Positions 1 through 64,000 of a DNA stretch of 64,000 bases are shown here, piece by piece. Source of the DNA: Terriglobia bacterium (GTDB lineage: Bacteria > Acidobacteriota > Terriglobia > Terriglobales > Acidobacteriaceae); contig JAIQFP010000001.1 of the NCBI GenBank assembly GCA_020073165.1, positions 186,001-250,000 on the forward strand. Reading direction: 5' to 3'. The notes beneath the pieces are model-generated. The model was not told where the DNA came from, made no database searches, and saw nothing but the letters and a program-made list of their open reading frames with translations. The position numbers and the translations under genes were made by a program. Position 1 is the first letter of the stretch; each line of letters begins with the position of its first letter.

Positions 1-213
1 CCGAGGTTCTTCGCCGTTGAACCCCTGCGCCTTTCCACTGGCCGCAAATCGGCCTGCTTTAGTTGTTTACACCTGCCTTCCAGCCCAAAACCATTGCGCC
101 CAGATGCCTTCTCTGGTAGCTTTTTAGAGACGCGAAGGCATGGATTCGCGGCCGTTGCTGTTCTGATCCTCCCGCCAGACCCAACGTCCCAGATCGTTAT
201 AAGGAGAAGCTGC

Positions 214-1398
214 TTGCCATCCAGAAATCGCTATCTTTTCACGTCCGAATCTGTGACGGAAGGCCATCCCGACAAGATCGCCGACCAGATCTCCGACGCT
301 ATTCTTGACGCCTGCCTGCAGGAGGATCCGGCCAGCCGGGTAGCCTGCGAGACCCTGATGACCACGGGCCTGGCCTTCATCGCCGGCGAGATCACGACCA
401 AGGCGTATGTGGACTTTCCCGCCATCGTGCGGGGCACCGTGATGGCGGTGGGCTACACCGACGCGGCCTATGGTTTCGACCATGAGACTTGCGCGGTTCT
501 GTCCTCCATTCACGAGCAGTCGCCCGATATTGCTATGGGTGTTGATCCCGGCGGGGCCGGCGACCAAGGCATGATGTTCGGCTTCGCCACCCGGGAAAAC
601 CCCGAGCTGATGCCCACGCCCATCTTGCTGGCGCACCGCCTGACCATGCGTCTGGCCGAGGTGCGTAAGAGTGGCCAACTCGACTTCCTCCGTCCCGATG
701 GCAAGTCGCAGGTGACGGTGGAGTACGACGAGCACAAGAAGCCGGTGCGCGTCGACGCGGTAGTGGTTTCCACGCAACACTCCGAGAATGTGGACAACAA
801 GAAGCTGCGCGCCGAAGTCTTGCAGCATGTGATCCAGCACGCCATCCCAGCCCACATGCTCGACGCCGACACCAAGTACCACATCAATCCCACGGGAAGG
901 TTTGTGGTGGGCGGGCCCATGGGCGATACCGGGCTGACCGGCCGCAAGATCATCGTGGACACGTACGGCGGCATGGGGCGGCACGGCGGCGGCTGCTTCA
1001 GCGGCAAAGATCCGACCAAAGTGGATCGCTCGGCGGCCTACATGGCGCGCTACGTGGCCAAGAACGTGGTGGCTGCGGGATTGGCCGACCGTTGCGAAGT
1101 CCAGTTGGCCTACGCGATTGGTGTCGCGGATCCTGTCAGCGTGCTGGTGGATACCTTCGGCACGGCCAAAGTGGATCCAATGATCATTCCTGACCTGGTG
1201 CGGGCGCATTTCTCGTTGACGCCCAAGGGCATCATCGAATCCTTGAACCTGCGCCGTCCCATCTACAAGAAGACCGCAGCCTACGGTCATTTCGGCCGCA
1301 ACGATAAGGACTTTACCTGGGAAGCAACGGACAAAGCCGCCAAGCTGGCCAGTGATGCGGGCCTGCGTGAGCCAGTGGCGCACGCGGTGAAACGCTAG
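214..1398 (+). CDS. metK: S-adenosylmethionine synthetase
   Basis: Cytoplasmic enzyme that makes S-adenosylmethionine from methionine and ATP. All three family signatures are present: [16 protein letters not shown] near the N-terminus, the glycine-rich [12 protein letters not shown] near residue 114, and [18 protein letters not shown] in the C-terminal domain. The open frame extends upstream to 94, but I chose TTG 214: AAGGAG at 201-206 is 7 nt upstream, and family similarity starts at once with [11 protein letters not shown]. The resulting 394 residues match the usual family length. ahcY follows 209 nt downstream on the same strand, so the two genes together cover making SAM and recycling its product. 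I recognised no SAM riboswitch in positions 1-213. Confidence 0.96.
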
Positions 1399-1589
1399 TA
1401 GGAATCAGTCGAGAGGCGGCGTGAGAGTGAAGCCAGGGCGTAAGCCCCGGGTCAATGGTGGGAACGAGCAAGCCCAGCGGGGCGGAGGAGAAGTTACTCG
1501 CCTCTAGATTGAAGCTAGCCTCAATCCTTCCCCATGTTTCATGTATCCTGATTGCTAACGTTTAGACGGAACTCAAAAGAAATTCTTAG

Positions 1590-2885
<1,296 letters not shown>

Positions 2886-2913
2886 GAGCAGGTAGTCAGG
2901 GGGCAGTAGTCAG

Positions 2914-2942
2914 GGGGCGGCAGAAGCTGCCCCTTCTTTTTT
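2914..2942 (+). terminator. Rho-independent terminator after ahcY
   Basis: GGGGCGGC (2914-2921), loop AGAA, then GCTGCCCC (2926-2933) form an 8-bp stem with one G-T wobble, followed by TTCTTTTTT. It lies 28 nt after the ahcY stop and has the classic shape of an intrinsic terminator. Confidence 0.85.
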
Positions 2943-3076
2943 GCGGACTTTCCGTATCGGTAATCGGCCAGTTGGACCCGCCACACAACCGGCAGTCATT
3001 TACATTTCAATATGGTTATGGTCTGTTCGCCAGCCGGAATGCTCAGGGGAGCCAACGTGCGAGATTTGACAAAACA

Positions 3077-3106
3077 TTGACAACTGCCTGTATGTGACGT
3101 TGTAAA
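3077..3106 (+). promoter_or_regulatory. Putative sigma-70 promoter for the Ig-repeat gene
   Basis: A perfect -35 hexamer TTGACA (3077-3082) is separated by 18 nt from TGTAAA (3101-3106), about 35 nt upstream of the ATG at 3142. The -10 match is only moderate. Confidence 0.4.
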
Positions 3107-3141
3107 TTGCCGCGGGTTGAACGCATTTAGGGAGGTTCGTC

Positions 3142-4491
3142 ATGATTCGCTTCCGGCTGACTTCCACTGTTTTCCTGCTTGGGTTCGGATTGCTATCGTA
3201 TGCGAATGCGCAACAGCTGCAGATTTCGCCGTCCAGCCTGAGCTTCAAGAATCAACTGATCAATACCACCAGCGACTCACAGACTGTGACTCTTACCAAC
3301 TCCGGCAGTAGCAGCGTGACCGTGAGCTCGATTGTGCCCAGTGGCATGTACAACGAGACCACCGACTGCGCGGTCCTGAACGCCGGAGAAAGCTGCACCA
3401 TTGACGTCACCTTCAGCCCGGTGGTGATTGGCAAGACGGACGGGGCGGTCACGATCACCAGCAGCGCTCAACCCGGTCCGCAGTCGGTGGGGCTGGCGGG
3501 AACGGCACTGGCTCCGGTGAAGCTCTCGCCGCTGGGACTGAATTTTGGCCTGGTGGCGGTAGGAACGTCCAGCCAACCCAAGTTGGTGAAGCTGACCAAC
3601 CAGCAGGCGACGGCGGTAAGCATCACCGCGATCGCCACCAGCGGCGACTATGGGCAGAGCAACAATTGTCCGGGGTCGCTCGGGGCGGGACAAAGCTGCA
3701 GCATTCACGTGGTGTTTCAGCCCACGGCGGGAACGTTCATTCCGGGAGCGCTCTCCGTCTCCACCAACTCGACGGGGCCGGCTCCGGTGTTGCTGGAAGG
3801 CACCGGCACGACCGGGCCTACCTCCATCGTGTCGCTGTCGACGACGAGCCTGGACTTCGGGGACGAGACGGTTGGCCTGTTTACAGACACGCAGAGAGTT
3901 ACGCTGACGAACACGAGTCAGACGACCTCCCTCAATATTCAGAGCGTGACGGTGTCGGGATTCGGATGGTACGACCTGCAATTTGCCCGGCCGCCGTGCA
4001 GCGGCATGCTGGCGCCGGGAGCGCAGTGCGTGATCGTGGTGTTCTTCAACCCCCTGGCGAATCTCATGCCGGCACCCTATCCGGGCGCGGTGACGATTGT
4101 GGACGATGATGTCACGAGTCCGCAGGTGATTGGATTGTCGGGCAATGGGCAAAACGAACTGGTGTTTCGTCCGGCGGTGCTGCACTTCGCACCGCAGAAG
4201 GTGGGGACGACCAGTCCTCCGCAAATCGTCACCGTTGATAGCACGCTGCAGAACGATGTCGGTATTTTTCTCGACACCTTCAGCACTGGCGACTACAGCT
4301 TCACGGGCTTCGGCACTCACGCGTGTAACCTCGGTGAGACCATACCCTCAAGTTGCACGATCGCGGTGACATTTACGCCCAGCCGTAAGGGGGTGGTGAA
4401 TGGCGCTGTCACTTACGATAACTATCCGCTGTGCGGATTCGGCTCGTGTTCCACGCCGTCGGTGCTTAGCATGACCGGCACGGGACAGTGA
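3142..4491 (+). CDS. Secreted choice-of-anchor-D (ASH/Ig-like) repeat protein
   Basis: A 449-residue exported protein of unknown role. The first 23 residues form a signal peptide (basic start, then a hydrophobic stretch ending at YANAQ). The rest consists of about four repeats of roughly 100 residues, each with a pattern such as LSFKNQLINTTSDSQTVTLT, then GxCxxxVxFxP and a terminal GxG, typical of choice-of-anchor-D/ASPM-SPD2-Hydin-type beta-sandwich domains. These are common in acidobacterial surface or secreted proteins. ATG 3142 has GGGAGG 8 nt upstream. No catalytic residues are visible, so a structural or adhesive role is the most that can be inferred. Confidence 0.85.
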   Translation: MIRFRLTSTVFLLGFGLLSYANAQQLQISPSSLSFKNQLINTTSDSQTVTLTNSGSSSVTVSSIVPSGMYNETTDCAVLNAGESCTIDVTFSPVVIGKTDGAVTITSSAQPGPQSVGLAGTALAPVKLSPLGLNFGLVAVGTSSQPKLVKLTNQQATAVSITAIATSGDYGQSNNCPGSLGAGQSCSIHVVFQPTAGTFIPGALSVSTNSTGPAPVLLEGTGTTGPTSIVSLSTTSLDFGDETVGLFTDTQRVTLTNTSQTTSLNIQSVTVSGFGWYDLQFARPPCSGMLAPGAQCVIVVFFNPLANLMPAPYPGAVTIVDDDVTSPQVIGLSGNGQNELVFRPAVLHFAPQKVGTTSPPQIVTVDSTLQNDVGIFLDTFSTGDYSFTGFGTHACNLGETIPSSCTIAVTFTPSRKGVVNGAVTYDNYPLCGFGSCSTPSVLSMTGTGQ

Positions 4492-4522
4492 GGTCGGACT
4501 TCGGACCTCAGACCTCGGGCCA

Positions 4523-4561
4523 AGAAAAGCCCCACTTCTCAAGGAGCGCGAGAAGTGGGGC
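4523..4561 (-). terminator. Terminator hairpin between convergent genes (asnA side)
   Basis: A perfect 12-bp inverted repeat, 4529-4540 against 4550-4561, with a 9-nt loop. On the minus strand the hairpin is followed by TTTTCTT, so it can terminate transcription from asnA. It lies between the convergent ends of the Ig-repeat gene and asnA. Confidence 0.75.
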
Positions 4562-4595
4562 ACCCTTCAGCTCATTGCCACCTGCTAATTGCTGA

Positions 4596-5738
4596 CTACT
4601 CCAGCACGAAAATACTCTTCCGCGCGCACATCTCTTTGAGGACCTTCGGCCAGACCGTGACGCTGACTTCGCCGAGGTGGGCTTTCCTCAGCAAGAGCAT
4701 CAGCGTGCGGGACTGTCCGATGCCGCCGCCAATCGACAGCGGAATCTGGTTGTTCAGGATGGCCTGGTGATAGGGCAGCTTCATGAAGTCGAGCTGGTGC
4801 GAGAGCTCCAGCTGCTTCTTCAAGGTCTCCGCCGTCACTCGGATGCCCATCGAGGTCAGTTCATGGCGCCGGTGGGTCACATGGTTCCAGACCAGGATGT
4901 CGCCATTCAGACCGTGCGTGTCTTTGCCGGTCTGGTCGTGGGTGTCGGTCACCCAGTCGTCGTAGTCGGCGGCGCGCATCTCGTGCGGATAGCCGTCCTT
5001 CAACGGCCAGCCAATCCCAATGATGAAGATGGCGGGATGCTTCTGAAGAATTTCAGTCTCCCGCTGCTTGCGCGGCAGGTCGGGATACATGTCGAGGATT
5101 TCTTCGGCGTGGAAGAACTCCAGCTTCTCCGGCAGGTCGGGATAGCGGAAGTCTTTCAACTGCGGAAACAGCGACTGCGCGTAGCGCTCCGCGCCCACGA
5201 TCACCTTCCAGATCTTGCTGATGATTGCCTTCATGAAATCGAGATTGCGCTGGTCGGCGGTGATCACTCGCTCCCAGTCCCACTGGTCTACGTAAGCGGA
5301 GTGGTCGTGGTCGAGGAAATAATCCTTGCGCACGGCCCGCATGTCGGTGCAGATGCCTTCGCCCAGGCGGCAGTCAAACTGCTTCAGCGCGGCTCTTTTC
5401 CACTTGGTCGCGGCCTGCACCACCTGCGCGTCGATGGGGTGCTTGTCGCGGTCGTTCGAAATATGGAACTGGATCGGAGTGCGCGAGCCGTCGCGGTCCA
5501 GCATGTCATTGACGCCGCTGTCCACGTCCACGATCAGTGGCACCTCAACCATGAACAGGTTGAGTTCCTTGCAGAGGTTGTCCTCGATGTAGCGCTTGAC
5601 GTGGAAGAGGGCCTGCTGGGTCTCTTTCGGGGTCAGCAGGGAGCGGTAATCCTTAGGAAGTATTTTTTCGAGTTCCAGATAATCACCAATGCCCGGGCCG
5701 GCCAGATCGGCCTTCTTGTCCAGTACCAGAGTGCTCAT
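4596..5738 (-). CDS. asnA: Aspartate--ammonia ligase (asparagine synthetase A)
   Basis: Makes asparagine from aspartate, ammonia and ATP in the cytoplasm. Motifs of the class-II-synthetase-like AsnA family are present: VEVPLIVDVDSGVNDMLD, YVDQWDWERVI, GLNGDILVWN and IPLSIGGGIGQSRTLMLLL at the C-terminus. I chose the start at 5738 because AGGAGAG lies just upstream on the minus strand; the frame opens 17 codons earlier without family similarity. At 380 residues it is longer than the well-known E. coli form (330). It stands alone between the Ig-repeat gene (convergent) and tldD (divergent). Confidence 0.93.
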   Translation of the reverse strand: MSTLVLDKKADLAGPGIGDYLELEKILPKDYRSLLTPKETQQALFHVKRYIEDNLCKELNLFMVEVPLIVDVDSGVNDMLDRDGSRTPIQFHISNDRDKHPIDAQVVQAATKWKRAALKQFDCRLGEGICTDMRAVRKDYFLDHDHSAYVDQWDWERVITADQRNLDFMKAIISKIWKVIVGAERYAQSLFPQLKDFRYPDLPEKLEFFHAEEILDMYPDLPRKQRETEILQKHPAIFIIGIGWPLKDGYPHEMRAADYDDWVTDTHDQTGKDTHGLNGDILVWNHVTHRRHELTSMGIRVTAETLKKQLELSHQLDFMKLPYHQAILNNQIPLSIGGGIGQSRTLMLLLRKAHLGEVSVTVWPKVLKEMCARKSIFVLE

Positions 5739-5925
5739 GAATTCTCTCCTTGTGCAGACGCAGGTCTGCGCGGTCGCATGATTGCCCAACTGTCTATTGG
5801 AGTCTGGGGATAGGCGGGGGGTCAGTGCGGTAGGTCACAGAGGCTGGTGAGCGGTGAAAGCGAGCATTCAGCCATTGGGCTTCCTCGGTGCCTCTGTGTC
5901 TCTGTGGTAGATTTGATTTTCTACC

Positions 5926-7392
5926 ATGAAGGACATCGCCGCCTGGGCCCTGAACGTCGCCGAACAGCAGGGCGCCTCCTACGCTGACGCCCGCCTCGCT
6001 GACGACCGCAGCCGCGCCCTCGCGACCAAGAACGGCAAGATCGGCGGTGCTTCAGACTCTGAGTCCCAGGGCATCGGCGTTCGCGTGATTGCCAATGGCG
6101 CGTGGGGATTTGCGGCCTCGGACGACCTCAGTAGGCAAGCGGTCGAAGCCACGGCGGCTCGCGCAGTGGATATCGCCAAAGCGTCGGCCCGCGTCAAGCA
6201 GCACGACGTCCAACTTGCGCCGGAGAAGGCCGTCACCGCAGAGTGGACTACGCCTTTCCAGATTGATCCCTTCACTACCTCCGTCGAACAGAATCTTGAT
6301 CTCCTACTAAAGATCGACTCGGAGCTACGCTCGGTCGCGGGCGTGACTCTTGCCGAAACCAACATGAACTTCCGGCGAGAGGAGTCGTGGTTCGTATCGT
6401 CCGAAGGCGCCAACATTCATCAGGCGAAGTACACCACGGGCGCGGGATACGCCGCGCATGCCTTTGCCGGAAGCGAGATCCAAAAGCGGTCGTATCCCAA
6501 CTCTTACGGCGGGCAGTGGCAGAACAAGGGCTATGAGCTGATTCACGAACTAAAGCTGGTGGAAAACGCGCGGCGGGTGGGCGAGGAAGCGGTGGCGCTG
6601 CTCAAGGCTGAGCGCTGTCCGGAAGGTGTGTTCGACATCATTCTGGATGGCTCACAGCTGGGCCTGCAGATTCACGAGTCGGTGGGGCATCCCATCGAAC
6701 TGGACCGCGTGCTGGGCATGGAAGCCAACTTCGCCGGAACGTCGTTTCTCACGCTCGACAAGTTACGCACGCTGCGTTATGGCAGCGAGCTGGTGAATAT
6801 TGTCGCCGACGCGCGGCAGGAGCATGGGCCGGGCCTGGGGACCTTTGCGTTCGACGAAGAAGGCGTTCCCGCGCAGTGCACGCCGATCATCACCAACGGT
6901 TTGTTCACCGGATATCTGAGCTCGCGGGAGACGGCGCATGCCATTGGAGCGAACCGCTCCGGCGGGACGCTGCGGGCCGAGGGCTGGAACCGGCTGCCGA
7001 TCATCCGTATGACCAACGTCAGCATTCTGCCCGGCGAAAAGCCCCTCACCCGCGAGCAGCTTATTGCTTCCACCGACCACGGTATTTACATGGAGACCAA
7101 CCGTTCGTGGTCCATTGACGACAAGCGCTACAACTTCCAGTTCGGCTGTGAGCTGGGATGGGAGATCAAAGGCGGCAAGCGCGTGCGCATGCTGAAGAAC
7201 CCGTCATATTCGGGGATTACGACCGAGTTTTGGAATTCGATGGATGCGATCTGCTCGCGGGATGAGTGGGTGCTGTGGGGCGTGCCCCACTGCGGCAAGG
7301 GGCAACCGCAGCAGGTGATGGGCACGGGGCATGGGGCGGCTCCGGCACGATTCAGAAATATCAAAGTAGGCTCGGCTTATAGCGGGAATTAG
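5926..7392 (+). CDS. tldD: TldD metalloprotease subunit
   Basis: Catalytic subunit of the TldD/TldE heterodimeric protease, which degrades unfolded peptides and matures some ribosomal peptides such as microcin B17. The zinc motif HESVGH (HExxxH) is at residues 250-255, followed by the conserved ELDRVLGMEANFAGTSF. The 488-residue length is normal. The partner tldE follows after 165 nt. Oddly, no Shine-Dalgarno sequence precedes the ATG; instead a perfect 6-bp inverted repeat GGTAGA/TCTACC (5906-5911 and 5920-5925) abuts the start codon. If real, it could restrict ribosome access. Confidence 0.93.
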   Translation: MKDIAAWALNVAEQQGASYADARLADDRSRALATKNGKIGGASDSESQGIGVRVIANGAWGFAASDDLSRQAVEATAARAVDIAKASARVKQHDVQLAPEKAVTAEWTTPFQIDPFTTSVEQNLDLLLKIDSELRSVAGVTLAETNMNFRREESWFVSSEGANIHQAKYTTGAGYAAHAFAGSEIQKRSYPNSYGGQWQNKGYELIHELKLVENARRVGEEAVALLKAERCPEGVFDIILDGSQLGLQIHESVGHPIELDRVLGMEANFAGTSFLTLDKLRTLRYGSELVNIVADARQEHGPGLGTFAFDEEGVPAQCTPIITNGLFTGYLSSRETAHAIGANRSGGTLRAEGWNRLPIIRMTNVSILPGEKPLTREQLIASTDHGIYMETNRSWSIDDKRYNFQFGCELGWEIKGGKRVRMLKNPSYSGITTEFWNSMDAICSRDEWVLWGVPHCGKGQPQQVMGTGHGAAPARFRNIKVGSAYSGN

Positions 7393-7557
7393 CGCGGAGA
7401 ACATCGGCACAACGGCAGTGGCGGTGCGAGGTTGTGTCATCTACCACAGAGGGCTGAAGCGCCCCATAGGAAAGCAGGTCCTTCGCTGCGCTCAGGATGA
7501 CAAGCTCTTGATAATGAGGGCTGAGTGCTCGGGGTGAGTGCTGAGGGTGAGTGCTGA

Positions 7558-8937
7558 ATGCTAGATAAGAACCACGCTGCCGACATCTTTCAACGGATTA
7601 GGAAGCACTCGACTGCCGATGAGGTCGAGGCGCTTTTCTTTGGCACGAATTCTGCTCTCACGCGCTTTGCCAATAACACGATTCATCAGAACGTGGCAGA
7701 AGAGAACTACGCGGTCTCGGTGCGGACGGTGTTTGGCGGGCGCACGGCCCGGGCTACCACCAATAAGCTGGACAACGAGAGTTTGAAGCGGGTGGTGCAG
7801 GCTTCCGAGAATTTGGCGAAGGTACAGCAACCGGACCCGGACTTGCTGCCCCTGCCAGAGGCGGACAAGAGTGTCCGCCCCACACGGCCATCTCGTTATT
7901 TTGAGCAGACCGCGGCCATCAACCCGCAGCAGCGGGCGGAGGTAGTGGGGAAGATCGTGTCGGCTGCCAGGAAGCGTGGCCTGACGACAGCGGGGATTTT
8001 TTCGACCTCCGAGTCCGTCGAAGGAATCTTCAACTCGCGGGGCGTGGCCGAGTGGCACGCGCAAACCTCGTCGGAAGTTTCCATCACCATGCTGGCGGCC
8101 GATTCTTCGGGATGGCAGAAGGCCAATTCGCCGAATGTGGCGAATCTCGATCCCGCCACCCTGGCGGAGGTCGCCGCAGAAAAGGCGCAGCAATCGGCTG
8201 CTCCACGTGAAATTCCGGCAGGGAAGTACACCGTCATCCTGGAGCCGGCGGCGGTGCTCGACATCGTGGGATTCATGTTCTACGACTTCGGCGGGATGGC
8301 GATTCTCGACCAGCGGTCGTTCCTGAACGAACGCGTGGGCAAGAAACTGTTCGGTGACAACATTGATATCTGGGACGATGTCGGCCATCCCCTGCAGTCC
8401 GGCGCGCCCTTCGACGGCGAAGGAGTTGGCCGCCAGCGGGTGCAGTTGGTGGACAAGGGTGTGGTCAAGCGGTTGGTCTATGCGCGGGGTACAGCGGAGA
8501 AGATGAAGCATTCGGAATACAAGGACAAGGTCGGCCCCATCGAGCCCACGGGCCATGGATTTCCCCTCCCCAACGAAATGGGTGAAGCCCCCATGAACAT
8601 CGTGTTCGGCAATACCCGCGAGCCCAGGACCATCGAACAGATGATGGCTTCGACCGAGCGCGGAGTGCTGGTGACGCGCTTGTGGTACATCCGTGAAGTC
8701 GATCCTTACGAGAAAATTCTGACAGGCATGACGCGGGACGGGACTTTCTATGTAGAAGACGGCAAGATCTGCGGCGGGGTCCGCAATTTTCGCTTTAATG
8801 AGAGCCTGCTGCACATGCTCTCGAACGTGGAAGAGATGGGCCTCCCCGTGCGCGCCAGCGGAGAGGAATCGTTCGACATGGTAGCGCCGGCGATGAAGGT
8901 GAGAGAGTTTAACTTTACGGAGGTGACGAAATTCTGA
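7558..8937 (+). CDS. tldE: TldE/PmbA protease partner subunit
   Basis: Second, non-catalytic subunit of the TldD/TldE protease. It aligns with the PmbA/TldD family (N-terminal segment with LTRFANNTIHQNVAEENYAV; C-terminal half with GRQRVQLVDKGVVKRLVYAR) but lacks the HExxxH zinc motif, as expected for TldE. Length is 459 residues. The start ATG at 7558 sits at the end of an intergenic run of imperfect GAGTGCTGA repeats, and the GAGGGTGAG of that run serves as its only ribosome-binding site. It is probably co-transcribed with tldD. Confidence 0.92.
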   Translation: MLDKNHAADIFQRIRKHSTADEVEALFFGTNSALTRFANNTIHQNVAEENYAVSVRTVFGGRTARATTNKLDNESLKRVVQASENLAKVQQPDPDLLPLPEADKSVRPTRPSRYFEQTAAINPQQRAEVVGKIVSAARKRGLTTAGIFSTSESVEGIFNSRGVAEWHAQTSSEVSITMLAADSSGWQKANSPNVANLDPATLAEVAAEKAQQSAAPREIPAGKYTVILEPAAVLDIVGFMFYDFGGMAILDQRSFLNERVGKKLFGDNIDIWDDVGHPLQSGAPFDGEGVGRQRVQLVDKGVVKRLVYARGTAEKMKHSEYKDKVGPIEPTGHGFPLPNEMGEAPMNIVFGNTREPRTIEQMMASTERGVLVTRLWYIREVDPYEKILTGMTRDGTFYVEDGKICGGVRNFRFNESLLHMLSNVEEMGLPVRASGEESFDMVAPAMKVREFNFTEVTKF

Positions 8938-8949
8938 AAGGCAGCAAGC

Positions 8950-9383
8950 AGCAATTGGCAATTGGCTAACTCGCTCCACACTAACCTTCTGTAGCAATGA
9001 AGTCAGCATGCGCCGCACTCCCTGCAATCCGCACAAGATTCGCTGGTACTCCGGCTCTGAGAGGTAGCGGAGATCACGAGCCAGCAATAATAGTCCAATT
9101 CGCTGGAGGAACCCATCGCGATCTGCAGGAAGCGATGGAGCTCCGCATTGCCCTGCCGGCCGCATCCTTCCGCAATGTTGCAGGCGACCGATGCACTGCA
9201 TCTCCTCATCTGGCTGGTCAGTCCGTACAGCTCCTGGCGCGGAAATGCGGCCGTGAGTTTGTAAACTGCGAGCGTGAGCCGATGTGCCTTCTCCCAGACG
9301 TGCAACCGCCGAAAATCTTTCATTGGCGTCGATGCCTCCCGCTGGACAGTTTCCTAACTGCTAATTGCTAATTGCCAATTGCT
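8950..9383. repeat. 17-bp inverted repeats flanking the four-helix-bundle pseudogene
   Basis: AGCAATTGGCAATTGGC at 8950-8966 is matched in inverted orientation by GCTAATTGCCAATTGCT at 9367-9383 with one mismatch. The pair encloses only the decayed gene at 8983-9323. The motif also belongs to a family of short intergenic repeats in this genome, so it may be coincidental clustering rather than element ends. Confidence 0.55.
8983..9323 (-). pseudogene. Frameshifted four-helix-bundle (23S rRNA IVS / S23 family) gene
   Basis: The start at 9323 gives a typical four-helix-bundle N-terminus: MKDFRRLHVWEKAHRLTLAV, then SQMRRCSASVACNIAEG and GSSSELDYY. After about residue 79 the frame diverges, and the expected continuation, LLARDLRYLSEPEYQ then VRRMLTSLLQK, is found in another minus-strand frame. 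The switch maps near 9085-9093 and equals one missing nucleotide. The proper stop is not found, so the gene is probably decayed, or else a sequencing error is present. Family members are small proteins found inside 23S rRNA intervening sequences or free-standing; their function is not established. The gene is flanked by 17-bp inverted repeats (8950-8966 and 9367-9383). Confidence 0.8.
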
Positions 9384-9514
9384 GATCTGTCTGTGACGGC
9401 AAACACAGCCTCTAAATTGCCCGTAATCGCATGAACCCCAAGCATTTAAGCCCTACTAGTTCAATGACTTCGGTAACTTTTCACTGCTGATTCCGGGGTG
9501 TAAGCTGCGGCGTA

Positions 9515-9952
9515 ATGTCGAACAACGGTCGATCTGCGGACAACGACAACCCGGGCACGCCTCTCGGAACTCGAAAAGACGCGGCTTCTTCGCTGTCGAA
9601 CCAACCGGCCACCGGGAAAGCGGGTGAAAGCAAAACCCGCCGTGGCCGCTATCCCGACATGCAGAGTGCGGTGCGCTTTCCCATTCACCTGCCGGTGTCG
9701 GTGAAATCGAAATCAGGCGAAAGTCGCGCAGAGACGCAGAACATTTCCGCTAACGGCGTGCTGTTCCAGGTGGACTCGGAGATGCCGGTGGGCTCGATGG
9801 TGGATTTCACCATCTCCTTGCCGGCGGAGGTGGTGGGGGCCGATGCCGACGTGCAGCTCGACTGTCGCGGCCGAGTGGTGCGCAATTCCGAAGCCGGCGG
9901 CCGTCGGGGCGTGGGGGTAGTGATCGACGAGTACCATTTTGAGCGCCGCTGA
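9515..9952 (+). CDS. PilZ-domain protein
   Basis: A 145-residue protein with about 50 disordered N-terminal residues and then a PilZ domain, the usual receptor for cyclic di-GMP. The second signature NISANG (NxSxxG) is intact, but the first, RxxxR, appears as RFPIH, so binding may be weakened or absent. It lies 17 nt upstream of the LuxR-type regulator at 9970, suggesting an operon in which second-messenger sensing and transcription control are linked. Target or partner cannot be inferred. Confidence 0.75.
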   Translation: MSNNGRSADNDNPGTPLGTRKDAASSLSNQPATGKAGESKTRRGRYPDMQSAVRFPIHLPVSVKSKSGESRAETQNISANGVLFQVDSEMPVGSMVDFTISLPAEVVGADADVQLDCRGRVVRNSEAGGRRGVGVVIDEYHFERR

Positions 9953-9969
9953 ACGCGGCGAGGAAACTG

Positions 9970-10803
9970 ATGGCTAGCATTCCGGTCAGCGTAGAGGAGA
10001 ACGTCGAGCAGCCACAACAGGGTGAAGGCAACGGCCATTTCATCCGGGTGATCGTGGCTGACACGCAAGCAATTTTCCGCGCCGGATTGCGCAAGATTTT
10101 TGCCCTGGAAGATGACATTCGGGTGGTCGGACAGGCGGAGACACTCTCCCAGACACTTTCTGCCGCCAAGAAGTTCTCCGCTGACATCCTGATCTTCGAA
10201 GCGGCGCTGACCACGAATCCGGCGGACGCAGTTTCCGATCTGCTGCGGCAATCGCCGGCTTTGAAGCTGGTGGTGGTGACGCCAGAGCCCAACGAGGAAC
10301 TCACTCTGGAACTGTTCCGGCGCGGCGCCCACGGCATCGTTTCGCGCGAAGTGGAGCCGGAGATGCTGGTGGAGTGCCTGCGCAAGGTATCGCAAGGCGA
10401 GCCCTGGCTCGACAGCCAGGGAATTCACTGGGTGCTGACCGCCTATCGCACGCAAGGCGGGCGCCCATCTTCACCTCGTACCAAGGTGCAGTTGACCCCG
10501 AAGGAGTCGCTGATCGTGTCGTGCGTGACCCAGGGCATGAAGAACAAGGAAATTGCCCTACGGGTCGGCACCACCGAACAAGTGGTGAAAAACTACTTGC
10601 GCAAGGTGTATGACAAGCTGGGGGTCGCCGACCGGCTGGAGTTGGCGCTCTTCTGCCTGCACAACCGGGTGCTGGACGCCGCCGTTAAGCCGCCCAATCC
10701 TCCGCAGACTTCGCCGGCCAACGGCCACGCACCGGCGGAAGCCGCCACGACCTCGCCCGCGGTTCCGGAACCCTCAGAAAAAGCTTCCGAACCAACCAAC
10801 TGA
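9970..10803 (+). CDS. LuxR/NarL-family regulator with pseudo-receiver domain
   Basis: A 277-residue DNA-binding regulator. An N-terminal receiver-like domain (about residues 22-145) is followed by a LuxR helix-turn-helix (LTPKESLIVSCVTQGMKNKE, ending KVYDKLGVADRLELALF) and a Pro/Ala-rich tail. The receiver is degenerate: the usual phospho-acceptor Asp is Glu (ILIFEAAL), the second acidic residue of the start motif is Thr (VADTQ), and the conserved Lys is Arg (VSREVEPE). It is therefore unlikely to be phosphorylated and may be constitutively active or controlled by a ligand or partner. It is probably co-transcribed with the PilZ gene 17 nt upstream. Confidence 0.82.
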   Translation: MASIPVSVEENVEQPQQGEGNGHFIRVIVADTQAIFRAGLRKIFALEDDIRVVGQAETLSQTLSAAKKFSADILIFEAALTTNPADAVSDLLRQSPALKLVVVTPEPNEELTLELFRRGAHGIVSREVEPEMLVECLRKVSQGEPWLDSQGIHWVLTAYRTQGGRPSSPRTKVQLTPKESLIVSCVTQGMKNKEIALRVGTTEQVVKNYLRKVYDKLGVADRLELALFCLHNRVLDAAVKPPNPPQTSPANGHAPAEAATTSPAVPEPSEKASEPTN

Positions 10804-10957
10804 TCGGCTCGCCTTCTGCCCAAACCCAAGCCCGGATGCTATATTCTTGCTTGGTGTCCCAGCACTCTTATTCCCTGTGGTCCGAGGATTGCCCCCGGAG
10901 TTCAAAGGGCTGAATGCTGACTGCTGAGTGCTGACTGCTACTCTAGAGAGGCGAACT

Positions 10958-11434
10958 GTGAAAGGCGATGCCAAAGTCATAGCCGTACTCAACCAGGTGC
11001 TGAAGGCGGAACTGACCGCAATCAACCAATATTTTCTGCACGCCGAAATGTGCGAGAACTGGGGCTACCACAAGCTGGCCAAGCACACTCGCGGGGAGTC
11101 CATCGAGGAGATGCAGCATGCCGAGAAGCTAATGGAACGCATTCTGCTGCTCGACGGCACTCCGAACATGAGCGACTACTTCAAGATCAACATTGGACCG
11201 AACGTGAAGGCGCAGCTGGAGAACGATCTGCAGGTGGAGTACGACGCGGTCAAGCGCCTGAACGCCGGCATCGAGACCTGCGTCAACGCGGGGGACAACG
11301 GTTCGCGTGACTTGCTGGAAGAGATCCTGACCGACGAGGAAGAACACATCGATTATCTCGAGGGGCAACTGCACGCCATCGCGGAGATGGGGATCGAGAA
11401 TTACCTGGCACAGCAGTTGGAAGAGAAAAAGTAG
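10958..11434 (+). CDS. bfr: Bacterioferritin
   Basis: Heme-containing iron-storage ferritin that oxidises Fe(II) and stores it as mineral in a 24-mer. The ferroxidase ligands are all in register: E18, E51, H54, E94, E127 and H130; the heme-ligand Met is at position 52. I chose GTG 10958 (AGAGAGG upstream) because it gives VKGDAKVI and the standard 158 residues; the frame opens 10 codons earlier in repeat sequence. It stands alone between the LuxR-type gene and tRNA-Ser. Its leader contains imperfect GAGTGCTGA repeats (about 10,915-10,945). Confidence 0.95.
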   Translation: MKGDAKVIAVLNQVLKAELTAINQYFLHAEMCENWGYHKLAKHTRGESIEEMQHAEKLMERILLLDGTPNMSDYFKINIGPNVKAQLENDLQVEYDAVKRLNAGIETCVNAGDNGSRDLLEEILTDEEEHIDYLEGQLHAIAEMGIENYLAQQLEEKK

Positions 11435-11518
11435 CGAGTTGCGAGTGCCGGGTTGCGAGTACCGAGTGGGAGTCCAACCCCTGGCTGCTCACTTCCCGCT
11501 ACTCACGACTCGCACCAC

Positions 11519-11608
11519 GGAGAGATGGCCGAGTGGCTGAAGGCGCACGCTTGGAAAGCGTGTTTACTCGAAAGGGTAACGTGGGTTCGAATCCCACTCT
11601 CTCCGCCA
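11519..11608 (+). tRNA. tRNA-Ser (anticodon GGA)
   Basis: Acceptor stem GGAGAGA (11519-11525) pairs perfectly with TCTCTCC (11598-11604), followed by the discriminator G and encoded CCA. The anticodon loop TTGGAAA (anticodon GGA, 11553-11555) is closed by CACGC/GCGTG, and a long variable arm identifies serine. The T-arm GGTTCGAATCC is canonical. Its 3' end is the attachment site of the integrated element that follows. Confidence 0.97.
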
Positions 11609-11616
11609 GTTTTTCA
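11586..11616. repeat. attL: tRNA-Ser 3' end
   Basis: A 31-bp core beginning TTCGAATCCCACTCTCTCC and ending CCAGTTTTTCA. It includes the last 23 nt of the tRNA and contains the integrase stop codon (TGA on the minus strand, 11614-11616). Confidence 0.85.
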
Positions 11617-12756
11617 ATCGGTTGATATGTGTTCCATGCCACCCCCCGTGCTGTTAACCGCCAATCGGGCCACTTTGCCACTCGCCACTGTCATTTCGTC
11701 GGTCACCACGTCCCCGTAAACGTTCATCGTGGTGCGGATGTCCGCATGGCGCATTAGCTTTTGCTGAACGGCCAATGAAGTGCCCCCGGCATCAAGCCAA
11801 GAGCGATACGTATGGCGTAGCGTGTGCGTGCCGAAAGCCCCGAGCCCGGCTGCTATAGCCACATCTCTAAACACGCGCCATGTACGTGGATAAGACCATG
11901 GCAGCCGCCCAAGTTGCACCGGCGAAGCGAAGATCCAGTCGGTGGGGTCGGCAAACTGCGTTACTGACTTCCATGCTTGCAACGTGGCTACGATCTCGGG
12001 GGCCAGTGGCAGCGCTTTCCGTGACCCCGCGGTCTTCACGTCCCCCACCCGTCCGGTCACTATGCCACGCTCAACGAGCAGCTTGCAGTTGAGCCAATCC
12101 ACATCAGACCATCTCAACGCCAGACACTCGCTGATGCGGAGTCCAAGTGAGACGCACAGCAACGCGACGGTGCCGAACGGCTCCCGCAGTCGGACAACGA
12201 ACTGCCGGAACTCTTCTACCGTCAAGCTACGCGGTTGTTTTGTTCGCTTGGATGCCCCCCGCACTGTGACAAGTTCCATGGGGTTGCGCCCCACGGGGAC
12301 AGATCCCGACCACATCGCAAAATCCCACAGCCGTCTCAATAGTGCCCGAATCTCCGCTTTACTCTTGGGTGCCAGTGTCAGAGATCCAAGCCATAGCTCT
12401 ACGGGACGGGCTTGCACATCGGTTATCAGACCAGCCCCCCAGCGTGGCAGAACGTACAGCCGTATCCAAACTTCATACGACCGGCGGGTGCTGTATCGGG
12501 TTGGCATTTTTTCAGCCCGGTAGCTATCTACGAGAAGAGCCACGGTTGGCAGACGAAGATTGGTTTTCATCTGCTGGGTGGCCGTCCGTAGCTCCCCCCG
12601 TAGAATTTGAGCGGCTTCCCACGCCGCGGTCTTGGTTTGATGGCGGCCAAGTGATCGACTCTTATGCTTGCCGTCTTCCCACCAAAAGAACTGCCAGATT
12701 TTGCTTCTACGATCTAGCGCGATACTGCCCGTGGTGCTTTTACTCTTCCGTCGCAT
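11614..12756 (-). CDS. int: Tyrosine recombinase (integrase)
   Basis: Site-specific recombinase that inserts and excises the element at tRNA-Ser. The 380-residue protein has an N-terminal arm-binding/SAM-like region and a C-terminal catalytic domain with the Arg of GLRISECLALRW, the HTLRHTY box (HxxR) and the terminal Tyr in MRHADIRTTMNVYG. ATG 12756 is preferred to the upstream 12789 because GGAGAG lies 4-9 nt upstream and the frame then overlaps xis by only 17 nt. It lies next to the tRNA, as is usual for tRNA-integrating islands. Its last codons and stop run into the attL core. Confidence 0.93.
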   Translation of the reverse strand: MRRKSKSTTGSIALDRRSKIWQFFWWEDGKHKSRSLGRHQTKTAAWEAAQILRGELRTATQQMKTNLRLPTVALLVDSYRAEKMPTRYSTRRSYEVWIRLYVLPRWGAGLITDVQARPVELWLGSLTLAPKSKAEIRALLRRLWDFAMWSGSVPVGRNPMELVTVRGASKRTKQPRSLTVEEFRQFVVRLREPFGTVALLCVSLGLRISECLALRWSDVDWLNCKLLVERGIVTGRVGDVKTAGSRKALPLAPEIVATLQAWKSVTQFADPTDWIFASPVQLGRLPWSYPRTWRVFRDVAIAAGLGAFGTHTLRHTYRSWLDAGGTSLAVQQKLMRHADIRTTMNVYGDVVTDEMTVASGKVARLAVNSTGGGMEHISTD

Positions 12757-12973
12757 TGAACTCTCCGTTCGTTGCAGCGGATGGCACACCCATAATAGCA
12801 GCGTCTAATTCACTGGCCAAGAATCTCCACGTGACTCTCTGACAGCCGGACAGCCGGTGGGCGGGGATGCGCCCGGTCTTGGCCCATTCCAGCACCGTGC
12901 GGTGCCCGACTTTCAGATACGCGGCAGTCTCTTTAGCCGTCATCCAATCGGTAGTATGTGGTTGGGCGCTCAT
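12740..12973 (-). CDS. xis: Excisionase-family helix-turn-helix protein
   Basis: A 77-residue DNA-binding protein of the MerR-like excisionase family: WMTAKETAAYLKVGHRTVLE followed by the wing WAKTGRIPAHRL. It probably directs the integrase towards excision or, like AlpA in satellites, regulates element genes. The start at 12973 overlaps the upstream stop as ATGA, and its end overlaps the integrase start. This tight coupling puts excision functions at the end of the element's transcript. Confidence 0.85.
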   Translation of the reverse strand: MSAQPHTTDWMTAKETAAYLKVGHRTVLEWAKTGRIPAHRLSGCQRVTWRFLASELDAAIMGVPSAATNGEFNATEE

Positions 12974-13494
12974 CTTTTCACCGGCGCTTGCTCCCGTGCC
13001 CACTGGTCCGCTGTGGTCTTCATGCGGATGTCATCTACAGCACGTCGAAGCAATGGAGCTACGGCGGGGTTGCTTACGATGAACGGCCGGGCAAACACGA
13101 GCGACTGCTTTTTCTCCCGGTCCCAAACGGCAACTACCAGTCCGATGGTGACGTATTTCTTATGAAAGTCGGCGGCTGCCATCAGTAACTCAAAATCTTT
13201 CTGATGGTCCGACGTGATTTGGTAAAATTTCCCACGTGGTTGGGCGAAGTCCGGGTCAGTTCCGATCATGTACACCGCGCCGTCTTCTGGGGGCAGCTTC
13301 TCTCGTTCCATGTGGCGGGACAACTTAGCCGCCAGTGTTGAGCCCATGGCGAAGTACTCCAGCACGCTACGGGCCAAATCGTTCTTTCGCTTGGGACCGG
13401 CCATGAGCGCCCAAGAGACAGCTTCGGCTTTACTCCGCTGCTTTCGCATTGCCGCTGCGCCCCGCACCGTCATTTGTTTTCGCGTCAGTGCCAT
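12970..13494 (-). CDS. Conserved element protein, paralogue A (unknown function)
   Basis: 174 residues, function unknown. It is clearly paralogous to the protein at 20573-21064 of the same element: both share GPKRKxDL, LEYFAxG, LPxEDGxVYxIxxDPD, IGLVVxxWDREK and VFARPFIVSNPAVA. The last block is encoded by a 32-bp stretch identical in the two genes (13061-13092 and 20637-20668), although the rest is diverged. No helix-turn-helix or catalytic motif is obvious. One copy is the first gene of the element and the other sits next to excisionase, so a regulatory or packaging role is possible but unproven. Confidence 0.7.
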   Translation of the reverse strand: MALTRKQMTVRGAAAMRKQRSKAEAVSWALMAGPKRKNDLARSVLEYFAMGSTLAAKLSRHMEREKLPPEDGAVYMIGTDPDFAQPRGKFYQITSDHQKDFELLMAAADFHKKYVTIGLVVAVWDREKKQSLVFARPFIVSNPAVAPLLRRAVDDIRMKTTADQWAREQAPVKR

Positions 13495-13497
13495 GGT

Positions 13498-13680
13498 CTA
13501 ACTCCCATCCACGTTGGGGAAGCACACTGCACACGGTGCGTGTATCACCGTCTTGCCGTCCCCGGCGTCCACTTCTGTCCGCTTCTTGAACTGCCCGTGC
13601 TGACAAAAAGTCTGCTGGGGTGGCTCGGCACCGGCTTGCAACCGGGCGATCTGTTGTTGGCGGGTCTCTCGGATCTTCAT
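13498..13680 (-). CDS. Small Cys/His protein of the element
   Basis: 60 residues, unrecognised. A basic, Gln-rich N-terminus is followed by FCQHGQF and APCAVCF, four potential zinc ligands in a C-x-H/C-x2-C arrangement. Its ATG overlaps the terS-1 stop as ATGA, and only 3 nt separate its stop from the next start, so it is translated as part of the same operon. Confidence 0.6.
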   Translation of the reverse strand: MKIRETRQQQIARLQAGAEPPQQTFCQHGQFKKRTEVDAGDGKTVIHAPCAVCFPNVDGS

Positions 13681-14156
13681 GTCTCTTCCCCGTCGGGTAT
13701 CACTTCATATGTATTCCCATCGGCGTCCGGGGGTGCGAGTACATCGTCCAACGTCCGCGTCCGCTCTTTGCGTTCGGTGGGATTGACTGGCCCGTTGCTC
13801 CGGGATCTTGGCGTCAGCCCAAGCTGCCACAGCACCCGTGCCAATTTTTCGTTCAATCGGGCGGTATCGTCTACGGCCGGGTGAAGCTTCTGGACCCCGG
13901 TCTTGCTGACGGTATAACGTCCATCCGCTTGAATGTGGCCCCACGCCGTGTCCAGATCGGCCATCAGCTTGGCGGCCATGGACACGATGGCCCGGTCTCC
14001 GGGAATCAGCACAACCCCCGAGCGCTCCATCTCGTCAATGAGCCGGTCCCAGTGGCCGGATGCCCCCGCGCTCAAGTTGCCGGGTTTGTCGGGTGCCCCC
14101 GGCGTCAGCGCGGGACTCTCCGGCCGCTCCAATTTAGACCCCAATTTTCGACTCAT
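13677..14156 (-). CDS. P27-family terminase small subunit, copy 1
   Basis: 159 residues. The pattern of a P27-type small terminase is visible: PGNLSAGASGHWDRLIDEME, a central DLDTAWGHI helix, then ARLNEKLARVLWQLGLTPRSR. Such proteins recognise phage DNA ends and recruit the large subunit for packaging. It is a diverged paralogue of 16990-17451. I chose ATG 14156 (GGGG upstream) because it aligns with the start of that paralogue. No large subunit is encoded nearby, which suggests redirection of a helper phage's packaging motor. A 386-nt repeat-rich non-coding region lies directly upstream. Confidence 0.72.
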   Translation of the reverse strand: MSRKLGSKLERPESPALTPGAPDKPGNLSAGASGHWDRLIDEMERSGVVLIPGDRAIVSMAAKLMADLDTAWGHIQADGRYTVSKTGVQKLHPAVDDTARLNEKLARVLWQLGLTPRSRSNGPVNPTERKERTRTLDDVLAPPDADGNTYEVIPDGEET

Positions 14157-14174
14157 AACAACCCCGTTTCCCAT

Positions 14175-14560
14175 CGGTTTCAGTGGCCGGATGCGCCATT
14201 TAACCCACCGGACTGTGTCAAAAATGACACACTAAAATGTTTTGTTCATGTAAAGTTACATACGACGGGCTCTTGTAAGTCATTCATTCTAGAGATTTTA
14301 ACCCCCCACCCCCACCCGTAAGTGAACGTGGTCTATCGTGTTGATTCCATTACACATCCACCCCCGTACTGTGGCGGCCCGGCTCCCCGGCTGCCCAAAC
14401 CACGTGTCTAATAGAATCAACAACATGTACACCGGAACGGCCACACCCCAAAGTGTTTTAACTTTTTTGGTTGACTCTCCATGGTTCTATCTCTCTAGAG
14501 AACTGTTGGGTGTGGCCGTACGGGTGTACCGGGAATCCCCAGCCCCCGGCCCGGCCATGC
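14175..14560. other. Non-coding region with nested inverted repeats
   Basis: This 386-nt gap is the only long gene-free stretch inside the element. It holds four dyads. TGTGTCA/TGACACA is at 14214-14231 (4-nt spacer). ATGTAA/TTACAT is at 14248-14261 (2-nt spacer). GTTGATTCCATTA (14340-14352) faces TAATAGAATCAAC (14409-14421) with one mismatch. A 24-nt arm at 14427-14450 faces one at 14506-14529 with three mismatches. The two proximal dyads could be operators for the terS-1/xis/int transcript. The distal pair could be a replication origin, a packaging (cos/pac) site or a structured RNA. None of these roles can be decided from sequence alone. Confidence 0.6.
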
Positions 14561-14758
14561 TCATGACCCGCCACCCGCGGTATTCTCCCGATCCCGCTTC
14601 TCCCGATCCATCTTCGCCCGGAGTCTGGCTTGGCTCCGACAGAACTTACCGCAGTAGCCGTCTCTACGTTCGCCCGGCCCGCGAATGATTAGCTCACCAC
14701 AACGTAAGCACATCTCCACATCCGGCTTATCCCCGCGTGTGGGTGTGATGGTCTTCAT
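14561..14758 (-). CDS. Small zinc-ribbon protein
   Basis: 65 residues with a likely zinc site CLRCGEL and CGKFC (CxxC and CxxxC, 15 residues apart), followed by a basic, highly charged helix. Small proteins like this are common in phage genomes next to HNH and terminase genes; the role is unknown. ATG 14758 overlaps the stop of the upstream gene as ATGA. It is the last gene before the non-coding region. Confidence 0.6.
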   Translation of the reverse strand: MKTITPTRGDKPDVEMCLRCGELIIRGPGERRDGYCGKFCRSQARLRAKMDREKRDRENTAGGGS

Positions 14759-15393
14759 GGTGTCTTGTCCCCCAGCTTCTCCCGCCACTCCGGGTCCAGA
14801 TAGATCCCGCACTTCCACAACTCACCGCCCACGGGGATGAGCACGTACCCCCGGCCACTCCCCCCCGATGTGTCCATCGTCACCGTCACATCTGGTTTAC
14901 CCGTTTCATCCATTGCCACGTCTCGCTGGTCTACAACCACTTGGATTTTAACTTTTGGGTCTTTACGCGTTGTGAACGCATCATGCGCTCGGATGGCCGT
15001 CAGCGTTCGCTCTTCGGGGTTGGCCATGACGATCACCACGGGCACGTTGAAAAACTTCTCGACCAGCCGGTACGTATGCAACGCTCCGGCGTCAATCAAC
15101 CCCGTGTCCGCATACATGGGGTCGTGCCACTTCACATCCACCAGCGAGACCACATGCTCCCGGTGATTGGCCAGAATGAAGTCCGGCACCCAGCGTAAAC
15201 GGTTGGCCCGTCCAGTGTGGTCTTTGAACTGGCCCAGCTCTTTCACAATTGCCGGTAAAAACAGTGATGGGTTGTTTAGATTCTGAACGGTGTGAACGCC
15301 CGGTTGCCCGTGCTCCCGCACCACCCGCTCAAAGAACGCTTCCGCTTCTTTGCCGGATTTTTCCCGCCCGGCGTAATCATCGTGATTGCTCAT
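14755..15393 (-). CDS. Candidate PD-(D/E)XK nuclease
   Basis: 212 residues, not assigned to a named family by me. A PD-(D/E)XK-like active site can be read: a helix with Glu (GKEAEAFFERVV), then WVPDFIL and, 12 residues later, VDVKWHDP, giving PD-xn-DxK. The following DAGALHTY and FFNVPVVIVMANPEE resemble the core strands of such folds. I infer a DNA endonuclease or Holliday-junction-resolvase-like enzyme serving element replication, packaging or interference. Start 15393 has GGAG 6 nt upstream; ATG 15405, which directly follows the preceding stop, is the alternative. Confidence 0.55.
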   Translation of the reverse strand: MSNHDDYAGREKSGKEAEAFFERVVREHGQPGVHTVQNLNNPSLFLPAIVKELGQFKDHTGRANRLRWVPDFILANHREHVVSLVDVKWHDPMYADTGLIDAGALHTYRLVEKFFNVPVVIVMANPEERTLTAIRAHDAFTTRKDPKVKIQVVVDQRDVAMDETGKPDVTVTMDTSGGSGRGYVLIPVGGELWKCGIYLDPEWREKLGDKTP

Positions 15394-15405
15394 CAACGTC
15401 TCCAT

Positions 15406-15834
15406 TCAATTCCACGTCCGAATCTCACCATACGGAACGAAAAACTGTGGCGGCCCCCCCGTTGGACAGCGGCCATCGTCTTCATGTTCGTCATAAGTGG
15501 CCCCACACTCGCAAACGTCAGTGGGCTTGAACGTCCGCACCGTTTTGTCCGGTTGCAATATCCATTCGTCTCCCACCCGTGCGTAGAAGCCCGCTGGACC
15601 ATTGAAACTCACGGGAATGCCCGCACGGTCTTGGCTCAAGCGCATCACGGCCCAACCACCGGCCCCGCCGTCACCGGCACCGCCGTTCAATCCCGCGCAC
15701 TCGGAGCAAGCAGCACTTTTCACCAGTCCCGACTGAATCTTACCGTCAACCACTTGGTCCCCGATCAAGAGCACGTCGGGGCGCTGGCCAGCGTACACGT
15801 GACTGCACACGATAATTAAGCGGTTGCGGTCCAT
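15406..15834 (-). CDS. Hypothetical element protein with Cys clusters
   Basis: 142 residues, unrecognised. The middle holds CSECAGLNGGAGDGGAGG and the C-terminal part CECGATYDEHEDDGRC, both possible metal-binding knuckles. Its ATG lies 1 nt after the stop of the preceding small gene, so it belongs to the same translationally coupled chain. Confidence 0.55.
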   Translation of the reverse strand: MDRNRLIIVCSHVYAGQRPDVLLIGDQVVDGKIQSGLVKSAACSECAGLNGGAGDGGAGGWAVMRLSQDRAGIPVSFNGPAGFYARVGDEWILQPDKTVRTFKPTDVCECGATYDEHEDDGRCPTGGPPQFFVPYGEIRTWN

Positions 15835-15835
15835 T

Positions 15836-16045
15836 TCAGTTCACCGTCCGGCCGGTCTCATCCCCGTTCAAGCAGTACGTACACAAGACGCCACACATCC
15901 CAATGCCATGGAGCGCCAACGCCGTCGCGTCCCGCTTGAAGCCCGTCTCTGCCATGCCCATTCGCACCAGCACCCAAGTGATCGCGTTGATCTCCAGATC
16001 GGAGAAGCCCAGCGATTCCAATCGGGCTTGATAATCTTCGTGCAT
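15836..16045 (-). CDS. Hypothetical small element protein
   Basis: 69 residues, unrecognised, mostly helical, with a C-terminal MCGVLCTYC cluster. Its ATG immediately follows the HNH stop (TGAATG), which supports expression even though no family can be named. Confidence 0.5.
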   Translation of the reverse strand: MHEDYQARLESLGFSDLEINAITWVLVRMGMAETGFKRDATALALHGIGMCGVLCTYCLNGDETGRTVN

Positions 16046-16492
16046 TCAGAAACTCCACTTCTTCGCCGGCCGCCCCAACTCTACCCACGGCCCGCCGTTG
16101 GCAATATGCTTATCGTCTTCGATAGTTTTCAACCGATGGCACCCGGCGCACAGCGATTGCAGATTGCCCATGTCAAAGAACGCATTCTCGGGTATCAAGT
16201 TCTTTCCCCGGCGCATCTCTATGTATATCGCGGCCGGTATGTAATGGTCCGCAATCTCTGCCAGTTTCCCGCACCCCGTCTCGCACATCGGGAATCGCTG
16301 CTTCTGAAGCAGAGCAACGGTCGTCCAGCGTTTCGACTGGTATAAGTGCGCGTGCTTGTCCCGTGATGGCGTCGCCCCAACCGGCGCGTGCGATTTAATC
16401 CCATCATCCGCCACTGGCACACCCCGGCACTCGTCGCACTTACCCCGGTGAGAGTCCGGTAGTTTTGTCCCGCATCCCGAGCAAAGTCGCAT
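16046..16492 (-). CDS. HNH endonuclease
   Basis: 148 residues. An N-terminal zinc ribbon (CSGCGTKL with CDEC) is followed by the HNH core: a first His in ADHYIPA, then NLQSLCAGCHRLKT with the CxxC zinc knuckle and last His. HNH proteins beside small terminases cut or resolve DNA during packaging in cos-type phages, so this gene fits the satellite reading of the element. Start 16492 follows the previous stop by 3 nt. Confidence 0.85.
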   Translation of the reverse strand: MRLCSGCGTKLPDSHRGKCDECRGVPVADDGIKSHAPVGATPSRDKHAHLYQSKRWTTVALLQKQRFPMCETGCGKLAEIADHYIPAAIYIEMRRGKNLIPENAFFDMGNLQSLCAGCHRLKTIEDDKHIANGGPWVELGRPAKKWSF

Positions 16493-16495
16493 GAT

Positions 16496-16993
16496 TCAGT
16501 TCACCGTCCCCGAGTCCGAAGCCCCCCGGAGCATGGTCGCCCGGCGCACGATGTCATCCAAGTCCAACGTTGCAGCAATTCGCCGGACTTCATCGTAATG
16601 CGCTTTCAATGACGATATGGCGTCCGGCTGGTGGCCCGTTGGCTCACCCACCAGCGTCCACCAGATAAATTCCAGTCCCCAAGCCAGACACCGCACATCG
16701 TTGGCCCCGGTTGCTGCCATCTCTGCCACAGCACCCCGAAGCAACCCCGTAAAATTCGCCGTCTTGACTTTCTCCCGGCCGTGTTCCGTAATCGCCAACC
16801 CGCCGGGCTCCGGCACTTCCACCACGGAGCACACAAGATTCTCCGGCAGTCGAAACCACTTCCCAGCATCGGCGGCTAACTCTGCGGTCTCAAAATGTGT
16901 GGCGTCCGCGATGGTGTCCACTAGCTTGGCCCCACGATCAGCCGTGAACGTCATGTATTGCTTCCGGCACTCAATCACGTAAGTCATAGTCAT
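16496..16993 (-). CDS. Hypothetical element protein
   Basis: 165 residues, unrecognised. The frame opens far upstream inside terS-2, so I use ATG 16993, which overlaps the terS-2 stop as ATGA; ATG 16987 is also possible. The protein begins MTMTYVIECRKQYMTFTADR and has no clear catalytic motif. It lies between the second small terminase and HNH, so a role in packaging or DNA metabolism is a guess from position only. Confidence 0.5.
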   Translation of the reverse strand: MTMTYVIECRKQYMTFTADRGAKLVDTIADATHFETAELAADAGKWFRLPENLVCSVVEVPEPGGLAITEHGREKVKTANFTGLLRGAVAEMAATGANDVRCLAWGLEFIWWTLVGEPTGHQPDAISSLKAHYDEVRRIAATLDLDDIVRRATMLRGASDSGTVN

Positions 16994-17451
16994 TCCCCAT
17001 CTTCCGCGGACATCCGTTCTGCGGAGCCCGGTGACCCGTCGCCATCCAAAATGTCTTCCAACGACGGCTGCCCACCGTCCGGTTTTTCTGTGCCATGACG
17101 TTGCTGGGCTCGGGGTGTCAAGCCGAGCTGCCACAGCGCACGGGATAGCTTTTCGTTTAGCTTGGCCGTGTGCTCCACCGCTGGCGACATCTTCTCCACA
17201 CCCGTCCGGCTGACCGTGTAATAACCGTGTTCTTTGATGTGAGCCCACGCCATTGCCAGATCGGCCATGAGCGTGGCGGCTTGCGTAAGTGATGCACGAT
17301 ACGCTGGGATCAACGGGATTCCCGAGCGGGTCATCTCATCCACCAAACGGTCCCATTCCAACGAAGCCCGCGGAGACAATCCGCCCGGTTTCTCCGGTAC
17401 ACCGGGTATCAGATCCCCCCCGGCTGGTTGGCCGCCGCTTTTCTTGGACAT
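16990..17451 (-). CDS. P27-family terminase small subunit, copy 2
   Basis: 153 residues, paralogue of copy 1 at 13677-14156. Shared blocks include PEKPGGLSPRASLEWDRLVD, DLAMAWAHIKEHGYYTVSRT, then KLNEKLSRALWQLGLTPR. GGAG precedes ATG 17451. It heads a coupled chain of seven genes down to 14561 and is preceded by a perfect 26-bp palindrome at 17509-17534. Two such subunits in one element could recognise two different helper packaging sites, or one may act as an inhibitor. Confidence 0.72.
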   Translation of the reverse strand: MSKKSGGQPAGGDLIPGVPEKPGGLSPRASLEWDRLVDEMTRSGIPLIPAYRASLTQAATLMADLAMAWAHIKEHGYYTVSRTGVEKMSPAVEHTAKLNEKLSRALWQLGLTPRAQQRHGTEKPDGGQPSLEDILDGDGSPGSAERMSAEDGE

Positions 17452-17508
17452 AAATCACTCCGTTTCTCGCCGGTATGTGCCCGGCTGGCAATTCGCCCCG
17501 CGTACCCC

Positions 17509-17534
17509 GCCGTCCTCGCACGTGCGAGGACGGC
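17509..17534. repeat. Perfect 26-bp palindrome in the element
   Basis: Positions 17509-17521 are the exact reverse complement of 17522-17534. It lies in the 88-nt gap between the stop of the hypothetical gene at 17540 and the terS-2 start. No U-tract follows on the minus strand, so it is not a typical intrinsic terminator; an operator or RNA hairpin is possible. Confidence 0.7.
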
Positions 17535-17539
17535 CGGGA

Positions 17540-17971
17540 TCATATGGTCTTCTGCAATTCACGAAACGCAAGCGCCCGTGGGCTCACTGTCCGTCCGGGC
17601 TTGTCATATCGTCGCAACTGATTCGGATTTTTCGCAGCTCTTTTGCTCGCAGCTAACTTACGACTGGTTTCCATGGACGTGTGGGGGACAAGCAACCGGA
17701 CTTTCGGTGCCAACCAAACATCGGTTGAATCAAACATCTTGACGGCTTTACGTCCCACCCGGTCAATCGCGTAACGGACGAGCTTCTTACCCACTTTTCG
17801 CCACAAGACCGTGGCGGACACGTAAGTTTTCCAGCCCCACTGGTTCCGTGCGGCCGTGGCCAAGACACAGTGACCGCAATCCCCGCGCTTAGCTTGCTTG
17901 ACATCTTGGGGTGTGATCCGCAGTGTCTTGGGTCTGCGAGTGTCGTTTCTGTCGTAATTAGCGAATGCCAT
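17540..17971 (-). CDS. Hypothetical basic element protein
   Basis: 143 residues, very basic, unrecognised. It contains GDCGHCVLATAARNQWGWKT and ends in a Lys/Arg-rich stretch (RKLAASKRAAKNPNQLRRYD) that could bind nucleic acid. I prefer ATG 17971 (GGAG 9 nt upstream); 17986 is an alternative. It follows the primase gene by 43 nt. Confidence 0.5.
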   Translation of the reverse strand: MAFANYDRNDTRRPKTLRITPQDVKQAKRGDCGHCVLATAARNQWGWKTYVSATVLWRKVGKKLVRYAIDRVGRKAVKMFDSTDVWLAPKVRLLVPHTSMETSRKLAASKRAAKNPNQLRRYDKPGRTVSPRALAFRELQKTI

Positions 17972-18014
17972 ACTGCTGTACTCCATTTCTCGCCCGGCAA
18001 GCCCCGAACGTGGC

Positions 18015-20576
18015 TTAGTTCCGATCTCTCAGCTTGACGCCCACCCATCCCCGTTTTCGCAGTCCCGCGATCTTCACATTGGTAGACTCGGTGCATTTGC
18101 GCTCCCGGAGATTGGCGGCCAACTTGACCATGCTAAAAACCACCGGGACGCCGGTCTCTTTCAAAAACCATTCGCACGCACTGATTAAGTTCTCGCTCGA
18201 CTCAGTAAGTTCCGGGCCAAACTCCAGTCTTTCATCGCAAAAACGGGCGTGTAGATCACTCTCTCGGAACATCTGAGCCCCGGCTTGCTGAATCACGGAT
18301 GGGACCAGCATCTTTTGATTCCCCGCCGCAAACTCCCGCCCCGCCATAAGCCACTTATGCAAAATGCCGGGGGCTTCAAGTTGCATCAGCTCTTCGATCA
18401 TGGTGGGACGCTGACGGAGAATGTCGGGAGCGTGCTTGCAATCCATAGACTCTTGCAGACATCCCGGAAAACTTAGTTCATTGAACACCGCCCGGAATGG
18501 AAAGAGACGCACCCGCCCCACCATGGCCGGATCGGGTTCAATTCTTGGTGAGAAATTACTTAGCGTTGGCATCTTGAAACGGATGGGGCCGGACACTTCG
18601 GATCGGTATAGATCGGCCCCGATAAGTTCCCCGCCACCAGTCAAGTTTTTTACCATGGACGTTTCTAATCGTCTGGTGCCGGTCTCTTCGCCGGACTCTT
18701 CCACAAATGCGACTCGGGCGCGTAGCAGCTTGAAGCAAAGCCGCTTAAAAGTGTTATCCCCGCCGCGGTCATCCCGGACCAGTTCGGAGAAACGTACCGT
18801 GACACAGAAGTCCGACAAGATGAACTGCATCAGCCGGGCCAGCCCGGATTTTCCATTTCGGCCGGAACCCGTCCAAAGCGGCCATACATGATCGGTGAAA
18901 ATTCCCAACGTGCAGTACCCGATCAGCGAAGTCATGGACGCGATCCAATCTTGATCGGGCGGTTGGCCGTTGGCGCTACTGATGGACCGTATGAAGTAAT
19001 CCCACACCGGCGTCGGCATGGTGGGATCGGGGCGGAATCGTAGACGCCGCGTGATAAAGTCAGCGCGTAGCATCTGCCGCTCTTGCCCCGTGCGAAAATC
19101 GAAGACATATCCACCGGGCAGCCCGATGAGAAATCCGTCCCCGTCCAACTGTTCAAATCGGGCGTGATCCCGCATGAAACCGATTTGGGCCGCTGTATCT
19201 CTTCGGAAGCTGTGTGAATCCAGTATCCGGCGATAGTCCCGCTCCGGGTCATCCGGCTCCGGCATGTCCCAACGCAAGCGGTCAAAGATCGGTTGCAACG
19301 CTTTCATCAGCAATATCTCAGAGTCTTCGATGACCCATCGGGTGCCCACAAACACCGCGCCGATGGACTTCTTATCGGTGATAACCCGCATGTGGTTGGC
19401 AAACTCGGGGCAGTGATCGCGGAAGTAATTGCCCACGGCGGCATTGGTGGAGTCTTCGGGCAGCTTGGGAAGAGCTCTGGAGAATGGCGGCTTCCCCGAT
19501 CTATTCAATTTAGCTTTTAGCTTGGGCCAGTCCCGTGACTCCGCGGCACATTCGCGGTGGAAACAATGAAATCCATAACCGAATTTCCGCACGTACCAAA
19601 CCGATGTGGAAGACTCTCCGCTCCGGCTGCCATGTTCGTTTTCCCATGGGCACCCGATGTCAAAGAGCAGCTTGCCGCCGGAGTGCCGCGTGTTGAGAAT
19701 GGGCACGTCATAGTAGTTGAGAAAAGACCGCAGCCATTCATACTTGCGGTTGGCATCGGAGTCCAGCTCCACATCCGCGGGGCCGCCGGTCATCTTCTGC
19801 GGGACGGGCAACTGCGCTACGGTGCTTTCAATCAACGCTTGCGGGACCGGCTCCAGATCGGGGACCAGCAACGGTGACTGATTCATCTGTGGGATTTCCC
19901 GCTCCGGAATCTCCAATATCTCAGACTGCCGCTGGGGACGTTCTGGGGTGTGCTTGTCTTTCCGATTCCATGTGCCATAGAGACGGCAGAGCGCATTGGC
20001 GGGAAACATCCCCGCGTCTACGTGACACTGTTCATTGTCAAACCGGGCCGCCAGTCCCGCGAGTAGCCGCTTAATCAAGTCTTCGGATGCCGGATCGTTG
20101 AGTAATTCGATGGCAAACAACAAATGATGCCCGTTGCCCGATACGGACAAAAGCGGACGGGGCCAATGGTGCCCATCCACTAAGAAGTCCCAGATCTCTT
20201 CCGCCATCTTCTTTCCGGGTGCAAATTGCTCCGCGGTGGCGTTAGTGCCAGATGGCCGCTGGGGATCGCAGTCAATCAGAATCCAGACCCGGCGGCTCAT
20301 CCAATCTTTTTGCGAGCGGTTGCCCCGTTTAAATTGCTCGGGGTTGAGCGAGAAGCCCGTGGGAAGCTCTTTCAGTGGGTTGAGCGAGAAATATCCCGCG
20401 CGGTAAGTGGTGTCATGTTCAAAGCGGGACAACGCCAAGTCCAGATCATCGAAGTACCCCATCTCTAGCTTGCCATCGGCCCGGACTTTCACCACTTCGT
20501 GTATCCCACGGGCAAGCAGAATGGTACGGCGGTGCGCGTCGCGTGCTCTATGATCGCTCATCGCGCCGTCACTCAT
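18015..20576 (-). CDS. Primase-helicase (prim-pol plus D5-like SF3 helicase)
   Basis: 853 residues and the element's replication protein. The N-terminal third resembles an archaeo-eukaryotic-type primase: an acidic strand VWILIDCDPQRP near residue 100 and SGNGHHLLFAI near 147. A CHC2-like zinc site (CPWENEH ... FHCFHREC) lies near 309-340. The C-terminal half is a D5/SF3 helicase with Walker A WTGSGRNGKS near 568, an acidic Walker-B-like ARVAFVEESGEE and the sensor Asn in PTLSNFSPRI. Start 20576 overlaps the upstream stop as ATGA. It would initiate autonomous replication after excision, as in PICIs. Confidence 0.85.
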   Translation of the reverse strand: MSDGAMSDHRARDAHRRTILLARGIHEVVKVRADGKLEMGYFDDLDLALSRFEHDTTYRAGYFSLNPLKELPTGFSLNPEQFKRGNRSQKDWMSRRVWILIDCDPQRPSGTNATAEQFAPGKKMAEEIWDFLVDGHHWPRPLLSVSGNGHHLLFAIELLNDPASEDLIKRLLAGLAARFDNEQCHVDAGMFPANALCRLYGTWNRKDKHTPERPQRQSEILEIPEREIPQMNQSPLLVPDLEPVPQALIESTVAQLPVPQKMTGGPADVELDSDANRKYEWLRSFLNYYDVPILNTRHSGGKLLFDIGCPWENEHGSRSGESSTSVWYVRKFGYGFHCFHRECAAESRDWPKLKAKLNRSGKPPFSRALPKLPEDSTNAAVGNYFRDHCPEFANHMRVITDKKSIGAVFVGTRWVIEDSEILLMKALQPIFDRLRWDMPEPDDPERDYRRILDSHSFRRDTAAQIGFMRDHARFEQLDGDGFLIGLPGGYVFDFRTGQERQMLRADFITRRLRFRPDPTMPTPVWDYFIRSISSANGQPPDQDWIASMTSLIGYCTLGIFTDHVWPLWTGSGRNGKSGLARLMQFILSDFCVTVRFSELVRDDRGGDNTFKRLCFKLLRARVAFVEESGEETGTRRLETSMVKNLTGGGELIGADLYRSEVSGPIRFKMPTLSNFSPRIEPDPAMVGRVRLFPFRAVFNELSFPGCLQESMDCKHAPDILRQRPTMIEELMQLEAPGILHKWLMAGREFAAGNQKMLVPSVIQQAGAQMFRESDLHARFCDERLEFGPELTESSENLISACEWFLKETGVPVVFSMVKLAANLRERKCTESTNVKIAGLRKRGWVGVKLRDRN

Positions 20577-21064
20577 TGTGCCACTTCCACCGTGCCCCAT
20601 AAGACGTGCTTTAGCGCATGATCCAGCAGACGGGCAACGGCGGGGTTGCTTACGATGAACGGCCGGGCGAAAACTAAGCGCTGGGTTTTCTCGCGGTCCC
20701 ATATAGATACCACCAGCCCAATGATGGCGTATCCCCGCTGGTGAAACGTCACAGCGGCTTCTAGCTCTTCCGCGCCGTTGGCCGGGTACTTGAACTTGTG
20801 AAACTCCCCGTGGGGCTTGGCGCGATCCGGGTCATTGGCAATGATGTACACGTCGCCGTCTTCCACCGGCAGTCCGGCCCGAGTTAGACGCAACGGCAGA
20901 TCGTTGGCCAGCGCCCGTCCCCGTGCGAAGTATTCCAGCGTGGTTAGCTGCAAGTCTTTTTTGCGCTTGGGTCCGCCGCTCAATGTCCATGCTAAGAACT
21001 CCGCGACAGAGCGGTTTTTAATGCTCTGCCGGTTGCCCCGCTTCGCCATGGTATTCACGTCCAT
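20573..21064 (-). CDS. Conserved element protein, paralogue B (unknown function)
   Basis: 163 residues, first gene of the element's main transcript and paralogue of 12970-13494. It shares GPKRKKDLQ, LEYFARGRALANDL, LPVEDGDVYIIANDPD and LVFARPFIVSNPAVARLL. Function is unknown. ATG 21064 lies 50 nt downstream of the -10 box of the strong promoter at 21114-21143. Its position directly under that promoter suggests an early regulatory or host/helper-interaction role. Confidence 0.65.
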   Translation of the reverse strand: MDVNTMAKRGNRQSIKNRSVAEFLAWTLSGGPKRKKDLQLTTLEYFARGRALANDLPLRLTRAGLPVEDGDVYIIANDPDRAKPHGEFHKFKYPANGAEELEAAVTFHQRGYAIIGLVVSIWDREKTQRLVFARPFIVSNPAVARLLDHALKHVLWGTVEVAQ

Positions 21065-21094
21065 AAAGCCCCGTCTCTCGCTCCCAAAGCCATT

Positions 21095-21143
21095 ACAATT
21101 TTCGACACAGCTAATTGTACAATGGCCATGGGAGCCGTGTCAA
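21095..21143 (-). promoter_or_regulatory. Element leftward promoter with overlapping dyad
   Basis: On the minus strand TTGACA (21138-21143) and TACAAT (21114-21119) are separated by 18 nt, a strong sigma-70 promoter. An inverted repeat ACAATT (21095-21100) / AATTGT (21113-21118) overlaps the -10 box and could be a repressor site. No repressor gene is recognisable in the element. Confidence 0.65.
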
Positions 21144-21257
21144 TGTGATTATTCGGCGTGCTGATTCCGTGCTATTGGTGGGGTATTCAGTGGAACTAAC
21201 CGCTTAAAGATGCCATCCGCCGCGGCTTAAAATGTGTGATCTAGTGGTGGGAGCGTT

Positions 21258-21287
21258 TTCGAATCCCACTCTCCCGCCAGTTTTTCA
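21258..21287. repeat. attR: partial duplicate of tRNA-Ser 3' end
   Basis: A 30-bp copy of attL, TTCGAATCCCACTCTC then CCGCCAGTTTTTCA, one nucleotide shorter in the CT run. It marks the distal end of the integrated element; only the 3' end of the tRNA is present, so it is not a second tRNA gene. The 225 nt from here to 21512 hold no gene that I can support. Confidence 0.85.
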
Positions 21288-21512
21288 GCACTTGCAGACC
21301 ACGAAATCGTCTGATTATCGGCAGCGGTAGGATGTGGATTTCCATCTTGGAGATTCAAGCATTTGGCGGGGGAGACGGTTTTGGTGAGGTCAATGCGAGT
21401 TTACTTCCAGGGCCAAACACTCCCGCGTGTAGTTATTCACCACTTCTTAGCACCCGGATCGGAGAGATGAACGCTGAACAATACAATTGGGTAGTCTTGG
21501 GGATTGGCGGGT

Positions 21513-23189
21513 TCAGTTTCCGCCTCCCAAAGATGTTGCCCCTTCCCTATCCAACCCAGTTTGGCGGCTGGTCACTGAAGTGTGCCGACGCAACACCACT
21601 TCAAGCTCTACCGCATGCTCTTCCAACTCGGGATTCGCGCTCTCAGGGACGGTAACCTTCTCCCAGTTTCCGGATGCCAGGAATTCATCGAAGGCCACCT
21701 CGACTGGCACTCCGCTGCGTTTGGACGCACGAACAAAAAAGAGACCATCCGAATCGGTGAACGTCAGCTCTTTGCCGATACGCAGGGCGGCGCCCCGGAT
21801 CGGTTTTCCGGATTCGTCGGCTACGTGTCCACGAATGATGTACTTGGGGATCGTCATAGCGGCCGGTGTCTGCTGATATCTGTCGTTGCGCACCATCAGG
21901 GTATTGCCCCAGGCGGTGTAGCGGACCTTGCCGTCGGCACCTACCCCAGTTCCGCCATTCAACTCAACATTGCCGAAAGGACGGAGGCGAATATTGATGA
22001 CAGCGGCCTGGGTGAAGGGCTTGGCGGGAACATAGGGAACATAGATGGTCTGGTACTCAAGCCCAACGCTGAGCCGGTTCCCGATCAGGTTTCCACCGAA
22101 GGAGGCCGTGGTGTTGCCATCGCCGCGGGTTACGAACTGCGCCAGTTCCAGCCGGGGAGAAAGGTACTCCCGAAAGGTTGTAATCAGGCTATTGGTGGCC
22201 TTCCGATTGCCGACGGGTTTGCTTTGTAACCAGTTCACATCGACCTCGCCCCAGTTGCGGATCTTGCGGCCGGCGGAGAGCGAGAATGCATTGCTACGAA
22301 CGTTCTGGGCAGTGGAGGTAAATACCGCCGCACTGGCACGAAAATGACGGTCCGTCCAGTTCACGCTGGCCGTATCCATCGTTGCGGCAGGCAGCGTGCT
22401 GTTCTTCAGAACCAGCCCGTTCAGCTGCATGTGGCTGAAATCGGTGCTGATCCTCGACGAAGCCTTCCAGTTCACGTCGATATTCGCGCCGATCGGTTCG
22501 GAGACTGCCAAGCCATCGGCCTGCACACGGCGGAAATTGTTGCCCTGTAATATGTAAGCCGCCTTGACCGCAAATTGGTGGAAGTCGGCATTGGCGGCGA
22601 TCGCGCCATAGGGCTTGCCCGAACCTATCCCCGCCGACGACGTCAGCTTCAGCCAGTCGTTGGCGCGATATTCCAGGCCCTGGATGGAGGTTTTTTCTCC
22701 GGAAAAGAGGTTGCGGCTGTAGAACTTCAGCTTGTCATTCCATCTGTGGGAGTAAAGGATGATGCCGACCGGTTCCTTGCCTTCGGCAGCGCGGAAAAAG
22801 GGTGCCCCATAGCTCACAGACTTGAAGCCGGCAAAGATCAGCTCCTGGGTGGCGGCAGTGTTCGCGCCAACCGACATGCCACGGATGTCAACCTGCTGGC
22901 CCGAGCCAAAGAGATCCGTGGGCAAGTCGACCATGACAGTCTGATCGCCAAGAGTAACATCGTAGGCGCGCACCCTGGTGCGGACAAAAGCGCCGAATCG
23001 GATGCCGCCGTCTATACTGCCCAGGCCGAAGCCGGAGGTAAAGCGGCCCCCGGTGACTTCAATGGAGCCGCCGCTGGCGTCATACTGATCTGTCGAACCG
23101 GCATTGATGCGATATACCTGCGCCGATAGCGCCGCAGACAACAGCAGGGTCAAAACCAGCCAGCGGCGAATTTGGCGCAGGCAGTTCAT
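21513..23189 (-). CDS. Outer-membrane beta-barrel protein with CarboxypepD-reg-like tail
   Basis: 558 residues with a signal peptide (LVLTLLLSAALSAQ). The body is rich in alternating beta strands (for example RNLFSGEKTSIQGLEYRAND), as in a porin or usher-like barrel. Near the C-terminus IIRGHVADESGKPIRGAALR starts a carboxypeptidase-regulatory-like beta-sandwich. It follows the chaperone-like gene by 4 nt and is probably translated with it and the pilin-like gene upstream. By position it takes the place of an usher in a chaperone-usher system, but I see no canonical usher motif. Confidence 0.65.
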   Translation of the reverse strand: MNCLRQIRRWLVLTLLLSAALSAQVYRINAGSTDQYDASGGSIEVTGGRFTSGFGLGSIDGGIRFGAFVRTRVRAYDVTLGDQTVMVDLPTDLFGSGQQVDIRGMSVGANTAATQELIFAGFKSVSYGAPFFRAAEGKEPVGIILYSHRWNDKLKFYSRNLFSGEKTSIQGLEYRANDWLKLTSSAGIGSGKPYGAIAANADFHQFAVKAAYILQGNNFRRVQADGLAVSEPIGANIDVNWKASSRISTDFSHMQLNGLVLKNSTLPAATMDTASVNWTDRHFRASAAVFTSTAQNVRSNAFSLSAGRKIRNWGEVDVNWLQSKPVGNRKATNSLITTFREYLSPRLELAQFVTRGDGNTTASFGGNLIGNRLSVGLEYQTIYVPYVPAKPFTQAAVINIRLRPFGNVELNGGTGVGADGKVRYTAWGNTLMVRNDRYQQTPAAMTIPKYIIRGHVADESGKPIRGAALRIGKELTFTDSDGLFFVRASKRSGVPVEVAFDEFLASGNWEKVTVPESANPELEEHAVELEVVLRRHTSVTSRQTGLDREGATSLGGGN

Positions 23190-23193
23190 AGAA

Positions 23194-23916
23194 CTACTCC
23201 ACCGTCCTCTCTACCTTGAAGCCGTCCAAGTTGAGGACGACTTTGTCAGGCGCGGCGTCTCCTTGCCACGGCAGCTCCACGATCCGCTTTTTCCCCGGGT
23301 AGATTGGGAAGCCGACGCCCTGGGCTTTCTGCCCATGCCCCTGCGCTTCGGTCATCAGGACCCGGCCCACCGTTGTGCTTTTATTAAACGTGGTGATGAG
23401 GACTTTCCTGCCAGCGCCGTCAAACTTCGCACTGACTTCAAGGTCCTCGCGCTTGAAGGATTGCCTGGGCAGCAGGTAGACCGTGTGCGGCAACTCCACT
23501 TGCATGTTCAAGCCGGAGTGGTCGCGAACGGGAAATCCACTGAACTCGAAGTAGATCACGAACCATGCCGGCAGCCTGTCCGCCTTGGCTTCGTAAAACA
23601 CGTAATAAGATTGCCTGGGCGCGATGCGGAAGCTCATGGCCGACAGCTTCAGGTGAATATCCGCCGGCATAGGCCCGTAGCTGATTTCTCCGGTCTCACT
23701 TACCTCGAACGATTTCGGTGTGACGATTACGGTTAGGGGGACGGTTGAGTCGTTGGTCAGTTCGACTCGTCCCTTGCCCGTAACCGCGTACTCGGAGAGA
23801 ATCGGCCGGATCGTCTGGGCCGTGCACATCGTCGCTCCGAGTAAGGCGATCAGGACAGCGAGAAACCGGAGGGGGGAGGGCCGGTTTCCCTGCGAGTTGT
23901 GCTTCAGTGCGGTCAT
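23194..23916 (-). CDS. Periplasmic chaperone-like protein (PapD-like fold)
   Basis: 240 residues with a signal peptide ending near MCTAQ. Beta-rich sequence with GRVELTNDSTVPLTVIVTPK near the mature N-terminus and IAPRQSYYVFYEAKAD resembles the first Ig domain of pilus chaperones, and a second Ig-like domain follows. I infer assembly help for the neighbouring DUF4402-like subunits. The start at 23916 is preferred because AGGA lies 5 nt upstream; the frame opens five codons earlier. Confidence 0.6.
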   Translation of the reverse strand: MTALKHNSQGNRPSPLRFLAVLIALLGATMCTAQTIRPILSEYAVTGKGRVELTNDSTVPLTVIVTPKSFEVSETGEISYGPMPADIHLKLSAMSFRIAPRQSYYVFYEAKADRLPAWFVIYFEFSGFPVRDHSGLNMQVELPHTVYLLPRQSFKREDLEVSAKFDGAGRKVLITTFNKSTTVGRVLMTEAQGHGQKAQGVGFPIYPGKKRIVELPWQGDAAPDKVVLNLDGFKVERTVE

Positions 23917-23949
23917 AAGAGTCCTAGTCATCGGAGTTGTGGCCCGGAA

Positions 23950-24540
23950 TTACGGAGTGGCCTGTGCACGGATGTGCATGGTTCCACTGTAGGTATCGGC
24001 TGGAAGCTGAGTCATATCCTGGCCATTGGCCGGACCGGACAGATCCAACTGCAACGTAATCGTGTCGGTACGGCTGGAGTTCTTGTTCGTGCCGGTGATC
24101 GCCTGGGAGAACAGCGAGAGGCCGGTTGCCGTGCCGCCAAACATGCCCGCCAGGTTGGTGCCCAGTGCATTGTGCGCCCCGGTGCCATTGAGTTGGGCTT
24201 TGATCGCCGCTGCCGGAATGTCAACCGTGTTGCCCGAGTCGGTGTGAACCATGGCAGAGGTCGGGGAATCAAAGTATGCATACAGTGCAACTGCGGTACG
24301 GCCGGGTTTTAATACCCAGGCAGTCGTAACGTTGGCCGGGCCGCCGTTGAAGTTGTTGACAGACGCGGGGGTCAGCGAAGTAATGGACTGAGTGGCGCCG
24401 GAGTTCAATGTTACCGAGAGCGATTCACCGAGGGTCGCTGAAAGGCTCACGTTGGTTGTGTTTGAGTTGAGCTGCGCGCTGGCCGCCAAGGGAAGGGCCA
24501 GTACCACGCAAGCCATAATCCATCGAGTTAGAGAGTTCAC
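23950..24540 (-). CDS. Exported pilin-like / DUF4402-type protein
   Basis: 196 residues from GTG 24540 (GGAGG 7 nt upstream), with a signal peptide ending ASAQ. The mature part is a Thr/Ser/Asn-rich beta protein that starts NTTNVSLSATLGESLSVTL and ends LPADTYSGTMHIRAQATP, the pattern of spore-coat-U/DUF4402 pilin-like subunits. It is homologous to the divergent gene at 24752 and is first in the operon with the chaperone and barrel genes. Confidence 0.65.
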   Translation of the reverse strand: MNSLTRWIMACVVLALPLAASAQLNSNTTNVSLSATLGESLSVTLNSGATQSITSLTPASVNNFNGGPANVTTAWVLKPGRTAVALYAYFDSPTSAMVHTDSGNTVDIPAAAIKAQLNGTGAHNALGTNLAGMFGGTATGLSLFSQAITGTNKNSSRTDTITLQLDLSGPANGQDMTQLPADTYSGTMHIRAQATP

Positions 24541-24751
24541 TGTCAATCCTCCGTTTTGAGTTTTTGTGGACCTGTCGTCCATGTGCCCAAGGTACTGGCG
24601 CTGCGATATTTCGTAAATGCCGCATCGGGGTTATTACGGTGGAATTACGCAGGTAACCACGGGAATGGCGGCTTGGTAACCTTGTTAGCTTTCATGGACA
24701 TAGGTAGAGTGAAGTTCTGGAGCTTGCTTCCTGCCACAGACAGGAGAGGAA

Positions 24752-25351
24752 ATGCAAACGCAGTCAAGCAGGACGAGGCGTCAACCAGCATGGATAGCGG
24801 TGGCGGTGTGCGGGCTGGCACTACTGGCGCTCAGCCCTTCGCTGCACGGACAGGTTCGCGTGGGGGTTCAAAGATTCGCTGTAACCTCGGCTACTGATTC
24901 TTTGAGCGTGCAGATCAACTCCGGAAGCAGCCTGTCGATCAGTTCGCTCACGCCGGGAGCGGTCAACAGCTTCTCCGGGGGGCCGGTGAGCATAACCACT
25001 TCCTGGACATCGCTCAAAAGCAGCCGCACCGCAGTGAAGCTCTACACCTACTTTACAAGCGCCACCTCTGCCCTGGTGCATACCAACTCACTGAACACCA
25101 CTGATATTCCTTCTTCAGCGATCAAGGTGCGCGTGAACGGCTCCGGAGGGTATAACGCGCTGAATACCACCACGCCTCTCAACGCGGCAGCCTCCGGGCG
25201 CCTGCTGTTTACGCAGACGATCAACTTTGGAAACCGCACCGGCAGCCGGACGGATGCCATGGACGTCCAGCTGGATTTGACGACGCTTCCGCAGTTGCCG
25301 GCGGACACTTACCCCGGTACCCTTCGCATTCAGGCACAAGCTACCCCTTGA
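24752..25351 (+). CDS. Exported pilin-like / DUF4402-type protein, paralogue
   Basis: 199 residues, divergent from and homologous to 23950-24540. Shared features are SLSVQINSGSSLSISSLTPG, RTAVKLYTYF, SALVHTNSLNTTDIPSSAIK and the end LPADTYPGTLRIQAQATP. A signal peptide ends at HGQ. GGAGAGG precedes ATG 24752. Two similar subunits sharing one chaperone and barrel suggests a major and a minor subunit of a surface structure. Confidence 0.65.
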   Translation: MQTQSSRTRRQPAWIAVAVCGLALLALSPSLHGQVRVGVQRFAVTSATDSLSVQINSGSSLSISSLTPGAVNSFSGGPVSITTSWTSLKSSRTAVKLYTYFTSATSALVHTNSLNTTDIPSSAIKVRVNGSGGYNALNTTTPLNAAASGRLLFTQTINFGNRTGSRTDAMDVQLDLTTLPQLPADTYPGTLRIQAQATP

Positions 25352-25379
25352 CGGGTTCTCAAGAAGGATCTCGAGCAGA

Positions 25380-26057
25380 TCAGGTGGGCTGCCCGGCTGC
25401 TGCTTCCGCCACCAACTGGTGGTTCACAGCAAACATCGCCAACTCGAGCCGGCTGGATACCCCAGTCTTGTCGAAGATGTTTTTCAAGTGACGCTTGACA
25501 GTCTCTTCTGTGATTCCGCACTCGCCGGCGACATCCTTGTTGGTGCAGCCTTGAACAATGAGAGCAACGAGCTGCAGCTCTCGCGAGGTCAGACCAAAGG
25601 TCTTCTTTGGAGCCGGAGTTGAAGCCGCGCTCAGGTCATTGACAACCTGGAGGAGATTCAACACCGGCTTGCCGTTCAGCCAATATTGCCCATCGGCGAC
25701 TGCCCGCAGGCATGTCACCAAGTCGGAGGCGACTGTCTCCTTCATGACCACTCCGCGGGCGCCGAGTTGCAGGGCTTCCAAAACCTCTTTTTGGCTGATG
25801 TTTGCGGTCAACAGAACTGTTTTGATGCTCAGAGATTGCCGCGTCAGTTCACGAAGAGTTTCGAGACCGGGAAGATTTGGCATAGCGAGGTCTAGCAGCA
25901 GGATCCTCGGCTTATGCCGGTTGATCTGTTCGATGGCTTCCTGCCCATCCCCAGCTTCGGCCACCACTTCGAAATCGGGCTGGGCATTGAGGATGTTGCG
26001 GACTCCAATCCTGACTACTGGATGATCATCAGCGACGACAACCGTAGTCTTGGTCAT
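25380..26057 (-). CDS. NarL-family response regulator
   Basis: 225 residues. A canonical receiver (VVVADDHPVVR, phospho-acceptor in ILLLDLAMPN, Lys in VVMKETV) is joined to a LuxR helix-turn-helix (LTSRELQLVALIVQGCTNKD ... IFDKTGVSSRLELAMF). ATG 26057 has AAGGA upstream. It lies 17 nt after the hybrid kinase, its likely phosphate donor through the kinase's HPt domain. It converges with the pilin-like gene at 24752, so control of that cluster is possible but unproven. Confidence 0.88.
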   Translation of the reverse strand: MTKTTVVVADDHPVVRIGVRNILNAQPDFEVVAEAGDGQEAIEQINRHKPRILLLDLAMPNLPGLETLRELTRQSLSIKTVLLTANISQKEVLEALQLGARGVVMKETVASDLVTCLRAVADGQYWLNGKPVLNLLQVVNDLSAASTPAPKKTFGLTSRELQLVALIVQGCTNKDVAGECGITEETVKRHLKNIFDKTGVSSRLELAMFAVNHQLVAEAAAGQPT

Positions 26058-26074
26058 GAGGAATCCTTTTTGTA

Positions 26075-28018
26075 TCACATACCCCCGGCCTGGCCAGCCG
26101 CGTTTTTTGCAGGTGCGAGCGCCTCCGTGGTCTGCGCCGCTTCGTCCAGCTCATGCTGCAAAGAGGCGAGTTTGCCTTCCAGTGCAGGCTCCTGGAGGAC
26201 GGTAGCCGATTCGAGGTCGAGGCACAACTTGGACACCGCGACGGCGCCGACAATCTGACTGCTGCCCTTCAGGTAGTGGCTCTTGCTGCGGAAGGTGACC
26301 AGGTCTCCGTCCGCCTGGGCCTGGCGGATCTCTTGCAGGGTGCTGCGGAACTCGTTGACGTAGAGGGCAAGGATCTCGCGCCACGCTTGAGAATCCCGGC
26401 CGGTATTCTTTTGCGCCACCCGGAGAACATTGGGATCGAAGACGGGGTGCCTGTGCTTGCCCAGGGCGGTGGCACAGCGTTCCAGGACTGCCTTCAAGTC
26501 TTCCGGCCGAATGGGCTTGGAGAGAAAATCGTCCATTCCGGCGGCGTAGCAGGCATCACGATCCGACTGCAGGAAATTAGTAGTAACAGCAGAGATGCGA
26601 GGCTGGTGGATGCGATTCCCCAGGCGGCGGATGCAGCGCGACGCCTCCAGTCCGTCCATCTCCGGCATCTGTACATCCATCAGAATCAGGTCGTAAGGGC
26701 GGGACTGCACGGCTTCGACGGCATCCCTTCCGTTACCGACCACGTGGAGGTCGTATCCGAGTTTGGAGAGGATCAACCGCGTCACTTGCTGGTTCACGGG
26801 ATGGTCCTCGGCCAACAGGATGTCGAGCGGCAATCTGGCGGCCATGGCGGCATCCAAAACAGCGGTTCCTGTTTCCTGCGGATTCAAATGCTCTCCCCGC
26901 AATGCCGCCTGCAGCGTCTCAAACAGCGCTGCCGGCTGGAGAGGCTTCGGCAAAAACCACACGTTGTTTTGCGAGTGCAGGGGAACCAGCGAGTCCAACT
27001 GGAAGCCCGGCGGGTAGACCAGGATCAGAGGGAACGTTGCGCTGCGGCCGGAGGAGCGCAGACGCAACAACGAGTCCGCCGTGAGGTCAGGCACATTGGT
27101 GTCGACGATAGCGACTTGGGCCTGCGTGATCTCCAATTTCTTCACAGCTTCATCGATCGAGCGTTCCACGATCGGACTTCCTTGCCACCCGGACAAATAG
27201 TTGCTGAAGACCTCGAAGAGAGCCCCGCTGCCGGCGACGGCCATAACGGACTTGCCCGCAAGACTAGGAACTGGTCCGACAGACTCAATCTTCACCGCCA
27301 CCTTAAATCGGAAGGTCGAGCCAGCTCCGGGAATGCTCTCGACGCTGGTGGTTCCACCCATTAACTCTGCCAGCCTGCGGCTGGTGATGAGGCCTAGTCC
27401 GGCACCTTCGTACCTTCGGGTGCTTGAAGAATCAACTTGGCTGAACGGCTGGAACAAGCCCGCGATGCGGTCCGGAGGAATCCCGATGCCGGTGTCCCGC
27501 ACAGCAAAGTGGAGAGCCCAGTCTGGCTGTCCCGGCTGGGCGGTGACGGTTACGAGAACTTCCCCATGGTTCGTGAACTTGATGGCATTTCCCACAAGAC
27601 TGATGAGGATCTGGCGCAGCTTCCCGGCATCGCATCGGGCCTGGGCCGGCACGGATGGGGCAGCGAAGTAGGCGAGCTCCAGTCCCTTTTCCATTGCGCT
27701 GGGGGCCAGCTCGCCGAGGACATCTTCCAACAGATCGGCCAAGCCAAAGGAGTTTTCTTCCAGCACCATCTTTCCCGCCTCAAGCCTGGAAAAATCGATC
27801 ACACGCTTGAGGAGAGACAGCAAAGCTTCCCCGCTGTCGCGAATGGTTTCGACGTAGCTTTTCTGTTCCGCAGTAAGGGAGGTTTCCAACAACAAGCCAG
27901 CCATACCGAGAACCGCGTTTAGAGGGGTCAACACCTCATGGCTGACATTGGCCAAAATCTCGCTCTTGCCATCGCTCAGAGCACCTAGTGGAGACGCACC
28001 CCGCGTCGGCGCAGTCAT
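26075..28018 (-). CDS. Hybrid histidine kinase (HisKA-HATPase-REC-REC-HPt)
   Basis: 647 residues. The phospho-acceptor HisKA box NVSHEVLTPLNAVLG is already at residue 26, followed by HATPase motifs (LVGNAIKFTNHG, DTGIGIPPD, GAGLGL). A first receiver keeps Asp in VAIVDTNVP but lacks the acidic pair. The second receiver is intact (ILLAEDHPVNQ, LILMDVQMPEMDG), and a C-terminal HPt carries SHYLKGSSQIVG. No sensory domain or membrane segment precedes HisKA, so it must sense through a partner or be N-terminally truncated. It forms a phosphorelay with the NarL-type regulator downstream. Confidence 0.88.
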   Translation of the reverse strand: MTAPTRGASPLGALSDGKSEILANVSHEVLTPLNAVLGMAGLLLETSLTAEQKSYVETIRDSGEALLSLLKRVIDFSRLEAGKMVLEENSFGLADLLEDVLGELAPSAMEKGLELAYFAAPSVPAQARCDAGKLRQILISLVGNAIKFTNHGEVLVTVTAQPGQPDWALHFAVRDTGIGIPPDRIAGLFQPFSQVDSSSTRRYEGAGLGLITSRRLAELMGGTTSVESIPGAGSTFRFKVAVKIESVGPVPSLAGKSVMAVAGSGALFEVFSNYLSGWQGSPIVERSIDEAVKKLEITQAQVAIVDTNVPDLTADSLLRLRSSGRSATFPLILVYPPGFQLDSLVPLHSQNNVWFLPKPLQPAALFETLQAALRGEHLNPQETGTAVLDAAMAARLPLDILLAEDHPVNQQVTRLILSKLGYDLHVVGNGRDAVEAVQSRPYDLILMDVQMPEMDGLEASRCIRRLGNRIHQPRISAVTTNFLQSDRDACYAAGMDDFLSKPIRPEDLKAVLERCATALGKHRHPVFDPNVLRVAQKNTGRDSQAWREILALYVNEFRSTLQEIRQAQADGDLVTFRSKSHYLKGSSQIVGAVAVSKLCLDLESATVLQEPALEGKLASLQHELDEAAQTTEALAPAKNAAGQAGGM

Positions 28019-28766
28019 ACGGCCCCGCCATCCGGAGGAGGATCGGCATTCGGCCGACAGACCGAGAAGCGTGCGTATACTCGGCGGCCCAGGAGTAGAG
28101 CCGTGTCAGGAACTGTCGTAGTCATGAGCGGCGTAGCACCGAACCAGCGGTCGTGATCACGCTCTCAACCAAATTGTAGCGCCGGAAAACGGAGCCGGAA
28201 CCAACCCCGAGACCAACGACTTTGGTGTGATTGTTGTGGTGGCGGTGCGCAAGACGACATCCCCGCCCGGGCTTCGACCGCAAGCAAGAAGAGAAACCGC
28301 GAAGGCGCTTTCGCGGAACTCAGGCCGAAAGTGGTTGGGACGCCGCGCAACAGAACCCGAAGGCCCAAGTCGAGATCATGGCGATAGCTCAGGTCAGACA
28401 AACCGGTAACCGTGCCGAACCGCGCTGTTTGCTTCCAAACTTGAGTTTTTCGGTCACTAACGCGGTTACGAGGGTCACTTATTCCGTGATGTGCATCACA
28501 GGGCGTTTTGAGAGTGTTTCTATAGCATTGTGTCTGAGGATCAGGGATGGCTATGCCAGATGGTGAGGTACCAGGCAAGGTGTTGTTTAGAAGGATTTTA
28601 GAGCTGAATTGGCGAGTTGGCCTGCCCCCGCTTTTCTGGGATCAGACCTCTCGCTCGGTCGCTAGGTGCCGCTTGTAGGAGGTCTGCTGCTGTGTTGGGT
28701 CTTTCCCTAATATTGAAGCAACTGCTGAAGGAGAAGGGGGCTGGCCCCGGAGAGGTGTCCAGAAGT
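28019..28766. other. Divergent intergenic region without recognisable genes
   Basis: 748 nt between the hybrid kinase and the PAS kinase. Open frames here look like chance frames without start signals or family similarity. Two structures stand out: a hairpin CCGCGAA/TTCGCGG at 28297-28316 and a CRP/FNR-like dyad at 28485-28500. Confidence 0.5.
28485..28526 (+). promoter_or_regulatory. CRP/FNR-like site with downstream -10 box
   Basis: CGTGATGTGCATCACA (28485-28500) matches the TGTGA-N6-TCACA consensus except for one base. A TATAGC box at 28521-28526 would place the dyad centre about 41 bp before the predicted transcription start, the class-II activator position. The target would be the PAS kinase at 28767. 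Confidence 0.4.
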
Positions 28767-30602
28767 ATGGAGCAACCCAACTCGGGGGAACCTAACGCCC
28801 CCAGTGTTACCCCCAGTGGCGTTCGGGCTGGAATGCGCAAGATCGAGCGGCGCGAGTGGTGGCTCTGGTCGTCTGCGGTTCTAGTCACACTGCTGTTGAC
28901 GTTGGGTATTGTTTCGTTCGTGTTCCCCATGGTGCACCCGGGGGGCGGAGACCTTCATTTCCCGGATTTGTCTTATGCTGCCCGCGGCCTGGTGGGCTTG
29001 GTTCTGCTGTTCGATCTCTACACGGTTTATCAGCAGCTCCAGATCCACCGTATGCGCCGGCGCCTGGTTGAGGGAGAGGAGCTTTTCCGGCTGATTACGG
29101 AAAATGCCGCCGACATGATCGCAGTGGTGGATGCCGAGGGCCATCGCCTCTACAACAGTCCGGCCTATCAGAGAGTTCTAGGCTACAGCCCGGAAGAACT
29201 CCGGCTCACATCGTCGCTGGAACAGATCCATCCCGACGATCGTGTGCTGGTTCAGGAAGCGGCCAAAGAAGCCCTCCGCACTGGTGTGGGGCGGAGAATT
29301 GAATACCGGATGCGTCACAAGGATGGTAGCTGGTGCGCTCTGGAGTCTACGGCCAGCACCATTCTGAACAGCGACCGCAAAGTCGAGAAACTGGTGATCG
29401 TCAACCGCGACATTACCGGGCGACGGCGTCTGGAACAGCAGTTTCATCAGGCGCAGAAAATGGAGGCGGTGGGCCGGCTTTCCGGGGGAGTCGCTCACGA
29501 CTTCAACAACCTGCTCGGGGTCATCATTGGCTACGGCGAGATTCTGGAGGAAGGCATGAAGAAGGAAGACCCGATGCGGGACAGTGTGGACGAAATCCTG
29601 CGAGCGGGAAGACAGGCTGCGGGTTTGACGCGCCAGCTTCTCGCCTTCAGTCGGCAGCAGGTTTTGGAATCCAAGGTCCTAGACTTGAATGTAGTGATCA
29701 CCGAGGTCGAAAAAATGCTCCGGCGGCTGATTGGCGAAGACGTTGAACTGACCACGGTTCTGTCACCGGGGCTGGGAAGAGTCAAGGCCGATCAGGGGCA
29801 GATTGAACAGATCATCCTGAATATGGCGGTAAACGCCCGCGATGCCATGCCGCATGGCGGGAAGCTATCGTTGGAGACCGCCAATGTCGAAATCGACGAG
29901 GCCTTTGCCCAGAGCTCTCCCTACCCGGTCCAAGCCGGTCCTTACGTGTGCCTTTGTGTGACCGACACCGGCGTGGGCATGGACGCCGCCACGCAAGCGC
30001 AAATCTTCGAACCTTTCTTTACTACCAAGGAGAAAGGCAAGGGCACCGGACTCGGGCTCTCCATGGTTTACGGAGTCGTTAAGCAGAGCGGCGGACACAT
30101 CAACGTATACAGCGAGCCAGGGGTGGGCACTATTTTCAGGGTTTACCTCCCCAGCGTGCCGGAAACCGTCACCCCCGAGCAGCCGCGTGCCAACCTCAGC
30201 ACCTCCCTGCGAGGGACTGAGACCGTGCTGCTGGTGGAAGATGAAGACGGTCTCCGGACCTTGACGCGCAATCTTCTGGAGCGCAGCGGCTACACCGTGC
30301 TGGTGGCGAAAGATGGCAACGAAGGCTTGCTAACCAGTCAGCAGTACAAGCCGACCATCCACCTGTTGCTGACCGACGTGGTCATGCCCGGAATGGGCGG
30401 CCCGGCTCTGGCCCAGCAACTAATCCGGCAACGTCCCGAGATCAAAACGGTGTACATGTCGGGCTATACTGGCAAAACCGTCGCCGGTCATGCGGTTCTC
30501 GATCCCGGCAGTTTTTTTCTGATGAAACCCTTTACGCGTGACGGCCTGGCAAGCAAGATTCGGGAGGCGCTGGACAGTGTGCCAGCGGCTGCAACCCAAT
30601 GA
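28767..30602 (+). CDS. Membrane PAS histidine kinase with C-terminal receiver
   Basis: 611 residues. Two membrane segments (WWLWSSAVLVTLLLTLGIV and AARGLVGLVLLFDLYTVY) precede a PAS domain (ITENAADMIAVVDAEGHRLY), a HisKA box with GGVAHDFNNLLGVIIGYGEI, a HATPase (NMAVNARDAMPHGG, DTGVGMDAA, GTGLGLSMVYG) and a receiver (VLLVEDEDG, LLLTDVVMPGMGG, Lys in FLMKPF). The frame opens at TTG 28617 without similarity or SD, so I chose ATG 28767. The regulator at 30649 starts just downstream and may be its partner. Confidence 0.85.
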   Translation: MEQPNSGEPNAPSVTPSGVRAGMRKIERREWWLWSSAVLVTLLLTLGIVSFVFPMVHPGGGDLHFPDLSYAARGLVGLVLLFDLYTVYQQLQIHRMRRRLVEGEELFRLITENAADMIAVVDAEGHRLYNSPAYQRVLGYSPEELRLTSSLEQIHPDDRVLVQEAAKEALRTGVGRRIEYRMRHKDGSWCALESTASTILNSDRKVEKLVIVNRDITGRRRLEQQFHQAQKMEAVGRLSGGVAHDFNNLLGVIIGYGEILEEGMKKEDPMRDSVDEILRAGRQAAGLTRQLLAFSRQQVLESKVLDLNVVITEVEKMLRRLIGEDVELTTVLSPGLGRVKADQGQIEQIILNMAVNARDAMPHGGKLSLETANVEIDEAFAQSSPYPVQAGPYVCLCVTDTGVGMDAATQAQIFEPFFTTKEKGKGTGLGLSMVYGVVKQSGGHINVYSEPGVGTIFRVYLPSVPETVTPEQPRANLSTSLRGTETVLLVEDEDGLRTLTRNLLERSGYTVLVAKDGNEGLLTSQQYKPTIHLLLTDVVMPGMGGPALAQQLIRQRPEIKTVYMSGYTGKTVAGHAVLDPGSFFLMKPFTRDGLASKIREALDSVPAAATQ

Positions 30603-30648
30603 TTCAGCCATGCTCGAAGCGTCGATCTTTTTCAACCGGGGGCATCCC

Positions 30649-31320
30649 ATGCAGAAAATCCTGATCGTGGACGACGACCCATCCATGCGCGGTCTGCTGC
30701 GCAAGCGTTTGGCGGACACCTATGAAATCATCGATACCGGGAATCCGGAGCAGGCTCTGGGCCTGGCGCTGGAACATAAACCTGACGCCATCCTGCTGGA
30801 CCTGATGATGCCGAAGTTCTCGGGATTCGAGTTGTGTCAGAGCTTTCATTCCCTCAGCTATACGGGCCTGACCCCCATATTCGTGATTAGCGGAGAGTCG
30901 GCGGCGAAGTACAGGGAGCACTGCGAGAACCTGGGTGCAACCGCGTATTTCGAGAAGCCGGTGAATTTTGCCGAGCTCAAGCGCAGGTTAACGGAGGAGC
31001 TGCAGAACAAGCGGCCGGAGCGCCGGTCGAGTGTGCGTGTCCGGATGCGGGTCACGCTGAAACTGCGGGGGACCGACGCCAACGGGAAATCGTTTGAAGA
31101 GCTGACTGCCACCGAAAACGTGAGTGCCGAAGGGTTCCTCTGCAATTGCACACAGTCCCTGGTAAAGGATGCGATCGTCGAAGTGTTCCTGGCCAGCGGA
31201 ACCGAGCGCTATGTGGGCCGGGCGCGCGTGGTTCGCAAGGAGTCGCCCGGTGCTCCCTGGCAACGGTACGGGTTTCAGTTCCAGGAAAAGACCCTGGAAT
31301 GGGTCCTGCAGAAGGCCTAA
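30649..31320 (+). CDS. Receiver-PilZ fusion response regulator
   Basis: 223 residues. The receiver (ILIVDDDPSMRG, AILLDLMMPKFSG, Lys in YFEKPVNF) is followed by a PilZ domain with both c-di-GMP signatures, RVRMR and NVSAEG. It probably links phosphorylation by the upstream kinase to c-di-GMP sensing without DNA binding. ATG 30649 (GGGGG 6 nt upstream) starts exactly at MQKILIVDDD; ATG 30610 is possible. The preceding kinase ends 46 nt upstream. Confidence 0.85.
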   Translation: MQKILIVDDDPSMRGLLRKRLADTYEIIDTGNPEQALGLALEHKPDAILLDLMMPKFSGFELCQSFHSLSYTGLTPIFVISGESAAKYREHCENLGATAYFEKPVNFAELKRRLTEELQNKRPERRSSVRVRMRVTLKLRGTDANGKSFEELTATENVSAEGFLCNCTQSLVKDAIVEVFLASGTERYVGRARVVRKESPGAPWQRYGFQFQEKTLEWVLQKA

Positions 31321-31561
31321 TTTCAGCCGACGGGCAACCCATACCGATCCACTCTGCGGGCTGCTGCCGGACGCCGGCCACTCAGCCCATCCAGTTGCGC
31401 GGGCCTGCCCATCAAGTTATTGCCCGGACTTCCCAGCGATGACTTGCGGTGCCACCCGTATCGCATTCGTGACCCGAGAAGAGAAAAATTCTCTTGTACA
31501 CTGTTGGGCGGGCAAAGTTCGCGTCTAGTATTTCATCCGCCGCAGCGTCCGGAGAGGCTTA

Positions 31562-32311
31562 ATGAAATCCTTGTTTACTATTTTCTATGCAGCTCTCATC
31601 TGGTTGCCATTGCAACAGATGGCGCAACCATCCGCGAGCCCGCCACAACCAGCTCCAAAGGAGAGCAGCCCGGCGGCCAAGCCTCCCATGAAGCACGTGC
31701 ACGTACCCATGGAGGGTTTCGAACTCGACAAGAAGGCCGACAGCCAGCCCGGGAACGCGCCAACCGGCAGCGCCGCTCGCGGCGCGGGGCCAACCGTCTT
31801 TTTGCGTTCGCCCCATCGCGCCAAGCTCTACACTTTGACTCCGACCTTTTCCTGGAGGAGCGCCGTCCACACAAAAGCTTTTGTCTTCCGGTTGTACGAT
31901 CCCGACGGTGATGTTGGGTACGAAGCCCGCACCCCCGAATTCAGTCTGCAATATCCCGCCAGCGCCGCCGCGCTGGAGCCTGGCCAGACCTACGTGTGGA
32001 ACGTGCTGGCGGGGCTCGGACTACTGGGTGGAGGGAGTCTAACCGCAGAGTTCACGGTTTTGAGCCCCGGGGAACGCGCAGCGCTGGAAAAGAAATTGGC
32101 GGGCGCCGATGCCATGAAGCGGGCCGCCATCTTCACGGACAACCGCCTGTGGTACGACGCGATCCAGGCATATACCGAGCTCATCGCCCAGCACCCGGAC
32201 ATGGCGGATCTCTACGAGAAGCGGGGCAACATCTACGACCAGATCCCGGCCACGCAAGATCTCGCGCAAGCGGATTTCGAAAAGGCAGAGGAATTACGGG
32301 CAAAAAAATAG
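31562..32311 (+). CDS. Exported protein of unknown function (DUF928-like)
   Basis: 249 residues with a signal peptide and a Pro/Ala-rich linker, then a beta domain (TLTPTFSWRSAVHTKAFVFR, LEPGQTYVWNVLAG) and a helical TPR-like C-terminus (NRLWYDAIQAYTELIAQHPD). The order beta domain then helix pairs recalls DUF928-type periplasmic proteins, but I am not certain. The preceding 241 nt contain an inverted repeat AAGAGAA/TTCTCTT at 31479-31495. It converges with the radical SAM gene. Confidence 0.55.
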   Translation: MKSLFTIFYAALIWLPLQQMAQPSASPPQPAPKESSPAAKPPMKHVHVPMEGFELDKKADSQPGNAPTGSAARGAGPTVFLRSPHRAKLYTLTPTFSWRSAVHTKAFVFRLYDPDGDVGYEARTPEFSLQYPASAAALEPGQTYVWNVLAGLGLLGGGSLTAEFTVLSPGERAALEKKLAGADAMKRAAIFTDNRLWYDAIQAYTELIAQHPDMADLYEKRGNIYDQIPATQDLAQADFEKAEELRAKK

Positions 32312-32367
32312 CGGGTAGCGAGGGCTGAGTAAGGCACTGGCCCCCGCACCCGCTGTGCTCACAAAGA

Positions 32368-33771
32368 CTAGTCTTCGAAGCTCCGGGCCCCGCCCTGAAA
32401 GCCGTTCTTGGCCCGCTGCCAGACCCATTTCACCACCCGGGCATCGTTGTAGCAGTATCCCAGATTGTGGTTCAGAGTGGAGAAGCAGTGCTTTTGGCAG
32501 GTCTTCTTCATATCGGTGAGCTGTTTGGCTTCGAACTTGTGGTGGTCGATGTTTCCCCAGTCGAAGGTTGAGGGATACATCGGAAAACAGGGCGCGACCG
32601 TGCCGTCGGTGCGGATGATCACGTTGTTCTCCCCGCCACGGCAATTCCAATCGGTGAAGTGCAGTTCGCCGTCAGGCTCCTGCACAATGCCGGTCATAGA
32701 GTTCAGCATCGCGGACACATCCCCATTGCTGGACGTGCCGTCGCCGTACCAGCCGTATTTCTTGAGGTCGAGGCCCGAGGACATGCGCACGAACGCCTTC
32801 ATCTCCTGCAGGCGCTGCACCGAGTTCACCATCTGGTAACCGGATTTGTTCTTCTCGATGATCCAATCGACCAGGTCGTCCACCGCGCGCCAGTCCTGCG
32901 GGCGGATGTAGGTAGGATTGTCGTACAGATGTCTGAAGTGATCATCCTGCTCGAGCATTGGGGTTTCGTTGATGTGGTAGTCGGTAGCCAGCCGGTGCTC
33001 ACGCGCGTACTCAGTCAGTTGCCGGATGTCCTGCAGGTTGTTACGGCAGATGTTCATATTGAAAAAGATCATGTAGCCGTAACCGTACTGCTTCTTCATC
33101 AGGTGCTCGAGGTTCTTCTGCACTGGAACCAGGGCCTTGGGTAAGCCCGGCTTCAGATCCCAGGCGTCGAGCGCGAAGTTGAAGACGGCTGCCCCTGCAT
33201 CACCCAGCCGATCCGTCACCTCCGGCCGCAGCAGGCGTCCGTTGGTGCCGATGTAGATCCAGAACCCCTTCTTGGCGGCGTAATACACGACTTTGTGCGC
33301 GAATTGCGGACGCAGCAGCGGTTCACCCCCCATCAGCGCCAGCACGCGGCAGCCGTGGTCATGCAGCCAGTCGATGGATCGCCGAGCCACGTCCTCGGTC
33401 ATGCCTTTGACTTTGTTGTCATAGGCCCAGCAGTACCAGCAATCCAGGTTGCACTTGTATTCCAGGAACAGGTACGCGGTGATGGGATGAAAAGTGCCGG
33501 GCAGAACCCGGGACTTGACGTACGGAAACAGCCACCCGCGCGCCGTACGATAAATCAGCTTGGGAGTCCATTTGCGGTGTTCCGGAGGCGTTTCCAGTCC
33601 CGGATCGTTGAGCATCTCCGGATGCTGCGGAAACACCGCTTCCGGCAAAGTAGCTCCCTTTGCTGCCGCCGGCATCGGCGGCTTGGAACTGGAGTTCATG
33701 AGAAGGTCATGGATGGCAACGTCAATGCGGAACTTGGCAGGTGCAGCAGGTGGTGCGGGTGCAGTAGCCAT
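32368..33771 (-). CDS. Radical SAM protein with SPASM-like C-terminus
   Basis: 467 residues. The cluster motif CNLDCWYC (Cys107, 111, 114) sits in LFLEYKCNLDCWYCWAYDNK and is followed by LALMGGEPLLRP. The C-terminal part has further cysteines in a SPASM-like pattern: WNCRGGENN, TVAPCFPMYPS, CQKHC and NLGYCYND, suggesting an extra Fe-S cluster. An N-terminal extension of about 90 residues is unusual. AGGAG precedes ATG. The substrate is unknown; SPASM enzymes often modify peptides or proteins, and the divergent 80-residue CxxC protein at 34053 is the nearest small candidate. Confidence 0.85.
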   Translation of the reverse strand: MATAPAPPAAPAKFRIDVAIHDLLMNSSSKPPMPAAAKGATLPEAVFPQHPEMLNDPGLETPPEHRKWTPKLIYRTARGWLFPYVKSRVLPGTFHPITAYLFLEYKCNLDCWYCWAYDNKVKGMTEDVARRSIDWLHDHGCRVLALMGGEPLLRPQFAHKVVYYAAKKGFWIYIGTNGRLLRPEVTDRLGDAGAAVFNFALDAWDLKPGLPKALVPVQKNLEHLMKKQYGYGYMIFFNMNICRNNLQDIRQLTEYAREHRLATDYHINETPMLEQDDHFRHLYDNPTYIRPQDWRAVDDLVDWIIEKNKSGYQMVNSVQRLQEMKAFVRMSSGLDLKKYGWYGDGTSSNGDVSAMLNSMTGIVQEPDGELHFTDWNCRGGENNVIIRTDGTVAPCFPMYPSTFDWGNIDHHKFEAKQLTDMKKTCQKHCFSTLNHNLGYCYNDARVVKWVWQRAKNGFQGGARSFED

Positions 33772-34052
33772 TGATCTTTCTCCTCAAAAAGGACAATTCG
33801 TTTTGAGCTTGGGACCTCACCCAAGAGATTTCCAATAATAACGCTGGGCAAAGGCACTCGGGAAGATGCCTGGCCCAGATTCCTGAAAGACGAACATGGC
33901 AGTAGATGCCGGCCGGTGAGAAACGGTTTCACCGTGTTACAAATCGGGACAGGCGGCCATACTTTGCCTGCGCGCGGGGCGATGTGGTATACATACCGCC
34001 TCAGTCCAAGATCACATTCCTACAGTTGTGTTTCTGGGAGGAGCCAGCCATC

Positions 34053-34295
34053 ATGGATCTTGTCCACCGCAAACCTCAGCACGCCGACACTCGCACCGGC
34101 CGCGACTGCGGTTTCTGTCACCGTCTGGATCCCGAATTCAGCAAACGCAAGCCAATGGATCGCTGGGTCGTCAGAGAATTGGACGATACTGCCTCAGCGC
34201 ACCTCACCGAAGACGGCTACGTCAAACACCGCATGCTGGAGATGACGACGCGTTTCGGATCTCCGCTAGAACCAGTGAAATCGGGAGCAGCGTAA
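34053..34295 (+). CDS. Small CxxC protein
   Basis: 80 residues, unrecognised. Charged and hydrophilic, with RDCGFCHRLD giving one CxxC, and no signal peptide. GGAGGAG lies about 10 nt upstream of ATG 34053, so I prefer this to the earlier in-frame starts. It is divergent from the radical SAM gene (281-nt gap). Confidence 0.5.
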   Translation: MDLVHRKPQHADTRTGRDCGFCHRLDPEFSKRKPMDRWVVRELDDTASAHLTEDGYVKHRMLEMTTRFGSPLEPVKSGAA

Positions 34296-34435
34296 GCACA
34301 GTCGGCTGAGGGTGTTCCTCGAGGTGTTTTACTGAAAACTGCCGCCCAGAGAGGGCCGGCGTGGTTTCTTCCTCCTTCACCCTAAGCCATTGCAAGAAAA
34401 ACCCATTACGTTGGCAACTCGCAACGCTGTCATGG

Positions 34436-34480
34436 CAACTAAGAATTTAGTTGACGTTTTGGGTTGGGCACGTCTAATTT
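34436..34480 (+). promoter_or_regulatory. blaI promoter with AACTAA-N4-TTAGTT operator
   Basis: The dyad CAACTAA-GAAT-TTAGTTG (34436-34453) overlaps a -35 box TTGACG (34451-34456); TAATTT at 34475-34480 is a possible -10 after 18 nt. The same AACTAA-N4-TTAGTT recurs before htrA (36325-36340). An operator covering the -35 box fits repression by BlaI. Confidence 0.6.
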
Positions 34481-34515
34481 TCTAGAACGAGAACTCGAGA
34501 CCGGAGGATGGCCGT

Positions 34516-34893
34516 TTGCCGCGCAAGCAGTCCGAAACCCTGACCGAAGCCGAACTGCGGCTGATGAATGTGCTGTGGCTGAAGCGCTCGGCGACCGTCC
34601 ACGAGGTCATGCAAGCTCTTCCCGAGAAGCCGCCACTGGCTTACAACTCGGTCCTTACTACCATTCGCATCCTGGAGAAAAAGGGATACGTGAAGCATGT
34701 CAAGGACGGACGGGCGCACGTCTACATGCCGAAGGTCGACCGCACGGACGCGACCCGCTTCGAAATCCGTCATTTGGTGAACCGCTTCTTCAAAGACTCT
34801 CACGAACTGCTGGTGTTGAACATCCTCGAAGACGAGAACCTCGATGCCGAGGAGTTGCATCGCTTGCGCAAGCTGGTGGAAGGGAGCAAGTGA
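34516..34893 (+). CDS. blaI: BlaI/MecI/CopY-family repressor
   Basis: 125-residue winged-helix repressor: LTEAELRLMNVLWLKRSATV, VLTTIRILEKKGYVKHVKDG, and a C-terminal dimerisation helix LNILEDENLDAEELHRLRKL. Family members bind dyads as dimers and are inactivated by cleavage triggered by a BlaR1/M56 protease, which is encoded next. The start is TTG 34516 with GGAGG 8 nt upstream. The adjacent operators before blaI and htrA suggest that it represses itself, the protease gene and htrA. Confidence 0.9.
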   Translation: MPRKQSETLTEAELRLMNVLWLKRSATVHEVMQALPEKPPLAYNSVLTTIRILEKKGYVKHVKDGRAHVYMPKVDRTDATRFEIRHLVNRFFKDSHELLVLNILEDENLDAEELHRLRKLVEGSK

Positions 34894-34900
34894 GCCAGAT

Positions 34901-36286
34901 ATGACGCCAGCCCTCGACCTGAACACCATCGCCCGGTTCTCGGTGCAACACATGGCGGACTGCCTGGTGGGTGGGATGTTTCTCTTTCTTCTCGCTGCGC
35001 TGTGGTTGCGTGTCGCTGGCAGGCAGAACTCGGGCACCCGTTTTGCCGTGTGGGTTTCTGTTCTGGCAGGGATCGCCGTTTTGGCTCTCTCCGGCGGAGC
35101 CTGGATAAGCGGCACGACCACTGTCCCATCGGCCGCGATGGCTGCCAGGTCGGCCATCACGATTCCGGGTTCCTGGGCGCTGTACGTATTCCTAGCCTGG
35201 GTCGCTGTTGCAGCCGTGGGCTTGGCGCGCGTCGGCACCGGACTCTGGCACTTGTGCGCTTTACGCAAGGCATGTACGGAACTCGATCGCGAACGCCTGG
35301 ACCCGCTGTTGCGGGAAACCATCACCCGGAACGCCGGAGCCAGAACTGCCACCCTCTGCGTTTCAGATCGCGTCCAGGCGCCGACCGCAATTGGCTTGAT
35401 GAAACCCGCGGTCATTCTTCCCAGCGGCCTCATGCAGGAGCTGTCCACGGCGGAGTTGCAGCCCGTACTGCTGCACGAACTGGCGCACCTGCGGCGTTGG
35501 GACGACTGGACGAACCTGCTGCAGAAGATCGTCAAGGCCCTCCTGTTCTTCCATCCCGTGGTGTGGTGGATTGAGGCCAGGATCTCGCTGGAGCGGGAGA
35601 TGGCCTGCGACGATGCCGTGCTGGCGGAAACCGCAGACCCGCGAGCCTATGCGCAATGCCTGGTGTATCTGGCCGAGAAGAGTTTGCTGAAGCGCAGCAT
35701 GGCGCTGGCCCAGGCGGCCGTGAGCCGCATCGGGCAGACTTCAAGGCGGGTGGCGCAGATTCTGGACGGGGACCGGCCGCGCACGACGCGAGTGTGGAAG
35801 CCAGCCGTATCGCTGGTAGCGATCCTGGCGTTCGCCAGCCTGGTTCTTCTGGGGCATGCCCCCAAGCTGGTCGCGTTCCGAGACGACGCCGCTCGCAGAG
35901 TTACGGCGGTAGCCCCGAGCGTGCAGAGTGAGACGAAGGAGTCGGTTCCTGGTGGAGTCCACGACGCCCCCAAGCCTGCGCCGCGAAAGGTACACGCCAG
36001 CCCGCAGGTTCTCGCCGCGAAATCGCAGGCGAAACCAAGAGTTCCACAGCCTAACGACTCCGCCATCGAGGCAAAGTCAGGGAAGCCCGCGATTGCACCG
36101 GCCGTAGTGCCCGTCAAGAGTGCGGAGGACAGGCCGGCGCAAACCGCAACCTTCCTGGTCTTCGTGGAGCAGCGTAGCTACGGCGCGAACGGAATCCTGG
36201 AGTGGCAGTTCGCCGTGTGGCATATCACGGTGCAGCCGCAGACTGACAATCCGACCACGAAAGGCATCACCCGGAAATCAATCTAG
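34901..36286 (+). CDS. M56 (BlaR1-type) membrane metalloprotease
   Basis: 461 residues. Several N-terminal membrane segments (LVGGMFLFLLAALWLRVAG; SWALYVFLAWVAVAAVGLA) surround a zinc protease domain with HELAH (residues 192-196) in LLHELAHLRRWDDW and the downstream CDDAVL. A further membrane segment (SLVAILAFASLVLLG) precedes a Pro/Ala/Lys-rich tail. The penicillin-binding sensor domain of true BlaR1 is missing, so the signal is probably not a beta-lactam. It starts 7 nt after blaI and is its probable anti-repressor. Confidence 0.88.
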   Translation: MTPALDLNTIARFSVQHMADCLVGGMFLFLLAALWLRVAGRQNSGTRFAVWVSVLAGIAVLALSGGAWISGTTTVPSAAMAARSAITIPGSWALYVFLAWVAVAAVGLARVGTGLWHLCALRKACTELDRERLDPLLRETITRNAGARTATLCVSDRVQAPTAIGLMKPAVILPSGLMQELSTAELQPVLLHELAHLRRWDDWTNLLQKIVKALLFFHPVVWWIEARISLEREMACDDAVLAETADPRAYAQCLVYLAEKSLLKRSMALAQAAVSRIGQTSRRVAQILDGDRPRTTRVWKPAVSLVAILAFASLVLLGHAPKLVAFRDDAARRVTAVAPSVQSETKESVPGGVHDAPKPAPRKVHASPQVLAAKSQAKPRVPQPNDSAIEAKSGKPAIAPAVVPVKSAEDRPAQTATFLVFVEQRSYGANGILEWQFAVWHITVQPQTDNPTTKGITRKSI

Positions 36287-36324
36287 GCAGGTGAAGGATA
36301 GGCGAGAGGATGTCTGCTGCATGT

Positions 36325-36340
36325 AACTAAAGAATTAGTT
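36325..36340 (+). promoter_or_regulatory. BlaI-type operator before htrA
   Basis: AACTAAAGAATTAGTT, the same AACTAA-N4-TTAGTT dyad as in front of blaI, 30 nt upstream of the htrA ATG. Both arms match the blaI copy exactly while the spacer differs. Confidence 0.6.
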
Positions 36341-36370
36341 GTAGAAAAAACCTTTAAGGATGGTGAAGAG

Positions 36371-37951
36371 ATGAAAGCCTGGATCAACCAGAAATGGACC
36401 AGCCAGAATTGGACGAGTATCAGAAACCCGCGGTCGCTGCTAGTGCCGGTGCTGGCGTTAGCGTTGGTGGCCTCGTTCGCAACCTACAAACTTGTGCAGC
36501 CGGCCACAGCCACCGCGGCGGTGGCTGCTCCTCCCGCGGCGCCGCTTGACGCGGATAGCGTCAGCGCACTGCTGTCGCTCGATCGCGCCATGGAGACCCT
36601 CGCCGCGCACGTCACGCCGGCGGTGGTGAATGTCGCGGTCACTTCGAAGACTAAGCCGGCCTCCACGCTCAGCGGACAAGAACCCGATGACGACCAGGGC
36701 CAGGACCAGATTCCTCCAGAGTTCCGGCGCTTCTTCGGGCCGTTCGGACGTCCGATGCAGCCCGGGCCCCAAATTGAGCGTGGTATTGGCACGGGAGCGA
36801 TCATTTCGCCGGATGGCTACATCGTCACCAACGATCACGTAGTGCACGGCGCGACGGACATCCGGGTCACCTTGAGTGACCGGCGGGTGCTGCCGGCGAA
36901 GCTGGTCGGCACCGATCCCCTGACTGATCTGGCGGTAATCAAGGTTGAGGGTCAGAACTTTCCCAGCGTTCCCTGGGGTGACTCCGCCGCGTTGCACCCC
37001 GGACAGACGGTACTGGCGTTCGGCAATCCACTGGGGATGCGCTTTACGGTGACACGCGGAATCGTGAGCGCGCTGAACCGGGCCAATCCCTACAACGATG
37101 ATCCGCGCAAGCCGGGCGAATTCATCCAGACCGACGCCGCCATCAATCCCGGCAACTCCGGTGGGCCGCTGGTGAACGCCCGCGGCGAAGTGGTGGGAAT
37201 CAACACCTTCCTGATTTCGCAGAGCGGCGGATTCTCCGGCATGGGCTTCGCGATTCCGGCGCAGATTGCCCAGCCGACGGCCGAGGAATTGATTAAGCAC
37301 GGCAAAGTCAGCCATGGCTACATCGGTATCAGTATTAATGATGTCACGCCGGACAACGCCAAGTTCTTCAATCTCAAGCAGGCCAGCGGAGCGGTGATCT
37401 CGCACGTCGATTCCGATTCTCCCGGTGCCCGTGCGGGGCTGAAAGAGGGCGATGTCATCACTGGGGTGGATGGCCAGCAAGTGAGTGACGCCGGACGCCT
37501 GCAGGTCGTGATTGGACAGAAGCAGCCGGGCACCAAGGTCGAACTTGAGGTGATGCGCGACGGAAAGACCATGACCGTCCCGGTCACGCTGGCCGACATG
37601 AGCAAGAGCGACACCGAAAGTGCCAGCACCGGCGAGGAGCACGGCAAGATGCGCTGGGGCGTCGGGTTGGCCGATCTGACCCCCGAACTGAGCCAGCAGA
37701 TACAAGCGCCGCCTGACTTGCACGGCGCTGTGGTTGGCCAAGTCGCGCCGGGCAGTTCGGCCGACAACGCCGGATTGCAGCGCGGCGATGTGATCGTCGA
37801 GGTAAATCGCAAGCCGATGCACAGCGCCGCCGAGGTGAAGGACGCTCTTTCCGGCGTTCCCAGGGGGCAGGATGCGCTGCTGCTGGTCTGGTCAAACGGC
37901 GGCAATACTTTCCGAGTGCTGCATTCGCCGGAGGCTGGCAGCGGGGAATAG
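36371..37951 (+). CDS. HtrA/DegP-family periplasmic serine protease
   Basis: 526 residues. One N-terminal membrane anchor or uncleaved signal (SLLVPVLALALVASFATYKL) is followed by a trypsin-like domain with triad His156 (TNDHVV), Asp186 (LTDLAVI) and Ser263 (GNSGGPLV), then two PDZ domains (about 320-410 and 430-520). Such proteases degrade or refold damaged envelope proteins. The preceding operator suggests joint control with blaI and the M56 protease, forming an envelope-stress module. AAGAG precedes the ATG. Confidence 0.93.
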   Translation: MKAWINQKWTSQNWTSIRNPRSLLVPVLALALVASFATYKLVQPATATAAVAAPPAAPLDADSVSALLSLDRAMETLAAHVTPAVVNVAVTSKTKPASTLSGQEPDDDQGQDQIPPEFRRFFGPFGRPMQPGPQIERGIGTGAIISPDGYIVTNDHVVHGATDIRVTLSDRRVLPAKLVGTDPLTDLAVIKVEGQNFPSVPWGDSAALHPGQTVLAFGNPLGMRFTVTRGIVSALNRANPYNDDPRKPGEFIQTDAAINPGNSGGPLVNARGEVVGINTFLISQSGGFSGMGFAIPAQIAQPTAEELIKHGKVSHGYIGISINDVTPDNAKFFNLKQASGAVISHVDSDSPGARAGLKEGDVITGVDGQQVSDAGRLQVVIGQKQPGTKVELEVMRDGKTMTVPVTLADMSKSDTESASTGEEHGKMRWGVGLADLTPELSQQIQAPPDLHGAVVGQVAPGSSADNAGLQRGDVIVEVNRKPMHSAAEVKDALSGVPRGQDALLLVWSNGGNTFRVLHSPEAGSGE

Positions 37952-37973
37952 CTGCGCCGTAAGGGAAAGGAAA

Positions 37974-38013
37974 CGCTGTACTCGCGTGGTCAGCCGACTG
38001 CGCGAGTGCAGCG
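37974..38013. terminator. Bidirectional terminator hairpin
   Basis: Arms 37974-37986 and 38001-38013 pair over 13 positions with one wobble, between the convergent htrA and methyltransferase genes. The minus-strand side is followed by a T/C-rich stretch; no perfect U-tract is present on either side. Confidence 0.55.
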
Positions 38014-38015
38014 CG

Positions 38016-39380
38016 TTAGTTTGGACCTTCAGCCCGGGTTGCAATCATCAACCCGCTGGGGCCGGCCAGCCGCACGCGCCGCACTTCTCCGAAGCCGGCC
38101 TCCCGCAGCCAGTCCGCATATTCGGGTTCGCTGTAGCTGCTGCCGGCACGCGTCCCCACCAGCATGTTGAGCGCGAACAGGGCGGCAAAGCGAGGCGCGG
38201 TTTTGTCTGGTTCCAGGATGAAGTCCTGCACCACCAGCCTCCCATTTGGCGCAAGAGCGGCGCAGGCGCGGCGAAACAAAGCCCGGTTCTCCTCAGGCGA
38301 AAACATGTGACAGATGGCGGAGAGCAGAATCAGATCGTAGCCGGCTCCCAAGGGATCATGCAGCATGTCGCCCGGCCGCGTGTGCACGCGGTCGGAGAGC
38401 CCAGCTTTGCGGATGTAGTCCTGGGTAAGCAAGAGCACCTCGGGAACATCCAGCACATCGGCTTGCAGGCCGGGAATGGCGTTGGCGAACGCAATGGAGT
38501 AAGCCGCCGAGCCGCCGCCGAGGTCCAACATGCGGCGGACGCCGTCGCCCCCGACTGCCTCGACCATGGATTGAGCACGCTCGTGTGCATTTCGGTCCAT
38601 GGCCGCTATGAAGGCCTGGGTCGAACTGCCATCGCGTTTCCCGGTCTGCACCGCGGTTCCGGCGCGCACGCATTCGGTCAGGGTTGACCAGCGGTGCCAC
38701 AGATTGGCAGTGTGCATCAGTCCGCCGCGCGCGTTGTCCCGCGAACCCTCCGCAAAAAAGCGGGCGCTGACCGGCGTGTTGTAGAAGCTCCCATCTTTCT
38801 TTTCCAGAAGTTTCAGGCTGGCCAGGGCATGGAGCAACATCTCGGTGGCTCGCGGACTGGCCTGAATTCTTTCTGCGACCTGTCGCGCCGAAGCGCCCGT
38901 GCCTACTGCCGTGAACACGTCCAGTTCCAGCGCGGTGAGCACCGCCCGGCTGGACATGAACCCGCGAATGGTCTCGTTCAAATCATCGGGTAGGATGCCC
39001 GCTTCCTCTCGCGACTTCACCATCGCCAGGTAGTGAGCGACATGGTCCAGGATTTCCGCCTTCATCGCCGTAGCGTCGGTCCACGCTTTGCGCGCCACGA
39101 CTTTGCCGGACTGCAGGTGCGAGGCAACAATTTCCGGAACATCTTCGACCTGGACTTCCCGGTACCAGGCGCCATCGGGGTAGGCGATCATCACCGGTCC
39201 GTGGTCACACAGGCCCAGGCACCCGCTGGTGGTCACATGCACGGCGTCGTTCAGTCCCTGCGACTTCAACTCCCGCTGCAGTGCGCTCAACACGCGCCAG
39301 GAACCCTTGGCCGGGCACGACGGGACTCCTTCTGGTTTTTCCTGAGTGCATACGAACACATGAAAGCGAAACGGTTCCAT
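38016..39380 (-). CDS. [2Fe-2S] ferredoxin-methyltransferase fusion
   Basis: 454 residues in two parts. Residues 1-110 are a thioredoxin-like [2Fe-2S] ferredoxin with ligands Cys11, Cys22, Cys54 and Cys58 (VPSCPAKGS; SGCLGLCDHGP). The rest is a class-I O-methyltransferase: a dimerisation domain (SSRAVLTALELDVFTAVGTG) and the SAM site MLDLGGGSAAYSIAFANA, with LILLSAICHMFSPEENRAL near the end. ATG 39380 has AGGAGG. The cluster could gate the enzyme by redox state or supply an electron. The substrate is unknown. An ECF sigma factor gene lies 90 nt upstream on the same strand. Confidence 0.82.
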   Translation of the reverse strand: MEPFRFHVFVCTQEKPEGVPSCPAKGSWRVLSALQRELKSQGLNDAVHVTTSGCLGLCDHGPVMIAYPDGAWYREVQVEDVPEIVASHLQSGKVVARKAWTDATAMKAEILDHVAHYLAMVKSREEAGILPDDLNETIRGFMSSRAVLTALELDVFTAVGTGASARQVAERIQASPRATEMLLHALASLKLLEKKDGSFYNTPVSARFFAEGSRDNARGGLMHTANLWHRWSTLTECVRAGTAVQTGKRDGSSTQAFIAAMDRNAHERAQSMVEAVGGDGVRRMLDLGGGSAAYSIAFANAIPGLQADVLDVPEVLLLTQDYIRKAGLSDRVHTRPGDMLHDPLGAGYDLILLSAICHMFSPEENRALFRRACAALAPNGRLVVQDFILEPDKTAPRFAALFALNMLVGTRAGSSYSEPEYADWLREAGFGEVRRVRLAGPSGLMIATRAEGPN

Positions 39381-39470
39381 CGTTACCTCCTGCAGTAGTT
39401 GAGTCAATTCTGCCTGAGCAGGGTGCATTGTGCCGTGACCCCAATCACAGAGGTGGCTTTGCGAACTGGC

Positions 39471-40043
39471 TCAGGACTTGGGCTGGCAGACGGGCAGACC
39501 CCGGCTGTCCTTAGAGATAGCGCACCCGTATTCCATCACCCGCTGTAACCTGCGGCGGGCGCGATGGAGCCGGATTTTCACGGTCATCACGGTCACGCCC
39601 AGCAGCCTTGCGATTTCGGGGGCCGTGAGGGAATGGGCTTCGTGCAGCAGGATGACGGCACGATAGGAATCCGGTAGGAAATCCAGGCAGCGCTGCACGC
39701 ATGCGCTGGTTTCTTTTCTCTCGGTGATCTCCAGTACTGAGGGAGACTTCGAAACCGCCGCGTTCATACGATCCGCACCCTCTCCGGTGTCGATCGAGAC
39801 CTGCGGCTTGCGCTGGCGCAGGTGATCGAGACACAGGTGGGTGGCAATGCGGTACAGCCAACCGCGAACCGCCTGTGGATCACGAAGCGACTCACGACCG
39901 CGATAGGCATGGAGAAAGGTGTCCTGGGTGAGGTCCTCGGCCTCCGCGGGATTCTTCACCATCCGGAGGACATAGCGATGAATCCGATCGTGATAGGCAT
40001 CGAACAACTCGCCCGCGTCAATGGTCTCGCCGGCTGGTGCCAT
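39471..40043 (-). CDS. ECF-family RNA polymerase sigma factor
   Basis: 190 residues. Region 2 (ELFDAYHDRIHRYVLRMVKN, AEDLTQDTFLHAYRG, RGWLYRIATHLCLDHLRQRK) and region 4 (LDFLPDSYRAVILLHEAHSL ... TVMTVKIRLHRARRRL) are intact. The tail has two Cys (YGCAISKD, LPVCQPK), which may respond to redox or metal. Start is uncertain: ATG 40043 or GTG 40097, neither with a good SD. No anti-sigma gene is adjacent, so control may be autonomous. Confidence 0.88.
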   Translation of the reverse strand: MAPAGETIDAGELFDAYHDRIHRYVLRMVKNPAEAEDLTQDTFLHAYRGRESLRDPQAVRGWLYRIATHLCLDHLRQRKPQVSIDTGEGADRMNAAVSKSPSVLEITERKETSACVQRCLDFLPDSYRAVILLHEAHSLTAPEIARLLGVTVMTVKIRLHRARRRLQRVMEYGCAISKDSRGLPVCQPKS

Positions 40044-40153
40044 ACCACCATTTACGCTCGGAAACCGGCGAAAATCCACTGCACCTGTCACGCTCACATG
40101 TGACGCGTTCGCGAGAGAACCCTCTGGCGCATTCCTGCCTTACGGCGTGTGGC

Positions 40154-40489
40154 CTAGCGACCTGCGGTCGTCACCTTTGCTGCGTTCTCTTCCGAAGACG
40201 TATTAGGTTCGGCGCTGTTGTGCCGGCTTCGCATTTCCTTCATCCACAGCTCACAATCGCACATCTGCTTCATCCGGGGTTCTCCGGATCGCACGGTCGA
40301 GATGCCGAACGGTATGTACAGCACGCAGAACCTGATGATGCCAGTCAAAAGGGCAAGCAAGCCGACCACCACCAGTACGATACCGGTGGTACTTGTGCCG
40401 GTGAGCAGAAACAGTCCGGCAACGAAGAGAATTGGACCTAACGTCACTCGCAACACCCTGTCAATTCCACCCACATTGCGACGAAACAT
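40154..40489 (-). CDS. DUF2892 (YgaP-like) membrane protein
   Basis: 111 residues. The start MFRRNVGGIDRVLRVTLGPI is the DUF2892 signature, followed by two membrane helices (LFVAGLFLLTG; IVLVVVGLLALLTGIIRF). A hydrophilic tail carries CDCELW. Function unknown; relatives accompany rhodanese and sulfur-transfer genes. AAGGAG lies 11 nt upstream of ATG 40489. Confidence 0.75.
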   Translation of the reverse strand: MFRRNVGGIDRVLRVTLGPILFVAGLFLLTGTSTTGIVLVVVGLLALLTGIIRFCVLYIPFGISTVRSGEPRMKQMCDCELWMKEMRSRHNSAEPNTSSEENAAKVTTAGR

Positions 40490-40532
40490 GGCTGCACCAA
40501 CTCCTTTCCGTGGTTGCGAACAGCCGCGCCGC

Positions 40533-40820
40533 TCACTGGATCTCCACTTCGACTCCGCCAACCCAGCCCGAGGCCAGGTTGTAAATGAGGGCACCGATTA
40601 CAGAAGCGACGCCTCCGATGATCCCGTACACGATAGGACACAAGATCACGGCGAACACCCCTATGGCCCCTGCAAAAGGCATGCGCGCATGAGGGGCAAA
40701 CGAGATCCCGGCCAGGGCGATCAGGCTGCAGAAGACTCCGGCAATCAGGCCCAGCAAACCGTACGAAACCAGGCCGACCTTGAACGCAGAAGCTGGACCA
40801 ATACGCTTGACGATGGCCAT
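40533..40820 (-). CDS. Small two-helix membrane protein
   Basis: 95 residues with membrane segments GLVSYGLLGLIAGVFCSLIA and FAVILCPIVYGIIGGVASVI, ending IYNLASGWVGGVEVEIQ, an ending seen in DUF3566-like membrane proteins. AGGAGG precedes ATG 40820. It lies upstream of the DUF2892 gene (43-nt gap), and the two are probably co-transcribed. Function unknown. Confidence 0.65.
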   Translation of the reverse strand: MAIVKRIGPASAFKVGLVSYGLLGLIAGVFCSLIALAGISFAPHARMPFAGAIGVFAVILCPIVYGIIGGVASVIGALIYNLASGWVGGVEVEIQ

Positions 40821-40904
40821 ATCCGTACCTCCTGGGACCGACTCATTCGCCGGTCCTATCCCAAGGACGAAAACGGGGGACAAAAGGATACAGGCGGGAG
40901 AGCC

Positions 40905-42230
40905 TTATTCCTCTGGCGGGATCCGTAACCCGGTCGCGCTCTCCACCCCGCGTGCGACTTCCGGGATGATGCCATGTTCGCGGTAAATGGGGTGCACCAG
41001 CTCTCGAATCGCCGGCAAGTAGTGCGCGAACCAGCCTGCACCCAAGATGCAAATCATGCCTCCGAGGATCAAAGTCCTAGGTGCGCCAATCTTGCTGGCC
41101 AGAGCGCCGGCCAGCAGGCTGCCGAACGGGGTCATCCCCATGAATGCCATGGAATAGAAGCTCATAACGCGACCGCGCTTGTCCTCGTGAACGATGGTTT
41201 GCAGAATGGTGTTGCTGGCGGCCGTTTGCTGCATCATGGCTCCGCCGGCGATCGGGATCAGCAGCAGCGAAAGCCATAGCAGGCGGGAGAAACCAAAGCC
41301 GATGAGCGCGGCTCCGAAAATGGCGGCCGTGATGGACAGCACACGGTCGAGTCCCAGGACAGTTCGACGCGCAGCCAGCCACATCGCGCTGATCAGCGCG
41401 CCCGCGCCTGCGGCGCCCATCAGAAAGCCCAGGGTATGCGGTCCACCATGCAGCACAGTACCGGCAAAAATCGGCATGAGGACGGTGTAAGGCATGCCTA
41501 CCAGGCTGACCAGAGCGGCCAACAAGAGAATCGAGCGGATGGGCACGGAAGCGGTGACGTAGCTCCATCCCTCCTTTAGATCGTGGAGGACAGACTCGTC
41601 GGTTCTGGTTTGCGGGAGCACCACAATTCTCATGGCCAGCAGTGAGAGGATCACGGCGATATAGCTGAAGCCATCGATCAGGAAACAGTAACCCTCACCG
41701 GCGAGGGCAATCACGATACCTGCAATGGACGGCCCTAGAAGGCGGGCTACGTGGACCATGGAGGAATTGAGGGCGATGGCATTGCCCAGATCCTCGCGGG
41801 CTTCGATCATTTGCACCACGAAGGACTGGCGGGCCGGCATGTCGAAGGCGTTGATGAGGCCCTGGGCCAGGCTCAGCCAGAGGATGTCCGCGATGGTGAT
41901 GGTCCCGCGCAGGGCCAGCACCGCCAGCGCGAACGACTGGAGCATAGAAAGCACCTGCGTGACCACGAGGGTGGTGTGCCGGTTCCACCGATCGACCCAT
42001 ACTCCAGCAAACGGCGCCAGAAAGAACGTTGGGACCTGTCCGGCAAAGCCCACCACTCCCAGCAGAAACGCCGAGTGGGTGAGGCGGTACACCAGCCAAG
42101 CGGTAGCGATGCGGGTCATCCAAGTGCCGATCAACGAGAGGCTCTGGCCGCCGAAAAACAGACGGTAGTTGCGGTGCCGCAGGGCGCGGACCACCAGCGT
42201 CCAGTTGGAATCGGTCTTGGCTGCCGGCAT
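40905..42230 (-). CDS. MFS exporter (EntS-like)
   Basis: 441 residues with about 12 membrane segments. The N-terminus RNYRLFFGGQSLSLIGTWMT and the segment VWVDRWNRHTTLVVTQVLSM after helix 2 are typical of the MFS_3/enterobactin-exporter group. The start at 42230 has AAGGA upstream; the open frame begins 77 codons earlier in non-homologous sequence. It is divergent from the HlyD/ABC efflux operon, so both efflux systems share a regulatory region (42,231-42,420). Substrate unknown. Confidence 0.88.
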   Translation of the reverse strand: MPAAKTDSNWTLVVRALRHRNYRLFFGGQSLSLIGTWMTRIATAWLVYRLTHSAFLLGVVGFAGQVPTFFLAPFAGVWVDRWNRHTTLVVTQVLSMLQSFALAVLALRGTITIADILWLSLAQGLINAFDMPARQSFVVQMIEAREDLGNAIALNSSMVHVARLLGPSIAGIVIALAGEGYCFLIDGFSYIAVILSLLAMRIVVLPQTRTDESVLHDLKEGWSYVTASVPIRSILLLAALVSLVGMPYTVLMPIFAGTVLHGGPHTLGFLMGAAGAGALISAMWLAARRTVLGLDRVLSITAAIFGAALIGFGFSRLLWLSLLLIPIAGGAMMQQTAASNTILQTIVHEDKRGRVMSFYSMAFMGMTPFGSLLAGALASKIGAPRTLILGGMICILGAGWFAHYLPAIRELVHPIYREHGIIPEVARGVESATGLRIPPEE

Positions 42231-42287
42231 AGAGATTCCTTGAGAGGCTATCTTAATCAATCGGACGGTAGGCTTTGCCGAAGGTGT

Positions 42288-42330
42288 CTGTTTCCGAACA
42301 GTAGCTTCCCACGAGCGGACACTGCGCTCG
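42288..42330. promoter_or_regulatory. Two dyads, candidate enhancer sites
   Basis: CTGTT-TCCG-AACAG (42288-42301) and CGAGCG-GACACTG-CGCTCG (42312-42330) lie about 65-120 nt upstream of the sigma-54-type element, the usual distance for activator binding. Either could be bound by the NtrC-type regulator encoded at 54738. Confidence 0.4.
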
Positions 42331-42392
42331 CTTTGGTCCCGTTCCTGCTGTCGTATCTTATTAAAGACAAAAGCTTTGCCTGTAGTGTGGGC

Positions 42393-42408
42393 TGGCATGA
42401 CGCTTGCC
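42393..42408 (+). promoter_or_regulatory. Sigma-54-type promoter element
   Basis: TGGCATG-ACGC-TTGCC matches TGGCACG-N4-TTGCW with the invariant GG and GC at correct spacing. The predicted start (about 42419) would be almost at the HlyD start codon, giving a leaderless message; this is a caution against the call. Confidence 0.45.
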
Positions 42409-42420
42409 TTGATCAGGTTG

Positions 42421-43674
42421 ATGGATATCCCCCGCACCTCTGGAGCAAAGGAACGTCGCAAGCGGCAGATCCTCTACGCCGCGGCGGGAGTCGCGCTCAT
42501 AGCGCTGGTCACGATGGGCCTGTCGCGGTTGAAACCGGCAGCGCCCAGCGTGGAACGCTCCACAGTTTGGATTGATACAGTGAAACGCGGCCCGATGCTG
42601 AGGCAAGTCCGCGGGCTGGGTACGCTAGTGCCGGAAGAAATTCGCTGGATTCCGGCGGTCACCGAAGGACGCGTGGATCGTATCCCCGTCCTACCTGGAG
42701 CCGCGGTGAAGCCCGACACCATTCTGCTGGACCTCAGCAATCCGCAACTGCAACAGGAGGCGCTGGATGCCGAGTGGAAGCTGAAAGCCGCCGAAGCCGA
42801 TTACAAGAACCTGGAGATGCAGTTGGCCAGCCAGGTCCTGGCACAGAAGTCCGAGTCCGCCAAGGCTGAGTCGGAGTACAGCCAGGCCAAGATGCAAGCC
42901 GACACCGACGCCGCCCTGCAGAAGCTGGGAGTGATTTCCGAAAACAGCTTGAAAGTCTCCACCACAAAGGAGCACGAGTCCGCCACCCGAAACCAGATTG
43001 AACACCAGCGGCTGGCCAACAGCGGTCAGGTACTGGAAGCCCAACTCCAGGCGAAGCAAGCGGAAGTCGAACAGTTCCGCGCCCTGTCCCAACTCAAGCA
43101 ATCCCAGCTCGCGGGTCTGCATGTACGCGCAGGCACCGACGGCGTCCTCCAGGAGCAGACCCTGAAAGTAGGGCAGTGGGTGACGCCGGGAACGACTCTG
43201 GCCAAGGTGGTGCAGCCGACGCGGCTCAAAGCCGAATTGAAGGTGGCCGAAACCCAGGCCAAGGACATCCAACTCGGCCAACCCGCCTCGGTTGACACAC
43301 ATAATGGAGTGATCGCTGGTCACGTTACCCGCATTGATCCGTCTGTACAGAATGGCACGGTCACGGTGGACGTCGGCCTGGACGGCGCGCTTCCCCAGGG
43401 TGCCCGGCCAGACCTCAGCGTGGACGGCACCATCGACCTGGAAAGAATCGCTGACATCCTTTATGTGGGCCGTCCGGCGTTTGGGCAGGAAAAGAGCACG
43501 GTCGGTTTGTTCAAGCTCGAACCCGATGGCCAGACCGCGGTGCGGGCCCAGGTCCAACTGGGCCGCAGTTCGGTGAATACGGTCGAGATTGTGCAAGGGT
43601 TGAAAGAAGGCGACCAAGTCGTATTGTCCGACATGTCGCGCTGGGACAACTTTGATCGCGTACGGCTGGAATAG
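42421..43674 (+). CDS. HlyD/MacA-type periplasmic adaptor
   Basis: 417 residues. One N-terminal membrane helix (ILYAAAGVALIALVTMGLSR) is followed by half-lipoyl sequence (TEGRVDRIPVLPGAAVKPDT), a long coiled coil (about residues 100-230, for example LQAKQAEVEQFRALSQLKQS), the second lipoyl half (GVLQEQTLKVGQWVTPGTTL) and beta-barrel domains. It would bridge the inner-membrane ABC transporter to TolC. It heads the efflux operon. The SD is weak at ATG 42421. Confidence 0.88.
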   Translation: MDIPRTSGAKERRKRQILYAAAGVALIALVTMGLSRLKPAAPSVERSTVWIDTVKRGPMLRQVRGLGTLVPEEIRWIPAVTEGRVDRIPVLPGAAVKPDTILLDLSNPQLQQEALDAEWKLKAAEADYKNLEMQLASQVLAQKSESAKAESEYSQAKMQADTDAALQKLGVISENSLKVSTTKEHESATRNQIEHQRLANSGQVLEAQLQAKQAEVEQFRALSQLKQSQLAGLHVRAGTDGVLQEQTLKVGQWVTPGTTLAKVVQPTRLKAELKVAETQAKDIQLGQPASVDTHNGVIAGHVTRIDPSVQNGTVTVDVGLDGALPQGARPDLSVDGTIDLERIADILYVGRPAFGQEKSTVGLFKLEPDGQTAVRAQVQLGRSSVNTVEIVQGLKEGDQVVLSDMSRWDNFDRVRLE

Positions 43675-43780
43675 AGCAGGTCTCAGGTGTCGGCTCTCAG
43701 GTCTCAGGATCGCGAGTTAGACCTGGGAACCGAAGCCTGTGACCTGCGACCCGAGACCCGAAATCAAGAAGGACAACTCA

Positions 43781-44476
43781 ATGACCGACGGCACGCTGAT
43801 TCGGATGGAAAATATCACCAAGGTCTTTTACACGGATGAAGTGGAGACCCACGCGCTCTCAGGGGTGCATCTGGAGATCCGCAAGGGGGAGTACGTGTCG
43901 ATTGCCGGGCCGTCCGGTTCCGGCAAATCCACCTTGCTGGCGCTCATCGGCCTGCTGGACTCTCCCAGCGACGGCACCTACACGCTGAACGAGCATTCGG
44001 TGGCCCAACTGAACATCAGCGAGCGCTCCCGCATCCGCAACCGCGAAATCGGATTCATCTTCCAGAGCTTCAACCTCATCGGCGATCTCAACGTCTACGA
44101 GAACGTCGAATTGCCGCTGACCTACCGCGGCATGTCCTCGACCGAGCGCAAGACCCGGGTGCAACAGGCGCTCGAACGGGTGGGGATGAACCACCGCACC
44201 AAGCACTATCCTTCCCAGCTTTCCGGAGGTCAGCAGCAGCGGGTGGCGGTAGCTCGCGCACTGGCTGGAAGTCCCTCCATCCTGCTGGCAGACGAACCCA
44301 CCGGCAACCTGGACTCGCGCAACGCGGAGGCGGTGATGGACCTGCTGCGCGATCTGCACCGCGAGGGCGCCACCATCTGCATGGTGACCCACGATCCACG
44401 CTTCGCCTCCCATGCCGAGCGCCAGATTCATCTGTTTGACGGCCGGGTAGTGGAAGAGAGTGTCGAGGTGAGCTGA
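43781..44476 (+). CDS. MacB/LolD-type ABC transporter ATPase 1
   Basis: 231 residues. Walker A GPSGSGKST, Q-loop FIFQSFNL, signature LSGGQQQR, Walker [14 protein letters not shown] and H-loop VTHD are all intact. AAGGA precedes ATG 43781. It presumably energises the ADOP permeases that follow. The 106-nt spacer upstream is made of short imperfect GAGACCTGAG-like repeats. Confidence 0.93.
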   Translation: MTDGTLIRMENITKVFYTDEVETHALSGVHLEIRKGEYVSIAGPSGSGKSTLLALIGLLDSPSDGTYTLNEHSVAQLNISERSRIRNREIGFIFQSFNLIGDLNVYENVELPLTYRGMSSTERKTRVQQALERVGMNHRTKHYPSQLSGGQQQRVAVARALAGSPSILLADEPTGNLDSRNAEAVMDLLRDLHREGATICMVTHDPRFASHAERQIHLFDGRVVEESVEVS

Positions 44477-44572
44477 TGGCCGCTGTCCTGCAGGACACGC
44501 TGCTGGAATCGGCGCCTTCCCGCCCAACCGCCCGAGTCGATCTCATAGGGGTTGTCTGCCACGAGTGAGCTT

Positions 44573-47011
44573 ATGGAGACTTTTCTGCAGGACATCCGCT
44601 ACGGTTTCCGCATTCTGGTAGCCTCGCCCGGCTTCGCCATCGTGGCCGTGTTTACCCTGGCGCTGGGCATTGGCGCCAACACCGCCGTTTTCAGCGTGAT
44701 GAATGCGATCCTGCTGAATCCCAGTGGCGTGCCTCATCCCGACGGCGTGGTGGCGCTGCGCGCCAAGTATTCCGTGGGAAACCTGCAGAACATCAACCTG
44801 TCCCCGACGGATTTCGGAGACGCGGTCTCGGGGAAAGAGGTCTTCACATCGGCTGCGGTTCTTCAGGGAGGTAGTTTCAACTACAGCAGCAACGGGACCA
44901 CGCCCGAGCGATTGACGGGGGCCAGGGTTTCCTGGCAATGGTTCGACGTGTTCTGGGCGCGTCCTCTGCTGGGCCGCGTTTTTCGCCCGGAAGAAGACCA
45001 GCCCGGCGCAGAGCACGAAGTAATGCTCTCCTATCTGACCTGGAAGCGCCGATTTGGAGGCGACCCCGACATCCTGGGGCGCACGCTACTGTTGAACCAG
45101 GAGTCCTACCAGGTCGTGGGAGTGATGGGGCCGGAGTTCAACTGGCCTAACCAGGCGGAGCTTTGGGTTCCTATCGCCCTGCCACCGGGGCGTTACTTCG
45201 ACGAAAAGTACCGCTACAACGAATATCTCTTCACTGTGGGGCGCCTGCGACCTGGAATCACGGTGGGACACGCCAATGCCTATCTGCGACTGAGGTCTGC
45301 ACAACACGTTTCGTCTGAAGGCCAGAACAGCTACGGTCAGGCTTCAGGCTGGGGAATCTTCTGCATGCCGCTGGTGGAGTTTATCTCCGGAACCTTGAAC
45401 CGGCCGCTGCTGGTGCTGCTGGCCGCCGTGGGAATCGTACTTCTGATTGCCTGCGCCAACATTGCCGGTTTGCAACTGGCCCGGGCCTCCGGCAGGCAGC
45501 GGGAGGTCTCCATCCAGATCGCGCTCGGCGCCGGTGGCCGACGCCTGGTGCAGCAGGCACTGACGGAAAGCCTGCTGCTGGCCGTGGCTGGAGTCCTGCT
45601 TGGTCTGGTCGTGGCGAAAGCTGCCATTCCACTATTGCTGTTGCTGGCGCCGGCAGGCCTGATGCAGAACGTCCAGGTGCATGCCGGCGGAACGGTCTTG
45701 CTGTTTGTGGCTGCTCTCGGTGGGATCTGCGCTCTGCTATGCGGGGCCGCGCCGGCGTGGCACATGACGCATGTAGAGTTCTACGAGGCGCTAAAGGAAG
45801 GTGGCCGCTCGGAAACCTCCAGCCACAGCCGGCAGCGCCTTCGGTCCACGCTGGTGGTGGGCGAGATTGCGCTGGCCATGGTGTTGCTAGTGGGCGCGGG
45901 GCTTCTGCTGCGCAGTATGCAGCAGTTGGAACGAGTGGAGACCGGCTTCGATCCCCATGGCTTGATGTCGGCCGCGTTGTCGCTGCCCTCCACCATTTAC
46001 AAGACTAACGAGCAACAGGCAGCTTTCTACGCTGCTGCCGAGGAGCAACTGAAGCACATACCGGGTGTGACCAGCGCCGCGGTTGTGGATTCGCTGCCTT
46101 TCGATAACAACGGCGGAAGCTCATCCTTCGAGATCGACGGTCGCACCCTGCCACCCAACGATCCCGGCCCGCATGGCAATATCCGCACAGTCTCGCCGGA
46201 CTATTTCAAGACGCTGCGCATCCCGCTCATGCGCGGACGGGCATTCACGCCCGAGGACCGGCTCAAGACCCAGTTGGTTGTAGTGATCGACGAAACCTTG
46301 GCGCGCCAGTATTGGCCGCACGAGGAGCCGATCGGTCAGCGCATTTCTTTTGGCGGGAACTCTCCCAAGATGACCATTGTGGGAGTCGTGCAACATGCCA
46401 AGAGTTCTTCTCTCGAAGCGGATACAACCGAGGGCTTCTACTTTCTGCCGCAGGCGCAGTCGCCGTTTCGCTCCGCGGCGGTCGTAGTTCGGACCAATGG
46501 CTCCCATCCCGAGAGTTTGGCGGACGCGATGCAGTCCGCCATCCGCGCCGTAGACTCGAACCAGCCGCTCTACGACTTCAAGACTATGGAGCAGCGGGTG
46601 GATGACTCGCTGCTGGGCCGCCGTTTTCTGGTGATCCTGCTGTCGGTCTTCGCCGGGCTGGCATTGTTGCTCGCGGCGCTCGGACTTTACGGCGTAATCA
46701 CTTACACGGTCCGGCTGCGCACCCGCGAGCTCGGCATCCGCATGGCGCTGGGCGCGCAACCGGCAGATCTGCTGCGCCTGGTTCTAGGCAAAGGGGCGCG
46801 CCTGGCGGCGATTGGCCTGGTCCTCGGTGTTTTCGTCACCTTCGCGCTTGGCCGCGCCCTCTCCAGCTTGCTGTTTCAGGTAAGCCTGTTCAATCCAATC
46901 ACGCTGGTCCTGACCTCATTGGTGCTGATCTTCACCGTGCTGTTTGCCAGTTACCTGCCCGCGCGCCGCGCCGCGAAGGTCGATCCCGTGGTGGCTCTGC
47001 GCTACGAGTGA
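44573..47011 (+). CDS. ADOP-family (MacB/FtsX-like) permease 1
   Basis: 812 residues. The start METFLQDIRYGFRILVASPG and following helix [18 protein letters not shown] are ADOP hallmarks. MacB-type periplasmic and FtsX domains are duplicated: a central FtsX region near 280-430 and a C-terminal one ([20 protein letters not shown]-like helix, then [18 protein letters not shown]), ending LPARRAAKVDPVVALRYE. It would couple ATP hydrolysis to substrate transfer towards the adaptor and TolC. Its start directly follows a GCCACGAGTGA sequence resembling an ADOP gene end. Confidence 0.9.
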   Translation: METFLQDIRYGFRILVASPGFAIVAVFTLALGIGANTAVFSVMNAILLNPSGVPHPDGVVALRAKYSVGNLQNINLSPTDFGDAVSGKEVFTSAAVLQGGSFNYSSNGTTPERLTGARVSWQWFDVFWARPLLGRVFRPEEDQPGAEHEVMLSYLTWKRRFGGDPDILGRTLLLNQESYQVVGVMGPEFNWPNQAELWVPIALPPGRYFDEKYRYNEYLFTVGRLRPGITVGHANAYLRLRSAQHVSSEGQNSYGQASGWGIFCMPLVEFISGTLNRPLLVLLAAVGIVLLIACANIAGLQLARASGRQREVSIQIALGAGGRRLVQQALTESLLLAVAGVLLGLVVAKAAIPLLLLLAPAGLMQNVQVHAGGTVLLFVAALGGICALLCGAAPAWHMTHVEFYEALKEGGRSETSSHSRQRLRSTLVVGEIALAMVLLVGAGLLLRSMQQLERVETGFDPHGLMSAALSLPSTIYKTNEQQAAFYAAAEEQLKHIPGVTSAAVVDSLPFDNNGGSSSFEIDGRTLPPNDPGPHGNIRTVSPDYFKTLRIPLMRGRAFTPEDRLKTQLVVVIDETLARQYWPHEEPIGQRISFGGNSPKMTIVGVVQHAKSSSLEADTTEGFYFLPQAQSPFRSAAVVVRTNGSHPESLADAMQSAIRAVDSNQPLYDFKTMEQRVDDSLLGRRFLVILLSVFAGLALLLAALGLYGVITYTVRLRTRELGIRMALGAQPADLLRLVLGKGARLAAIGLVLGVFVTFALGRALSSLLFQVSLFNPITLVLTSLVLIFTVLFASYLPARRAAKVDPVVALRYE

Positions 47012-47014
47012 GCT

Positions 47015-49435
47015 ATGGAGACTTTGCTGCAAGACGCACGTTACGCCTTCCGCATGCTGCGAAAGAGCCCGGGATTAACCGTGGTGGCGGTCGTCACCCT
47101 GGCGCTGGGCATCGGGGCCAATACGGCCATCTTCAGCGTGGTCAATGCGGTGCTGCTGCGCCCCTTGCGATTTGCGGAACCGGGACGGCTGATCACGATC
47201 TGGGAAAACGACAAAGTCGACGGAATCAGCAATCTCGGTTACCCAACTTTTCTGGATTTTCAGCGGCTCAATCATTCCTTCGACAAGGTGGCAGTGAGCA
47301 GCAGTTGGCTGCCGATCCTCAGCGGCGACGCCGAGGCCGAGCGCCTGCAGGGGCGGCGGGTATCCCGTGATTTCTTCAGCGTGCTGCGCGTGAAGCCACT
47401 CTATGGTCGTGACTTCACTCCCGAAGAAGACCGGCGGGACGTGAACCGCTCGGTGATCTTGAGCTACGGATTGTGGCAACGGCGCTTCGGCGGCGATCGC
47501 AGTGTGGTGGGCAAGACAATCCAATTGAGCGGGCGACCTTACCTGGTAGTGGGCGTTCTGCCTGCGAACTTCGAGCAAGTGTTCGACAGCTTCGGGGAAC
47601 CGCCCTCAATCTGGGCTCCGCTGGGCTACGACCTGAGTCTGCCGTACGCATGCCGCGATTGCCGCCACTTGCAGGCCATTGGGCGGCTCAAGACCGGCGT
47701 TTCGTTGAATCAAGCTTCGGCTGATCTGGGGGCGATTTCGCGGGATTTGTATCGCCAATATCCCACCGAGTATTCGCAGGCCGGGGTAATCCTGATTCCA
47801 CTGCAGGAGAAAGTGGTGAGTGCGGCTCGCACGCCCCTGTATGCCTTGCTGGGGGCGGTATTGCTGGTGCTGCTGATCGCCTGCGCGAACGTCGCAGGGC
47901 TGCTGCTGAGCCGCACCACGGAACGCAGCCGCGAGATTGCCGTGCGGACGGCGCTGGGCGCATCCCGTTGGCGGCTGACCCGGCAGTTGCTGACCGAAGG
48001 AATTCTGCTGTGCCTGTTGGGCGGCGCCCTGGGCCTGTGCCTTGGCTACTGGGGCGTAAGCGGATTTCCGGCGCTGGCGGACAGCAAGATTCCGCTGATG
48101 GAACGGGTGTCGCTTGACTGGAGAGTGCTCGCCTTTACGCTCGGTCTGTCATTGCTGAGTGGACTCTTTTTTGGCCTGGCTCCGGCATGGCATTTCGGCG
48201 CGGCGGAACCCGGCGAGACGCTGAAGGACAGGGGGAGAAGCTCCGCGGGAACCAAACGGCAAAGACTACGGAGCGCGCTGGTGGTTGCCAATGTGGCGAT
48301 CGCGCTCGTCCTGCTGCTGGGTGCGGGTTTGTTGTTGCGCAGCCTGGGACGGTTGCTGAATGTAGATGCGGGTTTCGATGCCAGCAACGTTCTGACCGCA
48401 AATCTCGATGTGGGCGGTCCGAACTATAGGAAAGACCCGCAGATCGTGGCTTTCTACCAGCAAGTGCTGGAGCGAATCCGTGCGCTCCCCGGAGTGGAGA
48501 GCGTGGGAATGACCAGCCAGCTCCCCTTGGGAGGCAACGTAGACGGGTACGGCGTGCATGTGGAGGGAAAGCTGTCGCCGAATCCGCAGAACGATCCCAG
48601 CGCCGACCGCTACAGCGTCAGTCCGGATTATCTGCACACCATGCGTATCCCGGTGATCAGCGGACGTGCATTTACCGATGCAGATCGAGCGGATACGCAG
48701 TCCGTGGTGTTGGTGAATCAAACCCTGGCGCGGCGGATGTGGCCGGGGGAGGACCCATTAGGCAAGCGTGTCAAGGTAGGTGGCCTCGACGGTCCATGGA
48801 GGATCGTCGTGGGAGTGGTGGGCGATGTTTTGCATGGGGGGCTCGATGCATCCCACACCAACCAAATCTATCTTCCCGAGTCGCAATTCACTGACGGTAC
48901 CGTGGTGCTGGTGATACGCACCGCAGCGTCATCCGTGAACTCGGAGGCCGCGGTTCGCCGCGCAGTCGCCGAGGTTGACAGAAACCAGCCTACCTCGAAG
49001 TTTGCCACGATGGACCAGGTCGTACTCCGATCACTCGCGCAGCGCAGCTTCACTCTGGGTCTTCTGGGCGGGTTTGCGGGCCTGGCCTTGCTACTGGCTG
49101 CTGTCGGCATTTATGGAGTGATCAGCTATCTGGTTTCCTTACGGCGCCACGAAATTGGCATTCGGATGGCCCTGGGAGCCAGTCCGGCGAATGTGCAGCA
49201 GATGGTGCTGCGCCATGGACTGAGGCTCGGCGCGATCGGAATTGGGCTGGGATTGGCAACGGGCTTGGGCGCCGGGCGAGCGCTTTCCAGCCTGCTGTTT
49301 CAAGTAAGTCCCACCGATCCGCTGGCGATGGCGGGAGGCGCTCTGTTGCTGCTGGCGATGGCGTTGCTGGCGAGTTACATCCCGGCGCGACGAGCCGCGC
49401 AGTTGGACCCGATGGCGGCGCTACGCCACGAATGA
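47015..49435 (+). CDS. ADOP-family permease 2
   Basis: 806 residues, starting [20 protein letters not shown] 3 nt after permease 1. Same layout: helix [17 protein letters not shown], periplasmic MacB domain, central FtsX region ([20 protein letters not shown]), second half and C-terminal FtsX domain, ending [17 protein letters not shown]. Clearly homologous to but well diverged from its neighbours, so the tandem copies are old rather than recent duplicates. Confidence 0.9.
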
Positions 49436-49444
49436 GGTAAAAGG

Positions 49445-49600
49445 GTGGAAAACCTGCTTCATGATTTGCGCTACGGCGTTCGCATGCTGCTGAAGAGCCC
49501 GGGCTTCGCCACGGTGGATGCAGTGTCCCTGGCAGCCTGCCTCTTGCCCGCGCGTCGCGCCACCAAGGTCGATCCCATGGTGGCATTGAGGTACGAGTGA
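49445..49600 (+). pseudogene. ADOP mini-relic with both gene ends fused in frame
   Basis: Codons from GTG 49445 to TGA 49600 read 51 residues. The first 24, MENLLHDLRYGVRMLLKSPG then FATV, are a normal ADOP start. The last 20, CLLPARRATKVDPMVALRYE, are a normal ADOP end, with about eight residues between. About 750 internal residues are missing, yet the frame is preserved. It sits between permeases 2 and 3 with its own AGG site. Most likely it is the remnant of a fourth permease lost by internal deletion; the product, if made, would have no membrane domain. Confidence 0.85.
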
Positions 49601-49601
49601 T

Positions 49602-51995
49602 ATGGAAACTTTTCTTCAGGATGTTCGCTACGGCGTCCGCATGCTGCGGAAGTCGCCGGGCTTTACGGCGGTGGCTGTGCTCACCCTGGCCCTCGGCGTC
49701 GGCGCCAACACCGCCATCTTCAGCATTGTGGACGCGGTCGCCCTGCGGCTTCCGTTCCAGAATCCGAAGCAGATGGTGGGGATCGAAAACAGCTATTCCG
49801 ACTCCGGCCTGACCCCGTCCTCTTTTGCCGATTTCGTGGACTGGCGCGAACAGAACCACTCGTTCGCCCAGTTGGTCGCCTCGTTTCGCTCCAGTTTCAA
49901 CTTCACGGGCGGAAGGGAGCCGGAGCGGATTCAGGGTACGTACATTTCTCAGGACTATTTCGGTTTGTTCGGCGCTCGGCCGCTGGTCGGACGCGCGTTC
50001 TTGCCGGCGGAGCACAAAAAGGGTGCGGCTGGCGTTTGTCTGCTGAGTGAAAACTTCTGGCGCCACGAGTTTGCTTCTGATCCGGGTGTGCTGGGTCGTG
50101 CCCTCGCCCTGGACGGTGCCGCTTACACCGTGGTCGGCATCATGCCTGCCGGCACTCCAGACTTTCATGCTCCTCCTTATTCTGAGCTTTGGATTCCGCT
50201 CGAGGCCAAGCCGCCGTATGACGCGCACGGCACCAACTATCTCCAAGTGATTGGCCGTCTGAAGCCGGGGACAACGCGGGAGAGCGCTCTCCAAGAGATC
50301 AAAGCGATCCAGGAGCGCATTAACGTCCAATTCCCGCCCAACAAGCACGATGTAGACATCCAGCCCCTCACGGACGTGCTGCTGGGCGATACCCAGCCTG
50401 TCCTGCAGGTTCTGCTGGCGGCAGTCGGCTTGATTCTCCTGATTGCCTGTGCCAATGTGGCCAACCTGCTGCTGGCCCGCGGTACCGGCCGGGCCAAGGA
50501 GTTTGCCGTCCGCGAGGCCCTCGGAGCCAAGCCCTGGCGCATTGTCCAGCAATCGCTCACCGAAAGTGCGCTGCTGGCGTTGGCCGCATTACTGGCCGCC
50601 GTTCTGCTCACCCGCTGGGTGACACAGCTCTTTCTCGGCTTCTGGCCACAGAACCTGCGCCAGCCGGACGTGGTTTTGGATTGGCGCGTGGCGGGTTTTG
50701 CGGCCCTGGTGTCCTTGATCGCGGTGATGCTGTTCGGCTTGGCGCCCGCGGTGCTGGCGTCACGAAGCAACCTGAACCTGGCCATGAAGGAAGGTTCGCG
50801 CCAGACCACCGGCTCCACCAGCCACGGCCGCCTGCGCGCGATTTTCGTGGTGTCTGAAATGGCGCTGGCGCTGGTTCTGGTCATTGCCTCGCTGCTGACG
50901 CTGCGCAGCTTCAATCGTCTGCTGCACACCGATCCCGGTTTCAACCCGGGGAGACTGCTGACCGCTCGCATTGCGTTGCCGGACAACCGCTACTCAGAAG
51001 CTGCGGGGCAGAGATTCTTCCAGGATCTGCTCGATCGGATCAGCATCCTGCCAGGCGTTCAGTCTGCGGCGGCTGCAGCGTATGTTCCCCTGGGAAACGG
51101 CGGGCAAACTGGCGATTTCGAGGTCGAAGGCCGTTTTTCGCAAACCGGCGGTGGCCCGTTCGCCGAAGAACACTTTGTCACTCTGAACTACTTTCAAACC
51201 ATGCAAATTGCCCTGCTGCGGGGGCGCGCCTTCGCTGAGACCGACCGGCAAAGGATGCCCAAAGTCGTCATGATCAATGACTACATGGCCCGTCAGTTGT
51301 GGCCCGGGGAGAACCCGATCGGCAAGCGCATTCAAGTGCTCAGCGCTCCCAACGATTGGAGCGAGGTGATCGGTGTCGTCGCCGACGTCAAGGCGGCTGG
51401 GCTGAATGCTCCTCCGGCCATGCAGATCTACCTGCCAACACTGCAACACCCGATCTCAGACATGTTCGTGGTAGTTCGAGCTGCCACTGATCCCGAGACT
51501 CTGGTCCCTGCCATCAAGCGCGCTGTGTTCGACATAGACAGCCAGCAGCCGGTTTCCAACATTGCGCTCATGGATGAGTTGATGGTCCGGTCGCGCTCCG
51601 GGTCGCGTTCTTCCACGTTCCTGCTCGCCATCTTCGCGGGATTGGCGATGCTGCTGGCGGGGGTGGGAATTTACGCGGTCATGGCCTATACGGTCGGACA
51701 GAGGGCGCATGAGATCGGGATTCGCATGGCTCTGGGGGCTGCCGACTGGGACATCCACAAGATGGTGTTGGGGATGGCCCTGCGTATGGGCGCGTGGGGC
51801 CTGGGCATCGGTCTGCTCGCGGCCTTGGTCGTGACTCGCTTTCTGCAAACCCTGCTGTTTGGCATCACCGCGACGGATGCCGTGACCTTTGCATTGTCCG
51901 CTGTGTTGCTGGGCGGAGCAGCGCTGTTCGCCAGTTACATCCCGGCGCGGCGCGCCACCAAAGTGCATCCCATGGTGGCTCTGCGGTACGAGTGA
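49602..51995 (+). CDS. ADOP-family permease 3
   Basis: 797 residues, starting [20 protein letters not shown] one nucleotide after the relic's stop. It has the helix [20 protein letters not shown], periplasmic MacB domain, central FtsX region ([20 protein letters not shown]) and C-terminal FtsX domain (AGVGIYAVMAYTVGQRAHEI), ending IPARRATKVHPMVALRYE. Likely function is substrate transfer in the same efflux complex or an alternative one built on the shared ATPases. Confidence 0.9.
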   Translation: METFLQDVRYGVRMLRKSPGFTAVAVLTLALGVGANTAIFSIVDAVALRLPFQNPKQMVGIENSYSDSGLTPSSFADFVDWREQNHSFAQLVASFRSSFNFTGGREPERIQGTYISQDYFGLFGARPLVGRAFLPAEHKKGAAGVCLLSENFWRHEFASDPGVLGRALALDGAAYTVVGIMPAGTPDFHAPPYSELWIPLEAKPPYDAHGTNYLQVIGRLKPGTTRESALQEIKAIQERINVQFPPNKHDVDIQPLTDVLLGDTQPVLQVLLAAVGLILLIACANVANLLLARGTGRAKEFAVREALGAKPWRIVQQSLTESALLALAALLAAVLLTRWVTQLFLGFWPQNLRQPDVVLDWRVAGFAALVSLIAVMLFGLAPAVLASRSNLNLAMKEGSRQTTGSTSHGRLRAIFVVSEMALALVLVIASLLTLRSFNRLLHTDPGFNPGRLLTARIALPDNRYSEAAGQRFFQDLLDRISILPGVQSAAAAAYVPLGNGGQTGDFEVEGRFSQTGGGPFAEEHFVTLNYFQTMQIALLRGRAFAETDRQRMPKVVMINDYMARQLWPGENPIGKRIQVLSAPNDWSEVIGVVADVKAAGLNAPPAMQIYLPTLQHPISDMFVVVRAATDPETLVPAIKRAVFDIDSQQPVSNIALMDELMVRSRSGSRSSTFLLAIFAGLAMLLAGVGIYAVMAYTVGQRAHEIGIRMALGAADWDIHKMVLGMALRMGAWGLGIGLLAALVVTRFLQTLLFGITATDAVTFALSAVLLGGAALFASYIPARRATKVHPMVALRYE

Positions 51996-52007
51996 GGAGA
52001 GACGCGA

Positions 52008-52739
52008 ATGATTCAACTGCGGAACATTGAACGGCTCTACAAAACCGGCGCGGGTGCAACCTTCGTGCTTCGCCGCATCAACCTGGAGATTCGTCAAGGC
52101 GACTTTGTCACCGTCATGGGGCCGTCCGGGGCAGGGAAGTCCACCCTGCTCAGCATTCTCGGCATGCTGGACGATGCCTGGACTGGTGAGTACCACTTCC
52201 TGGATCATGCGGTGCACAAGCTGGACCGCAAGAAGCGGGCGGACCTCAATCGGCAGTACATCGGCTTTGTCTTCCAGAGCTATCACCTGCTCGACAATCT
52301 GACGGTGTACGAGAACCTCGACGTGCCGCTCTCCTATCGCAATATCGGGCGTGCGCAGCGCGCCAGCATGGTGGCGGAGGCCCTGGACCGCTTCCAAATT
52401 GTCGGCAAGAAAGACCTGTATCCGAGCCAGCTTTCCGGCGGACAGCAGCAGTTGGTGGGTGTGGCCCGGGCGGTGGTGGGAAATCCCAAGCTGATTCTTG
52501 CCGACGAGCCCACTGGCAATCTCCACTCCAGCCAGGCCAAGGACATTATGGAATTGTTCAAGCGCCTGAACGACCAAGGGACGACCATCGTGCAGGTAAC
52601 GCACTCAGAAGTAAACGCCGCCTACGGCAACCGCACCATTCAGTTGTTTGATGGCTGGATTACCAACGAGCCGAAAAATCCGGAAGTAGCCGCCGGCAAA
52701 CAGCCCATTGCCGCCATTGGCGCGCAGCCACAGGGGTAG
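52008..52739 (+). CDS. MacB/LolD-type ABC transporter ATPase 2
   Basis: 243 residues. Walker [11 protein letters not shown]-loop FVFQSYHL, signature LSGGQQQL (final Arg replaced by Leu), Walker [12 protein letters not shown] and H-loop VTHSE. The D-loop reads NLHSSQ instead of NLDS. The changes may slow hydrolysis or mark a subfamily. It follows permease 3 by 12 nt, with GAGGAGAG as its ribosome site, so it may pair with that permease while ATPase 1 serves the others. Confidence 0.92.
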
Positions 52740-52772
52740 AGATTGATTTTTGCAAAAATTTGCAGGAGACCC

Positions 52773-54725
52773 ATGAACAAGGTGAACCGCATTTTGTGGG
52801 CTAGCGTCATGTTCCTGGCGTGGACCGTCCTCGTCGGCGCACAATCACTGCCGAACTTCGTCCAGCCGGCCGCCCATTTCCCCAACCCGGTCGGGCCGTA
52901 CATCGCCCGCCAGGTGCCGGAACCCACCTTCGGCAACACGCCGCGCCTCGAGACTCTCTTGAAGGACGGGAAGCTGATGCTGTCGTTAAGCGACGCCGTC
53001 AGCCTGGCCTTGGAGAACAATCTTGACCTGGCCATTGCCCGCTACAACCTCAATATTGCGGATACCGACGTCCTGCGCGCCAAGTCGGGTGCCACCGTCC
53101 GCGGCGTGGCCACCGGACTGGTTCAGGGTACTCCCGGAGGGGGAATCGGAGGGTTCGGCACAGGTGCGTCCGGCGCCGGAGCCGGCGGCACCACCGGCGG
53201 CGCGGGGGGCGCCGGCACCGGAGCTTCAGGTCTAGTGGAATCGACGCTGGGCACCGGCGCACCGGTGGATTCATATGATCCGATCTTGAGCGCAGGTTTG
53301 CGAATCGAGCACGGGACCTTCCCCCTGAACAGCAGCGTGCTCAGCGGCCAGGTTCCATTCCTGCAACAAAACGTCGGCACGGCGAATTTCAATTATTTCC
53401 AGGCCTTCCGCTCCGGCACCAGCATGTCAGTTGATTTCGACAATGCCCGCACCACCGACAACACCACCACCAGCAGCCTTGTGCCCCAGATCCAGTCCGG
53501 TTTTCGCCTCACCCTGCGGCAGAGGCTGCTCTCGGGTTTCGGGGTCGGACCCAATACGCGCTTTATTCGCATCGCCCACAACAATCGCGAAATTTCTGAT
53601 GTGGCCTTCCGCAACCAGGTGATCGCGACGGTCTCGCAGATCCAGAACATTTATTGGGACCTGGTCAACGCGTACGAAGACATGAAAGTGAAGGAACGTT
53701 CGCTCGCGCTGGCCGACAAGACGCTGTCCGACGATCGCGACCAGGTCAAAATCGGCGCGCTCGCGCCCATCGAAGTGATGCGGGCAGAAAGCGAAGTGGC
53801 GGCCCGAAGCCAGGACCTTCTGCTCTCGCAGAACGAACTGCAGTTGCAGGAATTGTTGATCAAGAACGCGATCACCCGCGACCTGAGTGACCAGGTGGTC
53901 GCCGCGGCACCGGTCGTTCCGACCGACACCATGAGCATCTCCGACCAGGAAGCTGTGGTCCCGGTGCAGGACCTGATCGGAGACGCGCTCTCCCATCGTC
54001 CCGAGCTGGCCGAGGCGCGCATTGATCTTCACAACCGCGACCTCAGCCGCAAGGCGGCGTCCAACGCCATGTTGCCGACCATGGACTTCGTTGCCTGGTA
54101 CGGGGCTTCTGGGCTCGCGGGCGAGCAGAACCCGAGCCTTTCCCCGCCTCCAGATAACCCGATTCCACGTTCCGGGTTCCCCAACGCTTTCGCCACCCTG
54201 TTCCGCAATGATTTTCCCGATTATGCTGTCGGCCTGAACATCACCATCCCGCTGCGTAACCGGGCGGCGCAGGCCGACGAGATACGCTCCCAACTGGAAT
54301 ATCGCCAGGCGCAACTTCGCCTGCAACAACTGCAGAACCAGATCGGCATTGAAGTGCGCAACGCGCAGTTTGCCCTGCAGCAAAACCGCGCCCGCGTGAC
54401 CACCGCCCGCAAGGCGCGCGACCTGGCGCAACAAACACTCGAGATCGAGCAGAAAAAATATTCTCTCGGCGCGTCCACCAGCTATCAGGTCCTGCAATTG
54501 CAAAGGGACTTGGCGCAGGCTGAGTCGAACCTGGTGTCCGCCATGTCGGCGTACGAAAAATCGCGGGTCGAGCTGGACCGGGTCACGGGCCTGACCTTGT
54601 CTCATGCGGGGATCCAACTCCAGGATGCGGAGAGCGGGCATGTGGGAACGCTTCCGATTCTGCCCGGGGTTGCTCCACGCTCCGACACTGCTCCTGCCGA
54701 ACCGCAACCGCCACCCAAGAGTTGA
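52773..54725 (+). CDS. TolC-family outer-membrane efflux protein
   Basis: 650 residues with a signal peptide (VMFLAWTVLVGAQ). Two outer-membrane-efflux repeats are present (for example LSLSDAVSLALENNLDLAIA and the C-terminal NRAAQADEIRSQLEYRQAQL coiled helix). A Gly/Ala-rich insert of about 35 residues, GGIGGFGTGASGAGAGGTTG onwards, interrupts the first repeat and is unusual. CAGGAG precedes ATG 52773. It would form the exit duct for the complex. Confidence 0.9.
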   Translation: MNKVNRILWASVMFLAWTVLVGAQSLPNFVQPAAHFPNPVGPYIARQVPEPTFGNTPRLETLLKDGKLMLSLSDAVSLALENNLDLAIARYNLNIADTDVLRAKSGATVRGVATGLVQGTPGGGIGGFGTGASGAGAGGTTGGAGGAGTGASGLVESTLGTGAPVDSYDPILSAGLRIEHGTFPLNSSVLSGQVPFLQQNVGTANFNYFQAFRSGTSMSVDFDNARTTDNTTTSSLVPQIQSGFRLTLRQRLLSGFGVGPNTRFIRIAHNNREISDVAFRNQVIATVSQIQNIYWDLVNAYEDMKVKERSLALADKTLSDDRDQVKIGALAPIEVMRAESEVAARSQDLLLSQNELQLQELLIKNAITRDLSDQVVAAAPVVPTDTMSISDQEAVVPVQDLIGDALSHRPELAEARIDLHNRDLSRKAASNAMLPTMDFVAWYGASGLAGEQNPSLSPPPDNPIPRSGFPNAFATLFRNDFPDYAVGLNITIPLRNRAAQADEIRSQLEYRQAQLRLQQLQNQIGIEVRNAQFALQQNRARVTTARKARDLAQQTLEIEQKKYSLGASTSYQVLQLQRDLAQAESNLVSAMSAYEKSRVELDRVTGLTLSHAGIQLQDAESGHVGTLPILPGVAPRSDTAPAEPQPPPKS

Positions 54726-54737
54726 GGGGACATCCGC

Positions 54738-56147
54738 GTGAGCAGCGTAGAATTCATAAACCAAGCCGCCACTATGACCGCCACTACCAATCCGCGGGTG
54801 CTGATTGCCGATGACCAGCGCGACGTGCTGGAAGCTCTACGCCTTCTGCTGAAGCGGGAGGGCTTCGCCATTGAGACCACCGCTTCTCCCGCTGGCGTTC
54901 TCGACCAGCTGCAATCGCGGGAATTTGATGCCGCGCTCATTGACCTCAACTACGCTCGCGACACTACCTCGGGCCAGGAAGGCCTGGACCTGCTTTCGCG
55001 TATCCAGGCAATCGATAGTACTCTTCCGGTGATCGTGATGACGGCGTGGGGCAGCGTGGACCTGGCAGTCGAGGCCATGCGGCGCGGCGCGCGCGACTTC
55101 ATCCAGAAACCGTGGGAAAACGCCCGTTTGCTGGCCATCCTGCGAACCCAGATCGAACTCAGCGGCGCGGTGCGCCGCAGCCAGCAACTGGAGGCCGAGA
55201 ACCGCCTGCTGCGTGCGGAGGGCGCTCCCACATTCATCGCAGAGGCCGACGTCATGCAGCCCGTCCTGAGGCTGATCAGCAAAGTCGGTCCCTCCGATGC
55301 CAATGTTCTGATTACCGGCGACCACGGCAGCGGCAAGGAGGTGATCGCACGCACTCTGCATGCGCTCTCCAAGCGGGCTTCGCGTCCGCTGGTCACCGTC
55401 AACACCGGCGGGCTTTCAGAAGGCATCTTCGAAAGCGAGCTCTTCGGCCATGTGCGTGGCGCGTTCACCGACGCCAAGACCGACCGCATTGGCCGCTTCG
55501 AGTTCGCCCACGGCGGGACGCTCTTCCTCGACGAGATTGCCAACGTGCCGCTTTCGCAACAAGCCAAGTTGCTGCGCGTGCTGGAAAGCGGCGAGATGGA
55601 GCGGGTAGGATCCTCGCGCACCCAGCGCGTGGACGTGCGCATCATCTCCGCCACCAATGCCAATCTTGACCAGGAAGTAGCCAACGGTCGCTTCCGCCAG
55701 GACCTGCTCTTCCGCCTGAACACGGTGGAGATCCACATTCCGCCGCTGCGCGAGCGGCGGCGCGATATCCCGGTCCTGGCCATGCACTTCCTCAAGCGAT
55801 ATGCCGATCGCTATCGCAAACCGACCACCAACTTCGAGCCCGCGGCCATGCAGATGATGCTCGAATACGCCTGGCCGGGAAACGTACGCGAGCTGGACCA
55901 TTCGGTCGAGCGCGCGGTCCTGCTGGCGCAGGGCGCAGCCGTCCAGGTCAGCGATCTGGGACTGCGCGAGACTCGCGACAGCCTGCCCAAGATGGAAGAC
56001 CTCAGCCTGGAAGAGGTCGAATCGCTGCTGGTTCGCAAAGCCATCGACCGTTATGGGGGTAATATTAGCCAGGCAGCGGAGGCCCTCGGCCTGAGCCGCA
56101 GCGCGCTCTACCGCCGTCTGCAGAAATATGGGATCGGCAGCAGTTAA
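54738..56147 (+). CDS. NtrC-family sigma-54-dependent response regulator
   Basis: 469 residues. Receiver (VLIADDQRDV; Asp in AALIDLNYA; Lys in FIQKPW), AAA+ domain with Walker A GDHGSGKE and Walker B GGTLFLDEIAN, and a Fis-type helix-turn-helix (GGNISQAAEALGLSRSALYR). The sigma-54 contact loop reads GAFTDA instead of GAFTGA, a variant that needs testing. GTG 54738 has GAGGGG upstream. It probably activates the promoter before the HlyD gene, so the operon controls itself. Confidence 0.92.
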   Translation: MSSVEFINQAATMTATTNPRVLIADDQRDVLEALRLLLKREGFAIETTASPAGVLDQLQSREFDAALIDLNYARDTTSGQEGLDLLSRIQAIDSTLPVIVMTAWGSVDLAVEAMRRGARDFIQKPWENARLLAILRTQIELSGAVRRSQQLEAENRLLRAEGAPTFIAEADVMQPVLRLISKVGPSDANVLITGDHGSGKEVIARTLHALSKRASRPLVTVNTGGLSEGIFESELFGHVRGAFTDAKTDRIGRFEFAHGGTLFLDEIANVPLSQQAKLLRVLESGEMERVGSSRTQRVDVRIISATNANLDQEVANGRFRQDLLFRLNTVEIHIPPLRERRRDIPVLAMHFLKRYADRYRKPTTNFEPAAMQMMLEYAWPGNVRELDHSVERAVLLAQGAAVQVSDLGLRETRDSLPKMEDLSLEEVESLLVRKAIDRYGGNISQAAEALGLSRSALYRRLQKYGIGSS

Positions 56148-57540
56148 ACCGCCACAGCAGGGAAGCGCAGCCCGGGCAATCCCGGGAGGCCAGCCGCGCG
56201 CCTCCCTTCGGCGGAAACCCAGGCGCCGCCTGAGCCACGAAAACCGGGTTTTGCTTCTGGCATTAGCGGCTGGAGCCCCGGCACTCCTGCTTTCCGTCAT
56301 CCTCCTCTGGGCGGGCGATCACACGGACAGCACCCGATGGACCCTCACCACCCTGATCGCCATCCTCTGGCTCGGTTTCGCATTTTCGGTTCGATCCACC
56401 GTCGTGCGCCCCCTGCAAACCCTGTCCAACATGCAGTCGGCTTTGCGCGAAGGAGATTTTTCCTTCCGCGTGCGCGGAGCCAGCGCAAACGACGCTCTGG
56501 GCGAGCTTATGCTGGAGGTGAACACGCTCTCCGAGATGTTGCGCGAGCAGCGCCTTGGGGCCATGGAAGCCACCGCCCTCCTCTCCACCGTGATGACCGA
56601 GATCGACGTCGCCGTCTTTGCGTTTGACGGCGAGCACCGGTTGCGCTTGGTCAACCGGGCTGGAGAACGCCTTCTCGGGCAACACACGGAACGGCTATTA
56701 GGCAAGACAGCCGGTGAACTCGGCATGGCTGATTGTCTGGAAGGGGAATCGGCACGTACCCTGGAACGAAATTTTCCCGGAACCTCCGGACGCTGGGGCA
56801 TGCGCCGCACCACCTTCCGTCAGGGAGGAGTGCCCCACCACCTGGTGGTGCTGGCCGACTTGAGCCGCACCTTACGCGAGGAAGAACGGCAAGCGTGGCA
56901 GCGCCTGGTCCGCGTGCTCGGGCACGAACTCAACAATTCGCTCGCGCCCATCTGCTCCATCGCCGGCAGCCTTGAGGATATCGTCAAGCGCGAGTCGCGC
57001 CCCGCCGACTGGGAAGAGGACCTGCGCCGCGGCCTGCGCGTGATCGCCGAGCGCTCCGACGCCCTCAGCCGCTTCATGCGCGACTACGGCCGCCTCACCC
57101 GCCTGCCCAAACCGCAACTGCGCCCCGTGGGGATCAGTTCGCTGGTCCGCGCCGCCGTGGGCCTGGAGCAGCGCATGCCGGTCGAAGTCCTGCCTGGGCC
57201 GGAGCTCACCATCGAGGCCGATCCCGATCAATTGCAGCAGCTCCTCATTAATCTCATCCGCAACGCGGTGGATGCCTCGCTCGAAACCGGCGGCAAAGTG
57301 CAGATCGGCTGGTCGAAAAACGGCAGCTCGGTCAATATCTATGTGCAGGACCAGGGGCCGGGCATCGCCAACCCCACCAACCTGTTCGTGCCGTTCTTCA
57401 CCACCAAGCCGGGAGGTTCCGGCATCGGCCTGGCCCTAAGCCGCCAAATCGCCGAAGCCCACGGAGGAAGCCTGACCGTGGCCAACCGCCTCGCCCAACG
57501 CGGGTGTGAGGCCAGCCTGCAACTGCCGCTGCGGGGGTAA
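56128..57540 (+). CDS. NtrY-like membrane histidine kinase
   Basis: 470 residues. Two membrane helices (LLLALAAGAPALLLSVILLW; TLTTLIAILWLGFAFSV) are followed by a HAMP-like linker, a PAS domain (VFAFDGEHRLRLVNRAGERL), a HisKA box VLGHELNNSLAPI and an HATPase (LINLIRNAVDASLETGG, DQGPGIANP, GSGIGLALSRQI). It overlaps the response-regulator gene by 20 nt, so the two form one signalling pair. The very short periplasmic loop argues for sensing in the membrane. Confidence 0.9.
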   Translation: MGSAAVKPPQQGSAARAIPGGQPRASLRRKPRRRLSHENRVLLLALAAGAPALLLSVILLWAGDHTDSTRWTLTTLIAILWLGFAFSVRSTVVRPLQTLSNMQSALREGDFSFRVRGASANDALGELMLEVNTLSEMLREQRLGAMEATALLSTVMTEIDVAVFAFDGEHRLRLVNRAGERLLGQHTERLLGKTAGELGMADCLEGESARTLERNFPGTSGRWGMRRTTFRQGGVPHHLVVLADLSRTLREEERQAWQRLVRVLGHELNNSLAPICSIAGSLEDIVKRESRPADWEEDLRRGLRVIAERSDALSRFMRDYGRLTRLPKPQLRPVGISSLVRAAVGLEQRMPVEVLPGPELTIEADPDQLQQLLINLIRNAVDASLETGGKVQIGWSKNGSSVNIYVQDQGPGIANPTNLFVPFFTTKPGGSGIGLALSRQIAEAHGGSLTVANRLAQRGCEASLQLPLRG

Positions 57541-57637
57541 GTGCCCCTCCTTCGGCGCAGAACGTGAAAGTCACAGCAGTACCGTGTCTCGCAACCCTTG
57601 GTGCGGGAAGGGGTTTATCCCATTATTGTTGTTAACT

Positions 57638-57658
57638 GGCGGTGTCCGCCTTTGGTTT
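57638..57658 (+). terminator. Possible terminator of the efflux operon
   Basis: GGCGG-TGT-CCGCC followed by TTTGGTTT. The stem is only 5 bp. It lies 98 nt after the kinase stop and touches the stop codon of the convergent gene. Confidence 0.4.
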
Positions 57659-60077
57659 ACGGACTTACCACCTGGGTAATCGGCGACGCGATATTGGGGT
57701 TGTAATTGCTGTCGCCAGAATACTGAACTGTGATCGTATGTGTTCCGACGCTGAGTTTCGAGGTCCGGAAATACGTGCGGGCCGGTTGCAAACGGACCAC
57801 TGCCAGGGTCTGACCGTCATCCTTGAGCGTAATGGTGCCAGTCGGCGCGGGGCGGCCAGGAAACGTCGGCGTCACCTGAACGGCGAACGTGACCGTCTGC
57901 CCCGCCTTCGACGGATTAGGCTGAGATGTCGCCCGCAGATGGCTTCCGCCCAGACTGAGAAAGATACTGACGGTATCGGTCGGCGAGCCATTCGAAACGG
58001 CAAGGTCGGGAGCTCCGTCATGGTTAAAATCGGCGACCGCGGTGGTGAAGGGCGCAGAGGCTGCCTCAGTGTTCACTCCGGTCTGAAAAGTTCCATCCCC
58101 GTTCCCGAACAGAATGGTGACTCGCTCCCCGTCCGTCGAGAATGGTGCAGCGATGATCAGGTCGAGATTGCCGTCACCATTTATGTCAGCCGTATTCACC
58201 AATGCCCCGTCGCCGATGTCAGTAAATAAACCGGGAGATTGGAAGGTTCCGTCGCCATTGCCCAGGAGAATGCTGATGCCGGCGAAAAAAAGAGCTCCGT
58301 GTCCGATTGCTACATCCAGGTTCCCATCATGGTTGAAGTCTCCGGCAAACACCATTGCCGCGCCCCGGCGAATGGTGACTTGCACGGCTGGCTGAAATGT
58401 CCCGTCGCCATTCCCCAGCATGATGTTCAACAGCGAGAACCCGTTGCCGGGAGTCGGGCCAACGATGTCAAGGTACCCGTCATGATTGAAATCCCCGACG
58501 GCAATGGACAAGGCGGAGTTAGGGGGAAAATCTATGGGGGGACCGAAGCTGCCATCACCGTTGCCCAGCAACACCCCGACTAGCGTGGCGATGTCCAACT
58601 TCCCGTCGCTATTGAAATCGGCAACCAGCGGAGAAAGGAACGAGCCGCCATTCGGGTAATCCACCTTCGACTGGAACGTGCCATCGCCGTTCCCGAGGAA
58701 AATGGCAACGTTACTGCCATCCGCAGCCGCAAAATCGGGATTTCCATCTCCGTTGAAGTCCGCAGCCACAACCGTGGTTGAGCCGAATGATGTGGCGAAG
58801 TCCGTTCTTTGGCGGAATGCGCCATTGGCGTCCTGCAGTAGAACGCTGGCCGTATAGAAGTAATTGGCGGTTACTAGGTCGGGTCTGCCGTCATGATTGA
58901 AGTCCGCCACTGCCATGCCGTTAGGAAAATCCAGTGTCGCGTAATCCGCTCGCACGGCAAAGCTGTTGCGGCCCTGTTGCGACAGGACAGCGACACCAGT
59001 CCCGCTGGAAACCGCCATATCCCCCTTTCCGTCGCCATTGAAGTCTCCAACCGCTATGCCATACGGATACGCGCTCGCGGCATAATCGGTGCGATTTTGT
59101 AGAGTGCCATCGCCGTTGCCGAAGAACACGCTCACCGTGTCCGAGTAGTAGGTTGTGACGGCGACGACATCAAGCTTGCCATCGTGATTCAGATCGCCGG
59201 TAGTAACGAATGTCGGAGACGGTAAAAAGTAATCCTGATGTGCTTGCAATGTACCATCGCCGTTGCCTAGCAGAACGCTCACACTTTCGCCGCAGCACTG
59301 GTTGTTTCCGGTGATCACGTCCAGATTGTGATCCTGGTTGAGGTCTCCGAGCGTGACTACCGCCGGGCCAATGCCGGTTTCGAAGTCTCGCTCCTGTTGA
59401 AACGTGCCATCCCCATTACCCAATACGACAATGACGTCAAAGACATTGTCTGTAACCAGATCGACCTTGCCGTCATGGTTCAGGTCACCGGCCGCCAAGC
59501 CCACGGTATCGCCGCTAATGGAAACGGATCTCGCAGGCTGGAAAGTCCCGTCGCCGTTACCGAGCAAAATGCCAATGGCCCTATCGTTAAACGCAAGGTC
59601 GAGTTTTCCGTCTCCGTTGAAATCGGCAGCCACAAGGGACGACGGTGCTCCGCCCTGCTGGTAGTCGACATGGTTCTGAAATGTTCCATCGCCATTTCCC
59701 AGCAGAATAGAGATCGTGGTGCCATAGCTGTTTGCTGTAGCGATATCAGGGGCTCCATCGCCATTAAAGTCGCCGATGACCAACGACTGGCTGGTGTTTG
59801 CAATGGGATAGTCCTGATGTGCGCCGAAAGTACCGTCTCCCCTCCCCAGAAGCACACTGATAGTTGCACCACTGTTGGCCGTGACCACGTCCAGCTTCCC
59901 GTCTCCATTGAGGTCAGCAGTAACGACTGCGTAGGCATTGCTGGGCGTTGCATAGACCGGCGGTAGGTCTAGAAAGACTTGCGCTGAGCCAGTCCCGACG
60001 GCTGCGTACAAAAGCGCCGAGAGCACCCCAAGAGTCATAAGTCGGTCGAAGAAAGGATTGTTGTTGCGAGGCCGCAT
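57657..60077 (-). CDS. Secreted FG-GAP/VCBS repeat protein
   Basis: 806 residues with an N-terminal export signal (LMTLGVLSALLYAAVGTGSA). About 14 FG-GAP-type repeats follow, most containing DxNxDGxxD calcium loops such as DLNGDGKLDVV and LLGNGDGTF, predicting a seven-bladed (or double) beta-propeller. The C-terminus is an Ig-like domain (PTGTITLKDDGQTLAVVRLQ ... YSGDSNYNPNIASPI). A surface or secreted binding role is likely. The start is uncertain: ATG 60077 or 60113, both with weak SD; the frame remains open to 60299. Confidence 0.85.
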   Translation of the reverse strand: MRPRNNNPFFDRLMTLGVLSALLYAAVGTGSAQVFLDLPPVYATPSNAYAVVTADLNGDGKLDVVTANSGATISVLLGRGDGTFGAHQDYPIANTSQSLVIGDFNGDGAPDIATANSYGTTISILLGNGDGTFQNHVDYQQGGAPSSLVAADFNGDGKLDLAFNDRAIGILLGNGDGTFQPARSVSISGDTVGLAAGDLNHDGKVDLVTDNVFDVIVVLGNGDGTFQQERDFETGIGPAVVTLGDLNQDHNLDVITGNNQCCGESVSVLLGNGDGTLQAHQDYFLPSPTFVTTGDLNHDGKLDVVAVTTYYSDTVSVFFGNGDGTLQNRTDYAASAYPYGIAVGDFNGDGKGDMAVSSGTGVAVLSQQGRNSFAVRADYATLDFPNGMAVADFNHDGRPDLVTANYFYTASVLLQDANGAFRQRTDFATSFGSTTVVAADFNGDGNPDFAAADGSNVAIFLGNGDGTFQSKVDYPNGGSFLSPLVADFNSDGKLDIATLVGVLLGNGDGSFGPPIDFPPNSALSIAVGDFNHDGYLDIVGPTPGNGFSLLNIMLGNGDGTFQPAVQVTIRRGAAMVFAGDFNHDGNLDVAIGHGALFFAGISILLGNGDGTFQSPGLFTDIGDGALVNTADINGDGNLDLIIAAPFSTDGERVTILFGNGDGTFQTGVNTEAASAPFTTAVADFNHDGAPDLAVSNGSPTDTVSIFLSLGGSHLRATSQPNPSKAGQTVTFAVQVTPTFPGRPAPTGTITLKDDGQTLAVVRLQPARTYFRTSKLSVGTHTITVQYSGDSNYNPNIASPITQVVSP

Positions 60078-60359
60078 GGTTACCGCCAATACTCGAACTG
60101 TACGTCTTACCATGAGCGTCTGTGCCGGGACGGGTAGCCCAGGTCTGCGTGGCTCACTACATCCTTGCTGTCTGCTCGCGGCAAGACTTTGGGGGTGGCC
60201 CAGGTCTTGCGGTTTTCGAGACCTGGAGCCTTCCCTTTGATACCCCGCTGACGAGTTGCTGGGAACCCTCGGAACCCTCGGGACAGACGGGACGTTCACC
60301 GGTTTTTGCGAATTGGAACTCGGGGTACGTCCCGTCTGTCTCCGGTTTTCCGGCTCCTC

Positions 60360-61246
60360 CTAAGGAGCTTCAGCAATCGGGCTAGTCACGAATCCGTGGT
60401 AAGTGATGAAGTCATCGGTGTAGGCGCCTACAAGCTGGCCCGAAGGGCTAATGCCGTATGCCGCGGTCGCCCTTACACCGGGGTAGCCGAACGAGGCAAA
60501 GTTCCCGTTCAACAGTGCAAAACCGAAATCTGAGCCGCCCTCTGCATAATACCCGACAATCACGCCGCCGTCGTTGATGCCCCATGCCAAGGTCTGCTGC
60601 GGCCCGGGAAAGTCAATCTGCTTGACCTGCCCGTGGCTGTACACGTAGCCGTGATAATCATCCCACCCCACCACCGTGCCGAAGTTGTTGATGCCGGTCG
60701 CGTAGGCATAGACATGCTGGCCGGGAAAGCTGAGCGCCTTGAAGTGGTCGCCCCGCGCGGCGAAGGGGTCGGTGAAATAGGGATTGCCCGCACCCCCCAC
60801 GATCTCCCCGGCGTTGTTGATCCCGTACAGAAAGGTCCGGGTGCGGTTGCCGGGGCGGACCGGGGTAAAGGTGGTGCCGTCGTACACGAAACCGCGGTCA
60901 TACAGGTCGCCGCTGAAACCGACGATCAGGCCTGCATCATTGATGCCGGTGGCCAGCGTGGACACCGCCCCCGGGTAGTCGAAAAAGGTGAACTGCCCCC
61001 GCGCAGCAGGAAGGCGTGATACGGCCCGCTGGTGCTGTTGGCGTACCATCCCACCATGTCCGCGGCTGCATTAATCCCCTTCACGATGGTGACGCTGGCA
61101 CTGGGCACGTCAATGGTGGTGAATGTGATCCGGGTGGTTTTCCCGTGCCCCAACGGGACGGTGGTGCCGGCGTCCTGGGCGCTGGCCAGCGCCACGGCCA
61201 AGAGCAAGAGAACCACCCTACAACCGAGTTTGCGGACATCAGGCAT
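60360..61246 (-). pseudogene. HAF-repeat exported protein, frameshifted at a G5/C5 tract
   Basis: The start at 61246 (GGAGG 4 nt upstream) gives a signal peptide (LGCRVVLLLLAVALASAQ) and the first HAF repeat, INAAADMVGWYANSTSGPYH then AFLLRGG. The protein continues in another frame as GQFTFFDYPGAVSTLATGIN with about five more repeats (GINNAGEIVGG, GINNFGTVVGW, GINDGGVIVGYY, GISPSGQLVGAY). The join is at the homopolymer 60996-61000 (CCCCC on plus); one extra base would restore a 295-residue protein. It could be a sequencing error, decay or a slippage switch. HAF proteins are exported repeat proteins of unknown role. Confidence 0.8.
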
Positions 61247-61569
61247 GGAGCCTCCCAGGCCGGGGGGCAGTGTCGCGGCTTCGCAGATTATTCCCCGGTT
61301 GGCCTTTCAGGTCAACGTGAAAGAGTTTGCAGCAGGGAAGAGCTTCCCAGGCCGGCGCTTGGAGAAAAATAGGCGGTTGGCAGCTTGCGACGGTGCTGAT
61401 TCTCGGGAAGGCAGTTACCGCAGCGCCGTGCTGCGCCACCCAAAATCATTGGCTAAACCTGGGAGAAAGCCCCCAAACCAGCCCCCGGCAAGGCTTTCCG
61501 CCCAAAGCAACCTCTGGACAATCGCCCCAGATTAGTGTAAAAACATCAGAGATTTGAAGGGGTGAGCCA
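61247..61569. other. pqq upstream region
   Basis: 323 nt without a supported gene. It contains the putative pqq promoter: TGGACA (61515-61520), 17-nt spacer, TAAAAA (61538-61543), with a predicted start near 61550, and the pqqA ribosome site AAGGGGTGAG. Confidence 0.4.
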
Positions 61570-61647
61570 ATGGAATGGACAGTACCTCAGTTTGAAGAAG
61601 TAGCCCTCAACTGCGAAATCAACTCCTACGCGAGTGCCTCGTTATAA
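61570..61647 (+). CDS. pqqA: PQQ precursor peptide
   Basis: A 25-residue peptide, MEWTVPQFEEVALNCEIN followed by SYASASL, read directly from 61570. Glu16 and Tyr20 form the E-x3-Y motif at exactly the family positions; these two side chains are cross-linked by PqqE and become the PQQ skeleton. AAGGGGTGAG is the ribosome site. pqqB starts 9 nt after the stop. The Cys15 next to the reactive Glu is a local oddity. Confidence 0.92.
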   Translation: MEWTVPQFEEVALNCEINSYASASL

Positions 61648-61656
61648 TCTGTAGGA

Positions 61657-62583
61657 ATGCGGATTGAAATCCTGGGCTCGGCCGCAGGCGGCGGTTTTCC
61701 GCAGTGGAACTGTGGCTGCCCCAACTGCTCGGCGGTCCGCGCCGGGACTTTCCCAGGCAAGGCCCGCACCCAAACCCAGGTCGCTCTCAGCAACGACAAC
61801 CAATCCTGGTATTTGCTGAATGCTTCGCCTGATCTGCGCCTGCAGATCGAAGCTACACCCGCGCTCCATCCCCGGGGCAGCGGCCGGGGTTCTGGCATCA
61901 AGGGAGTGGTGCTCAGCAGCGCCGATCTCGATCAAGTTGCGGGTTTGCTTTCACTACGGGAGTTGCAGCCGTTCCGGATTTATTGCACGCCCTCGCTGTG
62001 CCGCATCCTGCGCGAGCACAACAGCGTGTTCGGCATGCTGAACCGGGTTCCTAACCAGGTTGTATGGACGGAGATCAAGCCGGGAGAGAGTTTTCCCGTG
62101 GCCTCGGTGGACGGCGAAGACTCGGGATTGTGCTGCGAGCCGTTCTCGCTGGGCAGCCGGTATCCCACCTACGTCGCTGATCGCTCCGCTGACCTGTCAC
62201 CAGACGAAGCTTCGCTGGGACTGTTGCTGTCATCCTCCTCCGGTGGACGATTGGCTTATCTCCCGGCCGTTCCCAAGGTGGACGACGCCCTGCTGCGCCG
62301 TCTGGATACCGCCGATCTGCTGCTGTTCGACGGCACCTTCTGGAGCGATGATGAGCTGATTCGAGTGCAAGGCCAGGGCGCGACGGCGCGAGAAATGGGC
62401 CATATCCCTGTCTCCTCGCCCGAAGGCAGCTTGCGGAAGCTGGCCGCGCTGCGCCGCCCCCGCAAAATCTTCTTGCATGTGAACAATACGAATCCCATGC
62501 TGAACGAGTCCAGTCCGGAAAACGCTCAGGTGCGGGCGGCTGGGTGGGAGATCGCCGAGGATGGGTGGGGGTTCGAGTTATGA
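61657..62583 (+). CDS. pqqB: PqqB, metallo-beta-lactamase-fold PQQ protein
   Basis: 308 residues. The signature GSAAGGGFPQWNCGCPNCSA opens the protein; its CxCxxC motif binds zinc. The metallo-beta-lactamase-type fold follows (VVLSSADLDQVAGLLSLREL) with the C-terminal MGHIPVSSPEG. It is thought to hydroxylate the tyrosine of the precursor during PQQ formation. The AGGA site touches the ATG, so translation probably depends on coupling to pqqA. Confidence 0.95.
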   Translation: MRIEILGSAAGGGFPQWNCGCPNCSAVRAGTFPGKARTQTQVALSNDNQSWYLLNASPDLRLQIEATPALHPRGSGRGSGIKGVVLSSADLDQVAGLLSLRELQPFRIYCTPSLCRILREHNSVFGMLNRVPNQVVWTEIKPGESFPVASVDGEDSGLCCEPFSLGSRYPTYVADRSADLSPDEASLGLLLSSSSGGRLAYLPAVPKVDDALLRRLDTADLLLFDGTFWSDDELIRVQGQGATAREMGHIPVSSPEGSLRKLAALRRPRKIFLHVNNTNPMLNESSPENAQVRAAGWEIAEDGWGFEL

Positions 62584-62677
62584 CAAGTTGCGAGTTGCGA
62601 GTTGCAAGTTGCGGGCAGCAAGCCTCTTGGTTGCTTGCAAGTCGGCACTCGGTACCCGCAACTCTTGAGAGTGAATC

Positions 62678-63436
62678 ATGAAAGCGGCTGCCGGGACATC
62701 GACCGACGCAACACTTCTTTCGCCCGAGGAACTGCACGCCCGCTTGCGTCAGGTGGGCGAAGAGCGCTATCACCATCGTCATCCTTTTCATGTGATGATG
62801 CATGAGGGCCAACTCAGCCGCGGTCAACTGCAGGCCTGGGCCTTGAACCGCTATTACTACCAGAGCCGCATCCCTATCAAGGATGCCATCATTCTCTCGC
62901 GCAGCGAGGACGCCGAGTTCCGCCGGGCCTGGCGCAAACGCGTGGTGGACCACGACGGCGACGCCACTCACGAAGGCGGCATCGAGCGCTGGATCAAACT
63001 GGCAGAAGCCACCGGCCTCGATCGCGAACGCGTTCTCCGCGGCGCAGAGGTGCTGCCGGCGACGCACTACGCTGTGGACGCCTATCTCGAGCTGGTAAGA
63101 GGCCGCACCTTCCTGGAAGCGGTGGCATCTTCTCTAACCGAACTATTTTCACGTGATCTGATCGCCCTGCGTATGGACCGTCTGCGCCAGCACTATCCCT
63201 GGCTGTCCGGCGGGCTGGACTACTTCACCGCGCGTCTCGACCAGGCGCCCGAGGATGCGCGCTTTGCATCGCAGTGGGTCATCGAGCACGCGCACACGCG
63301 CGCCGAGCAGGAACTGGCCATCGCCGCGCTGCGCGCCAAGTGCGACATCCTGTGGGCGCAACTGGACGCGCTCTATTTTGCCTACGTGCAGCCGGGATGG
63401 CCGCCTCCAGGCGCGTTTCGCATCGAGGAGTCGTAG
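62678..63436 (+). CDS. pqqC: PqqC, pyrroloquinoline-quinone synthase
   Basis: 252 residues. Catalyses the final ring closure and eight-electron oxidation to PQQ without a metal. Family blocks: YHHRHPFHVMMHEGQLSRGQ, AWALNRYYYQSRIPIKDA, VVDHDGDATHEGGIERWIKL and ATHYAVDAY. The 94-nt spacer after pqqB is filled with imperfect GAGTTGC repeats and a hairpin-like GCAAGCCTCTTGGTTGC segment, which may uncouple it from pqqAB. Confidence 0.96.
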   Translation: MKAAAGTSTDATLLSPEELHARLRQVGEERYHHRHPFHVMMHEGQLSRGQLQAWALNRYYYQSRIPIKDAIILSRSEDAEFRRAWRKRVVDHDGDATHEGGIERWIKLAEATGLDRERVLRGAEVLPATHYAVDAYLELVRGRTFLEAVASSLTELFSRDLIALRMDRLRQHYPWLSGGLDYFTARLDQAPEDARFASQWVIEHAHTRAEQELAIAALRAKCDILWAQLDALYFAYVQPGWPPPGAFRIEES

Positions 63437-63438
63437 GC

Positions 63439-63714
63439 ATGGCCCGGCCGCTGGGTTCGAGTCAGCCGCGCTTCGCTCCCGGATGTCGCTGGGGCAAGCA
63501 AGGCGACGACCAGGTCGTACTTTTTCCCGAGGGAATGATTCGGTTGCAAGGCACCGGCCAGAGCGTGCTGGAACTGTGCGACGGAGAGCGTACCGTCGAG
63601 GAGATTGTCGGAGTGCTCGCGGGCCGATTCAACAGCGCTGATCCGGCAAAGATTCGAGAAGACGTCACCGCGTTTCTGGAGGCCCTGCAACAGAAGCGCA
63701 TCGTGGACTATTGA
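63439..63714 (+). CDS. pqqD: PqqD, PqqA-binding chaperone
   Basis: 91 residues, starting 2 nt after the pqqC stop at ATG 63439; the longer open frame upstream lies inside pqqC and is not used. It contains the small PqqD fold (RFAPGCRWGKQGDDQVVLFP, ELCDGERTVEEIVGVLAGRF) that binds PqqA and delivers it to PqqE. Its stop overlaps the pqqE start (TGATG). Confidence 0.93.
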   Translation: MARPLGSSQPRFAPGCRWGKQGDDQVVLFPEGMIRLQGTGQSVLELCDGERTVEEIVGVLAGRFNSADPAKIREDVTAFLEALQQKRIVDY

Positions 63715-64000
63715 TGATTCCCAACCCTCTGGCGCTCATTGCCGAGATCACGCACCGCTGCCCGCTGCATTGCGTCTATTGCTCGAACCCCCTGCAAATG
63801 GCTGGCGCGAAGGAAGAACTGGCAACGGGAGGCTGGCTGCGTGTTTTTCAGGAGGCTGCCCGGCTGGGAATTCTTCACCTGCATCTGACGGGCGGTGAGC
63901 CGCTGGCCCGCTTGGATCTGAAGGAGTTGGTCGCGGGTGCGCACGCATGCGGTCTCTACAGCAACCTGATTACGTCAGGCATCGGCCTCTCCGAAACTCG
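63714..64000 (+). CDS. pqqE: PqqE, PqqA peptide cyclase (truncated by window end)
   Basis: The first 95 residues of a radical SAM enzyme that cross-links Glu and Tyr of PqqA. It starts at ATG 63714, overlapping the pqqD stop by one base. The cluster motif is Cys16-x3-Cys20-x2-Cys23 (HRCPLHCVYCSNPLQM), followed by HLTGGEPLARLDL. The gene runs off the window, so the SPASM half cannot be seen. Confidence 0.93.
   Translation, partial: MIPNPLALIAEITHRCPLHCVYCSNPLQMAGAKEELATGGWLRVFQEAARLGILHLHLTGGEPLARLDLKELVAGAHACGLYSNLITSGIGLSET

Follow-up and report, generated by a model that had tools for sequence, protein, structure and literature searches.

Two genes in the window, the 64,000-nucleotide stretch of an Acidobacteriaceae genome (G000) analyzed here, encode related proteins and share a block of 32 identical base pairs. 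What kind of element carries this pair, what its protein does, and what the block represents are the questions that the locus raises. Both genes are present on the minus strand, as a preliminary description of the window had it. The paralogy that it proposed is borne out by pairwise protein alignment (49% identity) and by a search in which the first protein, X1, retrieves the second, X2, with an E-value of 1.7e-40. X1 and X2 belong to one gene family, which we term X, and diverged from each other long ago.

A satellite-like island in a tRNA-Ser gene

The two genes lie in an island of approximately 9,672 bp (9.67 kb) that extends from a tRNA-Ser gene to a distal partial att repeat (Table 1). 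All recognized genes of the island are on the minus strand. The integrase is homologous to that of the satellite L024 (2.1e-114), and the two TerS proteins are paralogous (55% identical). The ATG start codon of xis overlaps the stop codon of X1 as ATGA, and the primase ATG at 20576 overlaps the X2 stop codon in the same way. The uncharacterized ORF was guessed by eye to be a PD-(D/E)XK nuclease. A search for RNA elements in 11400-21400 returned the tRNA and nothing else, and a promoter scan of the region gave 6 promoter-like sites compared with a mean of 4.5 in shuffled sequence.

Table 1. Features of the island and its borders, in window coordinates.
Feature	Position	Strand	Evidence or remark
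tRNA-Ser (GGA), integration site	11519..11608	+	ARAGORN; Rfam RF00005
att repeat at tRNA: TTCGAATCCCACTCTC, one extra base, CCGCCAGTTTTTCA	11586..11616		repeat search
Tyrosine integrase	11614..12789	-	Pfam PF00589 1.8e-20
Excisionase-like HTH gene (xis)	12740..12973	-	PF12728 and phrog_66/2907, on longer ORF 12740-13003
X1, very likely satellite-hallmark protein, 174 aa	12970..13494	-	family alignment; AlphaFold model
32-bp identical block, copy 1	13061..13092		inside X1
TerS1, terminase small subunit	13677..14174	-	PF05119 2.1e-11; phrog_83
Inverted repeat, 28-nt arms 86% complementary	14427..14529		in gap without recognized gene
Uncharacterized ORF	14755..15405	-	no database match
HNH endonuclease	16046..16492	-	phrog_144 1.9e-13
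TerS2	16990..17451	-	PF05119 4.6e-12
Near-perfect 34-bp palindrome of CCCCGCCGT and CCCGGCCGT	17505..17538		53 nt upstream of TerS2
Primase/helicase (D5_N)	18015..20576	-	PF08706 1.7e-8 and phrog_1156 4.7e-33, both on longer ORF 18015-20702
X2, very likely satellite-hallmark protein, 163 aa	20573..21064	-	pairwise and family alignment
32-bp identical block, copy 2	20637..20668		inside X2
Sigma-70-like promoter upstream of X2, TTGACA-18-TACAAT, 11/12	21114..21143	-	
Distal att repeat (partial)	21258..21287		repeat search

The island is satellite-like and sits in the tRNA-Ser gene, and it is probably a parasite of bacterial viruses, that is, a phage satellite. Profiles built solely from related phages and satellites found no TerL, portal, capsid or tape-measure gene in it. 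The preliminary description did not call the island satellite-like, nor X a satellite gene; it had the X pair bracketing the element. That is accurate at one end, where X2 comes first after the distal att repeat; at the other end int and xis (11614-12973) lie beyond X1.

The TerS proteins of the window are related to those of two related phages (7.5e-26, 3.6e-19). At the DNA level the island has a single 18-bp match (E 0.044) in common with its sister satellites and phages. A search of G000 for a helper returned no match to the major capsid protein (MCP), tape-measure protein (TMP) or TerL, the empty MCP and TerL answers carrying no weight.

Distribution, neighbors and structure of X

We identified 23 X loci in addition to that of the window, and all 24 are in one bacterial family, the Acidobacteriaceae. 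A search with nine X sequences of 397 genomes of the order matched 22, all of them from that same family. With the X1/X2 pair as query, 9 of 398 genomes matched in a search of the family; one of these (G938, E 0.004, three internal stops) was dropped. Beyond the window's own pair, searches with one- or two-sequence queries, which are weak negatives, identified no X in viral contigs, genome contigs or phage records and only G000 itself among 100 relatives (1/100) and among 396 genomes of the phylum (1/396). A like search of plasmids gave a single weak match (E 0.8) that was dismissed.

A major capsid gene lies downstream of X in 15 of the 24 loci, and the capsid-linked loci are mostly ordered X-Y-capsid-(tape measure), where Y is a second gene. 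Y adjoins X in 14 loci, 13 of which also have the capsid gene, and 12 of the 24 carry their own tape-measure gene. A profile survey of 22 X loci detected MCP in 15, a protease in one, and portal or TerL in none. MCP occurs without a detected TMP at L076, L079, L081 and L083, and the window has neither; L125 has MCP, Y and a tape measure without X. The sampled members are in small integrative elements, remnants or contig ends, or in one case without visible context. X was not found in any of 12 loci having TerL, portal, adaptor or neck genes, nor in any of 10 whole viral records. X is very likely a hallmark of satellites.

At the thresholds used, neither X1, X2 nor the nine X sequences matched Pfam or NCBIfam; PHROGs returned only noise (best E 0.026). 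An X profile gave a chance-level match to PDB sequences (E 0.91). The AlphaFold model of X1, built from 9 sequences (pLDDT 80.1, pTM 0.75), has no convincing structural relative: the best hits by Foldseek (E 0.1 in PDB, 0.021 in BFVD) and VIA (Z 4.7) are not usable. In the model of Y (pLDDT 83.5) the order of strands and helices resembles that of the C-terminal part of X; each model retrieves RNase-PH-like exosome chains, with low Z scores (4.7 for X, 5.1 for Y). With no relation between the two found by hhalign, a common origin is no more than speculation. Many X members have a basic N-terminal stretch, judged by eye on the alignment.

Element size follows the presence of X. Among the 15 X-bearing elements with a tRNA-anchored repeat, 14 measure 9,008-10,284 bp; the odd one out, L085, has 4,136 bp between its repeats and is probably a remnant. 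No such repeat was found in the other 9 of the 24 loci and therefore no size is given for them. All six measured tape-measure satellites without X are larger (13,411-20,128 bp). Because five of these six also lack MCP, X and MCP are nearly confounded. The two measured discordant cases, the window (X without MCP, 9.67 kb) and L118 (MCP without X, 15.65 kb), both side with X, in a correlation that ignores common descent and rests on six X-lacking elements. Two elements were not counted for size: L125, whose single candidate repeat is 18 bp long at a distance of 12,759 bp, and L074 (the same element as L033), where the sole match is 12 bp long at a distance of 10,688 bp.

X is missing from two records of related phages (39,554 and 42,887 bp) that carry terminal repeats and are probably complete. 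Of 13 viral loci, nine served as phage loci and four (L040, L042, L048 and L051) were left unclassed. Trees were built from 27 MCP and 29 TMP rows after dropping proteins under 200 aa, with L128, L129 and L131-L133 not entered. In the MCP tree the X-bearing satellites stand apart from the phages, with 5 label changes against a shuffled mean of 9.2 (1 of 500 shuffles as low). In the TMP tree satellites are interleaved with phages (10 changes against a mean of 9.4; 399 of 500 as low).

The 32-bp identical block

The identity of 13061-13092 and 20637-20668 over 32 bp and the divergence of the DNA around them stand as first described. The next longest identical run between X1 and X2 is 10, and that of the control pair TerS1/TerS2 is 13. 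At identical X1/X2 residues for which synonymous codons exist, the same codon is used at 28 of 66 positions outside the block, which is at background (23.8 expected from island codon usage), compared with 10 of 11 inside it. The block sits in a stretch of 15 identical residues whose edge codons have already diverged. Simulating codons independently gave a run of at least 32 in 0 of 20,000 cases; shuffling the observed pairs of codons within each amino acid gave one in 0.3% of 20,000. An exact scan of viral contigs for the 32-mer gave no match. All seven homologs compared differ at this place in both residues and codons, and since homologs vary freely there the block is local to this island. 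The preliminary description had suggested looking for deletion derivatives joined at the block; none was found, nor any closer relative of this island that could show one.

Gene conversion, protein constraint and a DNA-level site had been offered as causes. The codon test rules out protein constraint alone, and the seven divergent homologs rule out constraint across the family. Gene conversion fits best: the block is probably a short, recent conversion tract between X1 and X2 rather than a conserved functional site. What survives of the third option, given the repeats described below, is a site particular to this island, which is less likely.

The case for such a site, a functional one under selection and bound by a satellite regulator, comes from a 9-mer, CCCSGCCGT, two copies of which lie in the block. 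Nine of the 12 copies in the whole window are in the island, whereas each of 15 related satellites has 0 or 1. A direct pair stands upstream of both xis and primase and the same 9-mer forms the palindrome upstream of TerS2, and each of the three pairs ends 53-87 nt before a start codon. Seven copies lie in genes, where synonymous shuffling gives 1.1 on average. However, the motif was picked only after the block had been seen, and when the duplicated block is counted once the shuffle gives P = 0.0045 before correction for this post-hoc choice. Three copies are single and within genes, the phage pieces compared carry 0 to 2 each without known role, and the promoter scan reported no promoter-like site between the pairs and the starts. 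The enrichment itself counts against conversion and fits a DNA site. We regard a selected binding site as unlikely.

Possible roles of X and comparison with known systems

X could be a helper-facing factor of virion assembly through which the element is tied to a small, roughly 10-kb particle. Its mode of action would resemble that of unrelated size switches (Rcm, CpmAB or Sid), and its target would be the capsid protein encoded by the satellite or, for the window island, that of the helper. The paralogous X genes and TerS genes of the island, both pairs diverged, could form two helper-specific hijacking sets. Rcm, in a passage of PMC12409344, is a precedent for a switch of this kind that has no relatives in sequence. 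The window island has X without MCP, which counts against a role in size, and the overlaps of X2 and X1 with the starts of primase and xis could point to regulation. A role for X in virion size is tentative and rather doubtful. The combined account, a satellite-hallmark X acting in size or assembly and a block left by conversion, seems somewhat better placed, although still short of an even chance.

The size of about 10 kb may instead be unrelated to that of the capsid, with concatemers packaged in full-size helper capsids and X acting elsewhere, for example in packaging or replication. Favored lengths would then be close to 1/4, 1/3 and 1/2 that of the helper (39-43 kb); satellites measure 9.0-10.3, 13.4 and 18.6-20.1 kb, the related phages with terminal repeats have fitting lengths, and a passage of PMC10803314 describes PICMI as putting 8-copy concatemers into full-size particles. 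However, L118 (15.6 kb) matches no simple fraction, and the capsid gene that most X-bearing satellites keep, and its clustering apart from phage copies, are left unexplained; we consider packaging of this kind somewhat unlikely. If X were a regulator or partner of DNA transactions, controlling replication and excision, both ATGA overlaps and the basic N-terminal stretch would be accounted for. Yet its usual neighbor is Y, mostly with the capsid gene, rather than primase or xis, and X matches no DNA-binding family, so that this role is less likely again. Least probable, and in our judgment very unlikely, is that X blocks assembly of the helper virion or acts in defense, with the satellite's own capsid and tape-measure copies being immune to it. 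X is an orphan satellite protein adjoining MCP and TMP, and a passage of PMC12987554 describes how Rta of PLE11 blocks the tape measure of the helper, PLE relying on its own instead. Against this, PADLOC has no match for X1 or X2, and four loci combine X and MCP with no TMP found, the window having neither.

The window island resembles the PICIs in its integrase beside a tRNA att site with direct repeats, its primase and TerS, its length of about 10 kb, and in that no TerL, portal or capsid gene was found. It differs in having two TerS, an HNH endonuclease and two X, and in its host family. Induction and packaging by a helper are further features of PICIs. PICIs also show divergent transcription, with AlpA or Stl as master regulator; in the window island no match to either was seen, only the HTH_17/Xis-like gene was found, and the recognized genes are on one strand. 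The cfPICIs carry a full capsid-forming set (MCP, portal, protease and connectors). X loci likewise include satellites with capsid genes, but portal and TerL were not detected and protease is rare in the loci surveyed, and the window island has no capsid-forming genes. The legend of Extended Data Fig. 10 in PMC12987554 lists some cfPICIs with putative tmp genes. PICMI, as described in a passage of PMC10803314, has an int, alpA and prim core, integrates beside fis rather than in tRNA-Ser, and is without capsid-remodelling genes. It is similarly small, and there too a small gene of no assigned role overlaps a DNA-transaction gene (int) by ATGA.

A full-text search on phage satellites and Acidobacteri together returned no paper from the literature collection covered. 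Two further systems offer parallels. SaPIbov5 encodes Ccm, a capsid-protein homolog (a passage of PMC8569155), as most X loci have a phage MCP homolog; they differ in often adding a tape measure, plus X and Y without known match, and the window island and G000 differ in having no MCP match. The PLEs of Vibrio cholerae encode a tape measure together with a tail assembly chaperone. A 2026 paper (PMC12987554) describes them as the first satellites known to form chimeric tails in this way, by means of a tape measure of their own; it says that none had been reported from any other satellite, and it lists putative cases elsewhere. Half of the X loci also have their own tape measure, with none in the window island, but in those loci it is often joined by an own MCP, it is intermixed with phage copies in the tree, and the related phages are ordered TerL-portal-protease-MCP-adaptor-neck-TMP.

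The sister satellites combine the capsid homolog of SaPIbov5 with the own tape measure of PLE, both within about 10 kb. They may be an undescribed Acidobacteriaceae family of about 10 kb that rebuilds both halves of the virion through a specialized MCP and a helper-swapped tape measure, with X as a new size-setting factor and the window island as a capsid-less relative with two helper-specific X-TerS sets, a composite that we consider quite unlikely to hold in every part. The clustered MCP and mixed TMP trees, with the size split by X, make testable a distinction between a capsid-size gene and a helper-tracking gene in these satellites.

Anatomy of the element and its X genes

The element is bounded by the att repeat TTCGAATCCCACTCTC, which lies in a tRNA-Ser gene and recurs 9,672 bp away, where a one-base difference is followed by a further 14-bp matching stretch. 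The genes between the repeats encode an integrase, an Xis-like HTH protein, two small terminase subunits (TerS), an HNH endonuclease and a D5-type primase, giving the element a satellite-like anatomy. Profiles built from related phages and satellites detected no capsid, tape-measure, large terminase (TerL) or portal gene in the element. Upstream of TerS1, in a gap of ~360 bp with no recognised gene, lies an inverted repeat with 28-nt arms, a candidate origin or packaging signal.

The preliminary description placed two paralogous genes here, X1 and X2, bracketing the element. Both are present, and pairwise alignment bears out their paralogy (49% protein identity). X2 does come first when genes are counted inward from the distal end, but X1 is not terminal, as xis and int lie beyond it. 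The stop codons of the X genes overlap the next start as ATGA (X2/primase and X1/xis). A promoter-like site (11/12) lies upstream of X2, in a region with six such sites compared with a shuffled mean of 4.5. No other X genes were found in this genome.

Coordinates of features (window positions unless a locus is named)
Feature	Position	Strand	Remark
tRNA-Ser (GGA)	11519-11608		bears att repeat
X1	12970-13494	-
Block in X1	13061-13092		32 bp
TerS1	13677-14174		paralogue of TerS2, 55% identical
Inverted repeat	14427-14529
TerS2	16990-17451
Palindrome	17505-17538		34 bp
X2	20573-21064	-
Block in X2	20637-20668		32 bp
Distal att repeat	21258
L028, solitary X	9467-10000
L024, Abi_alpha gene	5735-6430		PF14337
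L022, end stretch	about 2932-3097
L150, phage piece	13808-13932		similar to L022 end
L154, phage piece	7519-7646		similar to L022 end

The 32-bp block shared by X1 and X2

The two copies of the block are identical, as previously described. Codons were compared at identical X1/X2 residues for which synonymous codons exist. Of 66 such positions outside the block, 28 use the same codon, against 23.8 predicted from the element's codon usage, so synonymous sites there are at background; within the block, matching codons number 10 of 11. A run of 32 never arose in 20,000 trials of independent codon draws, and arose in 0.3% of 20,000 when the observed codon pairs were shuffled within amino acids. The second-longest identical run in the pair is 10, and the longest between the TerS paralogues of the same element, which share a codon at 35 of 82 identical residues, is 13. 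The block therefore exceeds both chance and protein constraint, and the latter alone, one of the causes offered in the preliminary description, is ruled out by the codon test and run simulations. Fifteen identical residues enclose the block, and the codons at the edges of that stretch have already diverged.

By the preliminary description, free synonymous variation among homologues would reduce the identity to chance. Residues and codons at the block position do vary freely in seven homologues, which rules out a family-wide site, but the codon test shows more than chance. A DNA site is a live rival. The block holds CCCGGCCGT and CCCCGCCGT, spaced 22 bp, and a palindrome in the element is built of the same 9-mers. 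CCCSGCCGT occurs nine times in the element versus three in the remaining 54 kb of the window; 15 sister satellites have zero or one copy each (one copy in three of them), and phage pieces have 0 to 2. Seven copies lie in genes, against a mean of 1.1 under synonymous shuffling (0 of 2,000 shuffles reach seven; P = 0.0045 with the duplicated block counted once), figures that flatter the motif since it was chosen after the block was seen. The distance from the end of a motif pair to the gene downstream of it is 87 nt for xis, 60 nt for primase and 53 nt for TerS2. Gene conversion between X1 and X2 is nevertheless our first choice as the probable origin of the block, because it requires no extra part and would explain the identical spacer between the 9-mers.

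Distribution of X and element size

X has no confident match to any curated family. A family-wide search with X1 and X2 found it in nine of 398 genomes, its own included; one of these nine hits, in G938, was weak and contains stops, and was dropped. With nine query sequences, a search across the order found X in 22 of 397 genomes (own included), all from the same bacterial family as the window genome, probably Acidobacteriaceae. Two more X genes from this family adjoin tape-measure matches (L123 and L127), giving 24 X loci with the window. At L028 a solitary X, distant from any detected satellite gene, appears to be flanked by carA and a signal peptidase gene, both named by eye from their proteins.

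With profiles built in this analysis, the major capsid protein (MCP) was found at 15 of the 24 loci, a neighbour gene, Y, at 14 and the tape measure at 12. MCP was not detected at nine loci. At four of these the contig stops close to X (L025, L026, L078, L084); the remaining five are the window, L028, L077, L085 and L086. Besides X, L086 has Y and a tape measure that is truncated where the contig ends. Phage profiles detected TerL or portal at none of 22 X loci (all but L025 and L026) and a protease at one of the 22 (L080, Pfam Peptidase_S49). The MCP of L024 matches Pfam Phage_capsid (5.1e-45), and those of L024 and L022 match the PHROG major head protein. The tape measure of L027 matches phrog_1538 (6e-8); others were identified by homology to L027 (38-51% identity to L024). 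No PHROG tape-measure match was found for the L024 and L022 proteins, and no Pfam one for L121. The 9.8-kb satellite L024 also contains an Abi_alpha abortive-infection gene (1e-23), which matches PADLOC PDC-S47 (1.9e-9).

Size was taken as tRNA-anchored repeat spacing, available for 15 X-bearing elements and lacking for nine X loci. Fourteen of the 15 span 9,008-10,284 bp; the other looks like a remnant. Six tape-measure satellites without X span 13,411-20,128 bp, and five of these also lack MCP. A seventh, L125, has MCP and no sure size. Two measured elements separate X from MCP: that of the window, at 9.67 kb, has X but lacks MCP, and L118, at 15.65 kb, has MCP but lacks X. In both, size follows X, a correlation uncorrected for descent.

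Element sizes (bp)
X-bearing	window 9,672; L022 9,851; L023 9,940; L024 9,781; L027 9,865; L034/L087 9,373; L075 9,232; L076 9,720; L080 9,871; L081 9,209; L082 9,927; L083 10,284; L085 4,136; L123 10,020; L127 9,008
Without X	L120 13,411; L118 15,647; G958 18,589; G386 18,740; G677 19,725; G656 20,128

L037/L118 is a 15.6-kb tRNA-Val element of Granulicella aggregans with protease, MCP and tape measure. L120, L121/L138, L122, L124/L140 and L126/L142 are tRNA-integrated elements of 13-20 kb with a tape measure and no capsid gene found. Two of these larger elements, G386 and G958, have very long ORFs (1,616 and 1,736 aa), perhaps cargo.

Related phages and known satellites

L041 has the gene order TerL-portal-protease-MCP-adaptor-neck-TMP (TMP, tape measure), with MCP and tape-measure types as in the satellites; loci of this type are ordinary phages. 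X was not found in any of 12 loci with genes for TerL, portal, adaptor or neck (L041, L043-L047, L049, L050, L052, L130, L132, L134; several fragmentary) and was not found in ten of ten whole viral records, though fragments prove little. Two phage records, 42,887 and 39,554 bp long, are probably complete, as both have terminal repeats, one exact over 127 bp and the other 43 bp long with a single mismatch. Two of these phages have a TerS related to the window TerS pair (7.5e-26, 3.6e-19), which ties the element to this helper lineage. A stretch of some 105-195 bp close to one end of L022 has similar sequences in L023, L024, L082, L087 and L120 as well as in the phage pieces L150 and L154, among the first 69 of 740 pairs.

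In the MCP tree (27 proteins) X-bearing satellites require five label changes versus 9.2 on average under shuffling, where 1 of 500 shuffles went as low. Three or more of the changes are forced, indicating clustering and not a single origin. In the TMP tree (29 proteins) they require ten versus 9.4 (399 of 500 as low), and their tape measures are intermixed with those of phages and other satellites. Long branches, some meeting, were flagged for L082, L125, L044 and L134 (MCP) and L075, L130 and L134 (TMP). Our reading is that the satellite capsid gene may be specialised and the tape measure exchanged with helpers.

X may act where the satellite meets helper virion assembly, in the manner of unrelated switches known from other satellites, such as Sid of P4 and CpmAB. 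The strongest competing explanation is packaging as concatemers, described for PICMI (PMC10803314), because satellite sizes of 10, 13.4 and ~19-20 kb are near a quarter, a third and half of 39-43 kb.

Our literature search found no paper on satellites of Acidobacteriota and, in titles and abstract openings, none describing satellites with both their own capsid protein and their own tape measure; a term search of the main text of a paper on acidobacterial viruses found neither satellites nor tape measure (PMC11924767). A figure legend gives putative tmp genes in cfPICIs, which carry capsid genes (PMC12987554), so the combination probably has precedents there. Among other satellites, Ccm of SaPIbov5 is described as a homologue of capsid protein (PMC8569155), and the chimeric tails of PLE as containing PLE's own tape measure (PMC12987554).
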